Source: Bacillus sp. AFS037270
GTDB taxonomy: Bacteria; Bacillota; Bacilli; Bacillales_B; DSM-18226
Direction of reading: 5' to 3'
DNA: 64,000 nt
NCBI RefSeq assembly: GCF_002585305.1
Contig: NZ_NUNF01000020.1
Location: 55,860-119,859, forward strand
The notes beneath the pieces were generated by a model, which worked only from the letters and a program-made list of their open reading frames with translations, made no database searches and was not told the DNA's origin. A program made the position numbers and the translations under genes. Below, piece by piece: positions 1 to 64,000 of the stretch (its first letter is position 1; every line of letters starts with the position of its first letter).

Positions 1-144
1 TTGAAACGTCTGGAAGAAAATCTTGGCGCGGCTGAGGTTGAACTGACCCCCGGGGAACTAAGTGATTTGAACAATGCGCTCTCGAAGATTGAGATTTCCG
101 GAGATCGATATCCGGCAGAATACGCAAATAGAGTGGGCAAATAA
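1..144 (+). CDS. Aldo/keto reductase, C-terminal fragment (cut by window edge)
   Basis: Frame 1 is open from the first base to TAA at 142-144, giving the last 47 residues of a protein. The pattern RLEENLGAAEVELTPGE followed by a short helix and an exposed tail is typical of the C-terminus of AKR13/YhdN-like aldo/keto reductases, where this segment closes over the NADPH site. The 5' part lies outside the window, so catalytic residues cannot be checked. A second, different aldo/keto reductase starts 36 bases downstream, so the two may be co-transcribed. Family assignment rests on a short segment only. Confidence 0.6.
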   Translation: MKRLEENLGAAEVELTPGELSDLNNALSKIEISGDRYPAEYANRVGK

Positions 145-165
145 TAGCTTGTTTAATAAAAATAA

Positions 166-1032
<867 letters not shown>

Positions 1033-1159
1033 TGTTTTTTCTTTTGTAAAACAACGATATTTTTCTATCACATTATAGATTGTGTTAGTCCACTACCAGA
1101 AGATAATTAACAATTATGATTAATTTGTTTAAAAATGAACAAATTGAGGTCATTTAACA

Positions 1160-1188
1160 ATTGTAAGGATCTAAGTACTATTTATAAT
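1160..1188 (+). promoter_or_regulatory. Candidate sigma-A promoter of the antiterminator leader
   Basis: A perfect TATAAT at 1183-1188 follows a weaker TTGTAA at 1161-1166 with a 16-base spacer. It lies about 30 bases upstream of the first RAT-like hairpin and would place the transcript start near 1195, so both RAT elements would be in the RNA. The -35 match is only moderate. Confidence 0.45.
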
Positions 1189-1219
1189 GTAGTTATATGA
1201 AATTAATAATGTGAATTCA

Positions 1220-1344
1220 GGATTGTTACTGGTGTACTCAGGCAAAACCCGATTGGATTGTTACTGGTTATCCAGGCAAAACCTAAATCGCTAAAATTAA
1301 GGGCTTTTTAAGCCTTCAATTTTAGTGGTTTAGGTTTTTCTTTT
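1220..1344 (+). promoter_or_regulatory. Tandem BglG/LicT-type RAT antiterminators overlapping a terminator
   Basis: Two copies of the ribonucleic antiterminator of BglG/SacY/LicT-family RNA-binding proteins lie in tandem at 1220-1249 and 1255-1283. Each has GGATTGTTACTG, a short apical loop, then CAGGCAAAACC. The second has the standard 6-base loop; the first has 7. The 3' end of the second (AAACCTAAA) is also the 5' arm of a long hairpin whose other arm is TTTAGGTTT at 1329-1337, followed by a T run to 1344. This is the classic mutually exclusive antiterminator/terminator arrangement. It sits just upstream of the SET-type transporter at 1380. No BglG-family regulator gene is in the window. 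Confidence 0.88.
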
Positions 1345-1379
1345 AGGAAAGAATCTCGAATTTAAGGGGGGACTAAAAT

Positions 1380-2603
1380 TTGTACACACGGTTAAAAAAA
1401 CTGTTTGATATTAAAGATTATAGTTTATTCGTTATTTGTATGCTGCTGGTCGGTATCGGAATTTCGATTACCATGCCGTATCTTTCCCTGTATTCTACAG
1501 AAGATTTGGGAATGAGTGCGGCAGCCTTTGGAGTTTTCATGGCTGTGAGTTCAATAAGCGGCTTGGTGGTAAACTCGCTTATTGCTAAACGGTCCGATAG
1601 TGGTCTTAATCGAAAATGGATTATTATTGTAGCCATGCTTTCATCTGCTTTGGGATATACTTCTTATTTAGTATTTCATAACTACTTTATTCTGCTTATG
1701 ACCGTCTCTCTCTTTAATGGATTAGGAGCTGCTGCTATGCCGCAAATCTACGCCTACGCACAGGAGTCGGCAAATGCAAGCAAATCCGATGACATTACGT
1801 TTGCAATGTCAACATTACGTTCGCTTGTCTCACTTGGATTCCTTGTGGGGCCATTAGGCGGTACCTTCATTTTGGGGGTTTTTGGATACAAAGGACTCTT
1901 TCTGGGAACATCCGCCATTTTTCTAACCATCGCATCGCTTGTATTCATTTTTCTGCAAAAACGAAAGGTGGTTCCAAGCAAAACTAGGAAGAAACAAAGT
2001 CCAGTAAGTACTTCTTCACTGAAAAACAGACAGATTAGACAGCCGCTTCTCGCATTTATTTTTCTGTTTGCTGTAAATGCGATTAACGGGATCAACACAC
2101 CTTTGTTTATTGTCAATGAACTCCATGGCACACATACAGATGTGGGATTGGTGGTTAGTGTTTGTGCTGGTATGGAAATTCCGATTATGCTTGTGCTCGG
2201 TGCCATGAGCAAAAAAATATCGAATCATGCCCTTATGATGATTGGCTGCTTGATTGCAGTTATCTACTATACGATCTTAAGCGTATCGAACCATTCCTGG
2301 CAGCTGATAGCAGCCCAGCTTTTGCAAGCTACCTATGTGGCTATTGTTATGGGAAATGGATTAAGCTATTTTACGGATCTTCTGCCCAATTCACCAGGCC
2401 AATCTGCGACTATTTATTCAAACGGCTCTACAATGGGGAGGTTAGTGGGGAATTTGGGAGGTGGAATGATAGCCCAGCTTGCGGGATTTCGTTCTGTTAA
2501 TTTGGTGTGTCTCGTTATCGTAATTGTCTCGTTCATTATCTTATGGCGAGCAAGACCTCACAGGGACATGGAAGTGAAAACAGGACACACCCAATCCATA
2601 TAG
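1380..2603 (+). CDS. SET-type MFS sugar efflux transporter
   Basis: A 407-residue integral membrane protein with about 12 hydrophobic segments. The N-terminal half (MPYLSLYSTEDLGM, LIAKRSDS...NRKWIII, AMPQIYAYAQES) matches the layout of the SetA/SetB sugar efflux group of the major facilitator superfamily, including the charged loop between segments 2 and 3. These exporters move excess or non-metabolisable sugars and glycosides out of the cell. The start is TTG at 1380, 9 bases after AAGGGGGG. The gene sits alone behind a tandem RAT leader, so expression is probably induced by a sugar through a PTS-controlled antiterminator. Transport direction is inferred from family resemblance. Confidence 0.75.
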   Translation: MYTRLKKLFDIKDYSLFVICMLLVGIGISITMPYLSLYSTEDLGMSAAAFGVFMAVSSISGLVVNSLIAKRSDSGLNRKWIIIVAMLSSALGYTSYLVFHNYFILLMTVSLFNGLGAAAMPQIYAYAQESANASKSDDITFAMSTLRSLVSLGFLVGPLGGTFILGVFGYKGLFLGTSAIFLTIASLVFIFLQKRKVVPSKTRKKQSPVSTSSLKNRQIRQPLLAFIFLFAVNAINGINTPLFIVNELHGTHTDVGLVVSVCAGMEIPIMLVLGAMSKKISNHALMMIGCLIAVIYYTILSVSNHSWQLIAAQLLQATYVAIVMGNGLSYFTDLLPNSPGQSATIYSNGSTMGRLVGNLGGGMIAQLAGFRSVNLVCLVIVIVSFIILWRARPHRDMEVKTGHTQSI

Positions 2604-2640
2604 TTATAGACTAGCAATTTAAAGGGATAAGAACAAGATA

Positions 2641-2667
2641 GACGGATGGGTTAACCATCCGTTTTTA
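2641..2667 (+). terminator. Rho-independent terminator after the SET transporter
   Basis: ACGGATGG, GTTAA, CCATCCGT forms a short GC-rich hairpin followed by TTTTTAT. Confidence 0.85.
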
Positions 2668-2705
2668 TAGTGTTTCTATGGTTGTTTAGACTATTATTCA
2701 GAAAG

Positions 2706-2763
2706 TTATGAAATAATTGTAAAAGGATGAATCCTTGAAAAAAATCCTAAATTACTCTATCAT
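2706..2763 (+). promoter_or_regulatory. Candidate promoter of yjlC-ndh with a Rex-like site
   Basis: TTGAAA (2735-2740), a 17-base spacer and TATCAT (2758-2763) form a plausible sigma-A promoter. TTATGAAATAATTGTAAA at 2706-2723 matches about 13 of 18 positions of the Rex operator (TTGTGAAAT-ATTTCACAA). In Bacillus subtilis the equivalent operon is repressed by the redox sensor Rex, so a site is expected, but this match is imperfect. The rest of 2604-2937 shows only the upstream terminator. Confidence 0.35.
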
Positions 2764-2937
2764 AATAACTTGTTAGTTAATAATTTTAATATAGTGTTTA
2801 TATTGTTTAGGAGAAAAAAGCTGGCAGGAATAGATAATTAAATCTAATGGTCTTTTATTTATTGTACATATCGGCCATTCTATTAATGGGATATTACTAG
2901 CCAAATTCTTAACAGCCTATCGAAAGGGGAATAAGAT

Positions 2938-3360
2938 ATGTTAGAAGTTATGGACAGACCAAAGTCAGAACCAACTAAAGCAGAACAACTTGATGTACTC
3001 GATCAGTTGCTAAAGCCGGAGGTTCAGGAATCATTGACCGCATTAGTAGAACAGCTTCCAAAATTGACCGAACTTGTGAATATATTAACAAAGTCATACG
3101 ACTTCGCTCAGTCAGTTGCAACAGATGAAGTATTAAAAAATGATACAATTGGAGCCATTACAGAGATTGTAGAACCTATTAAAGATACAGTGAAAAACGT
3201 AGCTGCTACTGCAATTGAAGCAAAAGATCGTGCTGAAGAAAGTAATGAAGTGATCGGTTTATTTGGACTTTTGAAAATGATTAAAGACCCTCAAGCTCAA
3301 AAACTTTTCCGTTTCATTAACGCTTATCTTGAGGTTTCGGCAGAACGCTCAGCGAAATAA
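2938..3360 (+). CDS. yjlC: DUF1641 family protein (YjlC-like)
   Basis: A 140-residue soluble, strongly helical acidic protein of the DUF1641 family. The recognisable core is GLFGLLKMIKDPQAQK near residues 107-122, followed by a helical tail. It is encoded 36 bases upstream of the type II NADH dehydrogenase gene, the same pairing as yjlC-ndh in Bacillus subtilis; related proteins also occur next to formate dehydrogenase-like genes. The role is unknown; association with a membrane-bound dehydrogenase is inferred from conserved neighbourhood. AAAGGGG lies 7 bases before the ATG. Confidence 0.85.
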   Translation: MLEVMDRPKSEPTKAEQLDVLDQLLKPEVQESLTALVEQLPKLTELVNILTKSYDFAQSVATDEVLKNDTIGAITEIVEPIKDTVKNVAATAIEAKDRAEESNEVIGLFGLLKMIKDPQAQKLFRFINAYLEVSAERSAK

Positions 3361-3396
3361 TTTTAACAGTACATCCATAGAGACGGGGGAGAGACT

Positions 3397-4575
3397 ATGT
3401 CAAAGAAAGTTGTTATTTTAGGTGCCGGATATGGCGGACTATTAGCTGCTATTAATATTCGTAAATATTTAAATAAAGATCAAGCACAAGTTACTGTGGT
3501 TAATCAGTACCCTACACATCAAATTATCACAGAACTTCATCGTTTGGCAGCAGGAAGTGTTGCAGAACAGGCAGTGGCCATGCCTTTAGCGAAGCTTTTC
3601 AAAGGAAAAGATATTGAGCTTAAAATCGCAAAGGTTGAGTCATTTTCAGTAGATCAAAAAGAAGTAAAACTTTCAGATGGATCTACTTTATCCTATGATG
3701 CGTTAGTCGTGGCTTTAGGAAGCAAAACAGCTTACTTCGGTATTCCAGGATTAGAAGAAAACAGCATGGTGTTAAAATCAGCTGAGGATGCGAATAAAAT
3801 CTATCAACATATCGAAGAACGGATCGCTGAATATGCAAAAAAGAAAAATGAAGCAGACGCAACGATTCTTATCGGCGGCGGTGGTTTAACCGGTGTTGAG
3901 TTGGTTGGAGAAATCGCTGATATCATGCCTAAACTTGCTAGAAGCTATGGTGTGGATCCAAAAGAAGTAAAGCTGCTTTTAGTAGAAGCAGGCCCTAAAA
4001 TCTTACCTGTTTTACCAGATCCATTAATTGAACGAGCTACTGCGAGTTTAGAAGCACGTGGTGTTCAATTCTTAACTGGACTTCCTGTAACTAATGTAGA
4101 AGGAAATGTCATTGATTTAAAAGATGGACAAAAAATTACCGCTAATACGTTCGTTTGGACTGGCGGAGTACAGGGTAATCCTCTAGTAGGTCAATCAGGA
4201 CTTGATGTGGATCGTGGACGCGCAACCGTTAACGAATATCTTCAATCTACTTCACATAAAGACGTATTTGTTGTCGGTGACAGTGCGGTTGTCTTTGGTC
4301 CTGAAGGACGGCCATTCCCGCCTACGGCCCAAATTGCTTGGCAAATGGGAGAACAAACAGGCTATAATGTCTTTGCCTTTTTAGAGAACAAAGCTTTTAA
4401 AGAGTTCTCTCAAGTTAACTCTGGAACACTTGCAAGCTTGGGACGTAAAGATGCGGTAGCTACCATTGGTGCGAACTCTATTCCACTAAAAGGGATGCCA
4501 GCGTCATTAATGAAAGAAGCTAGTAATGTTCGATATTTATCACATATTAAAGCATTGTTCAGTTTAGCTTATTAA
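3397..4575 (+). CDS. ndh: Type II NADH dehydrogenase
   Basis: A 392-residue peripheral membrane flavoprotein of the NDH-2 family, which oxidises NADH and passes electrons to menaquinone without pumping protons. The FAD Rossmann motif GAGYGG is at residues 9-14. The second nucleotide-binding motif (ILIGGGGLTGVEL) is near residue 160, and the FAD-ribityl motif (VFVVGDSAV) is near 290. TAQIAWQMGEQ matches the quinone-site helix of this family. Length equals that of Bacillus subtilis YjlD/Ndh. It is co-transcribed with yjlC and ends at a strong terminator. The RBS is GGGGGAGA before the ATG. Confidence 0.95.
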   Translation: MSKKVVILGAGYGGLLAAINIRKYLNKDQAQVTVVNQYPTHQIITELHRLAAGSVAEQAVAMPLAKLFKGKDIELKIAKVESFSVDQKEVKLSDGSTLSYDALVVALGSKTAYFGIPGLEENSMVLKSAEDANKIYQHIEERIAEYAKKKNEADATILIGGGGLTGVELVGEIADIMPKLARSYGVDPKEVKLLLVEAGPKILPVLPDPLIERATASLEARGVQFLTGLPVTNVEGNVIDLKDGQKITANTFVWTGGVQGNPLVGQSGLDVDRGRATVNEYLQSTSHKDVFVVGDSAVVFGPEGRPFPPTAQIAWQMGEQTGYNVFAFLENKAFKEFSQVNSGTLASLGRKDAVATIGANSIPLKGMPASLMKEASNVRYLSHIKALFSLAY

Positions 4576-4632
4576 TACTAACGAAGCTATTTAAGATACT
4601 GTTTATAAATACGGGTTTCTCAAAGTAAAGCA

Positions 4633-4665
4633 CCACAGTGTTTCGTCACACTGTGGTTTTTTCTA
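4633..4665 (+). terminator. Terminator of yjlC-ndh
   Basis: CCACAGTGT, a short loop, ACACTGTGG then TTTTTT: a perfect 9-bp stem with a T run. Confidence 0.92.
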
Positions 4666-4756
4666 TTTTTTAAATAGAATCTTCGCGCCCGTCCTAAAAT
4701 AGGTCCTGTACTACTTAAAAAGGTTAAACATTTTTGATAATCAAGTGCTTCAAATG

Positions 4757-5632
4757 TTATGAATGTGGTATCTTATTCTCTTTTCGATAAGTCGCTGGGG
4801 TCATTTCCATATATTTTTTAAAGATTCTATGAAAATGGGTTATGCTTTCAAATCCACACATTTCGGCAATCAAGGAAACTTTTTGATTTGTTTTTAGTAA
4901 TAGTTCTTTAGCCTTGATAACTCTTTTATGATTCAAATAAACGGTCAATCCCATCCCAGTTGTTTGTTTAAATACTCTACTAAAATGGGAAGTACTGACT
5001 AGGGCCTCGTTGGCAAGTTCGGTCAGGGTTAATGGATGACTTAAATTGTTATTAATATAGACTAAAATTTCTTTAATCCAATCTGGTCCATAAGTGTTAG
5101 ATTCCACTATGTGTTGTTTATTGTCGATGTGGGCGCGATATAATTCAAGTATGATTTGGTGAACAATTAGCAATGAGGCATGCCTAGAACCCAGTTCATT
5201 TTTTATAGTTTCTTGAGATATGTTTAAAAGTTGTTGTTCTATTTTTTTTTGATGCTCAATTTGCAGGGATATTTTATAATGTTTAATTTTCGCTGCCATC
5301 TCAAACAAATTTAAATAAGAAAAAGAATCATCAAGTAAGACATTATAAAGTAATGTTGGGCTAAAAAATATAATGGTAGATGTCACAGGTTCATCCTTAT
5401 CAGGCATTGCACGATGGATGGTATTGTTTGGGATAAGGAATATATCACCCTTTTTCATGTCATAGAAAATGTCATCGATGAAAAAAGCCCCTTTTCCACT
5501 ATAGACATAAACAATTTCATAATAATCATGAATATGGTCAGGCAGTTCTTTTTGTGGGCTTTTGGTATCTTGGTAGATAAAAGAAAAAGGAAATAACAAG
5601 TTATTGTTTGAAAATTTTTGAACGCTTTTCAT
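4757..5632 (-). CDS. AraC family transcriptional regulator
   Basis: A 291-residue regulator with an N-terminal cupin-like sensing domain (LPDHIHDYYEIVYVYSGKG, KKGDIFLIPNNTIH) and a C-terminal pair of AraC/XylS helix-turn-helix motifs from about residue 190 (LTELANEALVSTSHFSRVFK and VSLIAEMCGFESITHFHRIFK). It is transcribed away from the dehydrogenase/permease pair at 5785-8126, so it very probably activates those genes in response to a sugar acid or related compound. AGGTG lies 8 bases before the ATG. The effector cannot be deduced. Confidence 0.9.
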   Translation of the reverse strand: MKSVQKFSNNNLLFPFSFIYQDTKSPQKELPDHIHDYYEIVYVYSGKGAFFIDDIFYDMKKGDIFLIPNNTIHRAMPDKDEPVTSTIIFFSPTLLYNVLLDDSFSYLNLFEMAAKIKHYKISLQIEHQKKIEQQLLNISQETIKNELGSRHASLLIVHQIILELYRAHIDNKQHIVESNTYGPDWIKEILVYINNNLSHPLTLTELANEALVSTSHFSRVFKQTTGMGLTVYLNHKRVIKAKELLLKTNQKVSLIAEMCGFESITHFHRIFKKYMEMTPATYRKENKIPHS

Positions 5633-5735
5633 TAGATATCACCTAAATAAATCGTACGTCAAAAAAGGGTATAAATAAAGCAATAAATGTAATTTTTATT
5701 TCAAATATTGATGATAAGATGGAGGGGAGTTCAAA

Positions 5736-5759
5736 ATGAAAAGGCTTTCTAATTTTTAA
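5736..5759 (+). CDS. Possible 7-codon leader peptide upstream of the LgoD-like gene
   Basis: ATG at 5736 begins MKRLSNF followed by TAA at 5757-5759. It is preceded at ideal distance by a very strong ribosome binding site (GGAGGGGAG, 5721-5729), stronger and better spaced than that of the dehydrogenase gene at 5785. It may be a translated leader that couples or tunes expression of the operon, or the debris of a former gene start. No attenuator-like hairpin is obvious after it. Confidence 0.35.
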   Translation: MKRLSNF

Positions 5760-5784
5760 AATTAAAAGGAGTGTTACCCCCAAA

Positions 5785-6798
5785 ATGAAAAGTATAGTCT
5801 GTAACCAACCAAATCAATTTAAAATGGTAGAAGTGGAACCTCCTGTACTTAAAACGGGAGAAGCTTTAGTTCATATTCGCCGCATTGGCATTTGTGGAAC
5901 TGATTACCATGCATACAGAGGCAACCAACCCTTTTTTAGCTATCCTCGTGTACTCGGTCATGAACTTTCTGGTCAAATTGAATCTATAGGGGAAAACTCT
6001 TGTGGATTAAAGGAAGGAGATCAAGTTTCAGTTATTCCCTACATGGAATGTGGTGAATGTATTGCTTGTAGAAATGGCAAAACAAACTGCTGTACGGATA
6101 TGAAAGTATTAGGTGTCCACATTGAAGGTGGAATGAGTGAATGGATTACAGTTCCTTACAATCATTTAATTAAAACCAATGGGCTTACACTAGATCAATC
6201 TGCAATGATTGAACCTTTAAGTATAGGTGCACATGCCATTAGACGTTCTTCACTTAAAAAAGGGGAATACGTTCTAGTAATTGGTGCCGGACCTATTGGA
6301 TTAGGGGTAATGGCTTTTGCTAAGCAAGAGGAAGCTAAAGTGATAGCAATGGATGTAAACCAAGAACGTTTGGAGTTTTGTCGTAAATGGGCCAAAGTAG
6401 ATTTTACAGTGAACGCATTGGAAAATCCATTGGAGACTATAAATGAAATAACAAGAGGAGAAATGCCAACAGCTGTATTTGATGCAACCGGAAATGGTAA
6501 TTCCATGACGGATGCGTTTAACTATCCTGCACATGGTGGAAAATTAATCTACGTTGGTTTAACTAAAGGTAATATTTTATTCAATGATCCTGATTTTCAT
6601 AAAAAAGAACTTACATTAATGGGAAGTCGTAACGCTACTCGAGAAGATTTTGAATATGTAGTAAATGCAATAAAAAGTGGTGGAGTGGATATTGATTCGT
6701 ATATTACCCATCGTGCAAGCATTGATGAGATGATCAATCAATTTGAAGGGTGGTTAGCCCCTGAGGCCAAAGTAATAAAGGCTATTGTTGAAGTATAG
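5785..6798 (+). CDS. Zinc-dependent sugar-acid dehydrogenase (LgoD/YjjN-like)
   Basis: A 337-residue medium-chain dehydrogenase. The catalytic zinc ligands are Cys37 (GICGTDYHAY) and His59-Glu60 (VLGHE). The structural zinc cysteines lie in ECGECIACRNGKTNCC. The NAD-binding Rossmann motif GAGPIGLG is near residue 167. The segments RGNQPFFSYPRVLGHE, NCC...VLGVH and DPDFHKKELTLMGSRNAT are close to those recalled for E. coli L-galactonate oxidoreductase LgoD (YjjN). An oxidation of L-galactonate, L-gulonate or a similar acid is therefore likely. The neighbouring ACS-family permease supports this. The RBS AAAGGAG is about 12 bases from the ATG, a long spacing. Confidence 0.85.
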   Translation: MKSIVCNQPNQFKMVEVEPPVLKTGEALVHIRRIGICGTDYHAYRGNQPFFSYPRVLGHELSGQIESIGENSCGLKEGDQVSVIPYMECGECIACRNGKTNCCTDMKVLGVHIEGGMSEWITVPYNHLIKTNGLTLDQSAMIEPLSIGAHAIRRSSLKKGEYVLVIGAGPIGLGVMAFAKQEEAKVIAMDVNQERLEFCRKWAKVDFTVNALENPLETINEITRGEMPTAVFDATGNGNSMTDAFNYPAHGGKLIYVGLTKGNILFNDPDFHKKELTLMGSRNATREDFEYVVNAIKSGGVDIDSYITHRASIDEMINQFEGWLAPEAKVIKAIVEV

Positions 6799-6845
6799 TT
6801 AAATTATGAATTACGTGAAAGCGGTAACAAAATAATAGGGGGTAT

Positions 6846-8126
6846 ATGATGCTATCAAAAATGTTCTCAAAAGATAAACTACCTGTACTGATTTTATTAT
6901 TCGTAGCTGGCGTAATTAATTATCTTGACCGATCTGCCTTATCCATTGGTGCTCCTTTTATTAAGGAAGATTTACATTTATCAGCAACCCAGATGGGAAT
7001 TATTTTTAGTAGTTTTTCAGTTGGATATGCAATTTTCAATTTTATAGGCGGGATGGCTTCTGATAAATATGGTGCCAAACTTACTTTGTTCGTTGCAATG
7101 ATTGTTTGGTCATTATTTAGTGGTGCTATTGCATTAGCAGTCGGATTTACTAGTTTAATTGTCATTCGTGTTTTATTCGGTATGGGGGAAGGGCCGCTTT
7201 CGGCAACCATCAGTAAAATGGTCAATAACTGGTTTCCAGCTGACCAACGTGCGTCTGCTGTTGGTTTAACGAATAGTGGAACACCACTTGGCGGTGCCAT
7301 TTCAGGTCCGATTGTAGGGTTTATCGCCATTACATTCAGCTGGAAAATATCATTTCTTTTAATAATGTTTATTGGTCTTGTTTGGGCGGTTTTTTGGTGG
7401 AAATTTGTGAAGGAAAAGCCCGCCGCCTCTAAAGAAAAGTCATCTGTTGTAAATATCAACCATGTTTCACAGCAAAGACGCCCATTAACTTTTTATTTGA
7501 AACAAAAAACGGTATTATTTACTGCATTTGCGTTCTTTTCCTATAACTATATTTTATTCTTCTTCTTAACCTGGTTCCCAAGTTATTTGGTAGATTCCCG
7601 CCATATGGATGTAAAGGACATGAGTGTTATTACAATGATTCCATGGATTGTAGGATTCATCGGTCTTGCCTCTGGCGGATTTGTTTCAGATTTTGTTTTT
7701 AAAAAGTTTACCAACAAAGGTGTTTTATTCTCAAGAAAAGTTGTGCTAGTCACTTGTCTATTTATTTCAGCTGTTTGTATTGGCTGTGCCGGCCTTGTAA
7801 CAACCACAGTCAGTGCCGTAACATTAGTTGCCCTGTCCGTCTTTTTCCTTTACTTGACAGGAGCCATTTACTGGGCAATCGTCCAGGATGTTGTGGAGCA
7901 AAGCAGTGTGGGTTCAGTCGGTGGATTTATGCACTTTTTAGCCAATACAGCTGGGATAATTGGACCTGCTTTAACAGGGTACCTTGTGGATCAATCTGGT
8001 TCGTTCACATCAGCCTTTTTATTAGCAGGCGGGTTGGCTATTTTTGCTTCCTTATCAGTAATCCGTTTTGTTCGTCCAATTAAGTATGCAAGTCCTAACA
8101 AGGAATCTGTAAAGATCACAGTTTAA
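6846..8126 (+). CDS. MFS transporter, anion:cation symporter family (sugar-acid permease)
   Basis: A 426-residue protein with about 12 transmembrane segments. It resembles the ACS branch of the major facilitator superfamily (ExuT, GudP, LgoT): NYLDRSALSIGAPFI in segment 1, SDKYGAK in the 2-3 loop and FGMGEGPLSATISKM...WFPADQRASA in segments 4-5. Members import hexuronates, hexonates or glucarate with protons. It is 47 bases downstream of the LgoD-like dehydrogenase and almost certainly co-transcribed, so it likely supplies that enzyme's substrate. ATG at 6846 or 6849 can both be served by the AGGGGGT site. Confidence 0.85.
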   Translation: MMLSKMFSKDKLPVLILLFVAGVINYLDRSALSIGAPFIKEDLHLSATQMGIIFSSFSVGYAIFNFIGGMASDKYGAKLTLFVAMIVWSLFSGAIALAVGFTSLIVIRVLFGMGEGPLSATISKMVNNWFPADQRASAVGLTNSGTPLGGAISGPIVGFIAITFSWKISFLLIMFIGLVWAVFWWKFVKEKPAASKEKSSVVNINHVSQQRRPLTFYLKQKTVLFTAFAFFSYNYILFFFLTWFPSYLVDSRHMDVKDMSVITMIPWIVGFIGLASGGFVSDFVFKKFTNKGVLFSRKVVLVTCLFISAVCIGCAGLVTTTVSAVTLVALSVFFLYLTGAIYWAIVQDVVEQSSVGSVGGFMHFLANTAGIIGPALTGYLVDQSGSFTSAFLLAGGLAIFASLSVIRFVRPIKYASPNKESVKITV

Positions 8127-8637
8127 ATACTAAAAGTTTAGTTTTTATCTTTTTTAAAATTAAAGCAAGCGCTTTAAATTTGACTCGATGGAAAGAATGG
8201 TCAGCTCCTCTAATTTTTATTCTGTAAATTAAATCTGCTTAAGAAGCGAATTTTGTACCTAAACACTCTTTTTGAAGAGTAAATCAGTGCAAGCTATGGC
8301 TATAAGAATAGAAGTGTCTAACAAACCGGCTATCCATTGGGCAGTCGGTTTTGTTTATATATGTTTAGAAGGTATGAGGCATTACTTTGTAGGCTAGATA
8401 TGTCTGACTGCAAATCCACAGGATTGGTGGAATTTTTTAATTCTCTCTAACAGTTTAATTTTTAAAACCTTTATTTTACAAAAAATAATTTGGGAAATAT
8501 TGACATGAAAAAGGCCGAGGAAGAGACTTCACTTGGGTTTTATTTCTAGTTGGGAGATAATAATCTAGGAGTAGCATTTTAACTTAATTAAATAATAATA
8601 ATGAAAATCGTATTTTGTATTAGTTATTAAGAAAGAA
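8127..8637. other. Intergenic region: one hairpin, a weak cre-like site
   Basis: No gene is supported in this 511-base gap. AAGCAAGCGCTTTAA near 8163-8177 resembles a catabolite-responsive element (about 11 of 14 positions) but lies after, not before, the sugar-acid genes. AAACCGGCTATCC / GGGCAGTCGGTTT (8323-8349) forms an imperfect hairpin followed by TGTTT, possibly a weak terminator. The rest is AT-rich and featureless to me. Confidence 0.4.
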
Positions 8638-10572
8638 GTGAAAAGTATGCAAGAAAAGTCCTTTAAATCCCCATCCATGATAAACCAGGCTTTGTCTGTT
8701 AATAAAAAGCCTTTTCCTTGGTTAAAGGCATTTTCTGCAGGGATAGCAGCATCATTGCCAATTCTAATTGGATTACTATTAGATCAATTAGAATATGGGT
8801 TGATAGCTGGCATGGGTGGTTTTACCTATCTTTACGTTTTTAATATACCCTATGCTCAACGGGCTAAAAAGATTTTTATTATTGTACTTGCTTTATCATT
8901 ACTTACTGCACTAGGTACACTTGTTGCTCCATATCCACTTGCAATTGCTATTTTAATGGGGGTAATTGGAGCTGTTGCCATATTTATTTTTGGAGCTTTA
9001 AGAATTGCAGGTCCTTCGGCAATCTTTCTTGTACTCGTTTTTGCAATGACAACTGGTATGCCTGTTGATCCAGGATCTGCTCCTTTACGAGCAGGACTTG
9101 TTTTCCTTGGCGGGAGTCTGTCTTGGATCATAGCGATGGTTGGTTATTTCTTTCATCCGCATGGTCCAGAAACTGGTGTTATGAGAAGGGCTTTAATTGA
9201 ACTGTCTGCCTTTATCGATTCAGTTGGAACGGAGCGTTTTAATGAGTCAAGACATCGTGTGATGTCAGTCTTAAACGAAGCGGATGAAACACTTGCATCA
9301 GGTTATATCTCTTGGAGACAAACAGACCTTTTTAAACGATTATATGTTTTAAATACTTCTGCCCATTCGATTTTTACTTACATACTTGAAAATTTTTCAG
9401 AACATGATACGAAATTACCACCAGAATTAGGGCAATCTCTCCGAAAAACGGCTCTATCGTTAGACGGGAAGAGTAAGATAAAAATCGTTGCAGGGGAAAT
9501 CTTGCAACCAGATGAGATGGATGATCGTATTGCTTACTTGTTTAAATTAATTTATGATGCAGATGCTATCATGAACGAACCAACTTCCAAAATAAATAAA
9601 GTGGTTGAATTCTCTAAGCCCTCCATTAAGACGGTCCTTGGGGGTGCATTTGATAAGAATTCCATCATTTTTATTGCTGCTTTTCGGTTTGGTATCATAA
9701 CGATTATTGCGGCTATTATCGCTTTCCAGTTTGGATTTGTACGGTCTTATTGGGTCCCATTATCCTGTGTAGCTGTGATGTCAGGATTCTCCATTGTCGC
9801 CACCTTTCATCGTGCCATTCAAAGAGGTATTGGTACATTGCTGGGGATCTTGATTGCCAGCATCATTCTTTCCCTGCATCCTGACGGCTATATTATTGCT
9901 TTGTTTGTATTATTATTAACGTTTATTACAGAACTGTTTATTGTAAAAAATTATGGGTTAGCCGCATTGTTTTTTACACCAAATGCTTTACTCATGGCTG
10001 AAAGCACGAGTTTGGGGGATTTTGATTTTACTTATTTTGCTTCTGCAAGAATTTTGGATGTTTTGATTGGTAGTATCATTGGACTTATGGGTGTATGGTT
10101 AGTGGGAAGAAGATCTGCGTCGAGTCGTCTTCCTCATTTAGTTGCGAAAACCATTCGTAGTCAGGCCCAATTTTTACTTATTTTATTTTCTGATCAAGGA
10201 AAGGGATTTAATGCGAGAGAGAGCAGAGAGTTAAAAAAGATGAAAACGAATATCAATAATTTAAAAACCTTGTATAACACAGCATTAGGTGAGATTCCAG
10301 CTGATCGAAAAGCATTAGATTATTACTGGACTGTAGTTTTTTCGATTGAACAGCTAGGATATTTACTGGAAAATTGTGCGAAATCAGATAGCCGTCCGTT
10401 GCTTTATGAAGATACACTTTCCCAATTACTTTATGTTTGTGAAACAACCGCAATCGCAGCGGGTTTGCAAAGGTCCCCATCTATTAGAAAAGTTCCGGAA
10501 ATAGAATCTTTCCCAACTATTCAAAAAGAGCTTATTAACTTACAAAAAACACTCCAAAACAGCCCGAAATAA
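8638..10572 (+). CDS. FUSC family membrane protein (putative aromatic compound exporter)
   Basis: A 644-residue protein with two membrane blocks (about residues 28-165 and 340-490), each followed by a long soluble helical region. This is the duplicated plan of the FUSC/YccS/AaeB family. The second block has the characteristic run FGFVRSYWVPLSCVAVM...RAIQRGIGTLLG. Family members are linked to export of fusaric acid, p-hydroxybenzoate and similar aromatic acids. The GTG at 8638 opens the frame; ATG at 8647, preceded by AGAAAGAAG, is an equally good start. It stands alone between two terminator-like structures. Substrate unknown. Confidence 0.8.
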   Translation: MKSMQEKSFKSPSMINQALSVNKKPFPWLKAFSAGIAASLPILIGLLLDQLEYGLIAGMGGFTYLYVFNIPYAQRAKKIFIIVLALSLLTALGTLVAPYPLAIAILMGVIGAVAIFIFGALRIAGPSAIFLVLVFAMTTGMPVDPGSAPLRAGLVFLGGSLSWIIAMVGYFFHPHGPETGVMRRALIELSAFIDSVGTERFNESRHRVMSVLNEADETLASGYISWRQTDLFKRLYVLNTSAHSIFTYILENFSEHDTKLPPELGQSLRKTALSLDGKSKIKIVAGEILQPDEMDDRIAYLFKLIYDADAIMNEPTSKINKVVEFSKPSIKTVLGGAFDKNSIIFIAAFRFGIITIIAAIIAFQFGFVRSYWVPLSCVAVMSGFSIVATFHRAIQRGIGTLLGILIASIILSLHPDGYIIALFVLLLTFITELFIVKNYGLAALFFTPNALLMAESTSLGDFDFTYFASARILDVLIGSIIGLMGVWLVGRRSASSRLPHLVAKTIRSQAQFLLILFSDQGKGFNARESRELKKMKTNINNLKTLYNTALGEIPADRKALDYYWTVVFSIEQLGYLLENCAKSDSRPLLYEDTLSQLLYVCETTAIAAGLQRSPSIRKVPEIESFPTIQKELINLQKTLQNSPK

Positions 10573-10598
10573 TTTTGTAGGACGGAAGATATTGCATG

Positions 10599-10636
10599 AA
10601 ACAAAGGCCCATCTATTCATATGGGCCTTTGTTTGT
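10599..10636 (+). terminator. Terminator of the FUSC gene
   Basis: AAACAAAGGCCCAT, loop, ATGGGCCTTTGTTT: a 14-bp perfect stem. The remaining 10637-10888 holds no gene that I can see. Confidence 0.9.
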
Positions 10637-10888
10637 GTTACATAATTGATATGATCCAGAGTTACATTTTTTAATTTATTTTATGTTAGCTTTTCTTACC
10701 AATTTTGTTACAACTAGCCATTCTTTCAGTAGAATACAATCATGTTAAACAATAAGTTGTACTTGTAAAACCATAAGTCAGTAGGGAAGGGGGATATATT
10801 AGTAAAATAGAATTCAGAACATTCAGTTAAAACTTTTTGAGAATCCAATCCACCTTTCTATGGCGTGTCAAAAAAAGGAGTGAATACC

Positions 10889-12358
10889 ATGCGAACGATA
10901 TCAATGGAAGATCAAGATTCTTTAAAAGTAAAAGATCCCTCTTTATATAATGAGGACCTTGCACCTCTTAATAAGGAAAAGAGGAATTGGAATTGGCTGA
11001 ACTATACGACAGTGTGGATGGGGATGGTCCATAATATAGTCGCATATGAAACAGCAGGAAGTTTGCTTGGGTTAGGAATGAGTGTCTGGCAGGCTCTAGC
11101 AACCGTGATAACGGCCAATATTATTCTTATTATAGCGATGTGGCTAAATAGTGCAGCGGGTGCTAAATACGGGATCCCTTTCCCGGTTCTGATTCGTGCT
11201 TCTTTTGGATACAAAGGGGCACAGCTTCCGATCATTATAAGGGCATTTGTAGCGATATTCTGGTTTGCCGTTCAAGCTTACTTAGGAAGTAAAGCAGTAG
11301 GAGCTGTTCTAGGTGCATTAATACCAGGCTGGAATAGTTTGTCGTCCATTCATATTTTAGGTATGGGGCTAAATGATGCCCTTGCAGTTGCACTTTTCTG
11401 GATATTACATGCATGGGTAATCTCACATGGCATGGAACGAGTTAAATTTTTTGAGCTATGGGCAGGCCCACTTGTAATTGTTTTAGGGTTAGCTCTTGTT
11501 ATTTGGGCAATAACAGTATCGAATGGATTAGGACCACTTTTTGATGAACCAGCAAAATTAACGGGTGGTGCATTTTGGAGTGCATTTGGAGTTTCGATTA
11601 CCGGACTGATTGGAACGTGGGCTACCTTAATACTGAATATACCGGATTTTACTAGGTTTGCACGAAGTCAAAAAGATCAAGTTATCGGCCAGGCAATTGG
11701 ATTACCAGGTACAGCGATTATTTTTGCTATTATGAGTATTATTACAACTTCGGGAACCATCATTGCTTTCGGTAGACCCATTTGGGATCCAGTCGAATTG
11801 CTTCAGCAATTTGGAAACCCGTTTGTTTTATTCCTGGGAGCTTTTGCATTGCTCATTGCTACCTTATCTGTAAATGTAGCAGCAAACGTTGTTTCACCTG
11901 CCTACGACCTAGTAAACTTATTTCCGCAAAAACTTAACTTTGTAAAAGCCGGACTCATTTCGATAATGGTTGCCTTATTTTTTGCACCCTGGCTATGGTA
12001 CAACAACTCAGGAACCATTTTTAATGTTCTAGGGGCAATCGGTGGAGCACTTGGGCCTGTCGGTGGAATCATGATTGCTGATTATTTCCTAGTTGCACGC
12101 AGGAAATATGATTTAGCTAGTTTTTATAGAAAAGACGGACTATACGAGTATACAAATGGTTGGAATGTTAAGGCACTAATTGCCCTAGTAATAGGGCTGA
12201 TAGCATCATTTATTGGATTAATTATTCCAGCATTGAAAGAGTTGTACACCTATTCTTGGTTCTTAGGGATTGGTATCGGATTCATTGCTTATATTTTGTT
12301 AATGAAATCAGATAAAGTGTCGGAATCGAAGCTTGAAAATGTAGAGACTACGATTTAA
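10889..12358 (+). CDS. NCS1 family nucleobase/hydantoin-type permease
   Basis: A 489-residue transporter with about 12 transmembrane segments, of the nucleobase:cation symporter-1 family (PucI allantoin permease, CodB, Mhp1). Diagnostic stretches are LAPLNKEKRNWNWLNYTTVWMG at the N-terminus, FGYKGAQLPIIIRA, LNIPDFTRFARSQKDQ and the VSPAYDLVNLFP segment. The frame stays open to a GTG at 10865, but AAAGGAG at 10874-10880 is ideally placed for ATG 10889, which I prefer. No catabolic gene for purines, hydantoins or pyrimidines adjoins it, so the substrate is unknown. Confidence 0.88.
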   Translation: MRTISMEDQDSLKVKDPSLYNEDLAPLNKEKRNWNWLNYTTVWMGMVHNIVAYETAGSLLGLGMSVWQALATVITANIILIIAMWLNSAAGAKYGIPFPVLIRASFGYKGAQLPIIIRAFVAIFWFAVQAYLGSKAVGAVLGALIPGWNSLSSIHILGMGLNDALAVALFWILHAWVISHGMERVKFFELWAGPLVIVLGLALVIWAITVSNGLGPLFDEPAKLTGGAFWSAFGVSITGLIGTWATLILNIPDFTRFARSQKDQVIGQAIGLPGTAIIFAIMSIITTSGTIIAFGRPIWDPVELLQQFGNPFVLFLGAFALLIATLSVNVAANVVSPAYDLVNLFPQKLNFVKAGLISIMVALFFAPWLWYNNSGTIFNVLGAIGGALGPVGGIMIADYFLVARRKYDLASFYRKDGLYEYTNGWNVKALIALVIGLIASFIGLIIPALKELYTYSWFLGIGIGFIAYILLMKSDKVSESKLENVETTI

Positions 12359-12565
12359 ATTGTCTTTCAACACTTTCTATTAGTGTAGCAATTGTCCGTG
12401 ATATTTTTAACTTTACGTGCCAGGTCGCCAAAATTTTTAATAAGTGTCAGCCCATATACTCTTGGATTAACTTAGGTAATTTCTGAAGGTGCGAAACAAA
12501 CGCCGTACTGTAAGAGACGGGCCTTTGTTGGTTACTATGTGTATTATTTATCCTATTTAATGTGT

Positions 12566-12616
12566 AAAACCTGCTATTAACTCAAGAACTTAAAAACGTT
12601 AATAGCAGGTTTTTAA
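12566..12616. terminator. Bidirectional terminator between the NCS1 gene and the converging gene
   Basis: AAAACCTGCTATTAAC and GTTAATAGCAGGTTTT form a 16-bp perfect stem followed by T residues, preceded on the other strand by A residues. A weaker hairpin with AACAAA...TTTGTT arms lies at 12496-12530. Nothing else is seen in 12359-12688. Confidence 0.88.
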
Positions 12617-12688
12617 TTTGAAGATGATAGACCGATTTAAATTTTTAGTCGTTCTTTTTTGGGTTATTGGATATAATGTGCCGATACA

Positions 12689-13147
12689 TTATTCGGAGAA
12701 CTTTTGTTTTCGTTCATGTAATATTTCTTGAATAATTTCAATATGGACGGAAGCCCAAGATTTTTCATGAAAGTGAAGAATCACACTTACAGTAAGAATA
12801 GTTATGTAAGCAAAAACAAAGATGACCCAAAGAAAACTACCTTCTTTGAAAAGGAATTCTTGTAATTGTTTTGAAAATAAGAAGAAGAGCCACGGTGCTG
12901 AAGATATTAGAATTGGAATGATTCCGGAACCATTTTTTTCTTTTATCATACAATAATAAATTTTTTTTAGTGTTTCGCTATCAATAGAAATATAAAATTT
13001 TTGAATATCTTCTACTTCTATAAGTTCTTTTATAGATTTGAAAGGTTTTTTGTTGTTTGAAGCTCTTTTAAGTTTTAGATAGATTTTATGAGCATCCCCA
13101 CGTAATGAAAACATAGTTTTTTCCATTTTCCTCCATCGAAAAATCAT
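12689..13147 (-). CDS. Hypothetical membrane protein
   Basis: A 152-residue protein I do not recognise. The N-terminal 70 residues are basic and soluble (KLKRASNNKKPFKSIKE). They are followed by two hydrophobic segments (GIIPILISSAPWLFFLF, about 76-94, and FLWVIFVFAYITILTVSVIL, about 103-124) and a charged helical tail. This suggests a small two-pass membrane protein with both ends in the cytoplasm. The start is uncertain: ATG at 13147 has no good RBS, whereas GGAGG lies just 3-4 bases before the Met at residue 8. It converges on the NCS1 gene and has no informative neighbour. Confidence 0.6.
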   Translation of the reverse strand: MIFRWRKMEKTMFSLRGDAHKIYLKLKRASNNKKPFKSIKELIEVEDIQKFYISIDSETLKKIYYCMIKEKNGSGIIPILISSAPWLFFLFSKQLQEFLFKEGSFLWVIFVFAYITILTVSVILHFHEKSWASVHIEIIQEILHERKQKFSE

Positions 13148-13266
13148 TACTAGAAGGCTTTACAAATACTGTTTCCTCTATACATGGTTCAAAGAAGTTC
13201 TGTTGTATGAAATTTGCTTTAATGCTCAAGCACTTGGTCTATAAAGAAGTAGGTACAATTAAGGAA

Positions 13267-13962
13267 TTAGGAAATAATCCCCTGCCGGAACAGTTCCGCA
13301 ACCGCCTGTACCCTATTTTGTACACCCAATTTCTTAATAGCTGATTTAACATACTGATTGATGGTAACTTCACTAAGGGCCATAGTATCGGCCATTTCCT
13401 TTGTACTCTCCCCCCAGGATACCCTTTTCATCACTTCAAGTTCTCTTCTGCTTAATAAATTGGCAGCATCCGGTCCGTTTGTTTTTTCCATAATTTTGCC
13501 AACCTGACGACCATATTGGGTAAAAGAAGTGAGTAATTGATCGTTAATGTTTGCGTTATTTTCAAACTCGTTGGTGCAAATATATCCAATTGCTACTGAG
13601 CTAAAACAGATGGGGACAACTAAGAAGGAGTTTACATTTGATGAGGTTATGTATTTACTGTTCACTTGTCGAAGGTATTCAATGCCACTACAATACTTTG
13701 CCCTCCTTTCATAAAGGGCCGCGTATATAACGGGCAAAGAGCGAATATCATCCCTTATATCCCGAATGTGAAGGAGCCCATCAGGATTAATCGAGATAAT
13801 ACCTTCTCCAAGAAAGCCTAAATGGGAGTACCTAAATAAAAATGAGTTTTTAACAGGAAAAAGGTTCATATAGATTTCGAGTATTTTATAAAGTTTATCT
13901 TCATGTGTTTGAGCTTCTTCTAAATCTTGAATATTATCTAAAATGGTAGAATTTAATGTCAC
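13267..13962 (-). CDS. LuxR-type HTH transcriptional regulator
   Basis: A 231-residue protein. The last 65 residues form a clear LuxR/GerE helix-turn-helix (LLSRRELEVMKRVSWGESTKE, VTINQYVKSAIKKLGVQNRVQAVAE). The first 150 residues look like a small-molecule-sensing GAF or autoinducer-type domain without response-regulator phosphorylation motifs. The start is GTG at 13962 with AAGGTG a few bases upstream. It is divergent from the Baeyer-Villiger monooxygenase and esterase genes and is the natural candidate for their regulator, perhaps sensing a ketone or terpenoid. That link is by position only. Confidence 0.85.
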   Translation of the reverse strand: MTLNSTILDNIQDLEEAQTHEDKLYKILEIYMNLFPVKNSFLFRYSHLGFLGEGIISINPDGLLHIRDIRDDIRSLPVIYAALYERRAKYCSGIEYLRQVNSKYITSSNVNSFLVVPICFSSVAIGYICTNEFENNANINDQLLTSFTQYGRQVGKIMEKTNGPDAANLLSRRELEVMKRVSWGESTKEMADTMALSEVTINQYVKSAIKKLGVQNRVQAVAELFRQGIIS

Positions 13963-14242
13963 ATTATCACCTTCATTATAGGGATTTAATACATAGAAAA
14001 TTAGGAATATTCAAATTATACGAAATATATTAAACTTTAGATAGACTTTCTTAGAGCATTTCTTGAAGATTTTTAAATTTTATATAAGAGGGGGAGTGCT
14101 ATTAATTTCTGATGTATTTCAATAATTGGAACCGTTTACATTTAATAAGTATTTTAACTCAGGAAAAATGAGCAGACATGTGCTGAATACCTATACTCAG
14201 ATGTAATCATTAAAGGATAAGAAAATGAGGAGGTAGAGAAAA

Positions 14243-15889
14243 ATGGCATTAACTCAAAAATCGAATTCTCTCATTGAACTGGATGCAGTGATCGTTGGGG
14301 CTGGATTTTCGGGATTGTATCTGCTTTACCGCCTGCGTGAAGCAGGTTTTTCAACCCGTATATTTGAAACTGGCGACAATGTTGGTGGTACATGGTATTG
14401 GAATCGCTATCCAGGTGCCCGCTGCGATGTAGAAAGCATCTATTACAATTACACTTTCTCTGAAGAACTCCTCAAGGAATGGACGTGGTCCTCTAAATAT
14501 GCTGAGCAGCCGGAAATCTTAAGCTACATTAATTATGTTTCTGATAAGTTCGATTTGCGCCGGGATATCCAATTCAAGACACGTGTAGATTCTGCGCACT
14601 TTGATGAAGAGAAGAATAGATGGGAAGTTCACTTGAATAACGGTCAGACGGTATCAGCTCGTTACTTTATTACAGCAGTTGGTTGCTTATCAGCTTCCAA
14701 TGTACCGAAATTTAAAGGGCTGGAGAGCTTTAAGGGTGAATGGTATCATACCGGACGCTGGCCACATGAAAAAGTGGAATTTAAAGGGAAACGGGTAGGA
14801 GTTATCGGTACGGGATCCAGCGGCATTCAGTCCATACCTGTCATTGCCAAAGAAGCAGAACACCTCACTGTTTTTCAGCGCACTCCTCAATATAGTACTC
14901 CAGCTAGAAATGAACCAAACGACCCGGAATATATTAAACAAGTTCGAGAAAATTATAGTGAAATTCGAACCCAAATGCGCTCTTCTCTTACAGGGATACC
15001 AGCAGTGCCTCGTGACCGCTCAGCGTTTGACGATACTCCGGAAGAACGGCGCCGGACCTATGAAGCTGCTTGGGAAAAAGGTGGACTTCTTACGATTTCT
15101 TATTCTTATAATGATTTAAGTTTAACATCTGAAGCAAATGAAACCGTTGCAGAATTTATTCGCACTAAAATACGAGAAGTGGTAAAAGATCAAGAGGTAG
15201 CAGAGAAGTTACTTCCGAACTTTTATTATGGTACCAAACGCCCGATCATTGATACTGACTACTTCGAAACGTATAACCGAGAAAATGTAACCCTTGTTGA
15301 TGTGAAAAAAGCACAAATTGAGGAAATTACACCAACTGGTGTGCGGACAGCAGATGCTGAATATGAACTTGACATGATTGTGTTTGCAACGGGCTTTGAT
15401 GCCATGACAGGTCCATTGTTTAAAATAGATATCCGTGGTAGAGATGGAGTGTCACTAAAGGAAAAATGGGCAGGCGGAGCAGAAACAAGGACATACCTCG
15501 GAATCGGAACAGCCGGTTTCCCTAACATGTTCATGCTTACGGGACCTGAGAGTCCTTCTGTACTTAGTAATATGATGGTATCGATTGAACAACATGTCGA
15601 ATGGGTATCGGATTGCATCAACTATATGTGTGATAACAATAAAGAAGTTATCGAGGTGAATGTGGAAGCTGAAAATGCCTGGACCAAGCATTGCAGAGAG
15701 GTTGCCGAACCAACTCTTTATGTAAAGACGGACTCATGGTATATGGGTGCAAATATTGAAGGGAAGGCGCGCGGGTTCCAGATTTATCTCGGTGGAGTGG
15801 GCCCTTATCGCCAGATTTGTGATGAAGTTGCTGAAAAAGGCTATGAAGGGTTCATGTTGAAAGCTTCAGAAGAAAGTGTTGTTAAGTAA
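14243..15889 (+). CDS. Baeyer-Villiger monooxygenase (cyclohexanone monooxygenase type)
   Basis: A 548-residue class B flavin monooxygenase that would insert oxygen into a ketone to give an ester or lactone, using NADPH and O2. The FAD motif GAGFSG is at residues 19-24. The Baeyer-Villiger fingerprint FxGxxxHTxxWP is complete at residues 163-174 (F163, G165, H169, T170, W173, P174). The NADPH Rossmann motif GTGSSG is at residues 189-194. ATGF precedes the C-terminal lid region. The RBS GAGGAGGT is ideal. It is followed after 58 bases by an esterase gene, giving a coherent ketone-to-ester-to-alcohol-plus-acid route. Confidence 0.93.
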   Translation: MALTQKSNSLIELDAVIVGAGFSGLYLLYRLREAGFSTRIFETGDNVGGTWYWNRYPGARCDVESIYYNYTFSEELLKEWTWSSKYAEQPEILSYINYVSDKFDLRRDIQFKTRVDSAHFDEEKNRWEVHLNNGQTVSARYFITAVGCLSASNVPKFKGLESFKGEWYHTGRWPHEKVEFKGKRVGVIGTGSSGIQSIPVIAKEAEHLTVFQRTPQYSTPARNEPNDPEYIKQVRENYSEIRTQMRSSLTGIPAVPRDRSAFDDTPEERRRTYEAAWEKGGLLTISYSYNDLSLTSEANETVAEFIRTKIREVVKDQEVAEKLLPNFYYGTKRPIIDTDYFETYNRENVTLVDVKKAQIEEITPTGVRTADAEYELDMIVFATGFDAMTGPLFKIDIRGRDGVSLKEKWAGGAETRTYLGIGTAGFPNMFMLTGPESPSVLSNMMVSIEQHVEWVSDCINYMCDNNKEVIEVNVEAENAWTKHCREVAEPTLYVKTDSWYMGANIEGKARGFQIYLGGVGPYRQICDEVAEKGYEGFMLKASEESVVK

Positions 15890-15947
15890 TATACTTGAGC
15901 ATTAATCCTATATCAATCTTTAATAATCTTTAAGGGGGAAACGAATA

Positions 15948-16892
15948 ATGGCATTAGATCAACAAGCGAAATTCTTATTGGAACAAATGGAAGCGATGGG
16001 AGCTCCGGCAATGCATACATTAACACCTGAAGAAGCAAGACTGACGACTGATTTTAGTGCTTTGGCTGGAGAGCCTGAGGAAGTAGGGAAGGTAGAGGAT
16101 AGGACGATACCTGGTCCTGAAGGAGAGATACCGGTTCGTATTTATACACCAGACGGAGATGGTCCTTTTCCTGCATTGGTTTATTATCATGGCGGCGGAT
16201 GGGTCATTGGTAATTTGGATACAGTAGAAGTGCCTTGCCGAATGCTGGCCAATAGATCAAGCTGTGTGGTAGTTTCAGTAGACTATCGATTGGCTCCGGA
16301 GCATAAATTTCCGGCAGCAGCGGATGATTCGTATGCAGCAGCCAAGTGGGTGGTTGAAAATGCTGCCTTCATTCAGGTCGATCCTAATAGAATTGCTGTC
16401 GGCGGGGACAGTGCGGGCGGAAACCTAGCCGCTGTTGTAGCGAAAATGGCAAGAGACAAGAAAGAAATTCGATTGGCTTACCAAATGCTGATCTATCCTG
16501 TTACCAACCATTCCTATGCAACGGAGTCCTATACTGAAAACGCTGATGGTTATTTACTAACAAAAGATAGCATGATCTGGTTCTGGAATCATTATTTAAG
16601 GAATGAAGAGGATGGCAAAAATCCTTATGCTTCTCCTCTGCAAGCGAATGATCTTAGCGGACTTCCTCCAGCATTGGTTTTAACAGGGGAGTTTGACCCC
16701 CTCCGTGACGAAGGAGAAGCTTATGCAGAAAGGTTAAGAGAAGCTGGGGTTCAAGTAGAGGAAACACGATATGACGGTATGATTCACGGTTATTTCTGGA
16801 TGCCGGGTGCACTCGAACAAGGAAAGAAAGCAATAGAGCAGGCTGCATCAGCTTTAAAGCAGGCTTTTCAAGGCAGTGTAGCCTCAAAATAA
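15948..16892 (+). CDS. Alpha/beta hydrolase, HSL-type esterase
   Basis: A 314-residue cytosolic carboxylesterase of the hormone-sensitive-lipase family (lipolytic family IV). The oxyanion motif HGGGW begins at residue 81. The nucleophile is Ser155 in GGDSAGG, and the other triad residues are Asp250 (GEFDPLRDE) and His280 (MIHGYF). Its location right after the Baeyer-Villiger monooxygenase suggests that it hydrolyses the ester or lactone which that enzyme forms. AAGGGGG lies 9 bases before the ATG. Substrate range is unknown. Confidence 0.93.
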   Translation: MALDQQAKFLLEQMEAMGAPAMHTLTPEEARLTTDFSALAGEPEEVGKVEDRTIPGPEGEIPVRIYTPDGDGPFPALVYYHGGGWVIGNLDTVEVPCRMLANRSSCVVVSVDYRLAPEHKFPAAADDSYAAAKWVVENAAFIQVDPNRIAVGGDSAGGNLAAVVAKMARDKKEIRLAYQMLIYPVTNHSYATESYTENADGYLLTKDSMIWFWNHYLRNEEDGKNPYASPLQANDLSGLPPALVLTGEFDPLRDEGEAYAERLREAGVQVEETRYDGMIHGYFWMPGALEQGKKAIEQAASALKQAFQGSVASK

Positions 16893-16904
16893 TGTTTTAG
16901 AAAG

Positions 16905-16939
16905 AAAAGGACACTTCCGAGAATGGAAGTGTCCTTTGT
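16905..16939. terminator. Bidirectional terminator between esterase and ndk
   Basis: AAAGGACACTTCC, GAGAAT, GGAAGTGTCCTTT: a perfect stem serving both converging genes. Confidence 0.9.
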
Positions 16940-16943
16940 GTCA

Positions 16944-17405
16944 TTAAACAGATTTTCGATCTTCGAAAGGAAAATCATCTCTTGAGATTCGTTTCTTCAG
17001 GAGCCCAAAGAAATTTTCAATTTCACGTTCTGCGCTAAGAATAGAATCAGAGCCATGGATAACATTTTCTTCTTTTGAAAATGCAAAGTCACCACGGATG
17101 GTGCCTGGCATAGCTTCCGATGGGCTTGTCTTTCCTATCATTAGACGAGAAACCTCTACTATATTTTCTCCTTCCCAGACCATGGCAAAAACAGGACCTG
17201 AGGTAATGAAATCCACTAATTCACCGAAAAACGGCTTTTCCTGATGCTCCATATAATGATACTCAGCTTTAGTGCGGTCCATTGTCATTAGCTCTGCATT
17301 CAATAAGGTAAAACCTTTTTGTTCAAAGCGTCTGAGAATTTCTCCGATTAACCCTCGCTTCACCCCATCAGGCTTTACCATTATAAACGTGCGCTGTAAA
17401 CTCAT
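16944..17405 (-). CDS. ndk: Nucleoside diphosphate kinase
   Basis: A 153-residue enzyme that transfers the gamma-phosphate of ATP to other nucleoside diphosphates. [13 protein letters not shown] is the N-terminal signature, and the phosphorylated histidine is His117 in [16 protein letters not shown] contains a conserved nucleotide-binding Arg. Length is normal. AGAGGTG precedes the ATG. It stands as a single gene away from the isoprenoid/aromatic region where ndk lies in Bacillus subtilis. This may therefore be either a relocated sole copy or an extra copy; the window cannot tell. Confidence 0.97.
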
Positions 17406-17606
17406 ACGATCACCTCTTGAAAAATAGATATTTGATGAGAACCACCAGACCAGTACAATATTAGCTGATCGCTTTTTTAATGTGGATTCTTCACATCATC
17501 CATTATGGGGAAAAATCTCAGAATTCAAACCATTCATCCTTTAACGAAATAACAACACATTTCAAAAGGTCTATTTAAGCAGCCGCACAACTTGGTTCAT
17601 TCTTCA

Positions 17607-18377
17607 TTATTTCATTTCAAAGTGCTCGTTGATTTTGTGACAAGTATGAATGAGTGCTTCTGCCAGCCTTTCTTCATGCCCGTAGAATCGGGTGGATGGA
17701 AGTGGAATGGAGACCGCACTAATATTTCCCATGTGATCAACAACAGCTGCGCCCACGGCACAAATTCCAGGAATGTGTTCCTCCCTTGCAAAACTAACTC
17801 CCTTTTTACGAACCTGTTCCAACTCCCTTAACAGTTCATCCCGAGTCGTTATGGTATGCTCCGTATACTGTTGCATATGCTCAGGTAACAGTTTCTCTAC
17901 CTCAGCTAAAGGTAAGGAGGCGAGTATCGCTTTTCCATTTGCTGTACAATGCAATGGAAAAGATGCCCCTGGTTGTGAAGTCGCCTGCAATGGATGTGGA
18001 GCGATAATCTGATCTACAAACAGTACCTTTCCATTTTCCAATACGGAAAGGTCAACCGTTTCATTGATTTGATGTGATAAGTTTAATAAAAATGGCCGGA
18101 CTTCTTCTCTTAAATCACTATGGACAGCGCCTGCAAGCATGGCAATCTCTGGTCCAAGACGGAACCCTCCATTAATAGAAGCCGCTGCAATAAATCTCTC
18201 CTGTTCAAGTGTATTAACAATTCTTTGAACGGTGGATCTGGCCATGCCCACTTCTTTAGCAATTTGCGATAAGCTTAATCCTTTTGGATGAGCTCTAAGA
18301 GTCCTCAGTATATTAGCCGCACGAGAGATTACTTGAACATTAGATGTTTTAGTTTGATCTTTTTTATCGATGTGCAT
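17607..18377 (-). CDS. IclR family transcriptional regulator
   Basis: A 256-residue regulator. An N-terminal winged helix (ANILRTLRAHPKGLSLSQIA, STVQRIVNTLEQE) is followed by an IclR effector domain (SVLENGKVLFVDQI, FPLHCTANGKAILASL, GICAVGAAVVDHMG). Members usually repress catabolic genes and respond to small carboxylates. It is divergent from the frameshifted Gfo/Idh/MocA dehydrogenase. The shared 336-base gap holds a perfect promoter and a large imperfect palindrome for that gene, consistent with IclR control. GGGAGG lies about 11 bases before the ATG. Confidence 0.92.
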   Translation of the reverse strand: MHIDKKDQTKTSNVQVISRAANILRTLRAHPKGLSLSQIAKEVGMARSTVQRIVNTLEQERFIAAASINGGFRLGPEIAMLAGAVHSDLREEVRPFLLNLSHQINETVDLSVLENGKVLFVDQIIAPHPLQATSQPGASFPLHCTANGKAILASLPLAEVEKLLPEHMQQYTEHTITTRDELLRELEQVRKKGVSFAREEHIPGICAVGAAVVDHMGNISAVSIPLPSTRFYGHEERLAEALIHTCHKINEHFEMK

Positions 18378-18540
18378 AAGTATGTACGCCTCCCTGTATA
18401 TCTTATTTATTATAACGGATGTTTGAATTGTTTTTACCGATTAGGAGCAAGAGCTGTATAAATAAAGTGGTTGGTAAATCCCCCGTTGAACCGATGCTCG
18501 TTATACTAGCTTTATGTGTGGAAAGATGAATAGATCGTAA

Positions 18541-18613
18541 TTGACATGTAATTTAAACATTCATTATAATGAGTGTAACCACAATATGATACTAGTGTAC
18601 CACTATGCGGTTA
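18541..18613 (+). promoter_or_regulatory. Consensus promoter overlapped by a 38-bp imperfect palindrome
   Basis: TTGACA (18541-18546), an 18-base spacer and TATAAT (18565-18570) form a near-ideal sigma-A promoter reading toward the Gfo/Idh gene. From 18576 to 18613 two 17-base arms beginning TAACCACA and ending TGCGGTTA are inverted around TAGT with about five mismatches. The palindrome would cover the transcription start, a typical repressor operator position. The divergent IclR regulator is the obvious candidate to bind it. The rest of 18378-18713 shows nothing more. Confidence 0.6.
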
Positions 18614-18713
18614 TTTATTAAATCTATCATTTGCAAAATTCGAATAAGAATGAAGGTATTATTTCCTAGATTTATATAGTTTTTCAACAAAATTCAAAAA
18701 ATGAGGGAATTAG

Positions 18714-19876
18714 ATGAGTGTGGTTAAAATTGGTGTAATCGGAATAGGAAATATGGGCAGCTCGCATGTACAAATGATAAATAAAGGTCAAATTAAAGGA
18801 GCGGAGTTAACTGCGGTTTGCAGCAGTAATGAGAGCCGAATCGAATGGGTAAAAACCCATATAAAGGGAGAGGTGAAAATTTCAAGGATGTAGAAACCTT
18901 TTTCAATGAATCAGGAATCGATGCTGTACTAATAGCAACCCCGCATTACAGTAATCCAGAACTAGCCAAAAAGGCATTTGCGAAAGGGAAACATGTCCTA
19001 ATTGAAAAGCCGGCGGGCGTCTACACCAAGAATGTGCTGGAAATGAATGCTGCAGCGAAATATTGTGGAAAAGTGTTCAGCATCATGTATAACCAAAGGG
19101 CTAATCCACTTTATCAGAAAGTGCGCGACCTTATTCAGTCAGGTGAATTGGGCGAAATTAAACGTACCAATTGGATTGTTACAGATTCTTACCGTCCACA
19201 AAGTTATTACAATTCTAGTAAATGGAGAGCCACCTGGAAAGGTGAAGGCGGAGGAGTTCTATTAAATCAGGCCCTTCACCAATTAGATATTTGGCAGTGG
19301 ACGACAGGTCTTATGCCAAAGAGTATTCGTTCAGTAACTAGTTTAGGCAAGTATCATGATATAGAAGTGGAAGATGATGTAACAGCCTTTGTGGAATACG
19401 AAAACGGGGCGACAGGTGTGTTCATTGCTTCAACAGGAGAAGCACCGGGTACGAATCGCCTTGAGATTGTTGGAGACCGCGGGAAAATTGTAGTTGAAAA
19501 TGAAGAACTTACTTTTTACCAATTAACACAATCAGAACGTGAATTTAATTCTTCGTATACAGGAGGTTTTGGCCAGCCTAAATCTAAAAAAATGAAAATA
19601 CCAGTAAAAAGTGATAATGCAAATCATGCAATTATTGTTCAAAACTGGATAGATGCCATTGTTAAGAATTCACCTCTACTTTCGCCTGGGGAAGATGGAG
19701 TAAAGGCATTAGAAATTTCAAATGGAATCTACTTATCTTCTTGGCTAAACGAAAGGGTAGAGTTGCCGGTAGACGCAGACCTTTATTATGAAAAGTTGCA
19801 AGAGAAAATTAACGCTTCCACATTTGAAAAAAAGCAAGTAACAAATACTACATTAGATGTAACTGGGACGCATTAA
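18714..19876 (+). pseudogene. Gfo/Idh/MocA family dehydrogenase, single-base frameshift
   Basis: ATG at 18714, 5 bases after GAGGGA, opens MSVVKIGVIGIGNMGSSHVQ, the NAD-binding Rossmann start of this family, and runs to TAG at 18891. The remainder (DVETFFNESGIDAVLIATPH, EKPAGVYTKNV, GEGGGVLLNQALHQLDIW) continues in another frame to TAA at 19874. Adding one T to the run at 18880-18882 would join the two in frame into a normal protein of about 387 residues. As it stands, translation gives a 59-residue fragment. An internal ATG at 18845 would give 343 residues without the dinucleotide-binding loop. It may be a real inactivation or a homopolymer sequencing error. The substrate would be a sugar or inositol derivative. 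Confidence 0.85.
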
Positions 19877-19995
19877 TGACGCATTAATGACAGCAAACTA
19901 CGCAAAGAATAATAAACTGTTACGATTCAACCGAGTTTACATATGAGATCAAAAATTACCTTTCTACTTTTGGAAATGAACCTTTGACAAGATAT

Positions 19996-20034
19996 AAAGG
20001 CCCATCTATTTAACAGAGATGGGCCTTACTTTAT
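19996..20034. terminator. Bidirectional terminator before the subtilisin gene end
   Basis: AAAGGCCCATCT, loop, AGATGGGCCTT between two converging genes. It shares the 15-mer AAAGGCCCATCTATT with the terminator at 10605-10619. Confidence 0.88.
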
Positions 20035-20035
20035 G

Positions 20036-21517
20036 CTATTTACCTGTTAAAGCCGTATAAGCATTTGCTTCACCGGCACCATAGTATTGATCATGACCTG
20101 GTTTGCCATAATCTAAAGAGGTCTTCTCAATAAGGGCCTCTACCTGAGTTGGCTTCAGGTCTGGATGGGCTGCTTTGATGACTCCAGCAATACCGGCAAC
20201 CTTCGGCGAAGCCATGGAGGTTCCATGGAGGTAGGCATATCCAGGATGCTCCGGATCAATGGTAGTGAAATAAGGCTCTAAATAAGTTGGCCATGTTGAC
20301 AATGCACGGTAAGTAAAGTCACGATCATCTAAATTCCCCGTTAAAGCATATTTAGGACCGTTGTCCCCGCCAGGAGCTGCTACCGTAATAAAGCTATTTC
20401 CATAGTTTGAATAGAATGCCAATTGATCTTTCGACCATTGATTTGAGGAAGATACTGTAATGACGCCTGGAACTCCACCTGGTGTTTCAATGGTGACGCC
20501 TTTAAAAACAAGGTTCGTATCACCATAATTGGCATTCAAATAATCAGTTAGTGATTTTTTATCAACATAGTTTAACGACTCATTACCGGCAGAAGCCACA
20601 ATGGTTACATTATTACTCACTGCATATTTTACCGCCCGTTTCCAAAGGAGAACATCTGCAATGTCACTATAATTAGTGCCATTGTATTCATATTTTAAAT
20701 TGTCATAGCCGCCAATGGACATATTCACAACGTCCACTTTATCTTTAGCTGCTTGAATCATTGCTTTAACAATTGGTGTAGTTGGGGCGCTTCCAGAACT
20801 GTCAAATATACGGTAAGCCATGATTCCTAGATCTGGACCGACACCTTTTATTTTTCCATTACCCGCAATGGAACCAGCTACGTGTGTACCATGACCTTCA
20901 CGATCCAGTACGTCCTTGGGGTTTCCTGTTTCAGTCTTGTCATTTCCAGAATAACCTCCTGCCGGAACGAAACTTTGACCGCCAACATAGTTGGCTTTAA
21001 GGTCAGGATGATTGGCATCAATACCTGTGTCGATAACACCGACTACAGCCTTATGAGTAACTTTTCCATTTGCTTCTGTACCGCCTGACTCAATTTTAAA
21101 GGATTTACCTTCATTCGTTAAATGACGAATATCCCATTGTGAGCCCCAATATGTACCATTTAGATCAGGGTGAAGTGTTACAGGCTTACCGTCAGCTGCA
21201 GCCGGTTGCTCGTCGTCCAACTTATAGTGCATTTCTACGTTTGCCGCAATAATACTAGAATTAGATTTTAAATTGTTTAGAAAATTAGGATTCGATGAGC
21301 GGACTTCTAATCCGCCGATTTCCGGAATAGCATTTACCACTACGCCTCCGGCATTCTTAATGTCTGTCTGATAGGTTTTAGGTAAAGATGATTGGTTGTA
21401 AGCGATGAGGTAGCTTTTAGATGGTGAAGTTGCAGAAGTGTGCAGATTAAAAGATGAGAGAGAGAGTGCTAAGATACTGCTGGCTGCAATCGCCATTCCT
21501 TTTTTTCTCTTTTTCAA
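20036..21517 (-). CDS. Secreted subtilisin-like serine protease (S8)
   Basis: A 493-residue exported protease. A lysine-rich signal peptide (KKRKKGMAIAASSILALSLS) comes first, followed by an inhibitor-I9-like prodomain to about residue 105 and a catalytic domain. The triad is Asp163 (GVIDTGIDANHPDL), His209 (REGHGTHVAG) and Ser434 (HGTSMASP). There is no cell-wall anchor or extra C-terminal domain, so it is probably released. The start is TTG at 21517, positioned 8 bases after a perfect AGGAGGT. It converges on the dehydrogenase pseudogene and is divergent from the 5'-nucleotidase gene. Sequence around the triad is ordinary for Bacillus S8 proteases. Confidence 0.93.
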   Translation of the reverse strand: MKKRKKGMAIAASSILALSLSSFNLHTSATSPSKSYLIAYNQSSLPKTYQTDIKNAGGVVVNAIPEIGGLEVRSSNPNFLNNLKSNSSIIAANVEMHYKLDDEQPAAADGKPVTLHPDLNGTYWGSQWDIRHLTNEGKSFKIESGGTEANGKVTHKAVVGVIDTGIDANHPDLKANYVGGQSFVPAGGYSGNDKTETGNPKDVLDREGHGTHVAGSIAGNGKIKGVGPDLGIMAYRIFDSSGSAPTTPIVKAMIQAAKDKVDVVNMSIGGYDNLKYEYNGTNYSDIADVLLWKRAVKYAVSNNVTIVASAGNESLNYVDKKSLTDYLNANYGDTNLVFKGVTIETPGGVPGVITVSSSNQWSKDQLAFYSNYGNSFITVAAPGGDNGPKYALTGNLDDRDFTYRALSTWPTYLEPYFTTIDPEHPGYAYLHGTSMASPKVAGIAGVIKAAHPDLKPTQVEALIEKTSLDYGKPGHDQYYGAGEANAYTALTGK

Positions 21518-21895
21518 TAGAAAGACCTCCTAAATAATTAATCTAACAGTTCTATTTTAGTCCTACAGCCACTTATTGGATATAGGAACTTCTCGATAAA
21601 GAACGACAATTTTATTAGAGACATTCGACTATTGTGCTAAATTCACTAGTAATAGTTCTATAATGTTATGAAATTAGTAATACTAGAATTAGAACAAAAC
21701 TCATATTAGAAATGAATTTCCTCATGAACCTGGACAGAAGCTTGTCGAAAAAATAAATTTTTTGGATTCCAATAAGTATTTTTTTATAGTGTAATATGTA
21801 CAAATTTACTGGTGTAATGTTGAATTCTTTTTTAAGTTGAATCTTATTAAAAATATAATTAACACCATAGTGTAATCTGCCCTAACAAAAAATTT

Positions 21896-21933
21896 GTAAC
21901 AAAAACTTTACATGCAATTCAAACAGATATAAA
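21896..21933 (+). promoter_or_regulatory. Candidate Pho box and -10 of the 5'-nucleotidase gene
   Basis: GTAACA (21896-21901), TTTACA (21907-21912) and TTCAAA (21918-21923) are spaced about 11 bases apart, as in Bacillus PhoP~P binding sites. TATAAA follows at 21928-21933. The third repeat is imperfect and the -10 is closer than in the pstS case. Induction of a phosphate-releasing 5'-nucleotidase by phosphate starvation would make sense. The remaining divergent gap from 21518 holds no other clear element. Confidence 0.5.
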
Positions 21934-21979
21934 ATTCCAGAGTTATCCTTAAAGTACATCATGAGGGAGGGATCGGAAG

Positions 21980-23557
21980 TTGTTAAAATTTCAGATCATG
22001 TCTTCTTTAGTCATCTTAGTCTGTATTACTTTTGGTATCTGTATCTTCACGGTATCTTCACACAATCCATCCACAGTGACGCAATCCACATCCAACCACT
22101 ACGTTCGAGTACAATTGTTAGGTATTAATGATTTTCACGGTCAACTAAACAAGTATCGAAGGGTTTCAGGGTCCATGGCAGGAGGGGCCGAATACTTGGC
22201 TGCTTATTTAAAAGTATATAAACGGGAAAACCCAAATACCTTACTTGTTCATGCTGGTGATATGGTAGGAGGAAGTCCCCCCATTTCTTCTCAATTTCAA
22301 GACGAACCCACAATTCAATTTTTAAATCTCCTTCACATTGATGTCGGTACACCTGGTAATCATGAATTGGACGAAGGCGTAGCAGAAATGAAACGTCTCA
22401 TTTTTGGCGGATTCCATGAAAGAACAGGTTACTTTAAAGGCGCCAATACCTCTTACATTTCTGCAAATATCATCGATAAAAAGACCGGTGCATCCTTGTT
22501 ACCATCATATGTCATTAAGGATATTGACGGAATAAAAATGGGCTTTATTGGTGTGGTCACAACCGAAACCAACATGTATGTAACCCATGAAAATCGAAAA
22601 GAAGTAGAAATAGTGGATGAAGTATCAGCAATTAATCGAACAGTTAAGCAATTAAAGGAAAAAGGGATTAAATCGATTGTTGTACTGGCACATATTTCAG
22701 CAAAATCGAATCAGTCAGGAACTAATCCCCAAGAAGCTTTAGTGGAGATGGCCCCAAAAATCGATGACGAAGTCGATGTTATTTTTGCAGGCCATAGCCA
22801 TCACTATGCCAATACAGTTGTAGATGATAAACTGATTGTTCAAGCCTATTCTTACGGGGAAGCCTTTTCTCAAGTGAACATGGTAATAGATCGTTATACC
22901 AATGATATTGTTTGGAAAAAAGCTAAGATTATTGTGACTTCACATCATCAGATAGAACCAGATAAAAATACGGTTACTTTTTTAAAAAAGCTTAAGGGAA
23001 AATTGGGTAATCAGTTTAATCAAATTATCGGATTCATTCCTGAAGAAATCAGCCGGAAGCAAGATGTAAATGGTGAATCTCCATTCGCGAAAATGATTGC
23101 AGATTCTGAGCGGAAAGCCATGGGGACAGAAATTGCCTTTGTCCATCAAGGAGAAATGCGGGGAAGCTTACAGCGAGGAAATATTACTTTAGAAGACCTA
23201 TATACACAAATGCCATTTGGCCATAGTATCACTAAATTAATCTTAACAGGGGACCAAATTAAATTAGCATTAGAGCAGCAGTGGAGAAGAGATCAGGTAA
23301 ATAATATGTTACAAACTGTTGGGTTAACGTATAGGTGGGACCCTAATGCACCAATTGGCAGTCGAATTATTATGCTGAAGGACAGTAAGGGTCAAAACCT
23401 TCAACCTGACAGAGAATATGAGGTAGCCGTTAGCAATTATTTAGCTTCGGGTGGTGATAGCTTCTCTGCATTCGAAGAAGGTAGAATTGTAGAAACCGGT
23501 CCACAAGTTGTGACTGCCTTTTTACACTATATCGAACAAAAGTATCCCATGAAATGA
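21980..23557 (+). CDS. Exported metallophosphatase / 5'-nucleotidase
   Basis: A 525-residue protein of the UshA/YfkN family that removes phosphate from nucleotides outside the membrane. A hydrophobic N-terminal segment (residues 7-27) acts as signal or anchor. The calcineurin-like domain has all metal motifs: GINDFHGQ, HAGDMVGG, GNHELDEG and AGHSHHY. The C-terminal 5'-nucleotidase domain runs from about residue 350 to the end and carries the substrate-stacking region (YLASGGDSFSAFEEG). The start is TTG at 21980, 9 bases after GGGAGGG; an ATG lies at codon 7. A candidate Pho box upstream and pstS nearby suggest a phosphate-scavenging role. Confidence 0.92.
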   Translation: MLKFQIMSSLVILVCITFGICIFTVSSHNPSTVTQSTSNHYVRVQLLGINDFHGQLNKYRRVSGSMAGGAEYLAAYLKVYKRENPNTLLVHAGDMVGGSPPISSQFQDEPTIQFLNLLHIDVGTPGNHELDEGVAEMKRLIFGGFHERTGYFKGANTSYISANIIDKKTGASLLPSYVIKDIDGIKMGFIGVVTTETNMYVTHENRKEVEIVDEVSAINRTVKQLKEKGIKSIVVLAHISAKSNQSGTNPQEALVEMAPKIDDEVDVIFAGHSHHYANTVVDDKLIVQAYSYGEAFSQVNMVIDRYTNDIVWKKAKIIVTSHHQIEPDKNTVTFLKKLKGKLGNQFNQIIGFIPEEISRKQDVNGESPFAKMIADSERKAMGTEIAFVHQGEMRGSLQRGNITLEDLYTQMPFGHSITKLILTGDQIKLALEQQWRRDQVNNMLQTVGLTYRWDPNAPIGSRIIMLKDSKGQNLQPDREYEVAVSNYLASGGDSFSAFEEGRIVETGPQVVTAFLHYIEQKYPMK

Positions 23558-23567
23558 ATGGAGAATG

Positions 23568-23603
23568 AAAACCGCTTTCCTTTATGGAAGGTGGATTTTT
23601 TTT
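23568..23603 (+). terminator. Terminator of the 5'-nucleotidase gene
   Basis: CCGCTTTCC, TTTAT, GGAAGGTGG with two G-U pairs, then TTTTTTTT. A second hairpin (GGGCACTTCC...GGAAGTGTCC) lies at 23740-23764. Confidence 0.8.
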
Positions 23604-23851
23604 ATGTTTAGAAACTAATGGAGCAATTGGTGAAATTACAACTGATATTTTATACTTTTTTCATAATTTTCTTACCAATATTGATACAAATGTTCAGGCT
23701 AATTAAAACAGAATAGCCACCAAAAAATATTGAAAAAAGGGCACTTCCCAGTGTGGAAGTGTCCTTAACGTATTTACTTTTAATCTGTATCCTCATGTTC
23801 TAATTGATAAATAATAATAACTATAATTTAATTCTTGAGGAGTGGAACACA

Positions 23852-24682
23852 TTGTTTGTTAATAGTTTGAATCAAACCTATATTAAAATTGATAATATCA
23901 ACTTGTACTGTGAATACTTATTGGAGGATAAACCACCAATTCTTCTAATCCACGGCTTTGCTTCTTCTACTTATACATTTCGTCGTATCATCCCCTTATT
24001 ACAAAAGAAGTTTTCAATAATCGCAGTTGACCTCCCAGGTTTTGGGAAAAGTGAGAAGTCCACTTCGTTTGTTTATAGTTTTGAAAACTATGCGAAGTTA
24101 ATGATTGAATGTATCCACAAGTTTGGATTTGCTAACACTCATATTGTTGCTCATTCAATGGGCGGTCAAATTGCTCTAAATATCGCGCGAATCGCACCTG
24201 AGAAAATTAACAAACTAATTTTATTAAGTAGTTCAGGATATTTAAAGCGTTCAAAAAAACTTCTGATTATTAGTTCATATTTACCCTTCTTTGAAAAAGT
24301 CATTCATTATTATATTGGAAGAAAAGACGTTAAATATCACTTGGGGAATGTTTTTTTTAATCAATCATTGATCAATGATGAATTGGTTCGTGAATTCGGT
24401 AGACCACTAGCTGAAAAAGGATTTTATAAAGCTTTAATTCGACTAATTCGTCATCGAGAGGGTGATTTATTACCAAAGCAACTTCAGGATATACAAGTCC
24501 CCACATTATTAATTTGGGGAGAGGAAGATCGAGTGGTTCCAGTGGAAGTTGGTAAACAATTAGTTCAGGATTTACCCGATGCCAAGTTAATTACCTATGA
24601 AAAAACAGGACATTTAATTACGGAGGAAAGACCAGAGCTTGTTTTTAAGAATATATTGATGCATACAAATTATCAATTGTAG
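23852..24682 (+). CDS. Alpha/beta hydrolase
   Basis: A 276-residue serine hydrolase of the alpha/beta fold. LLIHGFASS is the oxyanion loop, HSMGGQ holds the nucleophile, and IWGEEDRVVP and TGHLITEE supply the probable Asp and His. I prefer the TTG at 23852, exactly 9 bases after GAGGAG (23837-23842). The frame also extends to a TTG at 23804, but that has no RBS. Related proteins hydrolyse lipids, lactones or esters. It lies between the 5'-nucleotidase and a GT28-type glycosyltransferase, so a lipid-linked function is possible but unproven. It has no obvious own promoter motif. Confidence 0.85.
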   Translation: MFVNSLNQTYIKIDNINLYCEYLLEDKPPILLIHGFASSTYTFRRIIPLLQKKFSIIAVDLPGFGKSEKSTSFVYSFENYAKLMIECIHKFGFANTHIVAHSMGGQIALNIARIAPEKINKLILLSSSGYLKRSKKLLIISSYLPFFEKVIHYYIGRKDVKYHLGNVFFNQSLINDELVREFGRPLAEKGFYKALIRLIRHREGDLLPKQLQDIQVPTLLIWGEEDRVVPVEVGKQLVQDLPDAKLITYEKTGHLITEERPELVFKNILMHTNYQL

Positions 24683-24721
24683 TGAATTTCGCATCTTTTA
24701 TTAAGAGTAAGGGAGATAAGA

Positions 24722-24774
24722 AAAGCTGACTCAAAAAGGTTGTTAATCAACGACTTTTTCGAGTCAGCTTATTG
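24722..24774. terminator. Bidirectional terminator between hydrolase and glycosyltransferase genes
   Basis: AAGCTGACTC and GAGTCAGCTT enclose further paired AAAAAGG/CTTTTT sequence; a long stem with T/A runs on both sides. Confidence 0.88.
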
Positions 24775-24795
24775 TTATTAAAAAAATAATGGAAT

Positions 24796-25935
24796 TTAAG
24801 AAAGGTTAACTTGTGCTTCTTCATAATAAGGCTCTCCAACTTTCAGAATAAATTGTAGAATGTCTTCAGCTGCATTTGCATTTATAAAATTCCTTTGACA
24901 GTTTATAATTTTATTTAGTTTTTCTCCATCATTCTCAAGTAATTTGGTTATTGTCTGCTTAATTTCCTTTGGATTTTTACATACCACTCCCAAACCGAAA
25001 TTTTCAGCAAATGCAGGATTATCCTCTTCCTGACCTGGCAATGCACCAGTAATGATTAGCGGTGTATTGGAAGCTATTGCTTCAAACATGACATTAGGAC
25101 TCCCCCTAGTAAAAGCAATATCAGAAGTTAGCATTAAATCTTGGATATTTTGGGTGAAACCATAAATCTCTACTCTATTACCATATTGGGTCTTCAGGGA
25201 TCTTTCCAGCTTTGTTTTAAGTTTTTCATTTTTCCCGGCTACAAGTTTAACTGTACAATCAAAATGATCAAGCAGGTTTTCTGCTATTTTCTTCATATTT
25301 CCTACACCTTCACCACCGCTCATGATCAAGCAATTTAACGATTGTTCCTCTTTAGAGAATTTTCGTTGATTAAAGTTCTTCAGAAAAAATCGGGATCGAA
25401 CTGGAAATCCTGAAACCTTTATTTTCTCAACCGGAATCCCAAATTCAATACACTTATTTTGGGCTTCAAAAGTGGGGCTAATAATGTAATTTGCCCTTTT
25501 ATCAGCCCAAAGGGGATAAATGTTTACAAGATCCGCAATTAGAGTAATGAAAGGGATATTTATATTTTGCTTTTCTAAAATGTTCAAGATTGAGCCATTA
25601 AAATTAGGATGAACGGATAAAATCATATCTGGTTTAATTTCGGACAGTAATTTAAGAAAATTATCCCTTATAAGGGTTTCAATAAAATTGTCAACTACAG
25701 AGGGTTTCAAAGCTGAGAGTTTCCAAATCATCTTCCATAGATGTTCTGAATTTCTTGTTATGGGTCCATAGGATTTTCCTATTTTTAAAAGTAACTGTTT
25801 ACCAAGCAAAAAGCCATCTACTACATGAATGTTAACTTCATTATGACTTTTGACTCTCTCACAAAGAGATTCTGTTATACTTTTATGTCCATGCCCTGTA
25901 TGGTCGGAAGAAATAATCAATAATGTCTTTTTCAT
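24796..25935 (-). CDS. MGDG synthase-like glycosyltransferase (GT28)
   Basis: A 379-residue glycosyltransferase related to MurG, UgtP and plant monogalactosyldiacylglycerol synthases. LLIISSDHTGHGHKSITESL is the N-terminal MGDG-synthase signature; MSGGEGVGNM and FTRGSPNVMFEAIASNTPLI belong to the UDP-sugar-binding domain. Such enzymes transfer glucose or galactose from a UDP-sugar to diacylglycerol at the inner membrane face. The frame extends 37 codons further upstream. AAAAAGGG is well placed for ATG 25935, and the extension is low-complexity, so I use 25935. It is divergent from an MFS gene and lies among phosphate-scavenging genes. That fits glycolipids replacing phospholipids under phosphate limitation (inference). 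Confidence 0.82.
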   Translation of the reverse strand: MKKTLLIISSDHTGHGHKSITESLCERVKSHNEVNIHVVDGFLLGKQLLLKIGKSYGPITRNSEHLWKMIWKLSALKPSVVDNFIETLIRDNFLKLLSEIKPDMILSVHPNFNGSILNILEKQNINIPFITLIADLVNIYPLWADKRANYIISPTFEAQNKCIEFGIPVEKIKVSGFPVRSRFFLKNFNQRKFSKEEQSLNCLIMSGGEGVGNMKKIAENLLDHFDCTVKLVAGKNEKLKTKLERSLKTQYGNRVEIYGFTQNIQDLMLTSDIAFTRGSPNVMFEAIASNTPLIITGALPGQEEDNPAFAENFGLGVVCKNPKEIKQTITKLLENDGEKLNKIINCQRNFINANAAEDILQFILKVGEPYYEEAQVNLS

Positions 25936-26067
25936 AATATCAGCCCTTTTTAAGAATATTAAAATTGTAATTTTCATATTAAGATTTAAAAAAATCCATA
26001 TAAGAAATAGCAAACTTAGATAATATTGTAGATAAAAATAAAACAATTCAAAGGGGCATTATTAACT

Positions 26068-27468
26068 ATGAAGAGCTTAAAATGGAGAATCAATTATACA
26101 ATTGCTGTAATAATCATACTTGCTGCCTTTGAACATATTGTAATTGGTTTGTTTCCGCCGCTTATTCAATACATAGCAAAGGATTTAAATATAAAAATAG
26201 CGAGTTTGGGTTTTGTATCAGCTGCCAATATTTTGGTTACCTCCATTTCCTCTATTTATTGGGGATACCTATCAGGGAAGTATCCACAAAAGAAGATGCT
26301 GATTATAGCTACAATTATTTGGTCCTTATCGATATTCTTAACTTCTTTTAGTAATAGTTATTTTCAAATTTTGTTCTTTCAAATGGTAACCGGATTCGGC
26401 TTAGGCTGTATTGCTTCAATTGGTTGCAGTGTTTTAACAGAATATATTCCCTATCAAAAACGCGGTTTGATTTTAAGTTTTTGGGGCATGGCCCAAGGTT
26501 TGGGCGGAATAACGGGATCGATTTTGGCTTCTTTAACTACTGCGAATAACAGCTGGAGATGGCCTTTCGAAATACTTGGTTTTATTGGCTTATTTGTTAT
26601 TTTTAGTTTTCTTTTTATTCAAGAGCCAATCAGAGGTGGATTACAATCAAAACCAAAAGAGTTGTTAAAAAATACTCCACCCTACAACTACAATCTGGAA
26701 GACAAACACGTAAAATTTCTTATCTTAAAAGGCAGCAATGTATTTTTGTTTTTACAGACATTCTTGATGAATATTGCAACTGGGAGCCTGATTTGGATTC
26801 CGACCTTGTATATATTTAAAATAATGCAGCAAGGCTACAGTATGGGAACAGCTGTAATTGTCTCAGGCTATCTTTATGCGATTTTCCAGCTTGGGGGCAT
26901 CGCATCATTCTATTTTGGGCATCTGGGAGATAAAATTCAAAGGAAAACCTATAAAGGTAGAGCTTATTTTACCGCTTTTTTCGTTCTTATTACCATACCC
27001 CTATATATCTTGTTATTTTTTGTGCCAATGACTAACCTGTCATTACCAAATGGTGATAAAAATGAATTCATTATTTTAATGAGCATTCTAAAGCAAATTT
27101 TCATAAATCCTTGGATTACGCTTATGTTTGTTTTATCTCTTTTTGCTTCGGCTGCCCAATCAGCCAATACCCCCAATTGGATGGCACTCTTAACAGATGT
27201 AAATCTCCCTGAGCATAGAGGGATTGCCTTTAGTATCGCTAACTTTTGCAATAGTTTAGGAAGAACAGTAGGAAACGCAGGCGTTGGTATTTTGCTTGGA
27301 ATTTTATCTACTAGGTTCAATGCGCCTTATAGTTATATCTATACTTTATCTATACTGCAAATCTTTCTAATACCATCTGCCTTTTGTTATTTGAAAATGT
27401 CCAAAAATAATGTTATTGATATAAAGTATGTTATAAAAAAATTAAAGGAAAGAGCAGGAAAAGTGTAA
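26068..27468 (+). CDS. MFS transporter (spinster-like)
   Basis: A 466-residue protein with about 12 transmembrane segments. The first half (PPLIQYIAKDLNI, GYLSGKYPQKKMLIIATIIWS, GFGLGCIASIGCSVLTEYIP, KRGLILSFWGMAQGLG) has the MFS motif between segments 2 and 3 and the arrangement of spinster-like carriers. ANTPNWMALLTDVNLPEHRG lies in the second half. AAAGGGG precedes the ATG. It shares a 132-base divergent promoter region with the GT28 enzyme, suggesting joint function. A lipid-related substrate is possible, since some spinster homologues carry lysophospholipids, but nothing here proves it. Confidence 0.8.
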   Translation: MKSLKWRINYTIAVIIILAAFEHIVIGLFPPLIQYIAKDLNIKIASLGFVSAANILVTSISSIYWGYLSGKYPQKKMLIIATIIWSLSIFLTSFSNSYFQILFFQMVTGFGLGCIASIGCSVLTEYIPYQKRGLILSFWGMAQGLGGITGSILASLTTANNSWRWPFEILGFIGLFVIFSFLFIQEPIRGGLQSKPKELLKNTPPYNYNLEDKHVKFLILKGSNVFLFLQTFLMNIATGSLIWIPTLYIFKIMQQGYSMGTAVIVSGYLYAIFQLGGIASFYFGHLGDKIQRKTYKGRAYFTAFFVLITIPLYILLFFVPMTNLSLPNGDKNEFIILMSILKQIFINPWITLMFVLSLFASAAQSANTPNWMALLTDVNLPEHRGIAFSIANFCNSLGRTVGNAGVGILLGILSTRFNAPYSYIYTLSILQIFLIPSAFCYLKMSKNNVIDIKYVIKKLKERAGKV

Positions 27469-27806
27469 ACGCTAAAGATGACTTACTATTTGAAATTCTT
27501 AGAACAAAAATTGTGATAGAGCAGAATGATCAACGACTAAGAATCAATTTCAGCGATGGAACCTCATGATGATATGAGAACACCTGTCTATACAATCACT
27601 CCTTATTATTGTTTGACTTTTAAATCTCACAACACTTATACCTATAATATTTTTTTGGTTATGAGCAATGTACAATTTATTAATTGCAATACAACGTCAC
27701 CCTCCGAAGAATATAACTACAGTAAATTACTCTAAATTATATTAGGAAATAGTAACTTCATTATTAATATATTGTAAAAAGTATGTTTAGATTTCGTATG
27801 ATATTT

Positions 27807-27860
27807 TTCTACTAAACTTTACAAACCCTTAATACTGAGTTAACAATTACCCTTTATTCT
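27807..27860 (+). promoter_or_regulatory. Pho box and -10 of pstS
   Basis: TTTACA (27818-27823), TTAATA (27829-27834) and TTAACA (27840-27845) are separated by exactly 5 bases each, the 11-base periodicity of Bacillus PhoP binding sites. A weaker TTCTAC (27807-27812) is in phase upstream. A -10-like TATTCT lies at 27855-27860. I see nothing else definable in 27469-27806. Confidence 0.8.
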
Positions 27861-27917
27861 TAAACATGTGAGGCAGACAACATTGTAATGACCAAATTCG
27901 TAGGGGGAATAAAAGGT

Positions 27918-28841
27918 ATGAAAAGCTTAAAAAAAATTAGCCTACTTACTTTATTTGCAGCGTTAATGGTTTTCATGGCTGCATGTGGAGGCAGTACTTC
28001 GAAAGACAATACAGAAGGAACCGAGAAAACTACAAAAACAGAAGAAAATAAGGAACTTACCGGCTCATTAGTTGTTTCTGGTTCATCAGCTATGCAACCA
28101 TTAGTGGCAGCGGCAGCTGAAGAGTTTATGGCTGCAAATCCAAAAGTTGATGTACAAGTAAATGCTGGCGGATCTGGTACTGGCTTATCTCAAGTAGCTG
28201 AAGGATCTGTGCAAATAGGTAACTCAGACGTTTTTGCTGAAGAAAAAGAGGGCATCCCAGCTGATCAGCTTGTTGACCACAAAGTAGCGGTAGTGGGTAT
28301 GACGGCAGCGGTTAATCCTAAAGTCGGCATTACAGATATTAAAAAAGAAGACTTAATTAAAGTGTTTACTGGTAAAATCACTAACTGGAAAGAACTTGGC
28401 GGTAAAGACCAAAAGATTGTTCTTGTAAACCGTCCTGATTCTTCTGGTACACGTGCAGTATTTAATAAGTTTGCCCTTGATGGCGCGACACCTGCTGAAG
28501 GTATCACTGAAGATTCTTCAAACACTGTTAAGAAGATTATTAACGAAACAGATGGTGCAATTGGTTACCTTGCATTCTCATACTTCACTGATGATTCTGT
28601 AACACCACTTGCAATCGACGGTGTAAAACCAACTGCAGAAAATGTACAATCTGGTGATTTCCCAGTTTGGGCTTATCAACATTCATATACTAAGGGCGAA
28701 CCGAATGAATTAGGAAAAGCATTCCTTGACTTCATGATGTCAGATGAGATCCAAAGCACTTTGTTAAATGAACAAGGGTATCTTCCTGTAACTAAAATGA
28801 AAGTTGAACGTGATGCAGAAGGAAATCAAAAAAATCTTTAA
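27918..28841 (+). CDS. pstS: Phosphate-binding lipoprotein PstS
   Basis: A 307-residue extracellular phosphate-binding lipoprotein of the high-affinity Pst ABC importer. The signal peptide ends in the lipobox MAAC. The phosphate-site loops are LVVSGSSAMQPL, GSGTGLSQVAEGSVQIGNSD and NRPDSSGTRAVF. I start at ATG 27918, preceded by TAGGGGGA; an upstream in-frame ATG at 27888 would bury the signal peptide. A Pho box precedes it. pstC, pstA and pstB do not follow: a terminator comes 41 bases after the stop. The permease must be elsewhere, or this is a stand-alone extra binding protein. Confidence 0.95.
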   Translation: MKSLKKISLLTLFAALMVFMAACGGSTSKDNTEGTEKTTKTEENKELTGSLVVSGSSAMQPLVAAAAEEFMAANPKVDVQVNAGGSGTGLSQVAEGSVQIGNSDVFAEEKEGIPADQLVDHKVAVVGMTAAVNPKVGITDIKKEDLIKVFTGKITNWKELGGKDQKIVLVNRPDSSGTRAVFNKFALDGATPAEGITEDSSNTVKKIINETDGAIGYLAFSYFTDDSVTPLAIDGVKPTAENVQSGDFPVWAYQHSYTKGEPNELGKAFLDFMMSDEIQSTLLNEQGYLPVTKMKVERDAEGNQKNL

Positions 28842-28881
28842 GAATAAATAAGATTCATTTTTTGAAGTATAATAGAATAGA

Positions 28882-28912
28882 TAAGCCGGTCAGTAATGGT
28901 CGGCTTTTTTTG
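28882..28912 (+). terminator. Terminator of pstS
   Basis: AAGCCGGTC, short loop, GGTCGGCTTTTTTT. It shows pstS is a single-gene unit here. Confidence 0.85.
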
Positions 28913-28954
28913 TATGTTAAGGAAAGTCCATTAAATTAAAAGACGATCAATCTA

Positions 28955-29003
28955 TCATTATTTTCTTAACTTTACCTTAACTTAACGATAAAGCTACTAG
29001 AAT
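28955..29003 (+). promoter_or_regulatory. Orphan Pho-box-like repeats with -10
   Basis: TTAACT at 28966-28971 and again at 28977-28982, with weaker TCATTA (28955-28960) and ATAAAG (28988-28993) in the same 11-base phase, then TAGAAT at 28998-29003. It reads rightward into 150 bases without any open reading frame, ending at a strong hairpin. It could drive a small RNA, or be what remains of a deleted promoter. Confidence 0.4.
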
Positions 29004-29047
29004 TACACATAGTCTAGTTAAACTGTTACTAGACAAGATAATAAATC

Positions 29048-29113
29048 GGATTAGTACCAAGCATCTACAGACCTCTAGCCGTGAGAAGTTACCCCTTCAC
29101 CTCGAACCTATTA
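29048..29113 (-). other. Stretch resembling the 3' end of 23S rRNA
   Basis: Read on the minus strand, TAATAGGTTCGAGGTGAAG followed about 40 bases later by GGTACTAATC-GAT resembles the end of bacillar 23S rRNA (TGATAGGTTCGAGGTGGAAG...TACTAATCGAT). The middle is about 12 bases longer and diverged, and no other rRNA sequence adjoins. Low confidence: a short relic or chance. Confidence 0.3.
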
Positions 29114-29166
29114 GAGTTTAATCAATTAAAAGATGACCACAAATTGTGGTCATCTACTTTTAATTG
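29113..29166. terminator. Long bidirectional hairpin after yfhP
   Basis: TAATCAATTAAAA, GATGACCACAA, ATTGTGGTCATC and TTTTAATTGATT build a stem of more than 20 pairs. It serves as terminator for the minus-strand gene ending at 29160 and for any rightward transcript. Confidence 0.8.
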
Positions 29167-30149
29167 ATTGATGAGGAGCTATTCGTTAGTTTCCTTACCA
29201 CTTTCTTATATTGTTTCAAAGAGTTAAATGTCCCGATGTAGCTATTCTTTTTCTGGAAATCAGAGGAGATAAACTGTATGGCAAGTGTAGGGAAAAATCT
29301 TTTTGTACGAAAACGAAGATCCTTCCAATAGACCAAATATCCGTTTTTTCTCACATCAACAAATGGATACGCATAATTAGTACAGGCAAGAAAGTCTGAA
29401 ACTCTATGATCATTTCGACTATTGGAGACCAATAACGGAAAGTCGATTTTTTTGGCAAGGGTATGTTCAATGATTAGACCTCTTAATGTGTAAATGCCAA
29501 ATAGGAAATCTTCCTTGGTCTCAATGAGAATATCCCATTTAAACAGCGTTATACGAGGGATTAGTTTGATACGTTCTGCATTAATAAAATGACTTTGTAG
29601 GTGTTTTTTCGATAATATGGCAGAAAGAGTGCGTATGGCAAGGTAGAAAAATAGGATTATATAAATGATAAGAAAGGTTATGCCTGCTTGATAGTATAAG
29701 ATTAAACCGAAACCGAGAAAATGGATGAGAAGAATGTAGGGATCTAATAAAGGAACAGCATCAAAGGCAATCCATTTTCGAGAATAAGGCCGCAGTAATT
29801 GCGTCCCATGTACATTGAATAAATCAAAAACAACATGGAGGATAACAGCTAAAAAAGTCCATAAAAATAGATGGGAAAATGATAAGCCAGCGAATGGAAA
29901 TAGAATCCAAGAAACAATAATGGCCCATAAAGGCAGAGCAGGAAATGAATGTGACAGGCCCCTGTGATTCCGGATATAGCTTCCCTTTCCCTTTAAACGA
30001 TACAGAAAATCAAAATCAGGAGCATTTGAACCAATAACAGTACCTAAAATGACAGCCTGTGTTAAGGTTTCATTAGCTGAGACGACCGGATCCAACTGAG
30101 CTAGAGCACCTATACCTAAACCGATCACAACGTGCGAAAAAGTATCCAC
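29160..30149 (-). CDS. yfhP: Membrane-bound metal-dependent hydrolase (DUF457, YfhP-like)
   Basis: A 329-residue membrane protein of the DUF457/YbcI family. VDTFSHVVIGLGIGALAQLD, GSNAPDFDFLYRLKG, IRNHRGLSHSF and HVVFDLFNVHGTQLLRPYS carry the conserved His/Asp residues thought to bind metal. Four or five hydrophobic segments fill the first 190 residues; the last 120 are soluble. The start is GTG at 30149, 7 bases after AAGGAG. The open frame reaches back to an ATG at 30194 that has no RBS. The Bacillus subtilis homologue YfhP is similar in length. Its function is not established. Confidence 0.85.
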   Translation of the reverse strand: MDTFSHVVIGLGIGALAQLDPVVSANETLTQAVILGTVIGSNAPDFDFLYRLKGKGSYIRNHRGLSHSFPALPLWAIIVSWILFPFAGLSFSHLFLWTFLAVILHVVFDLFNVHGTQLLRPYSRKWIAFDAVPLLDPYILLIHFLGFGLILYYQAGITFLIIYIILFFYLAIRTLSAILSKKHLQSHFINAERIKLIPRITLFKWDILIETKEDFLFGIYTLRGLIIEHTLAKKIDFPLLVSNSRNDHRVSDFLACTNYAYPFVDVRKNGYLVYWKDLRFRTKRFFPTLAIQFISSDFQKKNSYIGTFNSLKQYKKVVRKLTNSSSSIN

Positions 30150-30450
30150 TTGATCACTCCTTAGTCTTAATTTTGAATTATTCAAAAAACTCAATTCAAT
30201 TTGGCGTATCCCTCTAAAACCTAAGTTCCCTTTATTTTACTTGAAGATGAGGATAATTCTTCTTGAGATATCGTTAATAAAATGTAAAGATTCTGTATAT
30301 TGAAAAAGGTACATTTTGGACTTATTGTAAAACTATTATATTCCTCCTTTTGCCAAGCTTTTTATATGTTATAAAAGAATTGTTATGAGTAAATTTATTC
30401 TATCCGTAAAAGGAAAGGTTCTATAAAGTGAGGATTATAAAAGAAAGGTG
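30150..30450. other. Intergenic region with no clear feature
   Basis: Three hundred AT-rich bases between divergently placed yfhP and the phosphatase relic. TTGGAC...TATATT around 30315-30341 has only a 15-base spacer, so it is a poor promoter. No Pho box is recognisable. Confidence 0.4.
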
Positions 30451-30901
30451 TTGTTAGATTTGTTAAATTCCACCGTTCAACAAAACGATTTTCTTTTGAA
30501 CTCGTTTCTGCCTATCATGAATTTTAATAGAACGAAGAAAGTAAAAAACGTGATTTTCCTTATTGGAGATGGTATGGGTTTTTCATATACTACTGCTCTT
30601 CGTTAAGAGCTTGTTACGAGCAAATCCGAGCAGCTGTTAGGATTATTTGCACCAATAGAACTTCCAAAATAGATTGATCGTGATTCTACTATTCCATCTC
30701 TTTCCCAAATGACAAAGGCTGCCATTCATCGCTTACAGCAAAATCCAAATGGTTTTTTTCTTCTAGTAGAAGGAAGCCAAATTGATTGGGCAGGGCATGA
30801 CAATGATATCGGTGGGGGCAATGAGTGAGATTAAAGATTTCGAAGCAGCATTTAACGAGGCGATTCAGTTTGCCTTAAATGGAGAAGTAGGGTCTAAATA
30901 G
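30451..30901 (+). pseudogene. Alkaline phosphatase relic (internal deletion, stops, frameshift)
   Basis: From TTG 30451 the frame reads KKVKNVIFLIGDGMGFSYTT, the metal/phosphate site start of alkaline phosphatase, then hits TAA at 30604. Immediately after come SEQLLGLFAP, IPSLSQMTKAAIHRLQQ and FLLVEGSQIDWAGHDNDI, which in the intact enzyme at 60937-62304 begin about 165 residues later. The region with the catalytic serine is thus deleted. A second stop lies at 30670, and one extra G near 30811 shifts the frame before AMSEIKDFEAAF. The 3' third is missing. It is a clearly dead second copy, near pstS and other phosphate genes. Confidence 0.93.
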
Positions 30902-31023
30902 ACATTTGTTCAGTGGAAGAATGGAGAATAGTGATATTTCAAAGATTCTTTTTCAGATTATGGATTAAAAAAGTATATAGAAAGCTAGACTAGACTTATA
31001 ATAATTATTCGGGTTTAGAGTGT

Positions 31024-31059
31024 CGATTCCTTACCTTATTGGAGGAATCGATTTTTTTT
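31024..31059 (+). terminator. Terminator downstream of the phosphatase relic
   Basis: CGATTCC, 13-base loop, GGAATCG, ATTTTTTTT: the original terminator appears preserved. Confidence 0.8.
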
Positions 31060-31176
31060 GCACAGACTGTACCCCTAGGCATTACCACTTATTTCGGATA
31101 CAGTCTGAAGGGCATGTAAATAAATATCAATTTCCGAACATATTTCACCCAAAGCAATGGAGCATATCGAAGAGAC

Positions 31177-32781
31177 TTATCTTTGGAAAACTATATTTCC
31201 TGCCATATAAGTTTCTTTAACCAGAACAGTATCAATCTTGTCATTACAAATTTCCAATATGTCTTGATTAAGCACAATAAAATCGGCATAATTGCCAACG
31301 GAAAGCTGCCCAACATGGGGAATCCTGGTGATTTCTTGAGCGGCTTTTGTGTAAAGCATGATGGATGTAATCACATCAATCCTTTGTTTTTGTCCAGTAT
31401 CTGCACCATTATACGCCACGCGTGTCACAGCAGATTTGATCCCGACAAATGGATTTACGGGATCAGCCCAGGCGGTAGCAGGTGCATCGGAAGAAAACGC
31501 CACTTTTATCCCTGCCTCAAGCAAGGCTGGAATCGGATAGGTTTCCTTTGTACGTTCAGATCCGAGGTTTTTATGATAGCTCTCAATTTCTGCAAACACA
31601 AAAATGGGCTGTGTCACAAAGGCAATACCCGTTACAGCAGCACGCAGAATAGCCTGAGGTGTGGGCATTGCTGCATGCTCTATCCGAATAGAAGGACCAT
31701 CGGTAAGCCAGCCTGGTTTGTCAAAGAAGGTGTCAATGATTAATTCAATTGCTTGCTCGCCCATTGCATGGACAACTAATTGAATATCGTTCTGTTCGGC
31801 TGCTTTAGCTGCAGCTAATAACTCCTCCTTTGTTGTCGTTTGAATACCGAAATTTTCTTTTTCCCCTAAAAAAGGGGGATTGACCCATGCTGTTTTTCCT
31901 GAGACACTTCCGTCTGAAAATAATTTAATACCGCCAATGTGAATTTGATTTTCTCTGTTGATTTTATCTGGTACCAATAAAGGTTTGTCCTTCAAATCTT
32001 CCCACAGATAGTATAGAACCGTACGTTGTTTAAGTCCTTTTTTGACAGCTGTTTGATACATTTCTAGGTAATCAATCGGCTCGGTTCTGCTTGAAAGATC
32101 GGTAATGGCTGTGATTCCATGTGAAAGCAGGAAAGTACTTAATTCGGCAAGTGACGCAGCGTTTTCTTCAAGAGATTTTGCAGGCATAATGCGATAGACG
32201 AGATCTTTTGCATTTTCACGTAAAATTCCTGTTGGTTCCCCATTTAAGTCCCGGTCAATTTTTCCACCTGGTGGATCGGGGGTCTCTCTCGTAATACCTG
32301 CCAACTCTAATGCTTTGCTATTAACTACAGCAATGTGGGTACATGTCCGACTGATGAAAATCGGAATATCCACTGAGGCTTCATCTAAATCGCAGCGTGT
32401 TGGTGTTCTCCCTTCAGACAATTTCCCTTCATCGTAACCCCAGCCTTCAATCCATTTACCTGTTTCATTGGCCTTGCATGAATTCCGAATTTGTTCAATT
32501 AAATCTTCTATCGAATTGACAAATGGAGGGGTGCAGGCGATTTGGGTTGATGCATTTGCAAGCCACAAAGGATGCAAATGGGCATCAATAAGGCCAGGAA
32601 GCACTCGTTGACCTTTAAGATCCACACAATCTCCATCAATATTTTCCAAATCTGATTCCTCACCAATCCACGAAATGGTGCCATCTCGCACAATCATGGT
32701 GCTTGCAAATGGTTGTTCCGGATTAGCGGTGAAAATTTTCCCATTGATAAAAGTCCGCATAGATTGTTTATGAATTGTCAT
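31177..32781 (-). CDS. YtcJ-type amidohydrolase
   Basis: A 534-residue metal-dependent hydrolase of amidohydrolase family 3. [12 protein letters not shown] gives the first metal ligands (HLH), and [36 protein letters not shown] and AFSSDAPAT continue the metal and active-site set. Relatives include YtcJ and N-substituted formamide deformylase. Enzymes of this group cleave amide or cyclic amide bonds; the substrate is not predictable. GAGGAAG is 8 bases before the ATG. It lies 165 bases after the 608-residue unknown protein gene, with a hairpin between, so it may be a separate unit or a partial read-through partner of the ornithine/ATP-grasp cluster. Confidence 0.85.
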
Positions 32782-32863
32782 TGGATATTCTTCCTCTCTA
32801 AAAGTTTTAAATCTAGTAAAATAGGATTAAAAGATTTAATAAAAAAATGGCTGGGAGTTATTT

Positions 32864-32905
32864 TTAAACCCTAGATCGCTCCTTTTAAAGTAACCTAGGG
32901 TTTAA
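32864..32905 (-). terminator. Hairpin between the 608-residue protein gene and the amidohydrolase
   Basis: AAACCCTAG and CTAGGGTTT are inverted around 20 bases; on the minus strand the second arm is followed by AAAAATAA rather than a clean T run. It is a possible weak or partial terminator. Confidence 0.5.
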
Positions 32906-32946
32906 AACAAATAATGGAGGATAACTACTGAAACATGTGAGAGGTA

Positions 32947-34773
32947 TCACTCTTGATTTGGAAAGTGAAAAGCATATAAGAAGTAGAGGAAATCTTCAAA
33001 AGGGAGGGATGACTCTCCATCACGCTCACCATTCCCAGTAACACTTGTTCTAATGGAGTTTCCCCATACTTGAAGACTATCGTTATTTGGATTATAAAAG
33101 TAAACACGAATGCAGCCCTTTGGATCATGGCAGACTCTTTGAATCAGTACTGCATGGGCACCAAGCACTTGACCAGTTTGGTTGTAAATTGTAATCCCGG
33201 CCGGCTGGGGAAGTCCTTCATTAACATTTGGATTTTCTAAAGGGTGATAGTGCCGATAGAACCGTGCCTTAAAGTCGGAGTCACTATAGATATCTGAAAA
33301 CTCGCTCCAAACTCCATTTATATGAAAAGAGGGATTGATCCATTTATGGGGATCCTGACCGCGTCCATTGGCAGCCTTTAACATTTCAAAATAAATAGAA
33401 TCAAGGTGAGGAATCAAGAGTAGTGAGACGGTATCAATATTATCCTCATCGTCCAATGAGACATGCGGAAGCGCATCTGAAGAGATTGGTCTTCCCTCAA
33501 AAGGAATCGTGATTTTTCCATGTTCTAGAAAATTATTAAACAATTTGAGCAGCATGACAGGATTCTTTTGTGACCAATAACTCAGTGCCCTTGTTGATTG
33601 GCATGTTGGATTAAAACCTTGGCCAATACCTAGGGGCTGCCCTAAAACATTAATCATTCCTGAAACAACAAGAGAACGAAGTGCAGATAAATCTAATATC
33701 TTATAAACGTTTATAAGCCTATTCTTAATCTGATCGTGTATAGGCACTTTTACAAGTTTCTCTACTTCACCTATCAATTCGCTCGTAAAAATATCCCGTT
33801 GCAGAAGGCACATTAAACCATAAATGCTTCCCCTAGTATTCATTGTAACGGCTGAAGTGATTAATGAAGTAACAAATGGCAAATTCGAACGGAGGTTTTT
33901 TCTGGCTGTTTTGTCCGCAGCCAGTAGGCTCTGTAGCAAATCTGGCTTTTCTTTATTAATAAATTTTAAAAATAACGTATGGAAGGGCGAAACAAGACCG
34001 GTATGCTTCATGGATTCACGCAGCTGCTCAGCTTCTTTGATTAATAATAAATCATTACTGGCCTTCAATTTATTTTCATAGCTTTCCCTAGCGGCTGCCA
34101 GATTCGATGGAGAATAGACCGCATTTTCGTATCTCATCAGGCTTGAATCTGTAACTTTTTGGTCGTTGGCTAATTTTCTTGCATTGGCTATTAATTTTAG
34201 GATTTTGTTGGTTACGATAGGCCTTTGGACAGCGAGATTATCCACTTCCTGATACAAAATTTGAAAAACATGGGAAGAAAAACAATGGTCTGAAATAAAT
34301 CCTAGAATTTCTGAAGCTTGTTTGTCTTTGTAAAGCTGCGTTACCCGATTTTCCTCCGTTTCTTTCATTAAAAGGAGGTCCAGGTTTAAAGCCATGACTT
34401 TTGTCAAGAATTCAGTTGCTTCTGCAGCCGACATTTCAGGATGTACATAATCACCTCTGGCAATGGAGAGGATTCTGAGATTGCTCATTGCCTCAGCTGC
34501 TGCCATGATTCCACCGGCATGCAAAGTGCCTCTTACTAGCGGGGGATTAAGCTTGCGGACATTCTCCCAGGGCTTCCCAGCAAATAACCCGGCTTCATCA
34601 AAGAGATGCGCATATTTGTGAATTTTTGCCAACCCATTCGGTTCCTTGAGAAGGGCTGCAGCTTCTTCATAAACTGCATGTTGAAATAATCTTTTAGTTA
34701 ATGCGGAAGTTTTCCATAACTGATAAAAGGCCCTTTGAAATGAATCCTCCGAAGTAAATAGAAAAAGTCCCAT
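32947..34773 (-). CDS. Unknown protein, paralogue of the 662-residue arg-cluster protein; putative Cys-His-Asn enzyme
   Basis: A 608-residue protein of no family I can name, related along its whole length to the 662-residue product at 39486-41474. Shared N-terminal blocks are FDEAGLFAGKPWE (residues 58-70), ALNLDLL (128-134) and ETEENR (138-143). Shared C-terminal blocks are GQPLGIGQGFNPTCQSTRAL (378-397), VLGAHAVLIQR (536-546), YFYNPNND (558-565) and GNGERDGESSLPF (580-592). The order Cys391, His540 and Asn561/Asn563 suits a papain- or transglutaminase-like triad. No signal peptide or membrane span is seen. GAGGAGGG precedes the ATG. It has its own promoter region after the argD terminator. 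Confidence 0.8.
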   Translation of the reverse strand: MGLFLFTSEDSFQRAFYQLWKTSALTKRLFQHAVYEEAAALLKEPNGLAKIHKYAHLFDEAGLFAGKPWENVRKLNPPLVRGTLHAGGIMAAAEAMSNLRILSIARGDYVHPEMSAAEATEFLTKVMALNLDLLLMKETEENRVTQLYKDKQASEILGFISDHCFSSHVFQILYQEVDNLAVQRPIVTNKILKLIANARKLANDQKVTDSSLMRYENAVYSPSNLAAARESYENKLKASNDLLLIKEAEQLRESMKHTGLVSPFHTLFLKFINKEKPDLLQSLLAADKTARKNLRSNLPFVTSLITSAVTMNTRGSIYGLMCLLQRDIFTSELIGEVEKLVKVPIHDQIKNRLINVYKILDLSALRSLVVSGMINVLGQPLGIGQGFNPTCQSTRALSYWSQKNPVMLLKLFNNFLEHGKITIPFEGRPISSDALPHVSLDDEDNIDTVSLLLIPHLDSIYFEMLKAANGRGQDPHKWINPSFHINGVWSEFSDIYSDSDFKARFYRHYHPLENPNVNEGLPQPAGITIYNQTGQVLGAHAVLIQRVCHDPKGCIRVYFYNPNNDSLQVWGNSIRTSVTGNGERDGESSLPFEDFLYFLYAFHFPNQE

Positions 34774-35119
34774 ATATCCATTCCCTCCTCTGCTTATTGC
34801 CTTTACAATATATTATTGACAAAAAATAAAGAGAATAACTGATTAGGAGAAAATAACGCAAATGCAACGTAGATACCGAGAAGGGTACGGCATTTAGCTG
34901 GCTAATGATCCTTCAACATTACCAGCTGAGCAGGAGAGATTCAAATGACAGGAGTAGGAATGTTTTAAACGATTAAATCGTAAGAATATTTATTAAATTT
35001 AAATTATTATTTGATTAATTTACCACAGGATGGTGAATATTTCAAATAATAAAATCTTCTTTTTTCATCACAAACAGCTTTGGCTAATATGGCCTTTTAA
35101 TATCTTATTGACTAAGCCC
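34774..35119. other. Promoter region of the 608-residue protein gene, no other gene
   Basis: About 350 bases of AT-rich DNA. On the minus strand it holds the ribosome binding site GAGGAGGG, and a TTGTCA near 34815 could be a -35, though no convincing -10 follows at 17 bases. No open reading frame with an RBS is seen. Confidence 0.4.
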
Positions 35120-35157
35120 AAAAAACAAGGACCACGAAATTATCTTTCGGGTCCTTA
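35120..35157 (-). terminator. Terminator of the ATP-grasp/argCJBD operon
   Basis: On the minus strand AAGGACC...GGTCCTT encloses a further GAAA/TTTC pair and is followed by TGTTTTTT. Confidence 0.85.
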
Positions 35158-35165
35158 AATTGTTA

Positions 35166-36344
35166 CTATTTAGTAAGCAACGCTTGCATATCGGCTACTA
35201 GGAATTCTTTTTCCAGAATTTCTTTTATAATGTAGACACCATATTTCAGTTCTTCTTTTGATACAGTTAACGGCGGCAATAGCCGGATGACCTTTTCTCC
35301 TGCTGGCAATGCGATAAGTCCCATTTTTCGAAGCTCACTTAAAAGCGGCGCTGCGGACAATTTGCATTCAATTCCAACCATCAGTCCCATACCTCTGATA
35401 TCCTTTATAATCGTTAAATGGTTTAGGTTATTCCGGAGTTGCTTAAAGAAAAACTCACTTTTTTCAACAACCTCATCTAAAAATTCCTCTTTAAAAATGG
35501 CATCCATTGTAGCAATAGCTGCCGCTAACGAGACAGGATTTCCTCCGAAAGTCGAGCCGTGACTCCCTTGACCAAAAAATGGCTCCAATTTCTCTTTCCC
35601 GATGACGGCTCCGATAGGAAATCCGCTTCCTAACCCTTTAGCTGATGTAATAAGATCTGGGTCTAGGTCGAAATGTTGGAAGGCAAATGGTTTCCCTGTT
35701 CGGCCAATTCCAGTTTGAATTTCATCAATGATGAAAAGTGTTCCATACTGTTTGCAAAGCTCTTGAACACCCTGTAGAAAATCCTTTTTACCAACATGAA
35801 TCCCGCCTTCACCCTGTACAGCCTCAATCATAACAGCGGCAACATCATTTCCCATTTCACTATTAACAGCTTCAATATCATTATATGAAACATTTACAAA
35901 TGTCTCGAGCATTGGTCCAAATCCATGCTTTATTTTGTCTTGGCCTGTTGCTGACATCGTCGCAAAAGTCCGGCCATGAAAGGAATTCTTAAAGGTGATA
36001 ATTTTTGTTTTTCCTGTTGCTTTACGAGCAAGCTTAATGGCCGCTTCGTTTGCTTCTGCACCGCTATTGGCAAAGAACACCCGATCCAGTCCGGCGGCTT
36101 CTGCAAGCTTTTTTGCGGCCGTCTCTTGGTTTTCACTTTGGAAAAGGTTCGATACGTGCCAAAATTGTTTAAGTTGCTTACGAACTGCTTCTTCGACATT
36201 ATTCGGGCGGTGTCCAAGAATACAGACGCCGATTCCTGAAGTGAAATCCAGATATTTTTTCCCATTTTTATCTGTCAAAGTACTGCCGCTAGCTGATTCA
36301 GGTTCAATCTCCCAGCGTGCATAGGTTGGAAATAAGTAACTCAA
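35166..36344 (-). CDS. argD: Acetylornithine aminotransferase
   Basis: A 392-residue PLP enzyme that converts N-acetylglutamate semialdehyde to N-acetylornithine with glutamate as amino donor. NSGAEANEAAIKLARK contacts the PLP phosphate, IIDEIQTGIGRTG holds the PLP-ring aspartate, and TSAKGLGSGFPIGA holds the Schiff-base lysine. Length is normal. It begins with TTG, sharing TTGA with the argB stop codon, so it is translationally coupled. It is the last gene of the tight operon, and a terminator follows. The carAB-argF genes that continue this operon in Bacillus subtilis are absent here. Confidence 0.96.
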   Translation of the reverse strand: MSYLFPTYARWEIEPESASGSTLTDKNGKKYLDFTSGIGVCILGHRPNNVEEAVRKQLKQFWHVSNLFQSENQETAAKKLAEAAGLDRVFFANSGAEANEAAIKLARKATGKTKIITFKNSFHGRTFATMSATGQDKIKHGFGPMLETFVNVSYNDIEAVNSEMGNDVAAVMIEAVQGEGGIHVGKKDFLQGVQELCKQYGTLFIIDEIQTGIGRTGKPFAFQHFDLDPDLITSAKGLGSGFPIGAVIGKEKLEPFFGQGSHGSTFGGNPVSLAAAIATMDAIFKEEFLDEVVEKSEFFFKQLRNNLNHLTIIKDIRGMGLMVGIECKLSAAPLLSELRKMGLIALPAGEKVIRLLPPLTVSKEELKYGVYIIKEILEKEFLVADMQALLTK

Positions 36345-37114
36345 TTCGTGATCGGCTCCTTCTGATAAATTTTAGTACCGTGCCATTGTCCATTTTTAAA
36401 AAAAGTTTTTTTACCGGACACAATCATGACGCTTTCGACGCCTTTTTCCACAGCATTAAGCGCCGATTGAACTTTTGGAATCATTCCGCCGCTAATTTCA
36501 CCATTTGATATAAAACTATGAACCTCTTGTTTGGATAGGGAACAGGCGAGAGAGCCCTCAATGAATACTCCATCCACGTTGGTCACAAATAGGCATTGTT
36601 CCGCACGAAGGGCTTTAGCCACCTCTGCTGCAGCATAATCTGCATTAATATTAAGTTTTTCGCCTTTTTCAGTAATTCCTATCGGGGTAATGACAGGGAT
36701 AAAGTTATTTTTTAGGACTAGTTCTAAGAATTCCGTATTTACTTTGCTGATTTTTCCAACCAGACCAAGCTGCTCACGGTTTATATAATCAGCTTGTAAA
36801 CAAGAGCCGTCACTTCCATTGAAACCAACTGCGGAGAATTGGTACTGCTGAAGCATTGCAACAAGCTTTCTGTTTGTCTGTCCAGATAAAATCATTTCTG
36901 CAATTTTTAGTGTTTGCTCATCTGTTTTACGAAGTCCATTTACAAATTGTGGTTTCACACGAAATAAGTTGAGCATGTCATTAATATTAGGGCCGCCGCC
37001 ATGAACAAAGACTAGTTTAAACCCACGCTTTTGCAGTTCGGAAAGACTTGTAAAAAAAGAAGGGGTTAACTCATCTAATACACTGCCGCCGCATTTGATA
37101 ACAAGATATTTCAT
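36341..37114 (-). CDS. argB: Acetylglutamate kinase
   Basis: A 257-residue amino-acid kinase that phosphorylates N-acetylglutamate, the second step of ornithine synthesis. KCGGSVLDEL is the N-terminal ATP-site motif, VFVHGGGPNINDML binds substrate, NINADYAAAEVAKAL and ISGGMIPKVQSALNAVEKGV follow. It lacks the N-terminal extension of arginine-inhibited hexameric kinases, so it probably is not feedback-regulated through that helix (inference from family). It is 16 bases after argJ and overlaps argD by 4 bases. Confidence 0.96.
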   Translation of the reverse strand: MKYLVIKCGGSVLDELTPSFFTSLSELQKRGFKLVFVHGGGPNINDMLNLFRVKPQFVNGLRKTDEQTLKIAEMILSGQTNRKLVAMLQQYQFSAVGFNGSDGSCLQADYINREQLGLVGKISKVNTEFLELVLKNNFIPVITPIGITEKGEKLNINADYAAAEVAKALRAEQCLFVTNVDGVFIEGSLACSLSKQEVHSFISNGEISGGMIPKVQSALNAVEKGVESVMIVSGKKTFFKNGQWHGTKIYQKEPITN

Positions 37115-37130
37115 CCTATTTCACCAATCC

Positions 37131-38360
37131 TTACGAACGATAGCTTGCATTTATTTTGACATATTTATAAGATAGGTCACAGCCCCATGCTTTTCCTTCT
37201 CCATTACCCACATGCAGATCGACTAAAATCTGAATAAAGGGCTGATTTAAATAGCCCCGTGCTTCATTCTCAGAAAATACACATGGGACACTATTTTTAA
37301 GCATTTGAATAGGACCGATGGCGATATCGACTCGATGAGGATTTATCACTGCATTTGTCTGCCCAATTGCTCCGATGATTCGTCCCCAGTTGGCATCAGC
37401 ACCAAATATAGCGGTTTTCACTAAATTTGACCCGACGATTTGTTTGGCAATGAATTTTGCTTCTTCATGATCCTTTGCGCCTAATACCTCGACTTCAACT
37501 AGCTTTGTAGCTCCCTCGCCATCCATAGCAATTTGCTTCGCTAATTTTTCACATGCCTTTGTTAAGAGCTCAATAAATGTTTCCCATTCCGGATGATCAG
37601 GAGTTAATGGAAGATTTTCTGCCATTCCATTGGCCATAACGAGAACCATGTCATTTGTGGAGGTATCTCCATCTACAGTGATTTGATTAAATGTGTTGTT
37701 AGTTACATTTTTTAAAGCTGCAGAAAGATGCTCAGAAGAGATGGCTGCATCCGTAGTTAGGAAACCAAGCATAGTTGCCATATTCGGATGAATCATACCC
37801 GATCCTTTTGCAGCACCACCAATTGTAATCGTTCTGCCGTTGATAGAAGCGGTGTATCCGCAGCTTTTCATCACGATATCGGTAGTCAAAATAGCGGTTT
37901 GAAAATCAACTGCATCACTGTTTAACTTGCCTGGTGATAAGGATTCAATGCCGTTTGTGATTTTATCCATATCTAAGTACTCACCGATAACACCTGTCGA
38001 TGCAACGGCTATATAATGTTCTTTGATATTGAATTTCTCAGATGTTAAGGAGCGCATTTTTAATGCATCCATGTATCCTCGATCTCCCGTACAAGCATTG
38101 GCACAGGCACTGTTTACCACAACAGCCTGTAAGAGTCCTTCACTAGCAATGCTTTCTTGAGTTACTTTCAAAGGAGCTGCTTGGAATTGGTTTGTCGTAT
38201 AAACTGCTGCCGATGAAGCCGGGATTTCACTAATAATGACCCCTATGTCCTTTTTAGCATAGCGGAGGCCGGCATGGACCCCTGCTGTTGTAAATCCTTG
38301 TGGTGACAAGATATTCCCATTTTCAATCTCAACAATTTTATCCTTTAGCAATAGTGGCAT
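37131..38360 (-). CDS. argJ: Bifunctional ornithine acetyltransferase / N-acetylglutamate synthase
   Basis: A 409-residue self-processing enzyme that moves the acetyl group from N-acetylornithine to glutamate, releasing ornithine and regenerating N-acetylglutamate. The autocleavage site is visible as MIHPNMATMLGFLTTDA, with cleavage expected between Ala and the Thr of ATML. TVDGDTSTNDM and GADANWGRI are further family motifs. With argC, argB and argD it closes the acetyl cycle, so this operon alone can make ornithine from glutamate once primed. GGAGGA lies 8 bases before the ATG and 12 bases after argC. Confidence 0.96.
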   Translation of the reverse strand: MPLLLKDKIVEIENGNILSPQGFTTAGVHAGLRYAKKDIGVIISEIPASSAAVYTTNQFQAAPLKVTQESIASEGLLQAVVVNSACANACTGDRGYMDALKMRSLTSEKFNIKEHYIAVASTGVIGEYLDMDKITNGIESLSPGKLNSDAVDFQTAILTTDIVMKSCGYTASINGRTITIGGAAKGSGMIHPNMATMLGFLTTDAAISSEHLSAALKNVTNNTFNQITVDGDTSTNDMVLVMANGMAENLPLTPDHPEWETFIELLTKACEKLAKQIAMDGEGATKLVEVEVLGAKDHEEAKFIAKQIVGSNLVKTAIFGADANWGRIIGAIGQTNAVINPHRVDIAIGPIQMLKNSVPCVFSENEARGYLNQPFIQILVDLHVGNGEGKAWGCDLSYKYVKINASYRS

Positions 38361-38372
38361 TCCAAATCCTCC

Positions 38373-39407
38373 TTAAGGGTACATGGGTATAAACTCTAAT
38401 CCCGTTTTCTCATCTAATCCATTCATTAAATTAGCATTTTGAACCGCCTGACCGGCAGCTCCTTTCATGAGATTATCGATAACAGAAACGATCGTTAACC
38501 TTCCTGTTCTCTCGTCAACATGTAAACCAATATCACAATAATTCGAACCAGAGACTTCCTTCACAGATGGGAAATTACCATTCTGCCTAATCCTCACAAA
38601 CGGACTGTGCAAATATTGTTCATTATATATTTCAATCAGTCTATCAGAATTAATATTGTCTGTAAGCTTGACATAAATGGTAGCCATGATTCCTCTTGTA
38701 ATCGGCAGCAAATGAGTATTGAAAGTGATTGGTGAAACTCCTGCTTTCCAAAGATTCAATTGCTGTTGAATTTCTGGAATATGCTGATGTTCATTTACCT
38801 TGTATATTTGGAAATTTTCATTGATTTCTGGGAATAGCAGGCTTTTAGATACAGATCTTCCCGCTCCGGATGCACCAGATTTTGCATCAATGATAATTAA
38901 TTCCGGGTCAATCAAACCTTCTTTTACCACTGGTGCAAGACCCAATAACGCTGCTGTAGGGTAACAGCCAGGATTTGCGATTAATTTAGCTTCGGTAATT
39001 TTTTCTTTATTCCATTCACTCAACCCATAAACTGCTTTTTTCAATAAACTGCTTTTAACTGGTTCGTGTTTATACCATTTCCTATACACTTCTACATCGG
39101 TAAGCCGCAGGTCACCGGATAAGTCAACAATTTGAATACCTGTATCCAAGAAGGCCGGAACAAGCTTACTAGATACACCTGAAGGTGCGGCAATAAAAAC
39201 GATATCTGAATGCTTCGTTATTTCTTCAACATCGATATGCTCGAGTTTTAAGTCTGTAATTCCGTATAGATGCGGAAACTCTTCATATAATGGGGTCTCA
39301 TCTCTTGTCGTATGCACTGAGTGTATACTAAATACAGGGTGGTGATGTAACAAGCGAAAAAGTTCACCACCGCCATATCCAGTAGTGCCGATAATAGATA
39401 CTTTCAA
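38373..39407 (-). CDS. argC: N-acetyl-gamma-glutamyl-phosphate reductase
   Basis: A 344-residue NADPH-dependent reductase acting on N-acetylglutamyl phosphate. IIGTTGYGGGELFRLLHHHP is the dinucleotide-binding start; IANPGCYPTAALL holds the catalytic cysteine; KSGASGAGRS and NEHQHIPEI (catalytic His) follow. The start is TTG at 39407 with GGAGGAG just upstream. It lies 78 bases after the 662-residue unknown gene. This gap has no terminator or arginine operator that I can identify, so the two are likely co-transcribed. Confidence 0.96.
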   Translation of the reverse strand: MKVSIIGTTGYGGGELFRLLHHHPVFSIHSVHTTRDETPLYEEFPHLYGITDLKLEHIDVEEITKHSDIVFIAAPSGVSSKLVPAFLDTGIQIVDLSGDLRLTDVEVYRKWYKHEPVKSSLLKKAVYGLSEWNKEKITEAKLIANPGCYPTAALLGLAPVVKEGLIDPELIIIDAKSGASGAGRSVSKSLLFPEINENFQIYKVNEHQHIPEIQQQLNLWKAGVSPITFNTHLLPITRGIMATIYVKLTDNINSDRLIEIYNEQYLHSPFVRIRQNGNFPSVKEVSGSNYCDIGLHVDERTGRLTIVSVIDNLMKGAAGQAVQNANLMNGLDEKTGLEFIPMYP

Positions 39408-39485
39408 AACGCTCCTCCTCGAGACGATCTGTTTATTTAAAGGTTTAACTTTGAGAACTGTCTAGCTTCAGCGCCTGCGGTTTTC

Positions 39486-41474
39486 TTAAGCCCATACATA
39501 ATTTTTGCCCCAGCTGTCTTTTGCCAATGCTTCCACTTCTTCCACAAGGTTATCCTCAACCATATAGATATCACCCTGTTCATATGGATTATAGTGAAAG
39601 GCATACATTCTAGATAAAAACTGATGAAACAAAAGGGAGGATTCACCTTCAAGTTCACCGAAACCAGAAACGCTTGGCTCAATGCCTTGTCCCCAATTCT
39701 GACCGCTGTCGTTGTTCGGATTGTAAAAATAAATCCGATAATCTCCGTTATGGTCTTTATTAATCCTTTGAACCGATACGGCGTGAAGACCGAGCAGCTC
39801 CCCGTGTACGTTGGTGATGAAAATCCCAACTGGATTTGGATAAATCAATTCGTACCCTTCGTTATATTCCGGATGGTGGGTAGCATAGAACAGCCGGACG
39901 AACGTGGAATAATTGGCGACTTTTAGCGTGAATGGATTAATTACATTTATAAAGCCCTTAGGAATCCACTCACCGTAAAATTCTGGGTTCACCCACTTAT
40001 GGCCGTCTTCTCCGCGCAGGAGTGTTCGCTTCATCATTTCGTTATATATTTTATCGAGGTGAGATACAAGAACAATCGATACAGGATCCAAATCCTGGTG
40101 GATTTCTCCGGCAACTCCACCAGTAATGAGGCTGGAGTGGATGGTCTCACCCTCAAATGTCATGTCAATATCATGATCACGGGCGGCACGGGCAATGTAC
40201 TCTAAAAGCTGGCCAATTCCATGCTGAGACCACAGCGATATGGCTCTTGCTGACTGACAAGTAGGATTCAGACCCTGTCCAACACCAAGCGGCTGTCCGA
40301 GAACACTAACTACCCCAGCAACGAGCACGCCATTCAGGCTAATACCGCACCGTTCAAATTCAGGCTTCGAAAGGATTTGCTTGACCTCAGAATGGATTGG
40401 GAGTTCAAACAAACGGCGAATGGCAGGCAACAGGTGATCTTGTGAAAGAACACCGCGGTCAAGCATTCTTGCCAGGCCATATATTGCTTGCCGAGTTTCA
40501 GGATAGATAGACAGTTGAATCATATCGTGAATCAGGTCTCGATTGGCATTAAAGCTAGCAGTCCCTGTTTCTGATAAATCAAGGGCTGCAGGAATCAAGT
40601 CAGGGTTCTTCCGGTTCAGGAATCGCAACAGTACGGCGTGATGGGGGGAAACAAGCCCGGTTTCTTTCATTGATCCTGCAAACATCTTGGATTCAGCCTC
40701 AAGTTCATCAACAAAGGCCTCCGCTAATCCGAGTCTATATTCCCTTTGATTCGACACATCCTTACTTAGTGGTGTTGGACCATTGGCAGCACGCGAGTAC
40801 TTTTTAAGAGCTTCTGCAGTTTTTTCATCCTGTACACTTTCAATTAAGGGTTCAAACATGTGAATCATGTTTAAAATCCGTCCAGTCATAATAGGGCGCT
40901 GAACGGTAAGGCGGTCAATCTCCTCAGCAATTTTATCAACAATCGCCTTGAACGAAAGTTCTTGACCCAGGTATTGGAACAAGCGCTGTGCTCGAATTAT
41001 GTGATCATCTAATTGAATGCGGTTTTCTTCAGTTTCTGGCGGGAATAAAAGGTCGAGATTTAGTGCAAGGATTTCATTTAAAAAAGCGCCTGCCTCTTCC
41101 GCACTAAAGCTTTCGTGAATGTATTCACTTTTGGCAATTGCAAGCATTCTCATTTCACTTAACAATTCTATAATGGATTGGACACCTTTAAGCTTTAGTG
41201 AACCGCCGGCAAGTGGGGGCTGCATTTTTGCAGGGTCTTCCCATGGTCCGCCAAGGAAGACACCCGCTTTGTCAAAGCGAGGGGCATTTGCATAAAGAAT
41301 GGTAAGTCCATCCTCTGATCCAGCAAGTTCAATCGCCAATTGAAAAACGTCTGTCTGGTACATGCTTTTCGCGAAAGATTTTGCCTCCTCAAGTCTATCT
41401 AGGGCAATTTCAAATCTATTTTTTAAGACAGCAGTTAGTTTACTCATCCTTTTCTTTTTTGACTGGGTCGTCAT
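39486..41474 (-). CDS. Unknown 662-residue protein between an ATP-grasp ligase and argC; putative Cys-His-Asn enzyme
   Basis: A soluble 662-residue protein that I cannot place in a named family. Residues 1-380 are mainly helical, with conserved blocks FDKAGVFLGGPWE (67-79), PPLAGG, ALNLDLL (137-143) and ETEENR (147-152). Residues 380-640 look like an enzyme domain: GQPLGVGQGLNPTCQSARAI (393-412) with Cys406 at a helix start, LLGLHAVSVQR (560-570) with His564, then YFYNPNNDSGQNWG (582-595) with Asn585/Asn587/Asp589. This order and spacing resemble papain- or transglutaminase-fold enzymes. The gene starts 14 bases after the ATP-grasp gene with RBS AGGAGGG. A paralogue lies at 32947-34773. Confidence 0.8.
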   Translation of the reverse strand: MTTQSKKKRMSKLTAVLKNRFEIALDRLEEAKSFAKSMYQTDVFQLAIELAGSEDGLTILYANAPRFDKAGVFLGGPWEDPAKMQPPLAGGSLKLKGVQSIIELLSEMRMLAIAKSEYIHESFSAEEAGAFLNEILALNLDLLFPPETEENRIQLDDHIIRAQRLFQYLGQELSFKAIVDKIAEEIDRLTVQRPIMTGRILNMIHMFEPLIESVQDEKTAEALKKYSRAANGPTPLSKDVSNQREYRLGLAEAFVDELEAESKMFAGSMKETGLVSPHHAVLLRFLNRKNPDLIPAALDLSETGTASFNANRDLIHDMIQLSIYPETRQAIYGLARMLDRGVLSQDHLLPAIRRLFELPIHSEVKQILSKPEFERCGISLNGVLVAGVVSVLGQPLGVGQGLNPTCQSARAISLWSQHGIGQLLEYIARAARDHDIDMTFEGETIHSSLITGGVAGEIHQDLDPVSIVLVSHLDKIYNEMMKRTLLRGEDGHKWVNPEFYGEWIPKGFINVINPFTLKVANYSTFVRLFYATHHPEYNEGYELIYPNPVGIFITNVHGELLGLHAVSVQRINKDHNGDYRIYFYNPNNDSGQNWGQGIEPSVSGFGELEGESSLLFHQFLSRMYAFHYNPYEQGDIYMVEDNLVEEVEALAKDSWGKNYVWA

Positions 41475-41488
41475 CCTACTGTTCCCTC

Positions 41489-42709
41489 CTAAAGGTAAAA
41501 ATCATATTTTTCATATTTTTTCATGAGGGTTCTCATCACTTCGCTGTCATTTCCGGTGAAGAAAATCGTTCCGTAATGGTTCCCAAAGCCCACCCGTTCT
41601 GCAACTTTGGAGGTAACAGGAATGAACATATCATGTCTTTCAAAATAAGGATGGTTTTTGAGATCCTCAGGGATATTAAGCTTTTCAATAATTGTTACAT
41701 TTGGATAGACCATCAAGCTGCCTGCATATCCCTTTGCAGATACCACTTCCTCAGGGAAAAAGGCGTCAAGTTCTTCTTCGGTTGTATCCGGATCGCTGCA
41801 AAGAATTTGTGCCTGAAATGCGCTGAATCCGTATGCCTTTTCGATTAATTCAAAGATATGACCACCAGGAACACGAGCGGCCACCTCGCCGAAATTCAAA
41901 GTTCCATCCGGGGCAATGAAATATTCAGGGTGTATGACGCCATTTTCGATCTCAAAGGCATCTACAAGCTTTTCAATCGCTTCCCTAATCATCGGCCGCC
42001 ATTCTTCAAGCGAAGGGGAAGCAGGTACGAAATTGGAATGACCAAGTTTTACATACTCGGTAATATTTAGGAACCTTACTTTCCCATTATGTATAAATGC
42101 CTCACAGGAGAATTCCTGACCATCAAGGTGGCTTTCCATAAGGAGCGGAAATTCAGAATCACAAATTTGTTCTATCTCGTGTCGGTCCCGAATCATTCGA
42201 TGGCCAACTGTACCCGCTTTATTAAATGGCTTCACATGTATAGGGTCATTCAAATCGCCATCAAGCTTAATTAATGCCTCGTTTACTCTATTTAAGAATC
42301 GATAGATATCATCCTTGTTTTCAGCTTCCGCAAATACTCCCACACGGATGCCAGCCATCTGGGCTTTCCGCTTCATCAACCCTTTGTCACGGAGTAGCAG
42401 GGATTTATGGAAAATGCGTGGGTTCTTGTGTAACTTTGCATTTAAAGCACCAGCCCATTCAACGGTTTCCTCGTAAATCGGTACGGCAACTTTAGTATTG
42501 AGATCCTTTAATTTTTCATAGAGTTCTTCTGATCGCATCTGTAAATCTTCAAATACCCATGGGACGAGATGTATACCATGGGTGTCAGCAAATTCTTGAA
42601 ATTCAGGGGGACCCACAACCACATACGGTCGATTCATTTTGTCAATCGCTTCGATTGCGTGCAGGCTCCAGCCCAGCAATGCCGTTATTTTACCCTTGTT
42701 CTGTTTCAT
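41489..42709 (-). CDS. ATP-grasp carboxylate-amine ligase
   Basis: A 406-residue ATP-grasp enzyme. A pre-ATP-grasp domain covers about residues 1-100. The ATP-binding lysines are probably in HVKPFNKAGTVG (158-168). MESHLDGQEFSCEAF (191-205) contributes the adenine-contact glutamates, and GVIHPEYF (257-264) with LNFGEVAARVPGGH (271-284) gives the Mg-binding Glu275 and substrate Arg279. Relatives are L-amino-acid ligases and carboxylate-amine ligases of peptide and cofactor biosynthesis. It joins a carboxylate to an amine through an acyl phosphate. As first gene of the operon with argCJBD, ornithine or a derivative is an attractive substrate (inference). RBS GGGAGAG. Confidence 0.87.
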   Translation of the reverse strand: MKQNKGKITALLGWSLHAIEAIDKMNRPYVVVGPPEFQEFADTHGIHLVPWVFEDLQMRSEELYEKLKDLNTKVAVPIYEETVEWAGALNAKLHKNPRIFHKSLLLRDKGLMKRKAQMAGIRVGVFAEAENKDDIYRFLNRVNEALIKLDGDLNDPIHVKPFNKAGTVGHRMIRDRHEIEQICDSEFPLLMESHLDGQEFSCEAFIHNGKVRFLNITEYVKLGHSNFVPASPSLEEWRPMIREAIEKLVDAFEIENGVIHPEYFIAPDGTLNFGEVAARVPGGHIFELIEKAYGFSAFQAQILCSDPDTTEEELDAFFPEEVVSAKGYAGSLMVYPNVTIIEKLNIPEDLKNHPYFERHDMFIPVTSKVAERVGFGNHYGTIFFTGNDSEVMRTLMKKYEKYDFYL

Positions 42710-42912
42710 CTGAATAACTCTCCCTATTTTTGAATTAATTAAAAGATCATAACAGCCTTATTCTAGCAAAGAATAATATCTAAATTTTCAGATTTACATA
42801 AATTGTACAAATACTTCAAACGACTTTAACAAATTATTTACATTGATTTACTAAAATAGGGAAGACGTCAAAATAGATGTTATTTCAAAAACTCGGGCAA
42901 AGGGGTAATGTA

Positions 42913-43476
42913 ATGAACAACTGGTATGCTAGATTGACAGACTATTTTCCAGAAAGAGAAATGAAATCGAGAAAGCATTTTGAAATCCTTTTTAACGAAA
43001 AACAAGGAATTTATCAAATAGAGGAAAGTCAAGACTTTGTACTTGTTTACTTCGAAATGTCTGATTTTATCTTCATAGATTACATACTAGTGGCCCGAAA
43101 CAACCGTCGAAATGGGAGAGGCAGTAGGATTCTTGACCAACTGAAACAAAAGGGGAAAGCGATCATACTAGAAGTTGAACCAGTTACTCTTATAGATCCT
43201 GACTCAGAAAAAAGAATACAATTCTATAAGAAAAATGGTTTTTTAAAGATGAATTCTATTCGTTATGAACGAATCCATTTGGTTACAAATGAGTTGAATA
43301 AAATGGACATTTTTTGTTGGTCTCCAGTTACTAAAACAGAAAAATGGGTTTATGACAAGATGCATGCTATATATGAGGGTGTGCATGCTTATAAAGCCAG
43401 AGAATTGTATGGGCGAGATCCCCAGCCTGTGTCAGATGTACTAAGGAAAAAGGAACTAACGTATAGTAAAGCTTAG
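42913..43476 (+). CDS. GNAT family N-acetyltransferase
   Basis: A 187-residue acetyltransferase-like protein. FIFIDYILVARNNRRNGRGSRILDQLKQ is written here only in part as the acetyl-CoA loop RNNRRNGRGSR (motif A, near residue 60-70), followed by RIQFYKKNGF (motif B). The C-terminal 50 residues are extra and helical. I start at ATG 42913, 7 bases after AAAGGGG; the frame extends to an ATG at 42877 without RBS. It is divergent from the ATP-grasp/arg operon, sharing a 200-base promoter region, so it might act on the same product, but no direct sign of this is seen. Confidence 0.82.
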   Translation: MNNWYARLTDYFPEREMKSRKHFEILFNEKQGIYQIEESQDFVLVYFEMSDFIFIDYILVARNNRRNGRGSRILDQLKQKGKAIILEVEPVTLIDPDSEKRIQFYKKNGFLKMNSIRYERIHLVTNELNKMDIFCWSPVTKTEKWVYDKMHAIYEGVHAYKARELYGRDPQPVSDVLRKKELTYSKA

Positions 43477-43650
43477 TTATAGTTTTTTAAATTATTTCTA
43501 ATTTTGATACTGTGAATCGTAATCATAAGTAAATGAGGTTTTATGAAAAATGCTGGTCTGCCTTTTTGATAAATCACAAGTGAGGGTACTAAAGTAAAAA
43601 GTGTGGTAAACTAAGTTATCTTTAAAAAAGTAAGCTTTGTTAAACACTGA

Positions 43651-43809
43651 TGTTGATATGCAGCAGTTTTGACTCATTCGTGCAAAATGACTATTTTGCA
43701 CGCTTTCAGCAGATGCTGAAAGTGATTGAAACGAAAAGAAAAACTAAAGAGAAAATGAATTTTCTCGACGTTTTCTTTTCGTTTCAGTCAAATGAGTCAA
43801 AAATCAACA
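43651..43809. repeat. Cloverleaf-like intergenic element (MITE/bcr-like)
   Basis: An outer inverted repeat (TGTTGAT...TTTTGACTCATT at 43651-43678 against AATGAGTCAAAAATCAACA at 43791-43809) encloses three hairpins in series. These are GTGCAAAAT/ATTTTGCAC (43680-43701), CTTTCAGCA/TGCTGAAAG (43703-43722) and a long TGAAACGAAAAGAAAA / TTTTCTTTTCGTTTCA arm (43727-43787) with GAGAAAAT/ATTTTCTC at its tip. About 157 bp with no coding capacity. The right arm runs into the LysR gene's 5' region. Its size and structure recall short mobile-type intergenic repeats of Bacillus; copy number elsewhere cannot be seen. Confidence 0.75.
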
Positions 43810-43854
43810 CTAGACTTTAACATAGCCAAAAAGTATATAAGGTGTTTGATAAGA

Positions 43855-44757
43855 GTGGAAATTAAACATTTGGAGTGTTTTATTGAAGTTACCCGTACTG
43901 GCAATTTCACCAATGCAGCTGAAAATCTATTCATTACGCAGCCTGCCCTCAGTAGAATTATCAAATCATTGGAGGATGAACTTGGTACACAGCTATTTAT
44001 TCGTACAAGAAAAAAGCTGATATTAACAGATGCAGGACTTATTCTAAAAAAACATGCATTAATAATTGAAAAACAGTTGCAGCTATTGGATGCGGAACTT
44101 GGTAAGATGTTCATGCTAAAAAAAAGCCATGTCCGTATTGGGCTCCCTGCGATTACCAATTCCATTTTCTTTTCACAACTGATTGCCTCGTTTCATGAAA
44201 AATATCCAGAGGTGACATTCCAATTGGAAGAGGATGGCTCTAAGCCGATTGAAGAGAAGGTTGTCAATGGTTTGCTAGATTTTGGGGTTGTCGTTCTTCC
44301 TGAAAAAAATGATGATTTCGACTATTATATGTTTGTTAATGAGGAATTAAAACTAGTTGTACCCTCGTCTCATCGTCTTGCCGGGAAACAGGAAGTGTCA
44401 TTGAAAGAACTTAAAGAAGAGAGCTTTATTATGTTCAACCGGGATTTTGAGTTAAGAAACCTTGTCATCACTGCTTGCAGAGAAGCTGGTTTTCAACCGA
44501 TAATTATTTCGGAAACATCACAATTAGATTTTATTCAAGAATTGGTTGCTTACAATATAGGTATTACTTTGCTGCCTGAGAATATATGTTTAGAACTAGC
44601 AAATGATTTTCGAACTATAACCGTAACCAACCCGACAATCGAATGGAATCTAGCGATGATCTGGAAAAAAGATGCATACTTATCACAGGTTGCGAAAGAA
44701 TTTATCCGATTTGCCAAAGTAAAGCTGTCGACAGCTAATCATAACCATGATTCATAA
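43855..44757 (+). CDS. LysR family transcriptional regulator
   Basis: A 300-residue LysR-type regulator. The winged helix-turn-helix is at the N-terminus (HLECFIEVTRTGNFTNAAEN, TQPALSRIIKSLEDELG). The effector domain covers residues 90-295 (VRIGLPAITNSIFFSQLI, GLLDFGVVVLPE, YNIGITLLPENI). GTG at 43855, preceded by AAGGTG, gives the usual LysR length. The frame extends to an ATG at 43792, but those 21 codons lie partly in the right arm of the structured repeat and are unlikely to be translated natively. The target genes are not obvious, since no divergent partner is adjacent. Confidence 0.9.
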   Translation: MEIKHLECFIEVTRTGNFTNAAENLFITQPALSRIIKSLEDELGTQLFIRTRKKLILTDAGLILKKHALIIEKQLQLLDAELGKMFMLKKSHVRIGLPAITNSIFFSQLIASFHEKYPEVTFQLEEDGSKPIEEKVVNGLLDFGVVVLPEKNDDFDYYMFVNEELKLVVPSSHRLAGKQEVSLKELKEESFIMFNRDFELRNLVITACREAGFQPIIISETSQLDFIQELVAYNIGITLLPENICLELANDFRTITVTNPTIEWNLAMIWKKDAYLSQVAKEFIRFAKVKLSTANHNHDS

Positions 44758-44779
44758 TCTAGATTGAGTCATATATTAG

Positions 44780-44813
44780 AAGGCTTCCCCTTGTTAAGGG
44801 GAGGCTTTTTTCA
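44780..44813 (+). terminator. Terminator of the LysR gene
   Basis: AAGGCTTCCCCTT, GTT, AAGGGGAGGCTTTTTT. Confidence 0.88.
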
Positions 44814-44973
44814 TTGTATAGGCTAAAGAGCGCTTACATACCGTTTTGTTATGAATTGTATATGGGATTGGCATTGTATCTTTCCACTATAGTCATATTA
44901 TAATTGTCCTTGTGAAAATGCTAATGCATATGAGGCGAACGCTTCAAATGTATTTTATATAGGGTGGTAATTT

Positions 44974-45489
44974 ATGGAAGCTAAAAAAGTTAAAGAAACG
45001 CGTGTTGTTCAAACGGATCAAGTACTCATTAATGATTTGAACAACTATCATACATTATTTGGTGGAGTTCTAATGATGAAGATGGATGCTTGTGCGACGC
45101 TTTCCGCTCGCAGGCATTCACGGGTAAAGGAATGTGTTACTGCATCGACCGACTCAGTTAATTTCCTCGAACCGATTCGACAAAGTGATTCGGTCTGTAT
45201 TGAATCATTTGTCAGCTATACAGGTAAAAAGTCAATGGAGATTTTCTGTAAAGTAATTGCCGAAGATCTTGAAACCGGAAACCGTAGAATCGCAGCTACT
45301 GCATTCTTAACTTTTGTTCCTCTAGGTCAAGATAAAAGACCGATAGAAGTGCCAACTGTTCTTCCAGAAACAGAGGAAGAAAAATTTCTCTATGAAACGG
45401 GAAAAGAACGTGAAAGAGTTCGCAAGCTAAAAAGACAAAAAAATAAAGAACTCGTGTCCAAACTTTCACTGGATAAACCATGGGACTAA
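44974..45489 (+). CDS. Acyl-CoA thioesterase (hotdog fold, YkhA-like)
   Basis: A 171-residue cytosolic thioesterase that hydrolyses acyl-CoAs. The hotdog motif NYHTLFGGVLMMKMDACATLSA holds the active-site Asn/His and Asp of the BFIT/YkhA/YciA group (shown in part: LFGGVLMMKMD, residues 29-39). TASTDSVNFLEPIRQSDSV and RIAATAFLTFVPL follow. The C-terminus adds a charged helix. GGGTGG precedes the ATG. A 123-residue hypothetical gene follows after 25 bases. Confidence 0.92.
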   Translation: MEAKKVKETRVVQTDQVLINDLNNYHTLFGGVLMMKMDACATLSARRHSRVKECVTASTDSVNFLEPIRQSDSVCIESFVSYTGKKSMEIFCKVIAEDLETGNRRIAATAFLTFVPLGQDKRPIEVPTVLPETEEEKFLYETGKERERVRKLKRQKNKELVSKLSLDKPWD

Positions 45490-45514
45490 TACGAATCAAA
45501 AAGGAAGAGATATT

Positions 45515-45886
45515 ATGCTGACAACATCAAGTTACAACCAATTGAAAAATGCGCAAATGGCTATCGAAAAATTAAATACCGCAAAACCATCTATTTATAG
45601 AAAATTTATAAATATCATTAAACTGACTCGTCAATTACAGTTTGGATATCAATATATGGGCTCATTAATTATGGATGAAGACCCAGGTAAATTCAATCCG
45701 ACGTCACAAGATGATTATGTATTGTCTGTCTATTATCAGGAAATCGAAAATTTAAAAACAGATAAAAAATTCCTTGATTTAAAGCAGTTGCTAAAAACGT
45801 ATAAACAACTCAGCTATGCTAATATTAGCAAGTTGGCATTGGGGGAAAAACCAGAAGCATTAGTTGGTCCAACTTTAGTCCGTTAA
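45515..45886 (+). CDS. Hypothetical protein, co-transcribed with the thioesterase
   Basis: A 123-residue soluble, mostly helical protein that I do not recognise. Lys and Tyr are frequent (RKFINIIKLTRQLQFGYQYM, QLLKTYKQLSY). It has no signal peptide, membrane segment or cysteine. AGGAAGAGA precedes the ATG, and the start is 25 bases after the thioesterase gene, so the two form an operon closed by the terminator at 45970. Its role cannot be inferred. Confidence 0.75.
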   Translation: MLTTSSYNQLKNAQMAIEKLNTAKPSIYRKFINIIKLTRQLQFGYQYMGSLIMDEDPGKFNPTSQDDYVLSVYYQEIENLKTDKKFLDLKQLLKTYKQLSYANISKLALGEKPEALVGPTLVR

Positions 45887-45969
45887 TAGCCGAAGGGAAC
45901 CTTTCAAACCTCACTTAGAACTTTTACGGTGAACCGTACCACAAATAGGTGCAGTTTTTATTAATGCAT

Positions 45970-46003
45970 AATAAAAAAGCTGACAATCGTCAGCTTTTTT
46001 TAG
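45970..46003. terminator. Bidirectional terminator before the DoxX gene end
   Basis: AAAAAAGCTGAC, AATC, GTCAGCTTTTTTT. Confidence 0.92.
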
Positions 46004-46422
46004 TTATTTAGATTAAAAAACAAAACATAGTCCCCCGGGCCAATCAAAGCTACGCCAATGACAACAGCAATTAAAACGAGATTATATTCAAATCCGCCGT
46101 TAGTCATCCAGTATCCATTTTTGCCATGTACGGTAAAAATAGCATCAATCATTACGATGACAATCATGATCGCACCAATCCATGTAAGAAAACCTGCAGC
46201 GAAAAGTAATCCGCCTATCAATTCAAAAAGCCCTGCCAGCGTAGCCCAGACTTTGGCCCCTTTTTCAAGCCCGAGTGTTTCAAGCCAGTTTCCCATGCCG
46301 GCTATGCCAGGACCACCGAACCAGCCAAATAACTTTTGTGCGCCATGTCCAAAAAAGGTTAGCCCAATAACCAGCCGAATGATTAATAGACCGATATTAA
46401 CCAACACCATATTTTCAGTCAT
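46000..46422 (-). CDS. DoxX family membrane protein
   Basis: A 140-residue integral membrane protein with four hydrophobic segments. IGLLIIRLVIGLTFFGHGAQ (in part), KLFGWFGGPG and TLGLEKGAKVWATLAGLFELIGG show the DoxX family pattern with the conserved GHGAQK turn. DoxX proteins are linked to redox or stress functions in membranes; a defined role is lacking for this type. It is monocistronic, converging on the thioesterase operon. Confidence 0.9.
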   Translation of the reverse strand: MTENMVLVNIGLLIIRLVIGLTFFGHGAQKLFGWFGGPGIAGMGNWLETLGLEKGAKVWATLAGLFELIGGLLFAAGFLTWIGAIMIVIVMIDAIFTVHGKNGYWMTNGGFEYNLVLIAVVIGVALIGPGDYVLFFNLNN

Positions 46423-46672
46423 ACTTTACCCTCTTCCGCTTTAAGTGATTAAAATGTATATCCGTTGAAGAAATGAAAAACTTATTTTGGGTAAATAATC
46501 CATTCCTTATTCTAGCCTATTTGTAAGATTACTATTTAAACCACGGAATGACTAGAGTAAAAAGACCTCATCTTAGTCCACACTTAATGGCAAATATTAA
46601 ATTTCCCCTTATAAAGTTAAAAGCAGTGTGATTTCGATTCTGAAACCCACTGCTCTTATCATTTTATATAGG

Positions 46673-46894
46673 TTATTTCTTTAATACTTCCTTCAATCGA
46701 AGGTATTCTTCCTCATTAATCTCACCATTTACAAGGCGTTTTTGAAGTATAGAAAATGCATCTTCTCTTCCTCCAAAACAACCTTGGTAGCTGTATCTGC
46801 GCCACATAAAGAATCTAAGAAAGAAGAAGCTAAGAAGTAAAATAAAGAACAGAATTCCGAAGATCGGATGAAAAGAATGATAGCCCCAAAACAT
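46673..46894 (-). CDS. Small SHOCT-domain membrane protein
   Basis: A 73-residue protein: one membrane segment (FHPIFGILFFILLLSFFFL), a basic stretch, then the SHOCT motif (AFSILQKRLVNGEINEEEYLRLKEVL) at the C-terminus, cited here by its core RLVNGEINEEEYLRL. ATG 46894 is 7 bases after GGCAGGA; an in-frame ATG at 46912 contains that RBS and is rejected. SHOCT domains are oligomerisation modules of small membrane proteins. It precedes a divergent two-component system. Confidence 0.85.
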   Translation of the reverse strand: MFWGYHSFHPIFGILFFILLLSFFFLRFFMWRRYSYQGCFGGREDAFSILQKRLVNGEINEEEYLRLKEVLKK

Positions 46895-47153
46895 AACATT
46901 CCTGCCTTTCATTATTTTTTTGAATGATCCTTACACACCTAAATTTAACCCTTTTTTCTAAACTGCCAATAAACAAATTCTAAAAAAATTATTAATAAAT
47001 ATTAAAGAATGAATTTATAAAAAAAAGTCCTTTTAAACGGTAATAGTCTAAACTAGATATGAACAATTAATAAAAATTTAAGAATTTCATTACTTATTTT
47101 TAAGATATAGGAAGTATTGTTGGATAGTAGAAATTAGTTTGAAGGGTGATTTT

Positions 47154-48617
47154 ATGTCCATTCGTAAAAGCCTATTTATTTCAAATGCAGCCATGATAAT
47201 GATACCTGTTATATTGTTTTTCCTTTATTTTCTATTGCTTAATGTTGTGATTGGCGGGGGGATGAAAAATTGGACCCAAAACTTTCAGCATCACTGGCAA
47301 ACACAACCTTCCGGAACCAATAATCAAGTATTTACGGATTTAAAGAAAACAGCCTCTCTTGAATCAGAAAAATTCTTAAATCCGTCATTCACCGACTCAA
47401 TAACAAAGAAATTAACAGGTAAAAACGTTGGAGTTATAATCCGCAAAGATGAGAAGCCGTTGTATATTTCCAATCGAATAAAAGATCTAAAACATGAAAA
47501 ATTACCTAGTTACGGCAATGAAGGGTACATGGCGGCTACATGGATTGGGGACCACCCATATTCTTTATGGCAGCATGATTTTTACTTTCAGGACGGAACG
47601 AAAGGATCCATTCTTTTGTTGGATGAAGGAGTGCCATTTATTCAATTTGCCAGAAAATTCTTTCCAATGATTTTTATTGGATTGGTTATCATTGTTGTTT
47701 TTACAAATGCACTCCTTTCTTTGTTTATGTCACGTAGAATTTTAAAGCCAATTGAACAGCTAGCTGATGCGGCTTCCAACATTAGTCAAGGTCAACTGGA
47801 TTTTAAGCTGGCCTCATCTAGTAAAAACGAATTGGGAAAACTCGTTAATCATTTTGATGAAATGAGACAGAAATTAAAAAATGCAGCGGAATTAAGAGAG
47901 CAATATGAAAGGAATCGCAAAGAATTAATTGCTAATATCTCACATGATTTAAAAACGCCCATTACAACCATTCGCGGCTATGTCGAAGGAATTAAGGATG
48001 GAGTGGCGAACACAGAAGAAAAGCTAAAAAGGTACCTTAATACCATTCATATTAAGGCAGCGCAGTTAGACCGCTTAATCGATGAGTTGTTCCTATTTTC
48101 TAAACTTGATATGAATGGGATTCCATTTTATTTTGAAAATGTCGATATTATCGCTTACCTCAAAGATTATGTAGAGGAACTAAGGCTTGAAATGCGTGAA
48201 GAAAACGTACAATTATTTTTAGAGATAAAAGGAGATTCTCGTACAATCGTAGTAATAGATCGAGATCAAATGATTCGGGTCATGAACAATATTATTTATA
48301 ATAGTGTGAAATATGGGGATAAGGATCAATGCAAGATTTGTATTTCAGTAGAAGAACAAGGAGATATCGTAGAGTTCACGATTGGTGATAACGGACCCGG
48401 TGTTCCAAGTGGAGACCTTTCTAGTATATTTAATCACTTTTATAGGGGGGACCCATCCCGTAATTCCACTACGGGTGGAAGTGGAATGGGACTTGCAATT
48501 GCTGCTCAAATTATTAAGGCCCATGATGGTGTGATTTGGGCGGAAAGTCCTCCTGGTCAGGGCTTAATTATAAAATTTACGCTCTCAAAACAAACAGAAA
48601 TAGGTGACCCTCAATGA
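47154..48617 (+). CDS. Sensor histidine kinase (HAMP, HisKA)
   Basis: A 487-residue membrane kinase. Two membrane segments (about residues 11-33 and 172-197) bracket an extracytoplasmic sensor domain of about 135 residues. A HAMP domain (RRILKPIEQLADAASNISQG) follows, then the H-box with the phosphorylated His in LIANISHDLKTPITTIRGY and the ATP-binding N, G1 and G2 boxes (IIYNSVKYG, IGDNGPGVP, TTGGSGMGLAIA). AAGGGTG precedes ATG 47154. It overlaps the response regulator gene by ATGA. The signal is unknown. The adjacent DUF2306 gene may be part of the same unit. Confidence 0.93.
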   Translation: MSIRKSLFISNAAMIMIPVILFFLYFLLLNVVIGGGMKNWTQNFQHHWQTQPSGTNNQVFTDLKKTASLESEKFLNPSFTDSITKKLTGKNVGVIIRKDEKPLYISNRIKDLKHEKLPSYGNEGYMAATWIGDHPYSLWQHDFYFQDGTKGSILLLDEGVPFIQFARKFFPMIFIGLVIIVVFTNALLSLFMSRRILKPIEQLADAASNISQGQLDFKLASSSKNELGKLVNHFDEMRQKLKNAAELREQYERNRKELIANISHDLKTPITTIRGYVEGIKDGVANTEEKLKRYLNTIHIKAAQLDRLIDELFLFSKLDMNGIPFYFENVDIIAYLKDYVEELRLEMREENVQLFLEIKGDSRTIVVIDRDQMIRVMNNIIYNSVKYGDKDQCKICISVEEQGDIVEFTIGDNGPGVPSGDLSSIFNHFYRGDPSRNSTTGGSGMGLAIAAQIIKAHDGVIWAESPPGQGLIIKFTLSKQTEIGDPQ

Positions 48618-49303
48618 AACAAATCTTAATTATCGAAGATGAACAGAGTATTGCTGAGTTAGAAAGGGATTATTTGGAAATTGAAGGCTTCCAAGTGGAG
48701 ATCATTACCGATGGAAAAATGGGACTCAATGCCGCAATAAGTAAACCCTACAGCTTGATTCTATTAGATGTGATGCTGCCTACGGTAAATGGTTTCGAGA
48801 TTTGCAAACAAATTCGCAAGCAAAAAGATATACCAATCTTAATGGTTACCGCAAAAATGGAAGATATTGATAAAATTCGAGGTTTTGGGCTTGGAGCAGA
48901 TGATTATATTGTCAAACCATTCAGTCCGAGTGAAATGGTAGCGAGAGTTAAAGCCCACTTGGCAAGGTATGACAGACTGGTTCATAAGAATGTAACTGCT
49001 TTGGATGAGATACAAGTTCGTGGACTTCATATAAACAAAACATCCCGGCAACTGTTTATAAACGGAAAAGAGATTGGGTTAACCGCTAAAGAGTTTGATT
49101 TGTTAGTGTTTTTTGCTGAACATCCCAACCAGGTATTTAGTAAGGACCATCTCTTTGAACGGATTTGGGGGCTAGATTCAATGGGAGACTTAGCAACTGT
49201 TACGGTACATATAAGAAAAATCCGCGAAAAAATAGAATCAGATCCAGCCGCCCCACAATTTATTGAAACGATATGGGGGGCAGGCTATCGATTTAAAGGT
49301 TAA
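48614..49303 (+). CDS. OmpR/PhoB-type response regulator
   Basis: A 229-residue regulator with a receiver domain (acidic pocket EDE at 8-10, phosphorylated Asp52 in LILLDVMLP, conserved Thr and Lys in MVTAKMED and IVKPFSP) and a C-terminal winged helix (LTAKEFDLLVFFAEHPNQVFS, VTVHIRKIREKIE). It overlaps the kinase gene by 4 bases, so they are a cognate pair. Targets are unknown; the DUF2306 gene 59 bases downstream is the nearest candidate. Confidence 0.95.
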   Translation: MKQILIIEDEQSIAELERDYLEIEGFQVEIITDGKMGLNAAISKPYSLILLDVMLPTVNGFEICKQIRKQKDIPILMVTAKMEDIDKIRGFGLGADDYIVKPFSPSEMVARVKAHLARYDRLVHKNVTALDEIQVRGLHINKTSRQLFINGKEIGLTAKEFDLLVFFAEHPNQVFSKDHLFERIWGLDSMGDLATVTVHIRKIREKIESDPAAPQFIETIWGAGYRFKG

Positions 49304-49362
49304 ATAATTTATTGAGGAAAAGTGATGAATTAAGTGGAATGATGTAGAGGGGAGAGAAGTAA

Positions 49363-50031
49363 ATGAATTCTAATAAAAAATGGTGGCTTTTAGTTATTGT
49401 ATCATTGGGAGTTATGACTCCTTTTGTCGTTCCTTATTTAACTTTTAATCCTGAAAATAGTCGAATCGTGATAATATCGCCATCCATACAGTTTCCTGTT
49501 CTTGTTGCTCATATTGTATTTGCATGCTTCGCATTAATATCAGGCTTTTTACAATTTATAGAACGTATTCGTCTTTATAAACCAAGAATTCATCGGTTTT
49601 TAGGCCGGCTTTATGTTAGCAGTATATTTATAAGTGGATTGCTTGCTTTGGTGCTCGTATTCTATGCTGAGAATTATACAAAGGCGATTTCTTTTCTAGT
49701 GTTATCTTTGATATGGCTTTATACATGCTGGAAAGGTTTTAGAGCGGCTGTTGGAAAAGAAATGAATGAACATCGACGCTGGATGGTCCGTAGTTATGGT
49801 GTTACCTTAGTGGCGGTGAGTGCTCGCTTATTGGTGCCCGTTTTACTTTTAACTTACTATATACTAAACGGGTTTTCTCTGCCATCAGGAAGAGCGAAGA
49901 TGATTGAAGAAGTGTTAAACGTAAATATTTGGGTAGGACTTATTCTTAATTTTATTATTATAGAGTGGAGGATACTTAACTCTGGCAAAATTAAATCCAA
50001 CAATGCACAAAGGAACGGGATACAAATTTAA
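49363..50031 (+). CDS. DUF2306 membrane protein
   Basis: A 222-residue protein with about six transmembrane segments. LVAHIVFACFALISGFLQF, PRIHRFLGRLYV and NEHRRWMVRSYG carry the histidines and arginines typical of DUF2306 (YozB-like) proteins, which may bind heme or another metal cofactor (inference from conserved His). GGGGAGAG precedes the ATG. It follows the response regulator gene closely and ends at a bidirectional terminator. Confidence 0.85.
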   Translation: MNSNKKWWLLVIVSLGVMTPFVVPYLTFNPENSRIVIISPSIQFPVLVAHIVFACFALISGFLQFIERIRLYKPRIHRFLGRLYVSSIFISGLLALVLVFYAENYTKAISFLVLSLIWLYTCWKGFRAAVGKEMNEHRRWMVRSYGVTLVAVSARLLVPVLLLTYYILNGFSLPSGRAKMIEEVLNVNIWVGLILNFIIIEWRILNSGKIKSNNAQRNGIQI

Positions 50032-50083
50032 AAGTGTAAACTATAATAATTATGTGGGACTCTAGTGGTTAATAATTATAAGA

Positions 50084-50117
50084 AAAAGGTCTGCCTGAAT
50101 GGGCAGACCTTCTTTAA
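50084..50117. terminator. Bidirectional terminator between DUF2306 and amylopullulanase genes
   Basis: AAGGTCTGCC, TGAAT, GGGCAGACCTT with T/A runs on both sides. Confidence 0.92.
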
Positions 50118-50119
50118 TA

Positions 50120-53100
50120 CTAATTTTTTATTTCATTTATTGTTTTTGATTCGACATCAATCGAATAGTTCTTAGTGTTCTTATTAATCGATCCACCGTC
50201 ACCTTTAAAAATGATTGACTTTGTTTCGGCAGAAGGCTCAATGTGAACTGGTACGGAAGTCTGACCAGCTTGCAGCGTGAATGCTTGAGTGAAATTCATA
50301 TCATTACCCACCACTACTTTTTCTCCGTTAATGGTAAAGTCTGCGCCTTTAATGGCATTTCCAGTGACGGTCATAGTCGAACCGCTCACACTGATTTGAC
50401 TCACGACTAATGGAAGATCAATCCAGCGCAGGATGGTATCCTGGACAAGCATTTTGTTATTCCCTTGATTGGCCACCACAATTTTCATATCCGTTCCCTG
50501 TGCACCATAGCCATAGTAGCTAATATCGTCATCTGATGGATCGTTTGGCGTATGGTCGGCTAAACCTTCCTGTTCCCAAGAATTGTTTTTTACATATTTA
50601 TAGGTAAGCTCGGTTCCTTCTTCTAGCTCTAATGTATATTCCCAATCAGGGGTTACCGCACCATTTCGGCTCATCGACCAAGCTCCGGTATTCCATCCAT
50701 TCAAGCTGCCAGGTATATTGACTTGAGCGGACAATGGAGTGTAGTCAGGTGCATGCACTTTAAAGGTGACCTGAACCATGACAATTTCTGGTGTTACGTT
50801 TACGGTGTTTGAATCTACATAGTTTCCTGCCTGATCAAAGATGCGTATTTGGTACTTATAGGCAGTGCCATTGGCTACCTGATAATCACTGTAGGAGGTA
50901 GCATCCCCGTTTAATGATGTAAGAACTTGGCCATCACGGTAGATTAACGCTTTATATGGCTGTTCTGGCTCTGATAGTTTCCAAGTTAAATTGACTTGAC
51001 CCGACTCTTTAACCGGTGTATCCAATACAACTTCTTTAGCAGGCGGGGTCGTATCAGACGTACTATGAGTATAGGTTACTTCTCCAGTTGAAGAGTAAAC
51101 CCAGGTCGTCCCTAAATCAGGTGTAAAGGCCAACCGGTACTCATAAGTGCCAGCTTCATATGCCGTAAAGCTTCCTTGAAACTCATTTGCTTGGCCATCC
51201 TGTGCCTGTCCATTATATAGGGCAGGGGAGGATTGCCAATCTGTTTGGCCTTTTAGCCTTACTTGAAGCTCAGCTGTAACTCCTTCTGCTGCGCCAGCTT
51301 CCGTCGCACCAGACAAGTAAAACGTTGCATTTACGTTCGAAGCTTTCGCCAGATTCAGTTCTCCGTTCTCTAATTTTGTCAGATCTTTAATACTTGCCAT
51401 TGTCACATCGAAATGTGGAACTAAGCCGGTAGTGGCTGCAGGTACCGATTCATTACCATTTCCATCTACAGCTGTAACGGCAAAATAATAGGTACGGCCA
51501 TTATCTAAATTGGAAATGGTTACAGATGGATTAGTTGTTTCTTTAACTTTTGTCCATAGTCCACCAGAAACAGTAGATTGATAAACATTGTATTTGTCAC
51601 CATTTCCTGTCCAGCTTATTGTAACATGTTTAGGACCCGCAGCGCCGTTTACATCCTTAACGGATACTGGTTGCCTTACTTCATTAACTGTTAGTAACAT
51701 CCGGCCTGATTCAGCAGGTACGGTTAATGACAGTTTGCCATCCTTTGTCGTGGATTCATATTTCTTATCTAACTGATCCACAAAACGAAGACCGTTCGCA
51801 AGCAACTCTTTTGTATCGACCTCAACTGTCTGTGCGTTTTTCCCTCTGTTAATTATTACAAGGCCGGATTTTGCCCCTTTTGTCCGGACATAAGCCAGTA
51901 CATCACCTTTCGCATAAATATGGTGCAAATCGCCATAGGCAAATAGGTCGGCATTTTCCTTACGGATTTGCCCAATTTTTTGATAATGGGCAATCAGGGA
52001 TTTATCTTCTTTACCCCAAGGATACGTTCGGCGGTCATCTGGGTCTTTGGATCCGGTTTGACCTGCTTCATCCCCATAATAGATGGTCGGTGCTCCTGGA
52101 TAACCCATTTGAAGAATGGAAGCCAGCTTCAGTCGCTTGACACCTTCATTGTAATTGTAGTTCGGATCTTGTTCTGCTCTATAATACGTATCTGTGCCAT
52201 TGCCTAACAGGAAGATTGCACGAGCTGTATCGTGGGAACCCATTAGGTTCATAAGCGCATAAAATGCTTCCTTTGGATAGTCCTCTTGTACAGCGAGAAG
52301 GGTGTTCTGTGCATTAGCGGCATTGCCGTTCTTTAAGTAATCTAAGATGGCGCCGCGGAAACGATAGTTCATTACAGAGTCATATTGATCTCCCAAGAAA
52401 TACTTGGATGCATCATCCCATATCTCACCTAAAATAAGAGGCGCTTCCTCTTTTTGAAGTGTTTTCCCAGCTCCTGTCATCGTTTTCGATTTCATTTGCT
52501 TACGGAATTCCTGCCAGAAGGAACTGTCCACTTCATTCGCTACATCAAGCCTCCAGCCAGATGAACCTTCATCAATCCATGTCTTTGCAACAGAATCCTT
52601 ATCATAAAAAATATAATTGGCCAATTGTGTGTTGTTAAGTTCACTTGGGTGGTCGACCTTGGTACCATCCACTGATTTAAACACTGGCAGACTATCATAG
52701 CCCCACCAATCGTCATACTTATAATGCTGACCTGTCGAAACACCGTTAACTTTTTCATTGTCTACTTTTTCATTTTTGATATCGAACCAGTTTTCAAAAC
52801 CGTATGGGCTGAAGGTTTGGCCTTGGTCAATAAATTGCTTCTTCGCCTTTTCTTTGGCAGCTGGTTCGGTTAATTTTTCTTGGTTCATCAACTCATAAAT
52901 ACGTGACCAATATTCATAAGCACCTACGGTTTTATATTTGTTATAACGGTCGAAATAGATAGAGTCATCGGAAACATGGTTAAAGACTCCGTCTAAAATG
53001 AGGTGCATATGACGTTTTGATAATTCTTTTGCAAAATCCTCGAATTCCTTTTTCGAGCCAAACATTGGGTCGACCTGTTTATAATCGGTCGCATCGTATT

Positions 53101-54544
53101 TATGGTTGGATGGTGCAAGGGCTATTGGGTTTAAATATAGTGTATTAACGCCTAGAGATTGAAGATAATCTAGCTTTGCTTTGATACCTGCAAGATCACC
53201 GCCAAAAAAGTCGTTGGTAAATTCTCCATCCCCTTTATAGGAACCAGTGCCTTGTTCGTATGGATTATCAGGCAATGATGACCAAGTGTCGGGATGTTCA
53301 ATTGGCTGGCTGCCACGTGCTCCAATCTGATCCTTCGCGGTGTCGTTTGCTTTGTTTCCGTTATAAAAACGATCCGGAAAAATTTGATAGACAACAGCTT
53401 CTTTCATCCAATCAGGTGTTTTATAAGCAGGGTCGTAGACCGTCAATTGGAAAAGTCCTGCATTTTTATCCTCTGCTTTTCCTGTATGTCCTTCCTGAGT
53501 GTCTTCACCGTACTCAGCTGTTGCATCTTGATCCCCAACGATGAATTTATACCCGTAGATTCCTTTGTCAGCAGGGGTGAATGTAGCTTCCCAGAATTCA
53601 ACTGCCCCTTTGTCAGCTGTATCAGCCCAGCCGGCATTTTTCATAGAAATAACATTTGAGGTTCCCGTATTATAGTTCTTAACATATAGTCTTGCTCTTG
53701 TCAGGTCACCTTTCTTAGCGGACACACGCAAGGTTACTGGTTGATTAGCAGGAATGGCCCCGAATGGTGTCCGGTAGACTTTGTCCCATGAATCATGATA
53801 AAGCGCAGACTTATCAATTAAACCATCCGATCCGCTTGGCTTATAATCTGTATATACTTCATTCGTTTCTTGCTTATAGAAAAATGTGATTGTTGTATCA
53901 GCTAGTACATTTAGCTTTTCATTTGAAGAAGGGTAAGACTCCGTCCAGTCCTTGCCTAGAACAATCTTGAATTCATAGCTGCCTTTTGGCACCTTTGCAG
54001 TGTAAGAGTAGACATTGTTTAAATGATCATCTGTTAGCAAGGCGGTTGATTCTGCAGGGCTCCATGCTGGACCTGCCTGAATTGCAGGCTGAAGGGTTCC
54101 AGCTATGCGGGGCTGTCTGTCCCCAGATAATGGAGTGTAATGGGTGCTGTCGGCAATGGAGTGTGTGTTATCATTGTAGTAGAAGGTGACATCTTTTTGT
54201 TCATTTAACGATAATTTTATGTTGTTCCCGCTGGGAGTTCCACCCTCTCCGTAATTTTCATCCCAGCTTCCGCCGATGGCGATTTTGTACTCATATGTAC
54301 CCGCCGGCAATGTCCCTGTAAAGGTGTATAGCCCATTTCCTTGGTCGGCCATTTTCGTTACAGTGGATGATGGATCCCAGTCCCCAGCGTTTCCTAACGC
54401 TTTTTGTAAATTCCCTACAAGAACAGCCTGCTTAGTTACAGTTTCTGCTGCATTTACCGATTCGCTTGAGAAACCTGCCAACAGTTGCAGAATTAATCCT
54501 GTAATGGTGACAAGCGACAATAGTGTTCGCTGCTTCTTTTTCAT
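50120..54544 (-). CDS. Secreted multidomain amylopullulanase (GH13)
   Basis: A 1474-residue exported starch-degrading enzyme. After a signal peptide (KKKQRTLLSLV...SVNAAE, residues 1-33) come two similar pullulanase-type X25 modules (about 37-140 and 145-235; GTYEYKIAIGGSWDENYGEG and GSYEFKIVLGKDWTESYPS), a CBM34-like domain (about 250-370) and the GH13 barrel (about 385-870). Its four motifs are DGVFNHVSDD, GWRLDVANEV (nucleophile Asp), ILGEIWDDA (acid Glu) and LMGSHDTAR. Then follow FN3-like modules (about 955-1040 and 1150-1240) and a starch-binding CBM20-like region (NIPGSLNGWNTGAW). No cell-wall anchor is seen. ATG 54544 has AAAGGGG 7 bases upstream; the frame opens earlier without RBS. 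Confidence 0.93.
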   Translation of the reverse strand: MKKKQRTLLSLVTITGLILQLLAGFSSESVNAAETVTKQAVLVGNLQKALGNAGDWDPSSTVTKMADQGNGLYTFTGTLPAGTYEYKIAIGGSWDENYGEGGTPSGNNIKLSLNEQKDVTFYYNDNTHSIADSTHYTPLSGDRQPRIAGTLQPAIQAGPAWSPAESTALLTDDHLNNVYSYTAKVPKGSYEFKIVLGKDWTESYPSSNEKLNVLADTTITFFYKQETNEVYTDYKPSGSDGLIDKSALYHDSWDKVYRTPFGAIPANQPVTLRVSAKKGDLTRARLYVKNYNTGTSNVISMKNAGWADTADKGAVEFWEATFTPADKGIYGYKFIVGDQDATAEYGEDTQEGHTGKAEDKNAGLFQLTVYDPAYKTPDWMKEAVVYQIFPDRFYNGNKANDTAKDQIGARGSQPIEHPDTWSSLPDNPYEQGTGSYKGDGEFTNDFFGGDLAGIKAKLDYLQSLGVNTLYLNPIALAPSNHKYDATDYKQVDPMFGSKKEFEDFAKELSKRHMHLILDGVFNHVSDDSIYFDRYNKYKTVGAYEYWSRIYELMNQEKLTEPAAKEKAKKQFIDQGQTFSPYGFENWFDIKNEKVDNEKVNGVSTGQHYKYDDWWGYDSLPVFKSVDGTKVDHPSELNNTQLANYIFYDKDSVAKTWIDEGSSGWRLDVANEVDSSFWQEFRKQMKSKTMTGAGKTLQKEEAPLILGEIWDDASKYFLGDQYDSVMNYRFRGAILDYLKNGNAANAQNTLLAVQEDYPKEAFYALMNLMGSHDTARAIFLLGNGTDTYYRAEQDPNYNYNEGVKRLKLASILQMGYPGAPTIYYGDEAGQTGSKDPDDRRTYPWGKEDKSLIAHYQKIGQIRKENADLFAYGDLHHIYAKGDVLAYVRTKGAKSGLVIINRGKNAQTVEVDTKELLANGLRFVDQLDKKYESTTKDGKLSLTVPAESGRMLLTVNEVRQPVSVKDVNGAAGPKHVTISWTGNGDKYNVYQSTVSGGLWTKVKETTNPSVTISNLDNGRTYYFAVTAVDGNGNESVPAATTGLVPHFDVTMASIKDLTKLENGELNLAKASNVNATFYLSGATEAGAAEGVTAELQVRLKGQTDWQSSPALYNGQAQDGQANEFQGSFTAYEAGTYEYRLAFTPDLGTTWVYSSTGEVTYTHSTSDTTPPAKEVVLDTPVKESGQVNLTWKLSEPEQPYKALIYRDGQVLTSLNGDATSYSDYQVANGTAYKYQIRIFDQAGNYVDSNTVNVTPEIVMVQVTFKVHAPDYTPLSAQVNIPGSLNGWNTGAWSMSRNGAVTPDWEYTLELEEGTELTYKYVKNNSWEQEGLADHTPNDPSDDDISYYGYGAQGTDMKIVVANQGNNKMLVQDTILRWIDLPLVVSQISVSGSTMTVTGNAIKGADFTINGEKVVVGNDMNFTQAFTLQAGQTSVPVHIEPSAETKSIIFKGDGGSINKNTKNYSIDVESKTINEIKN

Positions 54545-54579
54545 AGAAAAACCCCTTTTCCCTATGTTATATTTAGTTG

Positions 54580-54593
54580 AGAAATCGTTTGCA
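54580..54593. promoter_or_regulatory. LacI-type operator 1 (cre/MalR-like)
   Basis: AGAAATCGTTTGCA matches TGNAANCGNWNNCA at all but the first position. It lies 36 bases before the amylopullulanase start codon. Confidence 0.6.
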
Positions 54594-54657
54594 CAAAATG
54601 ACATAACTATCCTTCTATTACGGATCTAGTAAGATAGCCAAAAAACAAGAAACGGAG

Positions 54658-54671
54658 TGCAATCGTTTTCA
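54658..54671. promoter_or_regulatory. LacI-type operator 2 (cre/MalR-like)
   Basis: TGCAATCGTTTTCA fits the LacI/CcpA operator consensus at every defined position, 78 bases from operator 1 and about 115 bases upstream of the amylopullulanase start. It may be bound by the divergent LacI-family protein, by CcpA, or both. The rest of 54545-54961 shows only the regulator's RBS GAAGGGTGG. Confidence 0.7.
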
Positions 54672-54961
54672 CAAACAAATAATACTATTTTTTGCTGGTT
54701 AATTCAATAGAAAGTTAGATTAAGAGTCTAATTTTTCTGAAAAAAAATTTTTAGTTAGTTTACTAAGGAAAGGGAAAGTCCATGTACCCTTCATTCAAAG
54801 AAGGTCTAATCTTTTAAAACCACCCTATTTCAATGGGGTGAGGATTCAAAGTTATTGAGATAGTAACAAACCCATAATGATTGTACATTTGGTATGTGAC
54901 CAAAGTACTATTTCTGTTATGATAAAATGAGAGGAAAATCCCTATGAGAAGGGTGGAGTAA

Positions 54962-55993
54962 ATGACTGTTACAATCAAAGAGGTGGCAAAGCTTGCAAAT
55001 GTTGCGCCGTCAACGGTTTCAAGAGTAATTGCAAATAATCCTAGGATTAGTGAGGCAACGAAACGAAAAGTAAAAAAAGTGATGGAGGAGCTTGGCTACC
55101 ATCCCAACTTGAATGCTAGAAGTCTTTCGAGTAAAGCAACACAAACCATTGGGCTTGTTATGCCAAGCTCTGGGGATGTTGTTTTTCAAAATCCTTTCTT
55201 TCCAACAGTCCTTCAGGGAATTAGCGAAGGGGTACACGAAAAAAAATATGCCTTGCAGATGACAACAGGAAGATCACAACAGGAAATTCTTGAGGCAGTC
55301 ATTCAAATGGTACAAGGAAAACGAGTGGATGGAATGATTCTTTTAAATTCAAAAGTTGAAGATAAGGTCATTCAGTATTTAAGAGAAATCGATTTTCCTT
55401 TTGTGGTTATTGGAAAACCGGCTAAATATATAGAAGAGATCACTCACGTTGATAATGATAATGTTCGTGCCATGAAGGAAGCTACAGAATATTTGATCGA
55501 CCAAGGGCATAGTCAAATTGCTTTTATTGGGGGAAGCCCAGAACTAATCGTTACTGTCGACCGGTTAAATGGCTATAAACAGGCTCTAGAAAATTCAAAT
55601 ATTCCTATTAAAGAGGAATATATCAAACATGAGGAATTCCTAAGGGAAGGGGGGCAAGAGGCAGTTAATGAGTTAATGGCCCTTCAGCAGCGTCCAACTG
55701 CGCTGTTAGTTGTGGATGATTTCATGGCACTAGGAGTCCTTAATAAGCTAGATGAATCTGGAATAAAAGTTCCAGAAGATATCTCTGTTGTCAGCTTTAA
55801 TAATATCTTACTTTCAGAAATGTCAAAGCCGCCTTTAACCTCTGTTGATATCAATATTTTAAAACTGGGACTTGAAGCATCAAGGGGCTTAATCGAGAAA
55901 ATTGAAAATAGTTCAGAACCAACCAAACGAATTATCATTTCACATCAATTGGTTGAACGTTCTTCATGTAGTCGACTCCATAAAGAGAAATAA
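54962..55993 (+). CDS. LacI family transcriptional regulator (MalR-like)
   Basis: A 343-residue repressor. The LacI helix-turn-helix and hinge are at the N-terminus (TIKEVAKLANVAPSTVSRVI, NARSLSSKATQTIGLV). The periplasmic-binding-like effector domain follows (QNPFFPTVLQGISEG, GFIGGS-like IAFIGGSPEL, RPTALLVVDDFMALGVL, PLTSVDI). The first residues resemble MalR regulators of maltose/maltodextrin genes. It is divergent from the amylopullulanase and two LacI-type operators lie between, so autogenous and target control by maltodextrins is likely. GGGTGG precedes the ATG. Confidence 0.92.
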   Translation: MTVTIKEVAKLANVAPSTVSRVIANNPRISEATKRKVKKVMEELGYHPNLNARSLSSKATQTIGLVMPSSGDVVFQNPFFPTVLQGISEGVHEKKYALQMTTGRSQQEILEAVIQMVQGKRVDGMILLNSKVEDKVIQYLREIDFPFVVIGKPAKYIEEITHVDNDNVRAMKEATEYLIDQGHSQIAFIGGSPELIVTVDRLNGYKQALENSNIPIKEEYIKHEEFLREGGQEAVNELMALQQRPTALLVVDDFMALGVLNKLDESGIKVPEDISVVSFNNILLSEMSKPPLTSVDINILKLGLEASRGLIEKIENSSEPTKRIIISHQLVERSSCSRLHKEK

Positions 55994-56013
55994 GTGTGAA
56001 AAACCTGAAAAGA

Positions 56014-56080
56014 AAGAGGTGCCTTCCAGAAGGCTGTTTTTTTAAACGGCAGATCTTGAAGGAACCTCTTATTATTTTTC
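56014..56080. terminator. Nested bidirectional terminator between the LacI and thiF genes
   Basis: An outer stem AAGAGGTGCCTTC / GAAGGAACCTCTT encloses a compact rightward terminator GCCTTCCAGAAGGC followed by TGTTTTTTT. Confidence 0.8.
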
Positions 56081-56088
56081 GTATTTTC

Positions 56089-57108
56089 CTATCCTAAATA
56101 TCGGTGGTACAACGCTTTTGCTTCAGATAAATCCTTCGTTCCGTGTACTAAAACCCTTCCGTCTTTAAAAACGACTAGTCTGTAAGGATCTAGACTGAAA
56201 GATAAAAGGTAAGGATTTCGCTGTACGGTTCCCCCTTGATTCTCTAAAACTTTTTCTAATGCCACTAAATCCCGGACAATTGGAAAAGAAGGGCGTATCT
56301 GAACGGAATCTCTTCCACAAAGTACCGCAGTTTTTGTTTGATTTTCAAAAGACAAAAATGGATAGGAGCGATTTTTCCCGCAAGAGGGACAGTCCACTTT
56401 TTTCAACTTGTCTACTTTAATAGCACTAAATTGGTTTTTCCATAAATCAAAAGAAACCAGTTTGTTTCGTAACGAATCCAGGTCATCAACCAATATTTTT
56501 AATGCTTCACTGATTTGATAGGATACCACCATGTTCACAGCTGGACTAATAATTCCAGCTGTATCACAGGTTAATCCTCCTAGAGGAACTGTTTCTAGTA
56601 AACAAGAGAAACAAGGCGTTTTTTCAGGAATAATGGTGTACGAGATTCCATAACCTCCAACGCAAGCACCGTAAATCCAAGGAACTTTATACTTTTGGGA
56701 AACATCATTAATCATCATTCTTGTCTCAAAATTATCTGTTGCGTCAATGATGAGGTCTACTTTTTGCGCCCATTCTTCTAGCTCTAAAACCGAGGCATCC
56801 GCAATCAATGCCTCTATGGTTACAAAAGAGTTAATAGCTGTTAAGCGGTTTTTAGCGGCAATCACTTTGGGTAGCCTTTTTTCAGCATCTTCTTCTGTAT
56901 ACAGCTGCTGCCGTTGTAAATTTGACCATTCCACATAGTCACGATCCACGATGGTTAACTTACCAACCCCGGCACGGACAAGTGCTTCGGCATTTGCTGA
57001 GCCAAGTGCACCACATCCAATAATGAGAACATGTTTAGCTGAAATTTTTTCCTGCCCAGCTTTTCCGATAGCTGGAAATAATTCCTGCCGTGAGTACCGA
57101 TTATTCAC
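56089..57108 (-). CDS. thiF: ThiF sulfur-carrier adenylyltransferase
   Basis: A 339-residue E1-like enzyme that adenylates the C-terminal glycine of Thi[18 protein letters not shown] and [20 protein letters not shown] are the N-terminal and nucleotide-binding motifs; [16 protein letters not shown] and [15 protein letters not shown] follow. CFSCL and CPSCG are the two zinc cysteine pairs. A C-terminal extension of about 90 residues goes beyond the minimal ThiF/MoeB domain. It overlaps thiG by 4 bases (ATGA). No thiD follows: a terminator comes after the stop. Confidence 0.95.
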
Positions 57109-57872
57109 CCGATACTCATTCCTTCCTTTGGACTGCTGGCCGTAGCATACCTCTTTTTCTCGATTCGGCCAGCTTCATATCCTAAACGTCCAGCTTCAAT
57201 AGCTAAACTCATCGCTTTGGCCATTTTAACCGGATTTTTTGCTGCCGAAACAGCTGTATTTAATAAAACACCATCGGCCCCTAATTCCATTGCCAATGCC
57301 GCATCAGCAGGCGAGCCCACACCGGCATCAACAATCACGGGAACTACTGCTTGTTCAATAATAAAACTAAGGTTTACCGGATTGATAATACCCTGGCCAG
57401 ATCCAATTGGTGAAGCTCCTGGCATGACCGCATGACACCCTGCTTCTTGAAGTTTTCTTGCTAAGACTACATCATCAGAAGTATAAGGGAGAACAATAAA
57501 TCCTTCCTTTACTAACTCTTCCGTTGCCTTAAGTGTTTCGATAGGATCAGGAAGCAAAGTTTTATCACAGCCAATCACTTCGACTTTAATCATGTCACAG
57601 AGTCCTGAAGCCTTTGCTAGTTTGGCAATCCGCACCGCTTCTGCTGCGGTTTTTGCCCCTGCTGTATTAGGAAGTAAAGTATATTTATTGGTGTCTAGCT
57701 GCTCTAAAAAATTGGGCTGGCTTGGTTCAAAGATATTCATACGCCGCACAGCAAATGTTAGAATCTCAGCTTTAGAGACTTCTACCGCATCCTTTTGGAT
57801 TTCAAAGCTCGGGTACTTCCCAGTTCCAAGCAATAAACGAGAATTAAATGATAATGGACCTATTTTTAACAT
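57105..57872 (-). CDS. thiG: Thiazole synthase
   Basis: A 255-residue TIM-barrel enzyme that forms the thiazole phosphate of thiamine from deoxyxylulose phosphate, dehydroglycine and ThiS thiocarboxylate. [14 protein letters not shown] is the N-terminal signature, MIKVEVIGC holds the Schiff-base lysine, and [27 protein letters not shown] is the phosphate-binding region (cited in part: [11 protein letters not shown]). It starts 1 base after the thiS stop codon and overlaps thiF. Confidence 0.97.
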
Positions 57873-57873
57873 G

Positions 57874-58077
57874 TCAACCGCCTCCTACAAAATGGACTAT
57901 TTCAATTCGATCTTTATCTGATAATCTAGTACTTTGGTGATTCTCACTTGTTAAAATTTCTCCGTTAACTTCAACCACGACAACTTTATCATGGATTTCA
58001 TAATGTTTTAGTAAATCTGAAACTGATCTGATTTCATCAGGTAATTGAATAGATTCGCCATTTAATAAAATTTTCAT
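57874..58077 (-). CDS. thiS: Sulfur carrier protein ThiS
   Basis: A 67-residue ubiquitin-fold carrier. [16 protein letters not shown] opens the beta-grasp, and the C-terminus ends VHFVGGG, with the terminal Gly-Gly that is adenylated by ThiF and then carries sulfur. [11 protein letters not shown] is the classic ending. It lies 9 bases after thiO. Confidence 0.97.
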
Positions 58078-58086
58078 TTTTACCCC

Positions 58087-59229
58087 CTAATGCACCATTT
58101 CTTTATTTCGATCAATCCGGAAAGCAGAAAGAAGGTTTTCATCTGGTCTGCCTTCCAATAAATCAGCCACAAGCGTACCTGTAACCGGGCTTAATAAAAT
58201 TCCGTTTCGGTAATGGCCAGCTGCAATGAACAATCCTTTCCATAATGGATGTTCACCAATGTAGGGGAGGCCATCCCCAGTTTGAGGTCTAATGCCGGCC
58301 CAAACCCTCTCCCATGGGGCATCCTTAATCTGAGGAACCAGCTGAACAGCTCTTTCTACTAAACTTGCAATTGCTCCGGGAGTCACATTTTTATCAAAAG
58401 TATTTTCAACTTGGGTGGCACCAATATAGATTTCACCATTGCGTTTTGGAACTAAATAACATCGTTTATCGGAAAAAATGGTCCTGTTAATGATGGGGGA
58501 CTCCGTCTTTACAGAAAAACATTCACCTTTAACCGGATAAACTGTCATATCCATTCCTGTTTCATGCATGAGCCTTGAAGCCCATGCGCCAGTTGCAAGA
58601 ACAACCTGGTTACAATGGATGTTTCCTAAGGTGGTTCTTACCCCGATGACCCTGTCTTGTTCATAGATAAATGAACGGGCTTCGGTATTTTCAAGGATTG
58701 TCGCCCCGAATTGTTCAGCTCCCTTTGCAAATGCTAGCGATAATTTTTCCGGTTGGACATGCCCGTCGTTAGGAAGATACATCCCTCCGGCCACACTAGG
58801 GGAGAGGGAGGGTTCCAATTCTCGCAGACTATGAGAATCAAGCCATTCGATTTCTGGATCCCACTTTCGTTGGAAGGCTGCCTGTTGGTGAACTTCAGCT
58901 GCCATTTCTACTGTTTCGGCAATCTTAATCATCCCTTTTTGGATAAACTCAATATCAATCCCGGTTAGGTCAAATAACTCATTTGAGAGGGCAGGAAACA
59001 TTGCCTGGCTCTTTAATGCTAGCTGAAAAAAGGGACCATCCTGTTCAATCTCTGCTTGTGCGGCCAGCATTCCGGCAGCTGCACTGGAAGCTTCACAAGC
59101 CAAATGGTTCTTCTCAATGACAACCACTCTTTTCCCCATCTTTGATAGTTGATAGGCAATCGAACTTCCGTTTATTCCGCCCCCAATAATCACAACATCA
59201 TATGAATTTTTCACTTTTTCCATCTCCAT
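58087..59229 (-). CDS. thiO: Glycine oxidase
   Basis: A 380-residue FAD enzyme that oxidises glycine to the imine needed for thiazole synthesis. VVIIGGGINGSSIAYQLSK is the FAD-binding motif; ASSAAAGMLAAQAE, GAWASRL and PQTGDGLPYIGEHP are DAO-family landmarks. The ATG at 59229 overlaps the end of tenI by 32 bases. A GTG at 59214 (just before KNSYDVVIIGGG) with GGAGATGG in front is an equally plausible start. Confidence 0.94.
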   Translation of the reverse strand: MEMEKVKNSYDVVIIGGGINGSSIAYQLSKMGKRVVVIEKNHLACEASSAAAGMLAAQAEIEQDGPFFQLALKSQAMFPALSNELFDLTGIDIEFIQKGMIKIAETVEMAAEVHQQAAFQRKWDPEIEWLDSHSLRELEPSLSPSVAGGMYLPNDGHVQPEKLSLAFAKGAEQFGATILENTEARSFIYEQDRVIGVRTTLGNIHCNQVVLATGAWASRLMHETGMDMTVYPVKGECFSVKTESPIINRTIFSDKRCYLVPKRNGEIYIGATQVENTFDKNVTPGAIASLVERAVQLVPQIKDAPWERVWAGIRPQTGDGLPYIGEHPLWKGLFIAAGHYRNGILLSPVTGTLVADLLEGRPDENLLSAFRIDRNKEMVH

Positions 59230-59839
59230 CTATTAATGCGTTAACATACGATTTTACTGCTGATAAAGGATCATGAGAATCTAAGACTCCTGACATCACT
59301 GCAATGCCGCTTGCACCAGCTTGGATGACTGGTTTCGTATTTTCGGGTGTAATCCCGCCAATCGCAATAACTGGAATATCCAACTGGGTAACCCTTGATA
59401 ATTCCTCAATACCTTTTGGTGTCTTACCTGGCTTAGATTGGGAAGGGAAGACGTGGCCGAACAGCACGTAATCTGCACCATCCAGCATAGCTTTTTCTCC
59501 ATCTGATAAGGAGTGAATGGAACTTCCTACCCTTAATTTAGGGAACGCCTTTTTTACAATCACTGGTTCTAAACTGTGAAAGGCTAATTGAACCCCTGCC
59601 ACCCTTGTAACGAAAGCAACATCTACCCGGTCATTGATGATTATTTTTGATAGGGGAATATCTGTAGATAACAGGTCAACCGCTTCAAAAAGTTCTCTGG
59701 CTGTTTTTTGCTTTTCCCTTAAGTGAATCGACGTTACATAGGGGTATATATCGATTAAAATCTCTCGTAACTGCTCGATTGGCATTTTACCGTTCGAAAT
59801 AATATGTAACTCTTTAGTTTTCGTTAAAATTCGCGTCAC
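59198..59839 (-). CDS. tenI: Thiazole tautomerase TenI
   Basis: A 213-residue TIM-barrel protein of the ThiE/TenI family. ELHIISNGK, SIHLREKQKTA, VQLAFHS, ADYVLFGHVFPSQSKPG and IPVIAIGGITPEN fit TenI, which aromatises the thiazole phosphate made by ThiG, better than ThiE. The start is unclear: GTG at 59839 is part of the sequence AAGGGGTGA, which is itself the ribosome binding site. An in-frame ATT three codons later has the right spacing, and the Bacillus subtilis protein begins close to ELH. It is the first gene of the thi operon; the tenA gene that precedes it in Bacillus subtilis is absent. Confidence 0.88.
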   Translation of the reverse strand: MTRILTKTKELHIISNGKMPIEQLREILIDIYPYVTSIHLREKQKTARELFEAVDLLSTDIPLSKIIINDRVDVAFVTRVAGVQLAFHSLEPVIVKKAFPKLRVGSSIHSLSDGEKAMLDGADYVLFGHVFPSQSKPGKTPKGIEELSRVTQLDIPVIAIGGITPENTKPVIQAGASGIAVMSGVLDSHDPLSAVKSYVNALIDGDGKSEKFI

Positions 59840-59875
59840 CCCTTAAGAAGATTCCGCTAATTGAAATAAGTGAAA

Positions 59876-59914
59876 AACAAAAAAACCACTTTCCATATAT
59901 GAAAGTGGTTTGGT
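59876..59914 (-). terminator. Riboswitch-controlled terminator of the thi operon
   Basis: On the minus strand AAACCACTTTC, ATATATG, GAAAGTGGTTT is followed by TTTTTG. It lies between the TPP aptamer and tenI, so it is the probable expression platform. Confidence 0.88.
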
Positions 59915-59954
59915 CATTTGAAATGAAATACATGCGTACTCAAATATCCCGTTT

Positions 59955-60050
59955 TCCACTTCCCTACGCTGGTATTAACCAGATCAGGTTCATAGAGTCC
60001 CGAAGTAGTACTTCAATCTCAGCCCTTTAAAAAGGCACCTCTAGCGGATG
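59955..60050 (-). promoter_or_regulatory. TPP riboswitch (thi-box)
   Basis: On the minus strand the conserved elements GAGGTGCC, GGGCTGAGA, ACCTGATCTGGTTAATACC and AGCGTAGGGA occur in the right order and spacing for the thiamine pyrophosphate aptamer. It precedes tenI-thiO-thiS-thiG-thiF and a terminator hairpin, so binding of TPP should stop transcription of the operon. Confidence 0.97.
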
Positions 60051-60093
60051 ATTTATTCTCAATATTTATTTGTAATTATTACCTGCATGTTTA

Positions 60094-60121
60094 ATATTAA
60101 CACCAGTGTTTGAAATGTCAA
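60094..60121 (-). promoter_or_regulatory. Sigma-A promoter of the thi operon
   Basis: On the minus strand TTGACA (60121-60116), a 16-base spacer and TAATAT (60099-60094) lie about 45 bases upstream of the TPP aptamer. Confidence 0.75.
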
Positions 60122-60141
60122 ATAATTTTCTAAATTAAATC

Positions 60142-60840
60142 TCAATTAAATTCAATATTTATGTTTTGCGACTTACCTAATTCTTTATGGTTTTGATCAA
60201 GCACATCACTAGTTTGAATGTCTATCCATTTTATTTCGGGAGTTGATTTTTTAACTATAAAACCAAGTGCTCCTTGCTTTGAGCCTTTTGGCTCCATTTC
60301 TCCGCCTAAATACTCTATATAAAAGTCATCCTCGAAAGTTCTTGTCTCACCATTACTTGTAGTTAGATGTGCAATTGGTCCAAAATGTACGGTTTGGTCT
60401 GATTTATTGACTAGCTCCACTTCCACCTTAATAAAATCGAATTTTTCATAGTCCTCGGTGTAATAATGAAAGTAATCCATTAACGAATAGGTCGGCATAT
60501 TGTGAATGATCTTTACATTCTTGATTCTCATTTCAATTGGCCCAATTGTATAATTCTTATTTTGTGCGGCAATCTTTTTTAAGTTTATTGTCCCTTTACT
60601 ATCTTTTATCGTTTGCCCTACTTGAAGGAGGTTGGTATCATCGGATACTTGTGGATTAGGGACATATATATCAGATAAAGTTTTAGCTCTACTTTTTTCA
60701 TTATTTGAATTATCTTTCTTGTTGTCAGATACTTGTTCTTGTTTTTCAGTTGCTTTTGCAGTAGGTTCTATATTTTGAACGGCATTACAGCCAAACAAGA
60801 AAAGAGGTAAAACAAGTATGAATGGTGTCAATATTTTCAT
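60142..60840 (-). CDS. Hypothetical lipoprotein (DUF4352-like)
   Basis: A 232-residue exported lipoprotein. The signal peptide ends in LFLFGC, with lipidated Cys18. A low-complexity Lys/Asn/Glu linker to about residue 55 is followed by a beta-rich domain (LLQVGQTIKDSKGTINLKKI, FIKVEVELVNKSDQTVHFGP, GEMEPKGSKQGALGFIV). This resembles the immunoglobulin-like DUF4352 domain of Bacillus surface lipoproteins. AAAGGTGA precedes the ATG. It lies between the alkaline phosphatase and the thi operon with no functional link visible. Confidence 0.8.
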   Translation of the reverse strand: MKILTPFILVLPLFLFGCNAVQNIEPTAKATEKQEQVSDNKKDNSNNEKSRAKTLSDIYVPNPQVSDDTNLLQVGQTIKDSKGTINLKKIAAQNKNYTIGPIEMRIKNVKIIHNMPTYSLMDYFHYYTEDYEKFDFIKVEVELVNKSDQTVHFGPIAHLTTSNGETRTFEDDFYIEYLGGEMEPKGSKQGALGFIVKKSTPEIKWIDIQTSDVLDQNHKELGKSQNINIEFN

Positions 60841-60874
60841 AGGATGGTCACCTTTCAGATAGGATAGTAGATTT

Positions 60875-60914
60875 CAAAAAAGTTCCCGTTGAACACCAAA
60901 GCCCAACGGGAAAA
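60875..60914 (-). terminator. Terminator of the alkaline phosphatase gene
   Basis: On the minus strand TTCCCGTTG, loop, CAACGGGAA then CTTTTTT. Confidence 0.9.
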
Positions 60915-60936
60915 ATAGATATTTTTTTTATCAAGA

Positions 60937-62304
60937 TTAATTTCCATTTTTTAAAATATCAAAGATATGTTTAGCTTGGTCCGTATTATCAATATTTCCG
61001 GCAAACAAGTTGCTGCCAGGTCCATATGCGTACACGTTCACATCTTCACCCGTATGTCCGCCAGTTGTCCAGCCTGTCACGGAACGATTATCAAAAATAG
61101 TCTCAATCGCATTATCAATAGTGGTTACATTCTTAGATGCAGCTGCTTCCTTGACAGAATCGATTTCTTTAGATGTTAGTTGTAAATTAACATAGTTTTT
61201 TAGTGTTTGTTCTACATCTGCACCTTTGGCGATTTGTTCTGCCATAAAGTCAGGTGTGCGTTCTGCTGCGGCGATAGGTGCTCCAAACCAGTTATAATCG
61301 CCCCTAGCACCGATTGAGTATCCGCCAGTTGAATGGTCCGCTGTTGCAATAACTAGAGTATGTTTGTCCTTTTTAGCAAAGTCAACGGCCGCTTTAAAAG
61401 CTTTTTCAAAGTCTTCCATTTCACTCATAGCGGCAACAATATCGTTGTCATGTCCAGCCCAGTCAATTTGGCTTCCTTCTACCATCAAGAAGAAACCATT
61501 TTTATTTTGGCTTAATTTATTTAAGGCTGTATCTGTCATATCTTTCAAAGAAGGCATAGTTGCCTCACGATCAAGCATTTTTGGCATTCCGCCCGGAGCA
61601 AACAAGCCTAACATTCTTGTGCTGTCGTTTTTTTGCATTTGTTCTTTGTTAGTTACATAAGAGTAGCCATCTTTTTGGAACTCTTTTGTTAGGTCACGGT
61701 CTTGACGAACAAAGTTACTTAAGCCGCCGCCAAGCATAACATCAATTTTATGGCCGCCATTGATCATTTCATCATAATAATCATCAGCAATGGCATTCAT
61801 GTTTTTACGGCTGACATCATGTGCACCGTAAGAAGCAGGTGTGGCATGGGTAATTTCGGAAGTTGCAACCAATCCAGTTGATTTACCTTTTTCTTTCGCT
61901 GCTTCAAGAACCGTTTTTACAGATGAACCGTCGTTATCTACACCAATGGCTGCATTATAGGTTTTAACACCAGCAGACATGGCAGTTGCAGCGGCGGCTG
62001 AATCTGTGACATTTTGATGCGGGTCCTCTGGATAAGTTTTCTGTTGTCCAACAAGATATTTATCAAATTCTGTTTGCTCAACTTCTTTTGTTGATGGATT
62101 GTCTTTTAAATAACGATAAGCAGATGTATAGGAAACGCCCATTCCATCTCCAATTAAGAAAATAACATTCTTGATTTCAGCATTGTTTTGTTTTACTTCA
62201 TTTGCCTTTACATCATGATTTAGGGTACCAAGCAGTGTCCCAAATGCTACTGTGGACAGAACTGCAACCGGCAGAATTTTCTTTTTTAGTTTGTTTTTAA
62301 ACAC
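60937..62304 (-). CDS. phoA: Alkaline phosphatase
   Basis: A 455-residue exported phosphomonoesterase with a signal peptide (residues 1-34, KKKILPVAVLSTVAFG). Metal ligands include Asp53 (IFLIGDGMG), and the catalytic nucleophile is Ser102 in VTDSAAAATA. HATPASYGAH, GSQIDWAGHDND, ATADHSTGG and TGGHTGEDV supply the remaining zinc/magnesium residues. It releases phosphate from organic esters outside the cell. The start is GTG 62304, 7 bases after AGGAGG. A three-repeat Pho box lies 90 bases upstream. A dead second copy is at 30451-30901. Confidence 0.96.
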   Translation of the reverse strand: MFKNKLKKKILPVAVLSTVAFGTLLGTLNHDVKANEVKQNNAEIKNVIFLIGDGMGVSYTSAYRYLKDNPSTKEVEQTEFDKYLVGQQKTYPEDPHQNVTDSAAAATAMSAGVKTYNAAIGVDNDGSSVKTVLEAAKEKGKSTGLVATSEITHATPASYGAHDVSRKNMNAIADDYYDEMINGGHKIDVMLGGGLSNFVRQDRDLTKEFQKDGYSYVTNKEQMQKNDSTRMLGLFAPGGMPKMLDREATMPSLKDMTDTALNKLSQNKNGFFLMVEGSQIDWAGHDNDIVAAMSEMEDFEKAFKAAVDFAKKDKHTLVIATADHSTGGYSIGARGDYNWFGAPIAAAERTPDFMAEQIAKGADVEQTLKNYVNLQLTSKEIDSVKEAAASKNVTTIDNAIETIFDNRSVTGWTTGGHTGEDVNVYAYGPGSNLFAGNIDNTDQAKHIFDILKNGN

Positions 62305-62378
62305 TATGATAACCTCCTAAGTTTTTAATTAAAATTAATGATTTTTTCATCAAATTTTAATTTTTGCTTACTACTAAA

Positions 62379-62432
62379 CTATAAAAGGAGATTGTTAATC
62401 TAATATGAATACAATGTAAAGATTGGTTTTAG
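62379..62432 (-). promoter_or_regulatory. Pho box and -10 of the alkaline phosphatase gene
   Basis: Read on the minus strand: TTTACA (62421-62416), TTCATA (62410-62405) and TTAACA (62399-62394), each 5 bases apart, then TATAGT (62384-62379) as -10. The 9-base gap between the last repeat and the -10 is the same as at pstS, which supports both sites. Confidence 0.8.
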
Positions 62433-62497
62433 TTTTATGTAACTGAAGTCTTAGTAAAAATGCAGTGGTTTTTGTTCGTTCGGGTCTTTAAAAATAA

Positions 62498-62574
62498 AGG
62501 CTGTGTTAAATTAGGCTGTTGATTTTCGCTCCAATCAACATGCTAAAAGTCAACAAAAACCTTTAACACAGGCA
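62498..62574. repeat. Short inverted-repeat element, IS/MITE-like remnant
   Basis: CTGTGTTAAA (62501-62510) and TTTAACACAG (62562-62571) are perfect terminal inverted repeats about 70 bp apart. Inside, TGTTGATT and AATCAACA form a second hairpin. GGCTGTGTTAAA ends with an internal TTGATTTTCGCTCC are reminiscent of ends of IS1182-type elements and derived repeats in Bacillus. It is non-coding. The remaining part of 62305-62648 is the Pho promoter and the next terminator. Confidence 0.55.
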
Positions 62575-62576
62575 AA

Positions 62577-62614
62577 ATAAAAAGGGCATGGAAATTTTCC
62601 ATGCCCTTTTGGTT
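62577..62614 (-). terminator. Terminator of the 48-residue protein gene
   Basis: AAAAGGGCATGGAAA / TTTCCATGCCCTTTT is a near-perfect 15-bp stem; the minus strand continues with TATTTTG. Confidence 0.85.
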
Positions 62615-62648
62615 AATGATAATGAACTTTCTTTTTTAGTTTAGAACG

Positions 62649-62795
62649 TTAATTTGTCTTAAAAGAAAGTTTGGAGTATTCAACTAGAAGGATTTGATAT
62701 CGGTTTTTCGTATCTTGGATTTCGCAATAATCTGAGGAGTATCGGTAAAGTAGTACATAATTTTTCCCGTTATATTGAACTAATTGGTCTTGCAT
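62649..62795 (-). CDS. Hypothetical 48-residue protein
   Basis: ATG at 62795 follows AAAGGAG with ideal spacing on the minus strand and reads MQDQLVQYNGKNYVLLYRYS, then SDYCEIQDTKNRYQILLVEY and a short tail, ending TAA at 62649. The sequence looks like a small beta-hairpin protein (alternating hydrophobic residues) with one cysteine and no membrane segment. A strong terminator follows directly. I do not recognise it, but RBS, composition and terminator make it likely real. Confidence 0.65.
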   Translation of the reverse strand: MQDQLVQYNGKNYVLLYRYSSDYCEIQDTKNRYQILLVEYSKLSFKTN

Positions 62796-63111
62796 GATAC
62801 CACTCCTTTAAATGAACTTTATCTTTATGTAAAATGAAAACCAATAGGGCTCTAACTTTGCCAAATACCCATGATAGACACTCTTGCTAGCCCCACTAAT
62901 AATATATTAATTAAGAATTGTTAAGTAAATGCTAATTTAATGAAAAAGTTCTGTAAATTTTCATATAATCACTGCTAGAGGAGTAGATGTCCAATGAGGA
63001 GAAATATATTTTTAGAAGCAGTTTAAAAAAAAATTTTATTTTTACAAAAAAATAACAAGGATATTTATCATAGCTGACAAATTCTATATATAAGAAAAGT
63101 AGGGGAAGGAA
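62796..63111. other. Intergenic region without a convincing gene
   Basis: AT-rich. It contains TATAAT at 62964-62969 and an ATG at 62987 after GAGGAG that opens only 22 codons (MSNEEKYIFRSSLKK...). I do not annotate this as a gene. AGGGGAAGGA at 63101-63110 is the ribosome binding site of the next gene. Confidence 0.4.
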
Positions 63112-63330
63112 GTGGAGAGAATGAAACGCCAGAGAACTTTCTTTATTATGCATAACCTTATTTTTGAAGTCCAAAAGCCAGAAATAACCGTTAAGAAAAT
63201 AAAAGTAGCAATGGTTAAAATAGAAAATGAGGAATATAAAGTCTTGAGAAAACAATTTGATGAAGAGGTTTTTAATATAGAAAGAAAATCTGGTGGATGG
63301 TTTATTACAGAGAAAGATAAGCCAATCTAA
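63112..63330 (+). CDS. Hypothetical small basic protein
   Basis: A 72-residue protein (69 if started at ATG 63121 rather than GTG 63112; the RBS AGGGGAAGGA could serve either). It is rich in Lys and Glu, with a basic N-terminus (MKRQRTFFIMHNLIFEVQ) and a C-terminal SGGWFITEKDKPI. No membrane segment or known motif is seen. It lies 52 bases upstream of the DNA glycosylase and may be co-transcribed with it. The long opposite-strand frame at 62932-63384 is Phe/Tyr/Ser-rich, as expected for an antisense shadow. Confidence 0.55.
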   Translation: MERMKRQRTFFIMHNLIFEVQKPEITVKKIKVAMVKIENEEYKVLRKQFDEEVFNIERKSGGWFITEKDKPI

Positions 63331-63382
63331 AGTAAATAGCAATCTTACAATAAAACAAATTATGCCAATGGAGTGAATACAC

Positions 63383-63994
63383 ATAGCAGATTTTTTTAAG
63401 GATATCGAACCATTACCTCAGGAGTTTTATGAACAGCCCACACTTGAACTTGCAAAAGCTTTACTCGGTTGTCTCCTTGTAAAAGAAACAAAGGAGGGAG
63501 TTACGGCAGGTTATATTGTAGAAACAGAGGCATACATTGGTCCAGGGGACAGGGCGGCTCATAGCTATCAAAACAGGCGTACGAAAAGAACAGAGGTTAT
63601 GTTCCATCGTTCCGGTCTTGCCTATACTTATGTAATGCATACTCACTGCCTTTTCAATGTAGTTAGCGGAGGTGAAGAAAAACCAGAAGCCGTTTTGGTC
63701 CGTGCTCTTGAACCTGCGTTCGGTATTGAGTTAATGAAAATTAGAAGAGGCATTGAAGAACTAACAAAATTAACGAACGGGCCTGGCAAACTAACAAAAT
63801 CAATGGGCATTTCAATGGAAGACTACAGCCGCGCCCTGACCTCTCTACCTTTATATATTGCCAAAGGTATCTGCCCGGAAAGCATATCAGCCGGAAAAAG
63901 GATTGGAATTAACAACTCCGGTGAAGCCCGAGACTATCTTTGGCGTTTCTGGGTTACTAATAATAAATATGTTTCAAAACAACAAAAAACCTGA
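63383..63994 (+). CDS. 3-methyladenine DNA glycosylase (AAG/MPG family), ATA start
   Basis: A base-excision repair enzyme removing alkylated purines. The reading frame gives ADFFKDIEPLPQEFYEQP, LAKALLGCLLV, GYIVETEAYIGPGDRAAHSY (catalytic Glu in VETEAY), RSGLAYTYVMHTHCLFNVV and EAVLVRALEP, then GPGKLTKSMGIS, all family landmarks. About 203 residues is the normal length. A TGA lies two codons upstream of ATA 63383, and no ATG, GTG or TTG occurs in frame before 63599. GGAG at 63370-63373 has correct spacing for ATA 63383. Starting at ATG 63599 would delete the catalytic glutamate. Either a rare ATA start is used or the start codon is mutated. Confidence 0.85.
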   Translation: MADFFKDIEPLPQEFYEQPTLELAKALLGCLLVKETKEGVTAGYIVETEAYIGPGDRAAHSYQNRRTKRTEVMFHRSGLAYTYVMHTHCLFNVVSGGEEKPEAVLVRALEPAFGIELMKIRRGIEELTKLTNGPGKLTKSMGISMEDYSRALTSLPLYIAKGICPESISAGKRIGINNSGEARDYLWRFWVTNNKYVSKQQKT

Positions 63995-64000
63995 TCCTAT

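Follow-up and report, generated by a model that had tools for sequence, protein, structure and literature searches.

The window, by which we mean the whole 64,000-nucleotide stretch of Bacillus sp. AFS037270 DNA analyzed here, contains six minus-strand genes in a tight array. The first gene of this operon (41489..42709) encodes a 406-amino acid ATP-grasp ligase of the RizA/BL00235-like type, which scores above the ATP-grasp_4 cut-off, and it is followed by the gene for a 662-amino acid protein of an unnamed family (39486..41474) with a predicted helical N-terminal part and a predicted papain-like C-terminal part. Further downstream lie argC, encoding N-acetyl-gamma-glutamyl-phosphate reductase (38373..39407; TIGR01850, 445.8 bits versus a cut-off of 233.6); argJ, encoding an ornithine acetyltransferase/N-acetylglutamate synthase of the second-copy type (37131..38360; TIGR00120, 507.9 bits versus 298); argB, encoding N-acetylglutamate kinase (36341..37114; TIGR00761, 258.4 bits versus 151.3); and argD, encoding N-acetylornithine aminotransferase (35166..36344; NF002797, 583.8 bits versus 496). 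All four enzymes of acetyl-cycle ornithine synthesis thus pass their NCBIfam cut-offs. From the ATP-grasp gene to argD, the genes are separated by 14, 78, 12, and 16 bases, and argB and argD overlap by 4 bases. An intrinsic terminator (hairpin and T run; 35120..35156, minus strand) lies just past argD; it was recognized from the sequence and the RNA fold of 35060-35170 (z = -2.97) and is missing from the output of a generic terminator scan. The open reading frames and the sequence therefore confirm the array, gaps, and terminator described in a first-pass annotation of this DNA, which had also called the operon "fused" to the ligase; this was wrong, as the genes are merely adjacent.

A gene for a 608-amino acid paralogue of the 662-amino acid protein (32947..34773, minus strand; 37% identity, same invariant catalytic residues) begins 392 bases past argD, followed after 165 bases by a gene for an amidohydrolase family 3 protein (31177..32781, minus strand; PF07969, E = 3.3e-94). 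The usual carAB-argF continuation is, as originally remarked, absent downstream of argD, and these two genes are there instead. Their position was described correctly, but the amidohydrolase varies from locus to locus: it lies downstream of the paralogue only in the window and in loci L002 and G580/L144, was not seen there in G549/L104, G614/L145, or G003/L146, and appears to be incidental. On the plus strand, a divergent gene for a GNAT acetyltransferase (42877..43476; PF00583, E = 1.8e-5, 25.4 bits versus a cut-off of 20.7), a conserved neighbor in Bacillota, is separated from the ligase gene by a divergent promoter region (42710..42876), in which no ARG-box-like site was found at up to two mismatches.

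A profile search with the ATP-grasp ligase matched RizA (4wd3; E = 3.3e-11, profile positions 65-314), and a Foldseek search with its predicted structure (model pLDDT 88.9) also gave RizA 4wd3 as the best match (E = 2.5e-25), ranks 1-3 and 5 being 4wd3, 3vot (two chains), and 3vmm. The invariant residues E275 and R279 align with RizA and belong to a conserved GE-A-RI-GG block, which we take to be the Mg-ATP block. RizA, BL00235, and BacD are L-amino acid ligases that synthesize dipeptides without a nonribosomal peptide synthetase (NRPS), and the window ligase shares with them the ATP-grasp fold, a similar size, and the GE-A-RI-GG block, its fold being most like theirs and its profile match including the Mg-ATP block. 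However, the structural matches share at most 19% identity with it, and the window-type ligase is tied to the 662-amino acid partner and to a racemase or an ornithine operon, none of which is known from the RizA, BL00235, or BacD clusters. Together, sequence and model point to a protein resembling the L-amino acid ligase RizA, for which dipeptide formation is predicted.

The 662-amino acid protein belongs to an unnamed family of thousands of proteins. Neither Pfam nor NCBIfam has a model that matches it, and even at E values up to 1, no Pfam family was found, BtrH_N included. In an alignment of 58 sequences, which included the 608-amino acid paralogue, Q400, C406, H564, and N585 (numbered as in the 662-amino acid protein) are invariant in every row. 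The order Cys, His, Asn, with a Gln six residues before the Cys, is a papain-like signature, and Gln400 is presumably the oxyanion Gln by papain numbering. Foldseek returned nothing at E <= 0.001 with the whole 662-amino acid model, and among the families listed in the fold comparison, the papain-like match is weak, below the level that excludes chance. The 662-amino acid protein would be a large, apparently cytosolic cysteine enzyme, papain-like by signature. A defense system was also considered and rejected, with no PADLOC family found for the 662-amino acid, 608-amino acid, or ligase protein.

Of the loci that could be assessed, 37 of 38 in the Bacillota-like group and 40 of 40 elsewhere have the ligase gene immediately upstream of the 662-type gene, an arrangement also seen in Halomonas, so that the recurrence of an ATP-grasp gene beside the family, for which a neighborhood survey had been suggested, is almost without exception. 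The two-enzyme pair occurs in several bacterial phyla; a plasmid search gave a single match, a 1.8-Mb record of Halomonas sp. PA16-9, in which neither arg genes nor a racemase were matched at distances of up to 10 kb from the pair. Of the Bacillota-like loci whose downstream sequence extends for 3000 bases or more, 13 of 36 have a 608-type paralogue; the divergent GNAT homologue occurs at 29 of 37 assessable Bacillota-like loci and at none of 36 others. Outside the Bacillota, an alanine-racemase-like gene follows the pair in 36 of 37 loci, and both Bacteroidota partner racemases that were scanned pass the alr equivalog TIGR00492 (298.6 and 290.5 bits, cut-off 168). Of the 35 partner sequences listed, none has Tyr at the position of Tyr354, a residue linked to alanine preference in alanine racemase; 32 have Asn there, 2 have Gln, and 1 has Ala. 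RacX of Halocola ammonii was rejected as this racemase, being a 27-kDa enzyme of the Asp/Glu type, not alanine-racemase-like (PMC12838360). After the family, ligase, racemase, and GNAT, the next neighbor cluster is a 25-locus mixture of ABC ATPases, mostly from Planococcus-type loci that share long synteny. No exporter was recognized as a constant partner of the pair, and because the smaller neighbor clusters are mostly without annotation, one may be present in some lineages.

Acetyl-cycle genes recur beside the family in different phyla, but only at a minority of loci: argJ adjoins the pair at 3 of 39 loci in the Bacillota-like group and at 8 of 41 elsewhere. Of the genomes drawn for the family, 7 encode a full-length 662-type protein, and 2 of these 7 have argJ beside it; argJ also lies within a few kb in 2 of 5 non-center carriers from genome draws. 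The modules have two gene orders, argCJBD and argBDCJ, and lie downstream of, upstream of, or divergent from the pair. In the argJ tree, the window copy falls with other pair-adjacent copies in a clade with 100/100 support, apart from canonical copies, and this tree shows that arg modules were recruited to the pair more than once. The Bacillota versions of the locus comprise the whole argCJBD, argCJB only (L144), or argJ only (L004/L146), argJ being kept in each. Within one order, 3 of 148 genomes have argJ, and these are exactly the ones that have the 662-amino acid family; at the phylum level, ArgJ was found in 123 of 296 genomes, so co-occurrence with the family is uninformative there. Several argBDCJ sets of the Bacteroidota type are found in genomes without the family.

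We note that the window argCJBD is probably the second ornithine-making set of the organism. Among 61 genomes of the genus, all five with a window-type argJ retain a canonical second argJ; the second arginine operon was thus seen in the closest relatives examined rather than in the window organism itself, and in these relatives argCJBD is not the sole arginine route; the first-pass annotation had named a sole route as a finding that would speak against its proposal. The window set shares its four genes, their order, and the acetyl cycle with the canonical argCJBD-carAB-argF operon of Bacillus; however, it sits after the ligase pair without carAB-argF, has its own argJ clade, and belongs to a type in which most copies lack an ARG-box-like site. 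Such a site was seen upstream of the canonical argC in 9 of 11 copies and, in pair operons, upstream of the ligase in 1 of 5 and of their argC in 0 of 4. The window as a whole holds 13 matches with up to two mismatches versus a shuffle mean of 14.4, that is, no excess; those near the operon lie inside argB (36641-36654) and before the 608-amino acid paralogue (34983-34996).

Outside the Bacillota, 12 of 15 carriers lack an ornithine carbamoyltransferase (OTCase) over the cut-off, although such absences may be gaps in the genomes compared. Six carbamoyltransferases adjoin another argC in these OTCase-less carriers, five passing the N-acetylornithine carbamoyltransferase cut-off and one falling just under it, and an acetyl- or succinyl-ornithine bypass enzyme is present in six of the 12. 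Three carriers (G015, G227, and G120) have an OTCase, so there argBDCJ may serve arginine.

Because the family is almost always beside the ATP-grasp gene and recurrently beside arg genes, and argCJBD is not the only arginine route in the relatives examined, an ornithine supply for the ligase and the Cys-His-Asn enzyme, as initially proposed, is well supported as genetics by adjacency and the second route, although arg genes are present at only a minority of loci. We consider it reasonably likely that argCJBD, placed behind the conserved ligase/662-amino acid core, is a dedicated supply of free ornithine for an undescribed pathway; operon and pair look like an undescribed route to a small ornithine-containing molecule. 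In the pathway we infer, ArgB, ArgC, ArgD, and ArgJ would convert glutamate to L-ornithine with acetyl recycling, and in Bacteroidota the racemase may make a D-amino acid beforehand. The ATP-grasp enzyme would activate a carboxylate as an acyl phosphate and couple this to an amine, with ornithine as one of the two partners, and the papain-like enzyme would form a thioester on Cys406 and then transfer, cyclize, or trim the product. The paralogue may perform a second step in some Bacillota, and the GNAT may acetylate in some. The ligase substrates, the order of steps, and the product are likewise inferred. More tentatively, and with rather less than even confidence, we propose that at least three phyla share a widespread NRPS-free pathway that is still undescribed, with the unnamed papain-like family transferring or cyclizing an ornithine peptide made by the ligase (in Bacteroidota, one that contains D-ornithine or a different D-amino acid) to give an intracellular metabolite, the dedicated acetyl-cycle operon being kept by lineages otherwise unable to make free ornithine.

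A precedent in architecture is butirosin synthesis, in which BtrJ is the activating ATP-grasp ligase. BtrH is its papain-like acyltransferase (PMC10318531). In both cases an ATP-grasp ligase has a papain-like acyl-transferring enzyme as its partner, here predicted from genes; in contrast to BtrJ/BtrH, the 662-amino acid protein has no BtrH_N or other Pfam domain, and no carrier protein gene is found among window open reading frames of at least 120 amino acids. A LysW-type carrier pathway with a LysX/ArgX ligase was dropped because the operon contains an acetyl-cycle argJ and the ligase is RizA-like. In the synthesis of N-acetylglutaminylglutamine amide (NAGGN), an ATP-grasp dipeptide ligase that also has acetyltransferase activity works with one more tailoring enzyme; the ensemble of ligase, acetyltransferase, and tailoring enzyme would be alike here, but the protein families differ, and ornithine, not glutamine, is suggested.

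One alternative is a compatible solute as the product: an ornithine dipeptide, acetylated or amidated, that would act like N-acetylglutaminylglutamine amide, need no exporter, and have its amine capped by the GNAT. The conserved GNAT of Bacillota-like loci and the lack of a recognized constant exporter (most neighbor clusters being without annotation) fit this reading, as does our impression of Halomonas and some saline, soda-lake, or marine names among the carriers; against it, many Bacillota carriers come from genera not known as halophiles, and the GNAT is missing from every assessable non-Bacillota locus. Aerobic Firmicutes are reported to use N-delta-acetylornithine as an osmolyte (PMC2329653), yet overall we regard the solute reading as unlikely. 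A pair that modifies proteins or peptides by attaching and removing a small tag, possibly ornithine, would account for the near-invariant pairing, and pairs of an ATP-grasp enzyme and a peptidase have reportedly been predicted to act in tagging; the ligase is, however, of the free amino acid type by profile and fold, and the recurrent identified neighbors (arg module, alanine-racemase-like enzyme, GNAT) are small-molecule enzymes, making tagging quite improbable.

We think it very unlikely that the pair makes an antimetabolite against arginine synthesis, with the second argJ, or the whole argCJBD, as a resistant target copy. Mangotoxin inhibits ornithine acetyltransferase, and a phaseolotoxin producer has the second OTCase ArgK for self-defense; these systems would resemble ours in a ligase-made peptide linked to ornithine metabolism and in spare arginine-pathway enzymes, and, among the arg genes, argJ alone is present in every arg-bearing version of the Bacillota locus. 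Yet whole argBDCJ sets in an order otherwise without argJ are no spare targets for an argJ already there, arg genes are absent from most loci, no resistance gene or exporter was recognized as constant, and no toxin-type cluster was recognized by the pair, most neighbors being without annotation. Finally, the minority of loci with arg genes and the three OTCase-containing carriers would suit a standard arginine operon whose transcription runs past genes unrelated to it. The second argJ in each of the five genus-level carriers, the repeated recruitment, the matching occurrence of argJ and the family within one order, and the 12 carriers without an OTCase over the cut-off largely refute such chance adjacency, to which we give hardly any credence.

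We found no publication on the ligase/662-amino acid pair by title or abstract opening, in a search that mostly covered openly available literature; Iyer 2009, on ATP-grasp amidoligases, may contain an earlier prediction. Through a near-invariant partner, a nameless family is now tied to a testable small-molecule pathway, and the ornithine link provides a concrete candidate substrate for the ligase. Because no OTCase was found to consume the ornithine made by argBDCJ, Bacteroidota that bypass free ornithine offer clean genetics. If true, the dedicated ornithine supply would explain puzzling second arginine gene sets, and the pathway would bring a class of papain-like enzymes into peptide synthesis without an NRPS.

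The first-pass annotation described six minus-strand genes in tight array, and the ORF listing bears this out, gaps included: the ATP-grasp ligase gene (42709-41489) and the gene for the 662-aa protein (41474-39486) are followed by argC (39407-38373), argJ (38360-37131), argB (37114-36341), and argD (36344-35166), the four arg genes all passing their NCBIfam cut-offs. The terminator proposed after argD is present there as a hairpin and T run and is absent from the list of a generic terminator scan. Beyond the argD end lie the gene for the 608-aa paralogue and then an amidohydrolase gene; at the other end, a GNAT gene is divergent from the ligase gene, with a LysR-type regulator gene (43792-44757, plus strand) slightly past it. 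The 662-aa and 608-aa proteins gave no family match in Pfam or NCBIfam (E up to 1) or in PADLOC (E up to 0.01). A protein search with the 662-aa sequence found 2853 proteins at E ≤ 0.001 among 7998 candidates scored; among the matches listed (the best 120 of the 2853), the closest, at 96% identity, comes from Neobacillus vireti and is annotated as hypothetical. The ligase profile matches RizA (E 3.3e-11), BL00235, and two further ATP-grasp chains, and the ligase model (pLDDT 88.9) matches the structures of RizA (E 2.5e-25), BL00235, and BacD, which places this putative ligase nearest to ligases joining two free amino acids.

A scan of genome contigs found 91 stretches encoding relatives of the 662-aa protein, and the best 80 of these were divided, on the basis of similarity and title, between 39 Bacillota-like loci (L001-L038 and L080, one of which carries the title Chryseobacterium) and 41 others (L039-L079), which include Bacteroidota, Balneolaceae, one Gemmatimonadetes, and one MAG titled Rickettsiales. 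The record titles of a number of carriers gave us an impression of a saline flavour. That an ATP-grasp gene might recur beside this family was confirmed: where at least 1300 bases upstream could be assessed, a co-oriented ligase gene is found no more than 700 bases upstream at 37/38 Bacillota-like and 40/40 other loci. The sole exception is L038 (family member at 9995-11965), and at L036 the ligase is visible only as a 114-aa fragment. Halomonas sp. PA16-9 also has the pair, and searching within 10 kb of it gave no match to arg or racemase genes. Given this near-invariant adjacency, we conclude that the constant core consists of the ligase and the 662-aa protein. Two genomes with no 662-type gene (G483 and G462) carry 608-type genes (L088:1492-3333 and L089:1489-2547) without an adjacent ligase match.

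The expected recurrence of argCJBD beside the family also occurs, yet a local argJ is found only in a minority of loci, namely 3/39 Bacillota-like (L001, L002, and L004) and 8/41 others (L044, L046, L049, L051, L054, L070, L072, and L078) within the fetched flanks, or 2/32 and 5/25, respectively, when only loci whose two flanks each reach at least 5 kb are counted. The Bacillota module has the order argCJBD and follows the pair; the Bacteroidota module has the order argBDCJ, and its position relative to the pair varies (downstream, upstream, or divergent). In an argJ tree of 46 rows, which carries a long-branch warning and includes Bacteroidota-type argBDCJ of genomes that lack the family, the five pair-adjacent Bacillota copies (window, L001, L002, L004, and L104) form one clade (100/100), well separated from their canonical counterparts in the same genomes, with the Bacteroidota copies placed elsewhere. 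This separation indicates that argJ, as judged from the tree, was recruited to the pair more than once. On a very long branch of the same tree, argJ-like genes of G014 (L113:6589-7782) and G560 (L107:1526-2719) pair together (100/100); the 14 and 12 kb retrieved around them, respectively, contain no argB, argC, or argD match. In two Cyclobacterium loci (L057:2277-8158 and L064:2286-8136), the ligase, 662-type, and racemase genes are head-to-head with another arginine cluster, by eye argB, argD, argC, and argG-like and GNAT-like genes; the genome of L057 has an argJ module elsewhere (L114).

The alternative that argCJBD is the only arginine route, simply transcribed past unrelated genes, does not hold in the relatives tested, which have a second argJ elsewhere. 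Two argJ genes are present in each of G001, G002, and G003: one belongs to the pair locus and the other lies elsewhere. Among 61 genomes of the G001 genus, five carry a window-type argJ (85-88% identical), and all five also carry a canonical copy (53-56% identical); the ligase and 662-type genes were seen at four of these five loci, the G614 contig ending just past argC. In a family-level draw of 131 genomes, seven encode a full-length 662-type protein and three have a second full argJ, which in G001 and G549 is part of the locus and in G560 is a lone divergent copy. The ArgJ step releases ornithine, and argJ is the last arg gene lost at the Bacillota locus, since G580 retains argCJB without argD and G003 argJ alone. 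An ARG-box-like site (≤ 2 mismatches) lies upstream of canonical argC in 9/11 cases and, for the pair's operon, in 1/5 ligase and 0/4 argC upstream regions, against a background of 17/500 random 360-base window stretches.

The remaining partners differ between groups. An alanine-racemase-like gene lies downstream of the pair at 36/37 non-Bacillota loci whose downstream flank spans at least 1300 bases (the exception being L042) and at 0/37 Bacillota-like loci, and Bacillota loci have a divergent GNAT gene (29/37) and a second, 608-type paralogue (13/36). Both racemase-like proteins scanned pass the alr cut-off; among 35 printed sequences of the 39 in the cluster, none has Tyr, and 32 have Asn, in the column that we take to be the alanine-preference position. 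At least two alr matches over the cut-off were found in each of 13 non-Bacillota genomes searched, one of them within an open frame of more than 800 aa in G004, G005, G007, G008, G011, G016, G320, and G394, a length as expected for a MurF-Alr fusion; the operon copy is therefore probably not the sole cell-wall racemase. In Marinoscillum (L044:6947-7774 and L051:13152-13970), the racemase gene and argB are separated by a gene of no clear family that encodes 272-275 aa and shares one base with the racemase gene; its L044 copy gave only a weak NCBIfam match.

Arginine synthesis through acetyl- or succinyl-ornithine uses no free ornithine. Ornithine carbamoyltransferase (OTCase) was present in all four Bacillota genomes searched and passed the cut-off in 3/15 non-Bacillota carriers (G015, G227, and G120); none exceeded the cut-off in the other 12, whose completeness is not given, so that absences may be gaps. 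Of the OTC-like stretches matched in these genomes, a subset of nine from eight genomes was scanned against family cut-offs: five pass the N-acetylornithine carbamoyltransferase cut-off (G007, G016, G004, G005, and G243), that of G012 scores 278 vs a cut-off of 288, and three (from G243, G011, and G394) are aspartate carbamoyltransferases. The first five stretches and that of G012 adjoin an argC other than the argJ-adjacent one, which suggests that these six carriers probably make arginine by the bypass, enzymes of which are described in PMC4581275. Their argBDCJ set yields ornithine, with no OTCase found there to consume it. Among 148 genomes of the order that includes G007, the family and argJ each occur in three, and these are the same three; G007 was picked for carrying the family, and the probability of a chance coincidence for the other two is 1 in 10,731, uncorrected for kinship. 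At the phylum level (family in 4/296 genomes, argJ in 123/296), all four carriers match argJ, but this is not informative because argJ is common and G120 matches only by a 55-residue fragment. In 2/5 non-centre carriers from these draws (G243 and G320; the others are G120, G227, and G394), the pair and argJ are a few kb apart at most.

Our literature search, with most subscription papers outside its scope, found no paper on the ligase/662-aa pair. In at least two lineages, a module that releases ornithine came to lie next to this ligase/papain-like pair; in the sampled genomes of the G007 order, argJ is confined to those that carry the pair, and the module goes with it. This repeated placement and the argJ-pair match are most simply explained if free ornithine, or one of its derivatives, serves as a substrate of the pathway in lineages with a local module; carriers without one, which are most Bacillota, could draw ornithine from the canonical operon. 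In this scheme, ornithine would be coupled by the ligase with a second acid or amine, and transfer, cyclisation, or trimming of the product would fall to the papain-like protein. We consider transfer more likely than simple proteolysis, since the gene for this protein directly follows that of the ligase and the recurrent neighbours that are identified, most others being unannotated, encode small-molecule enzymes.
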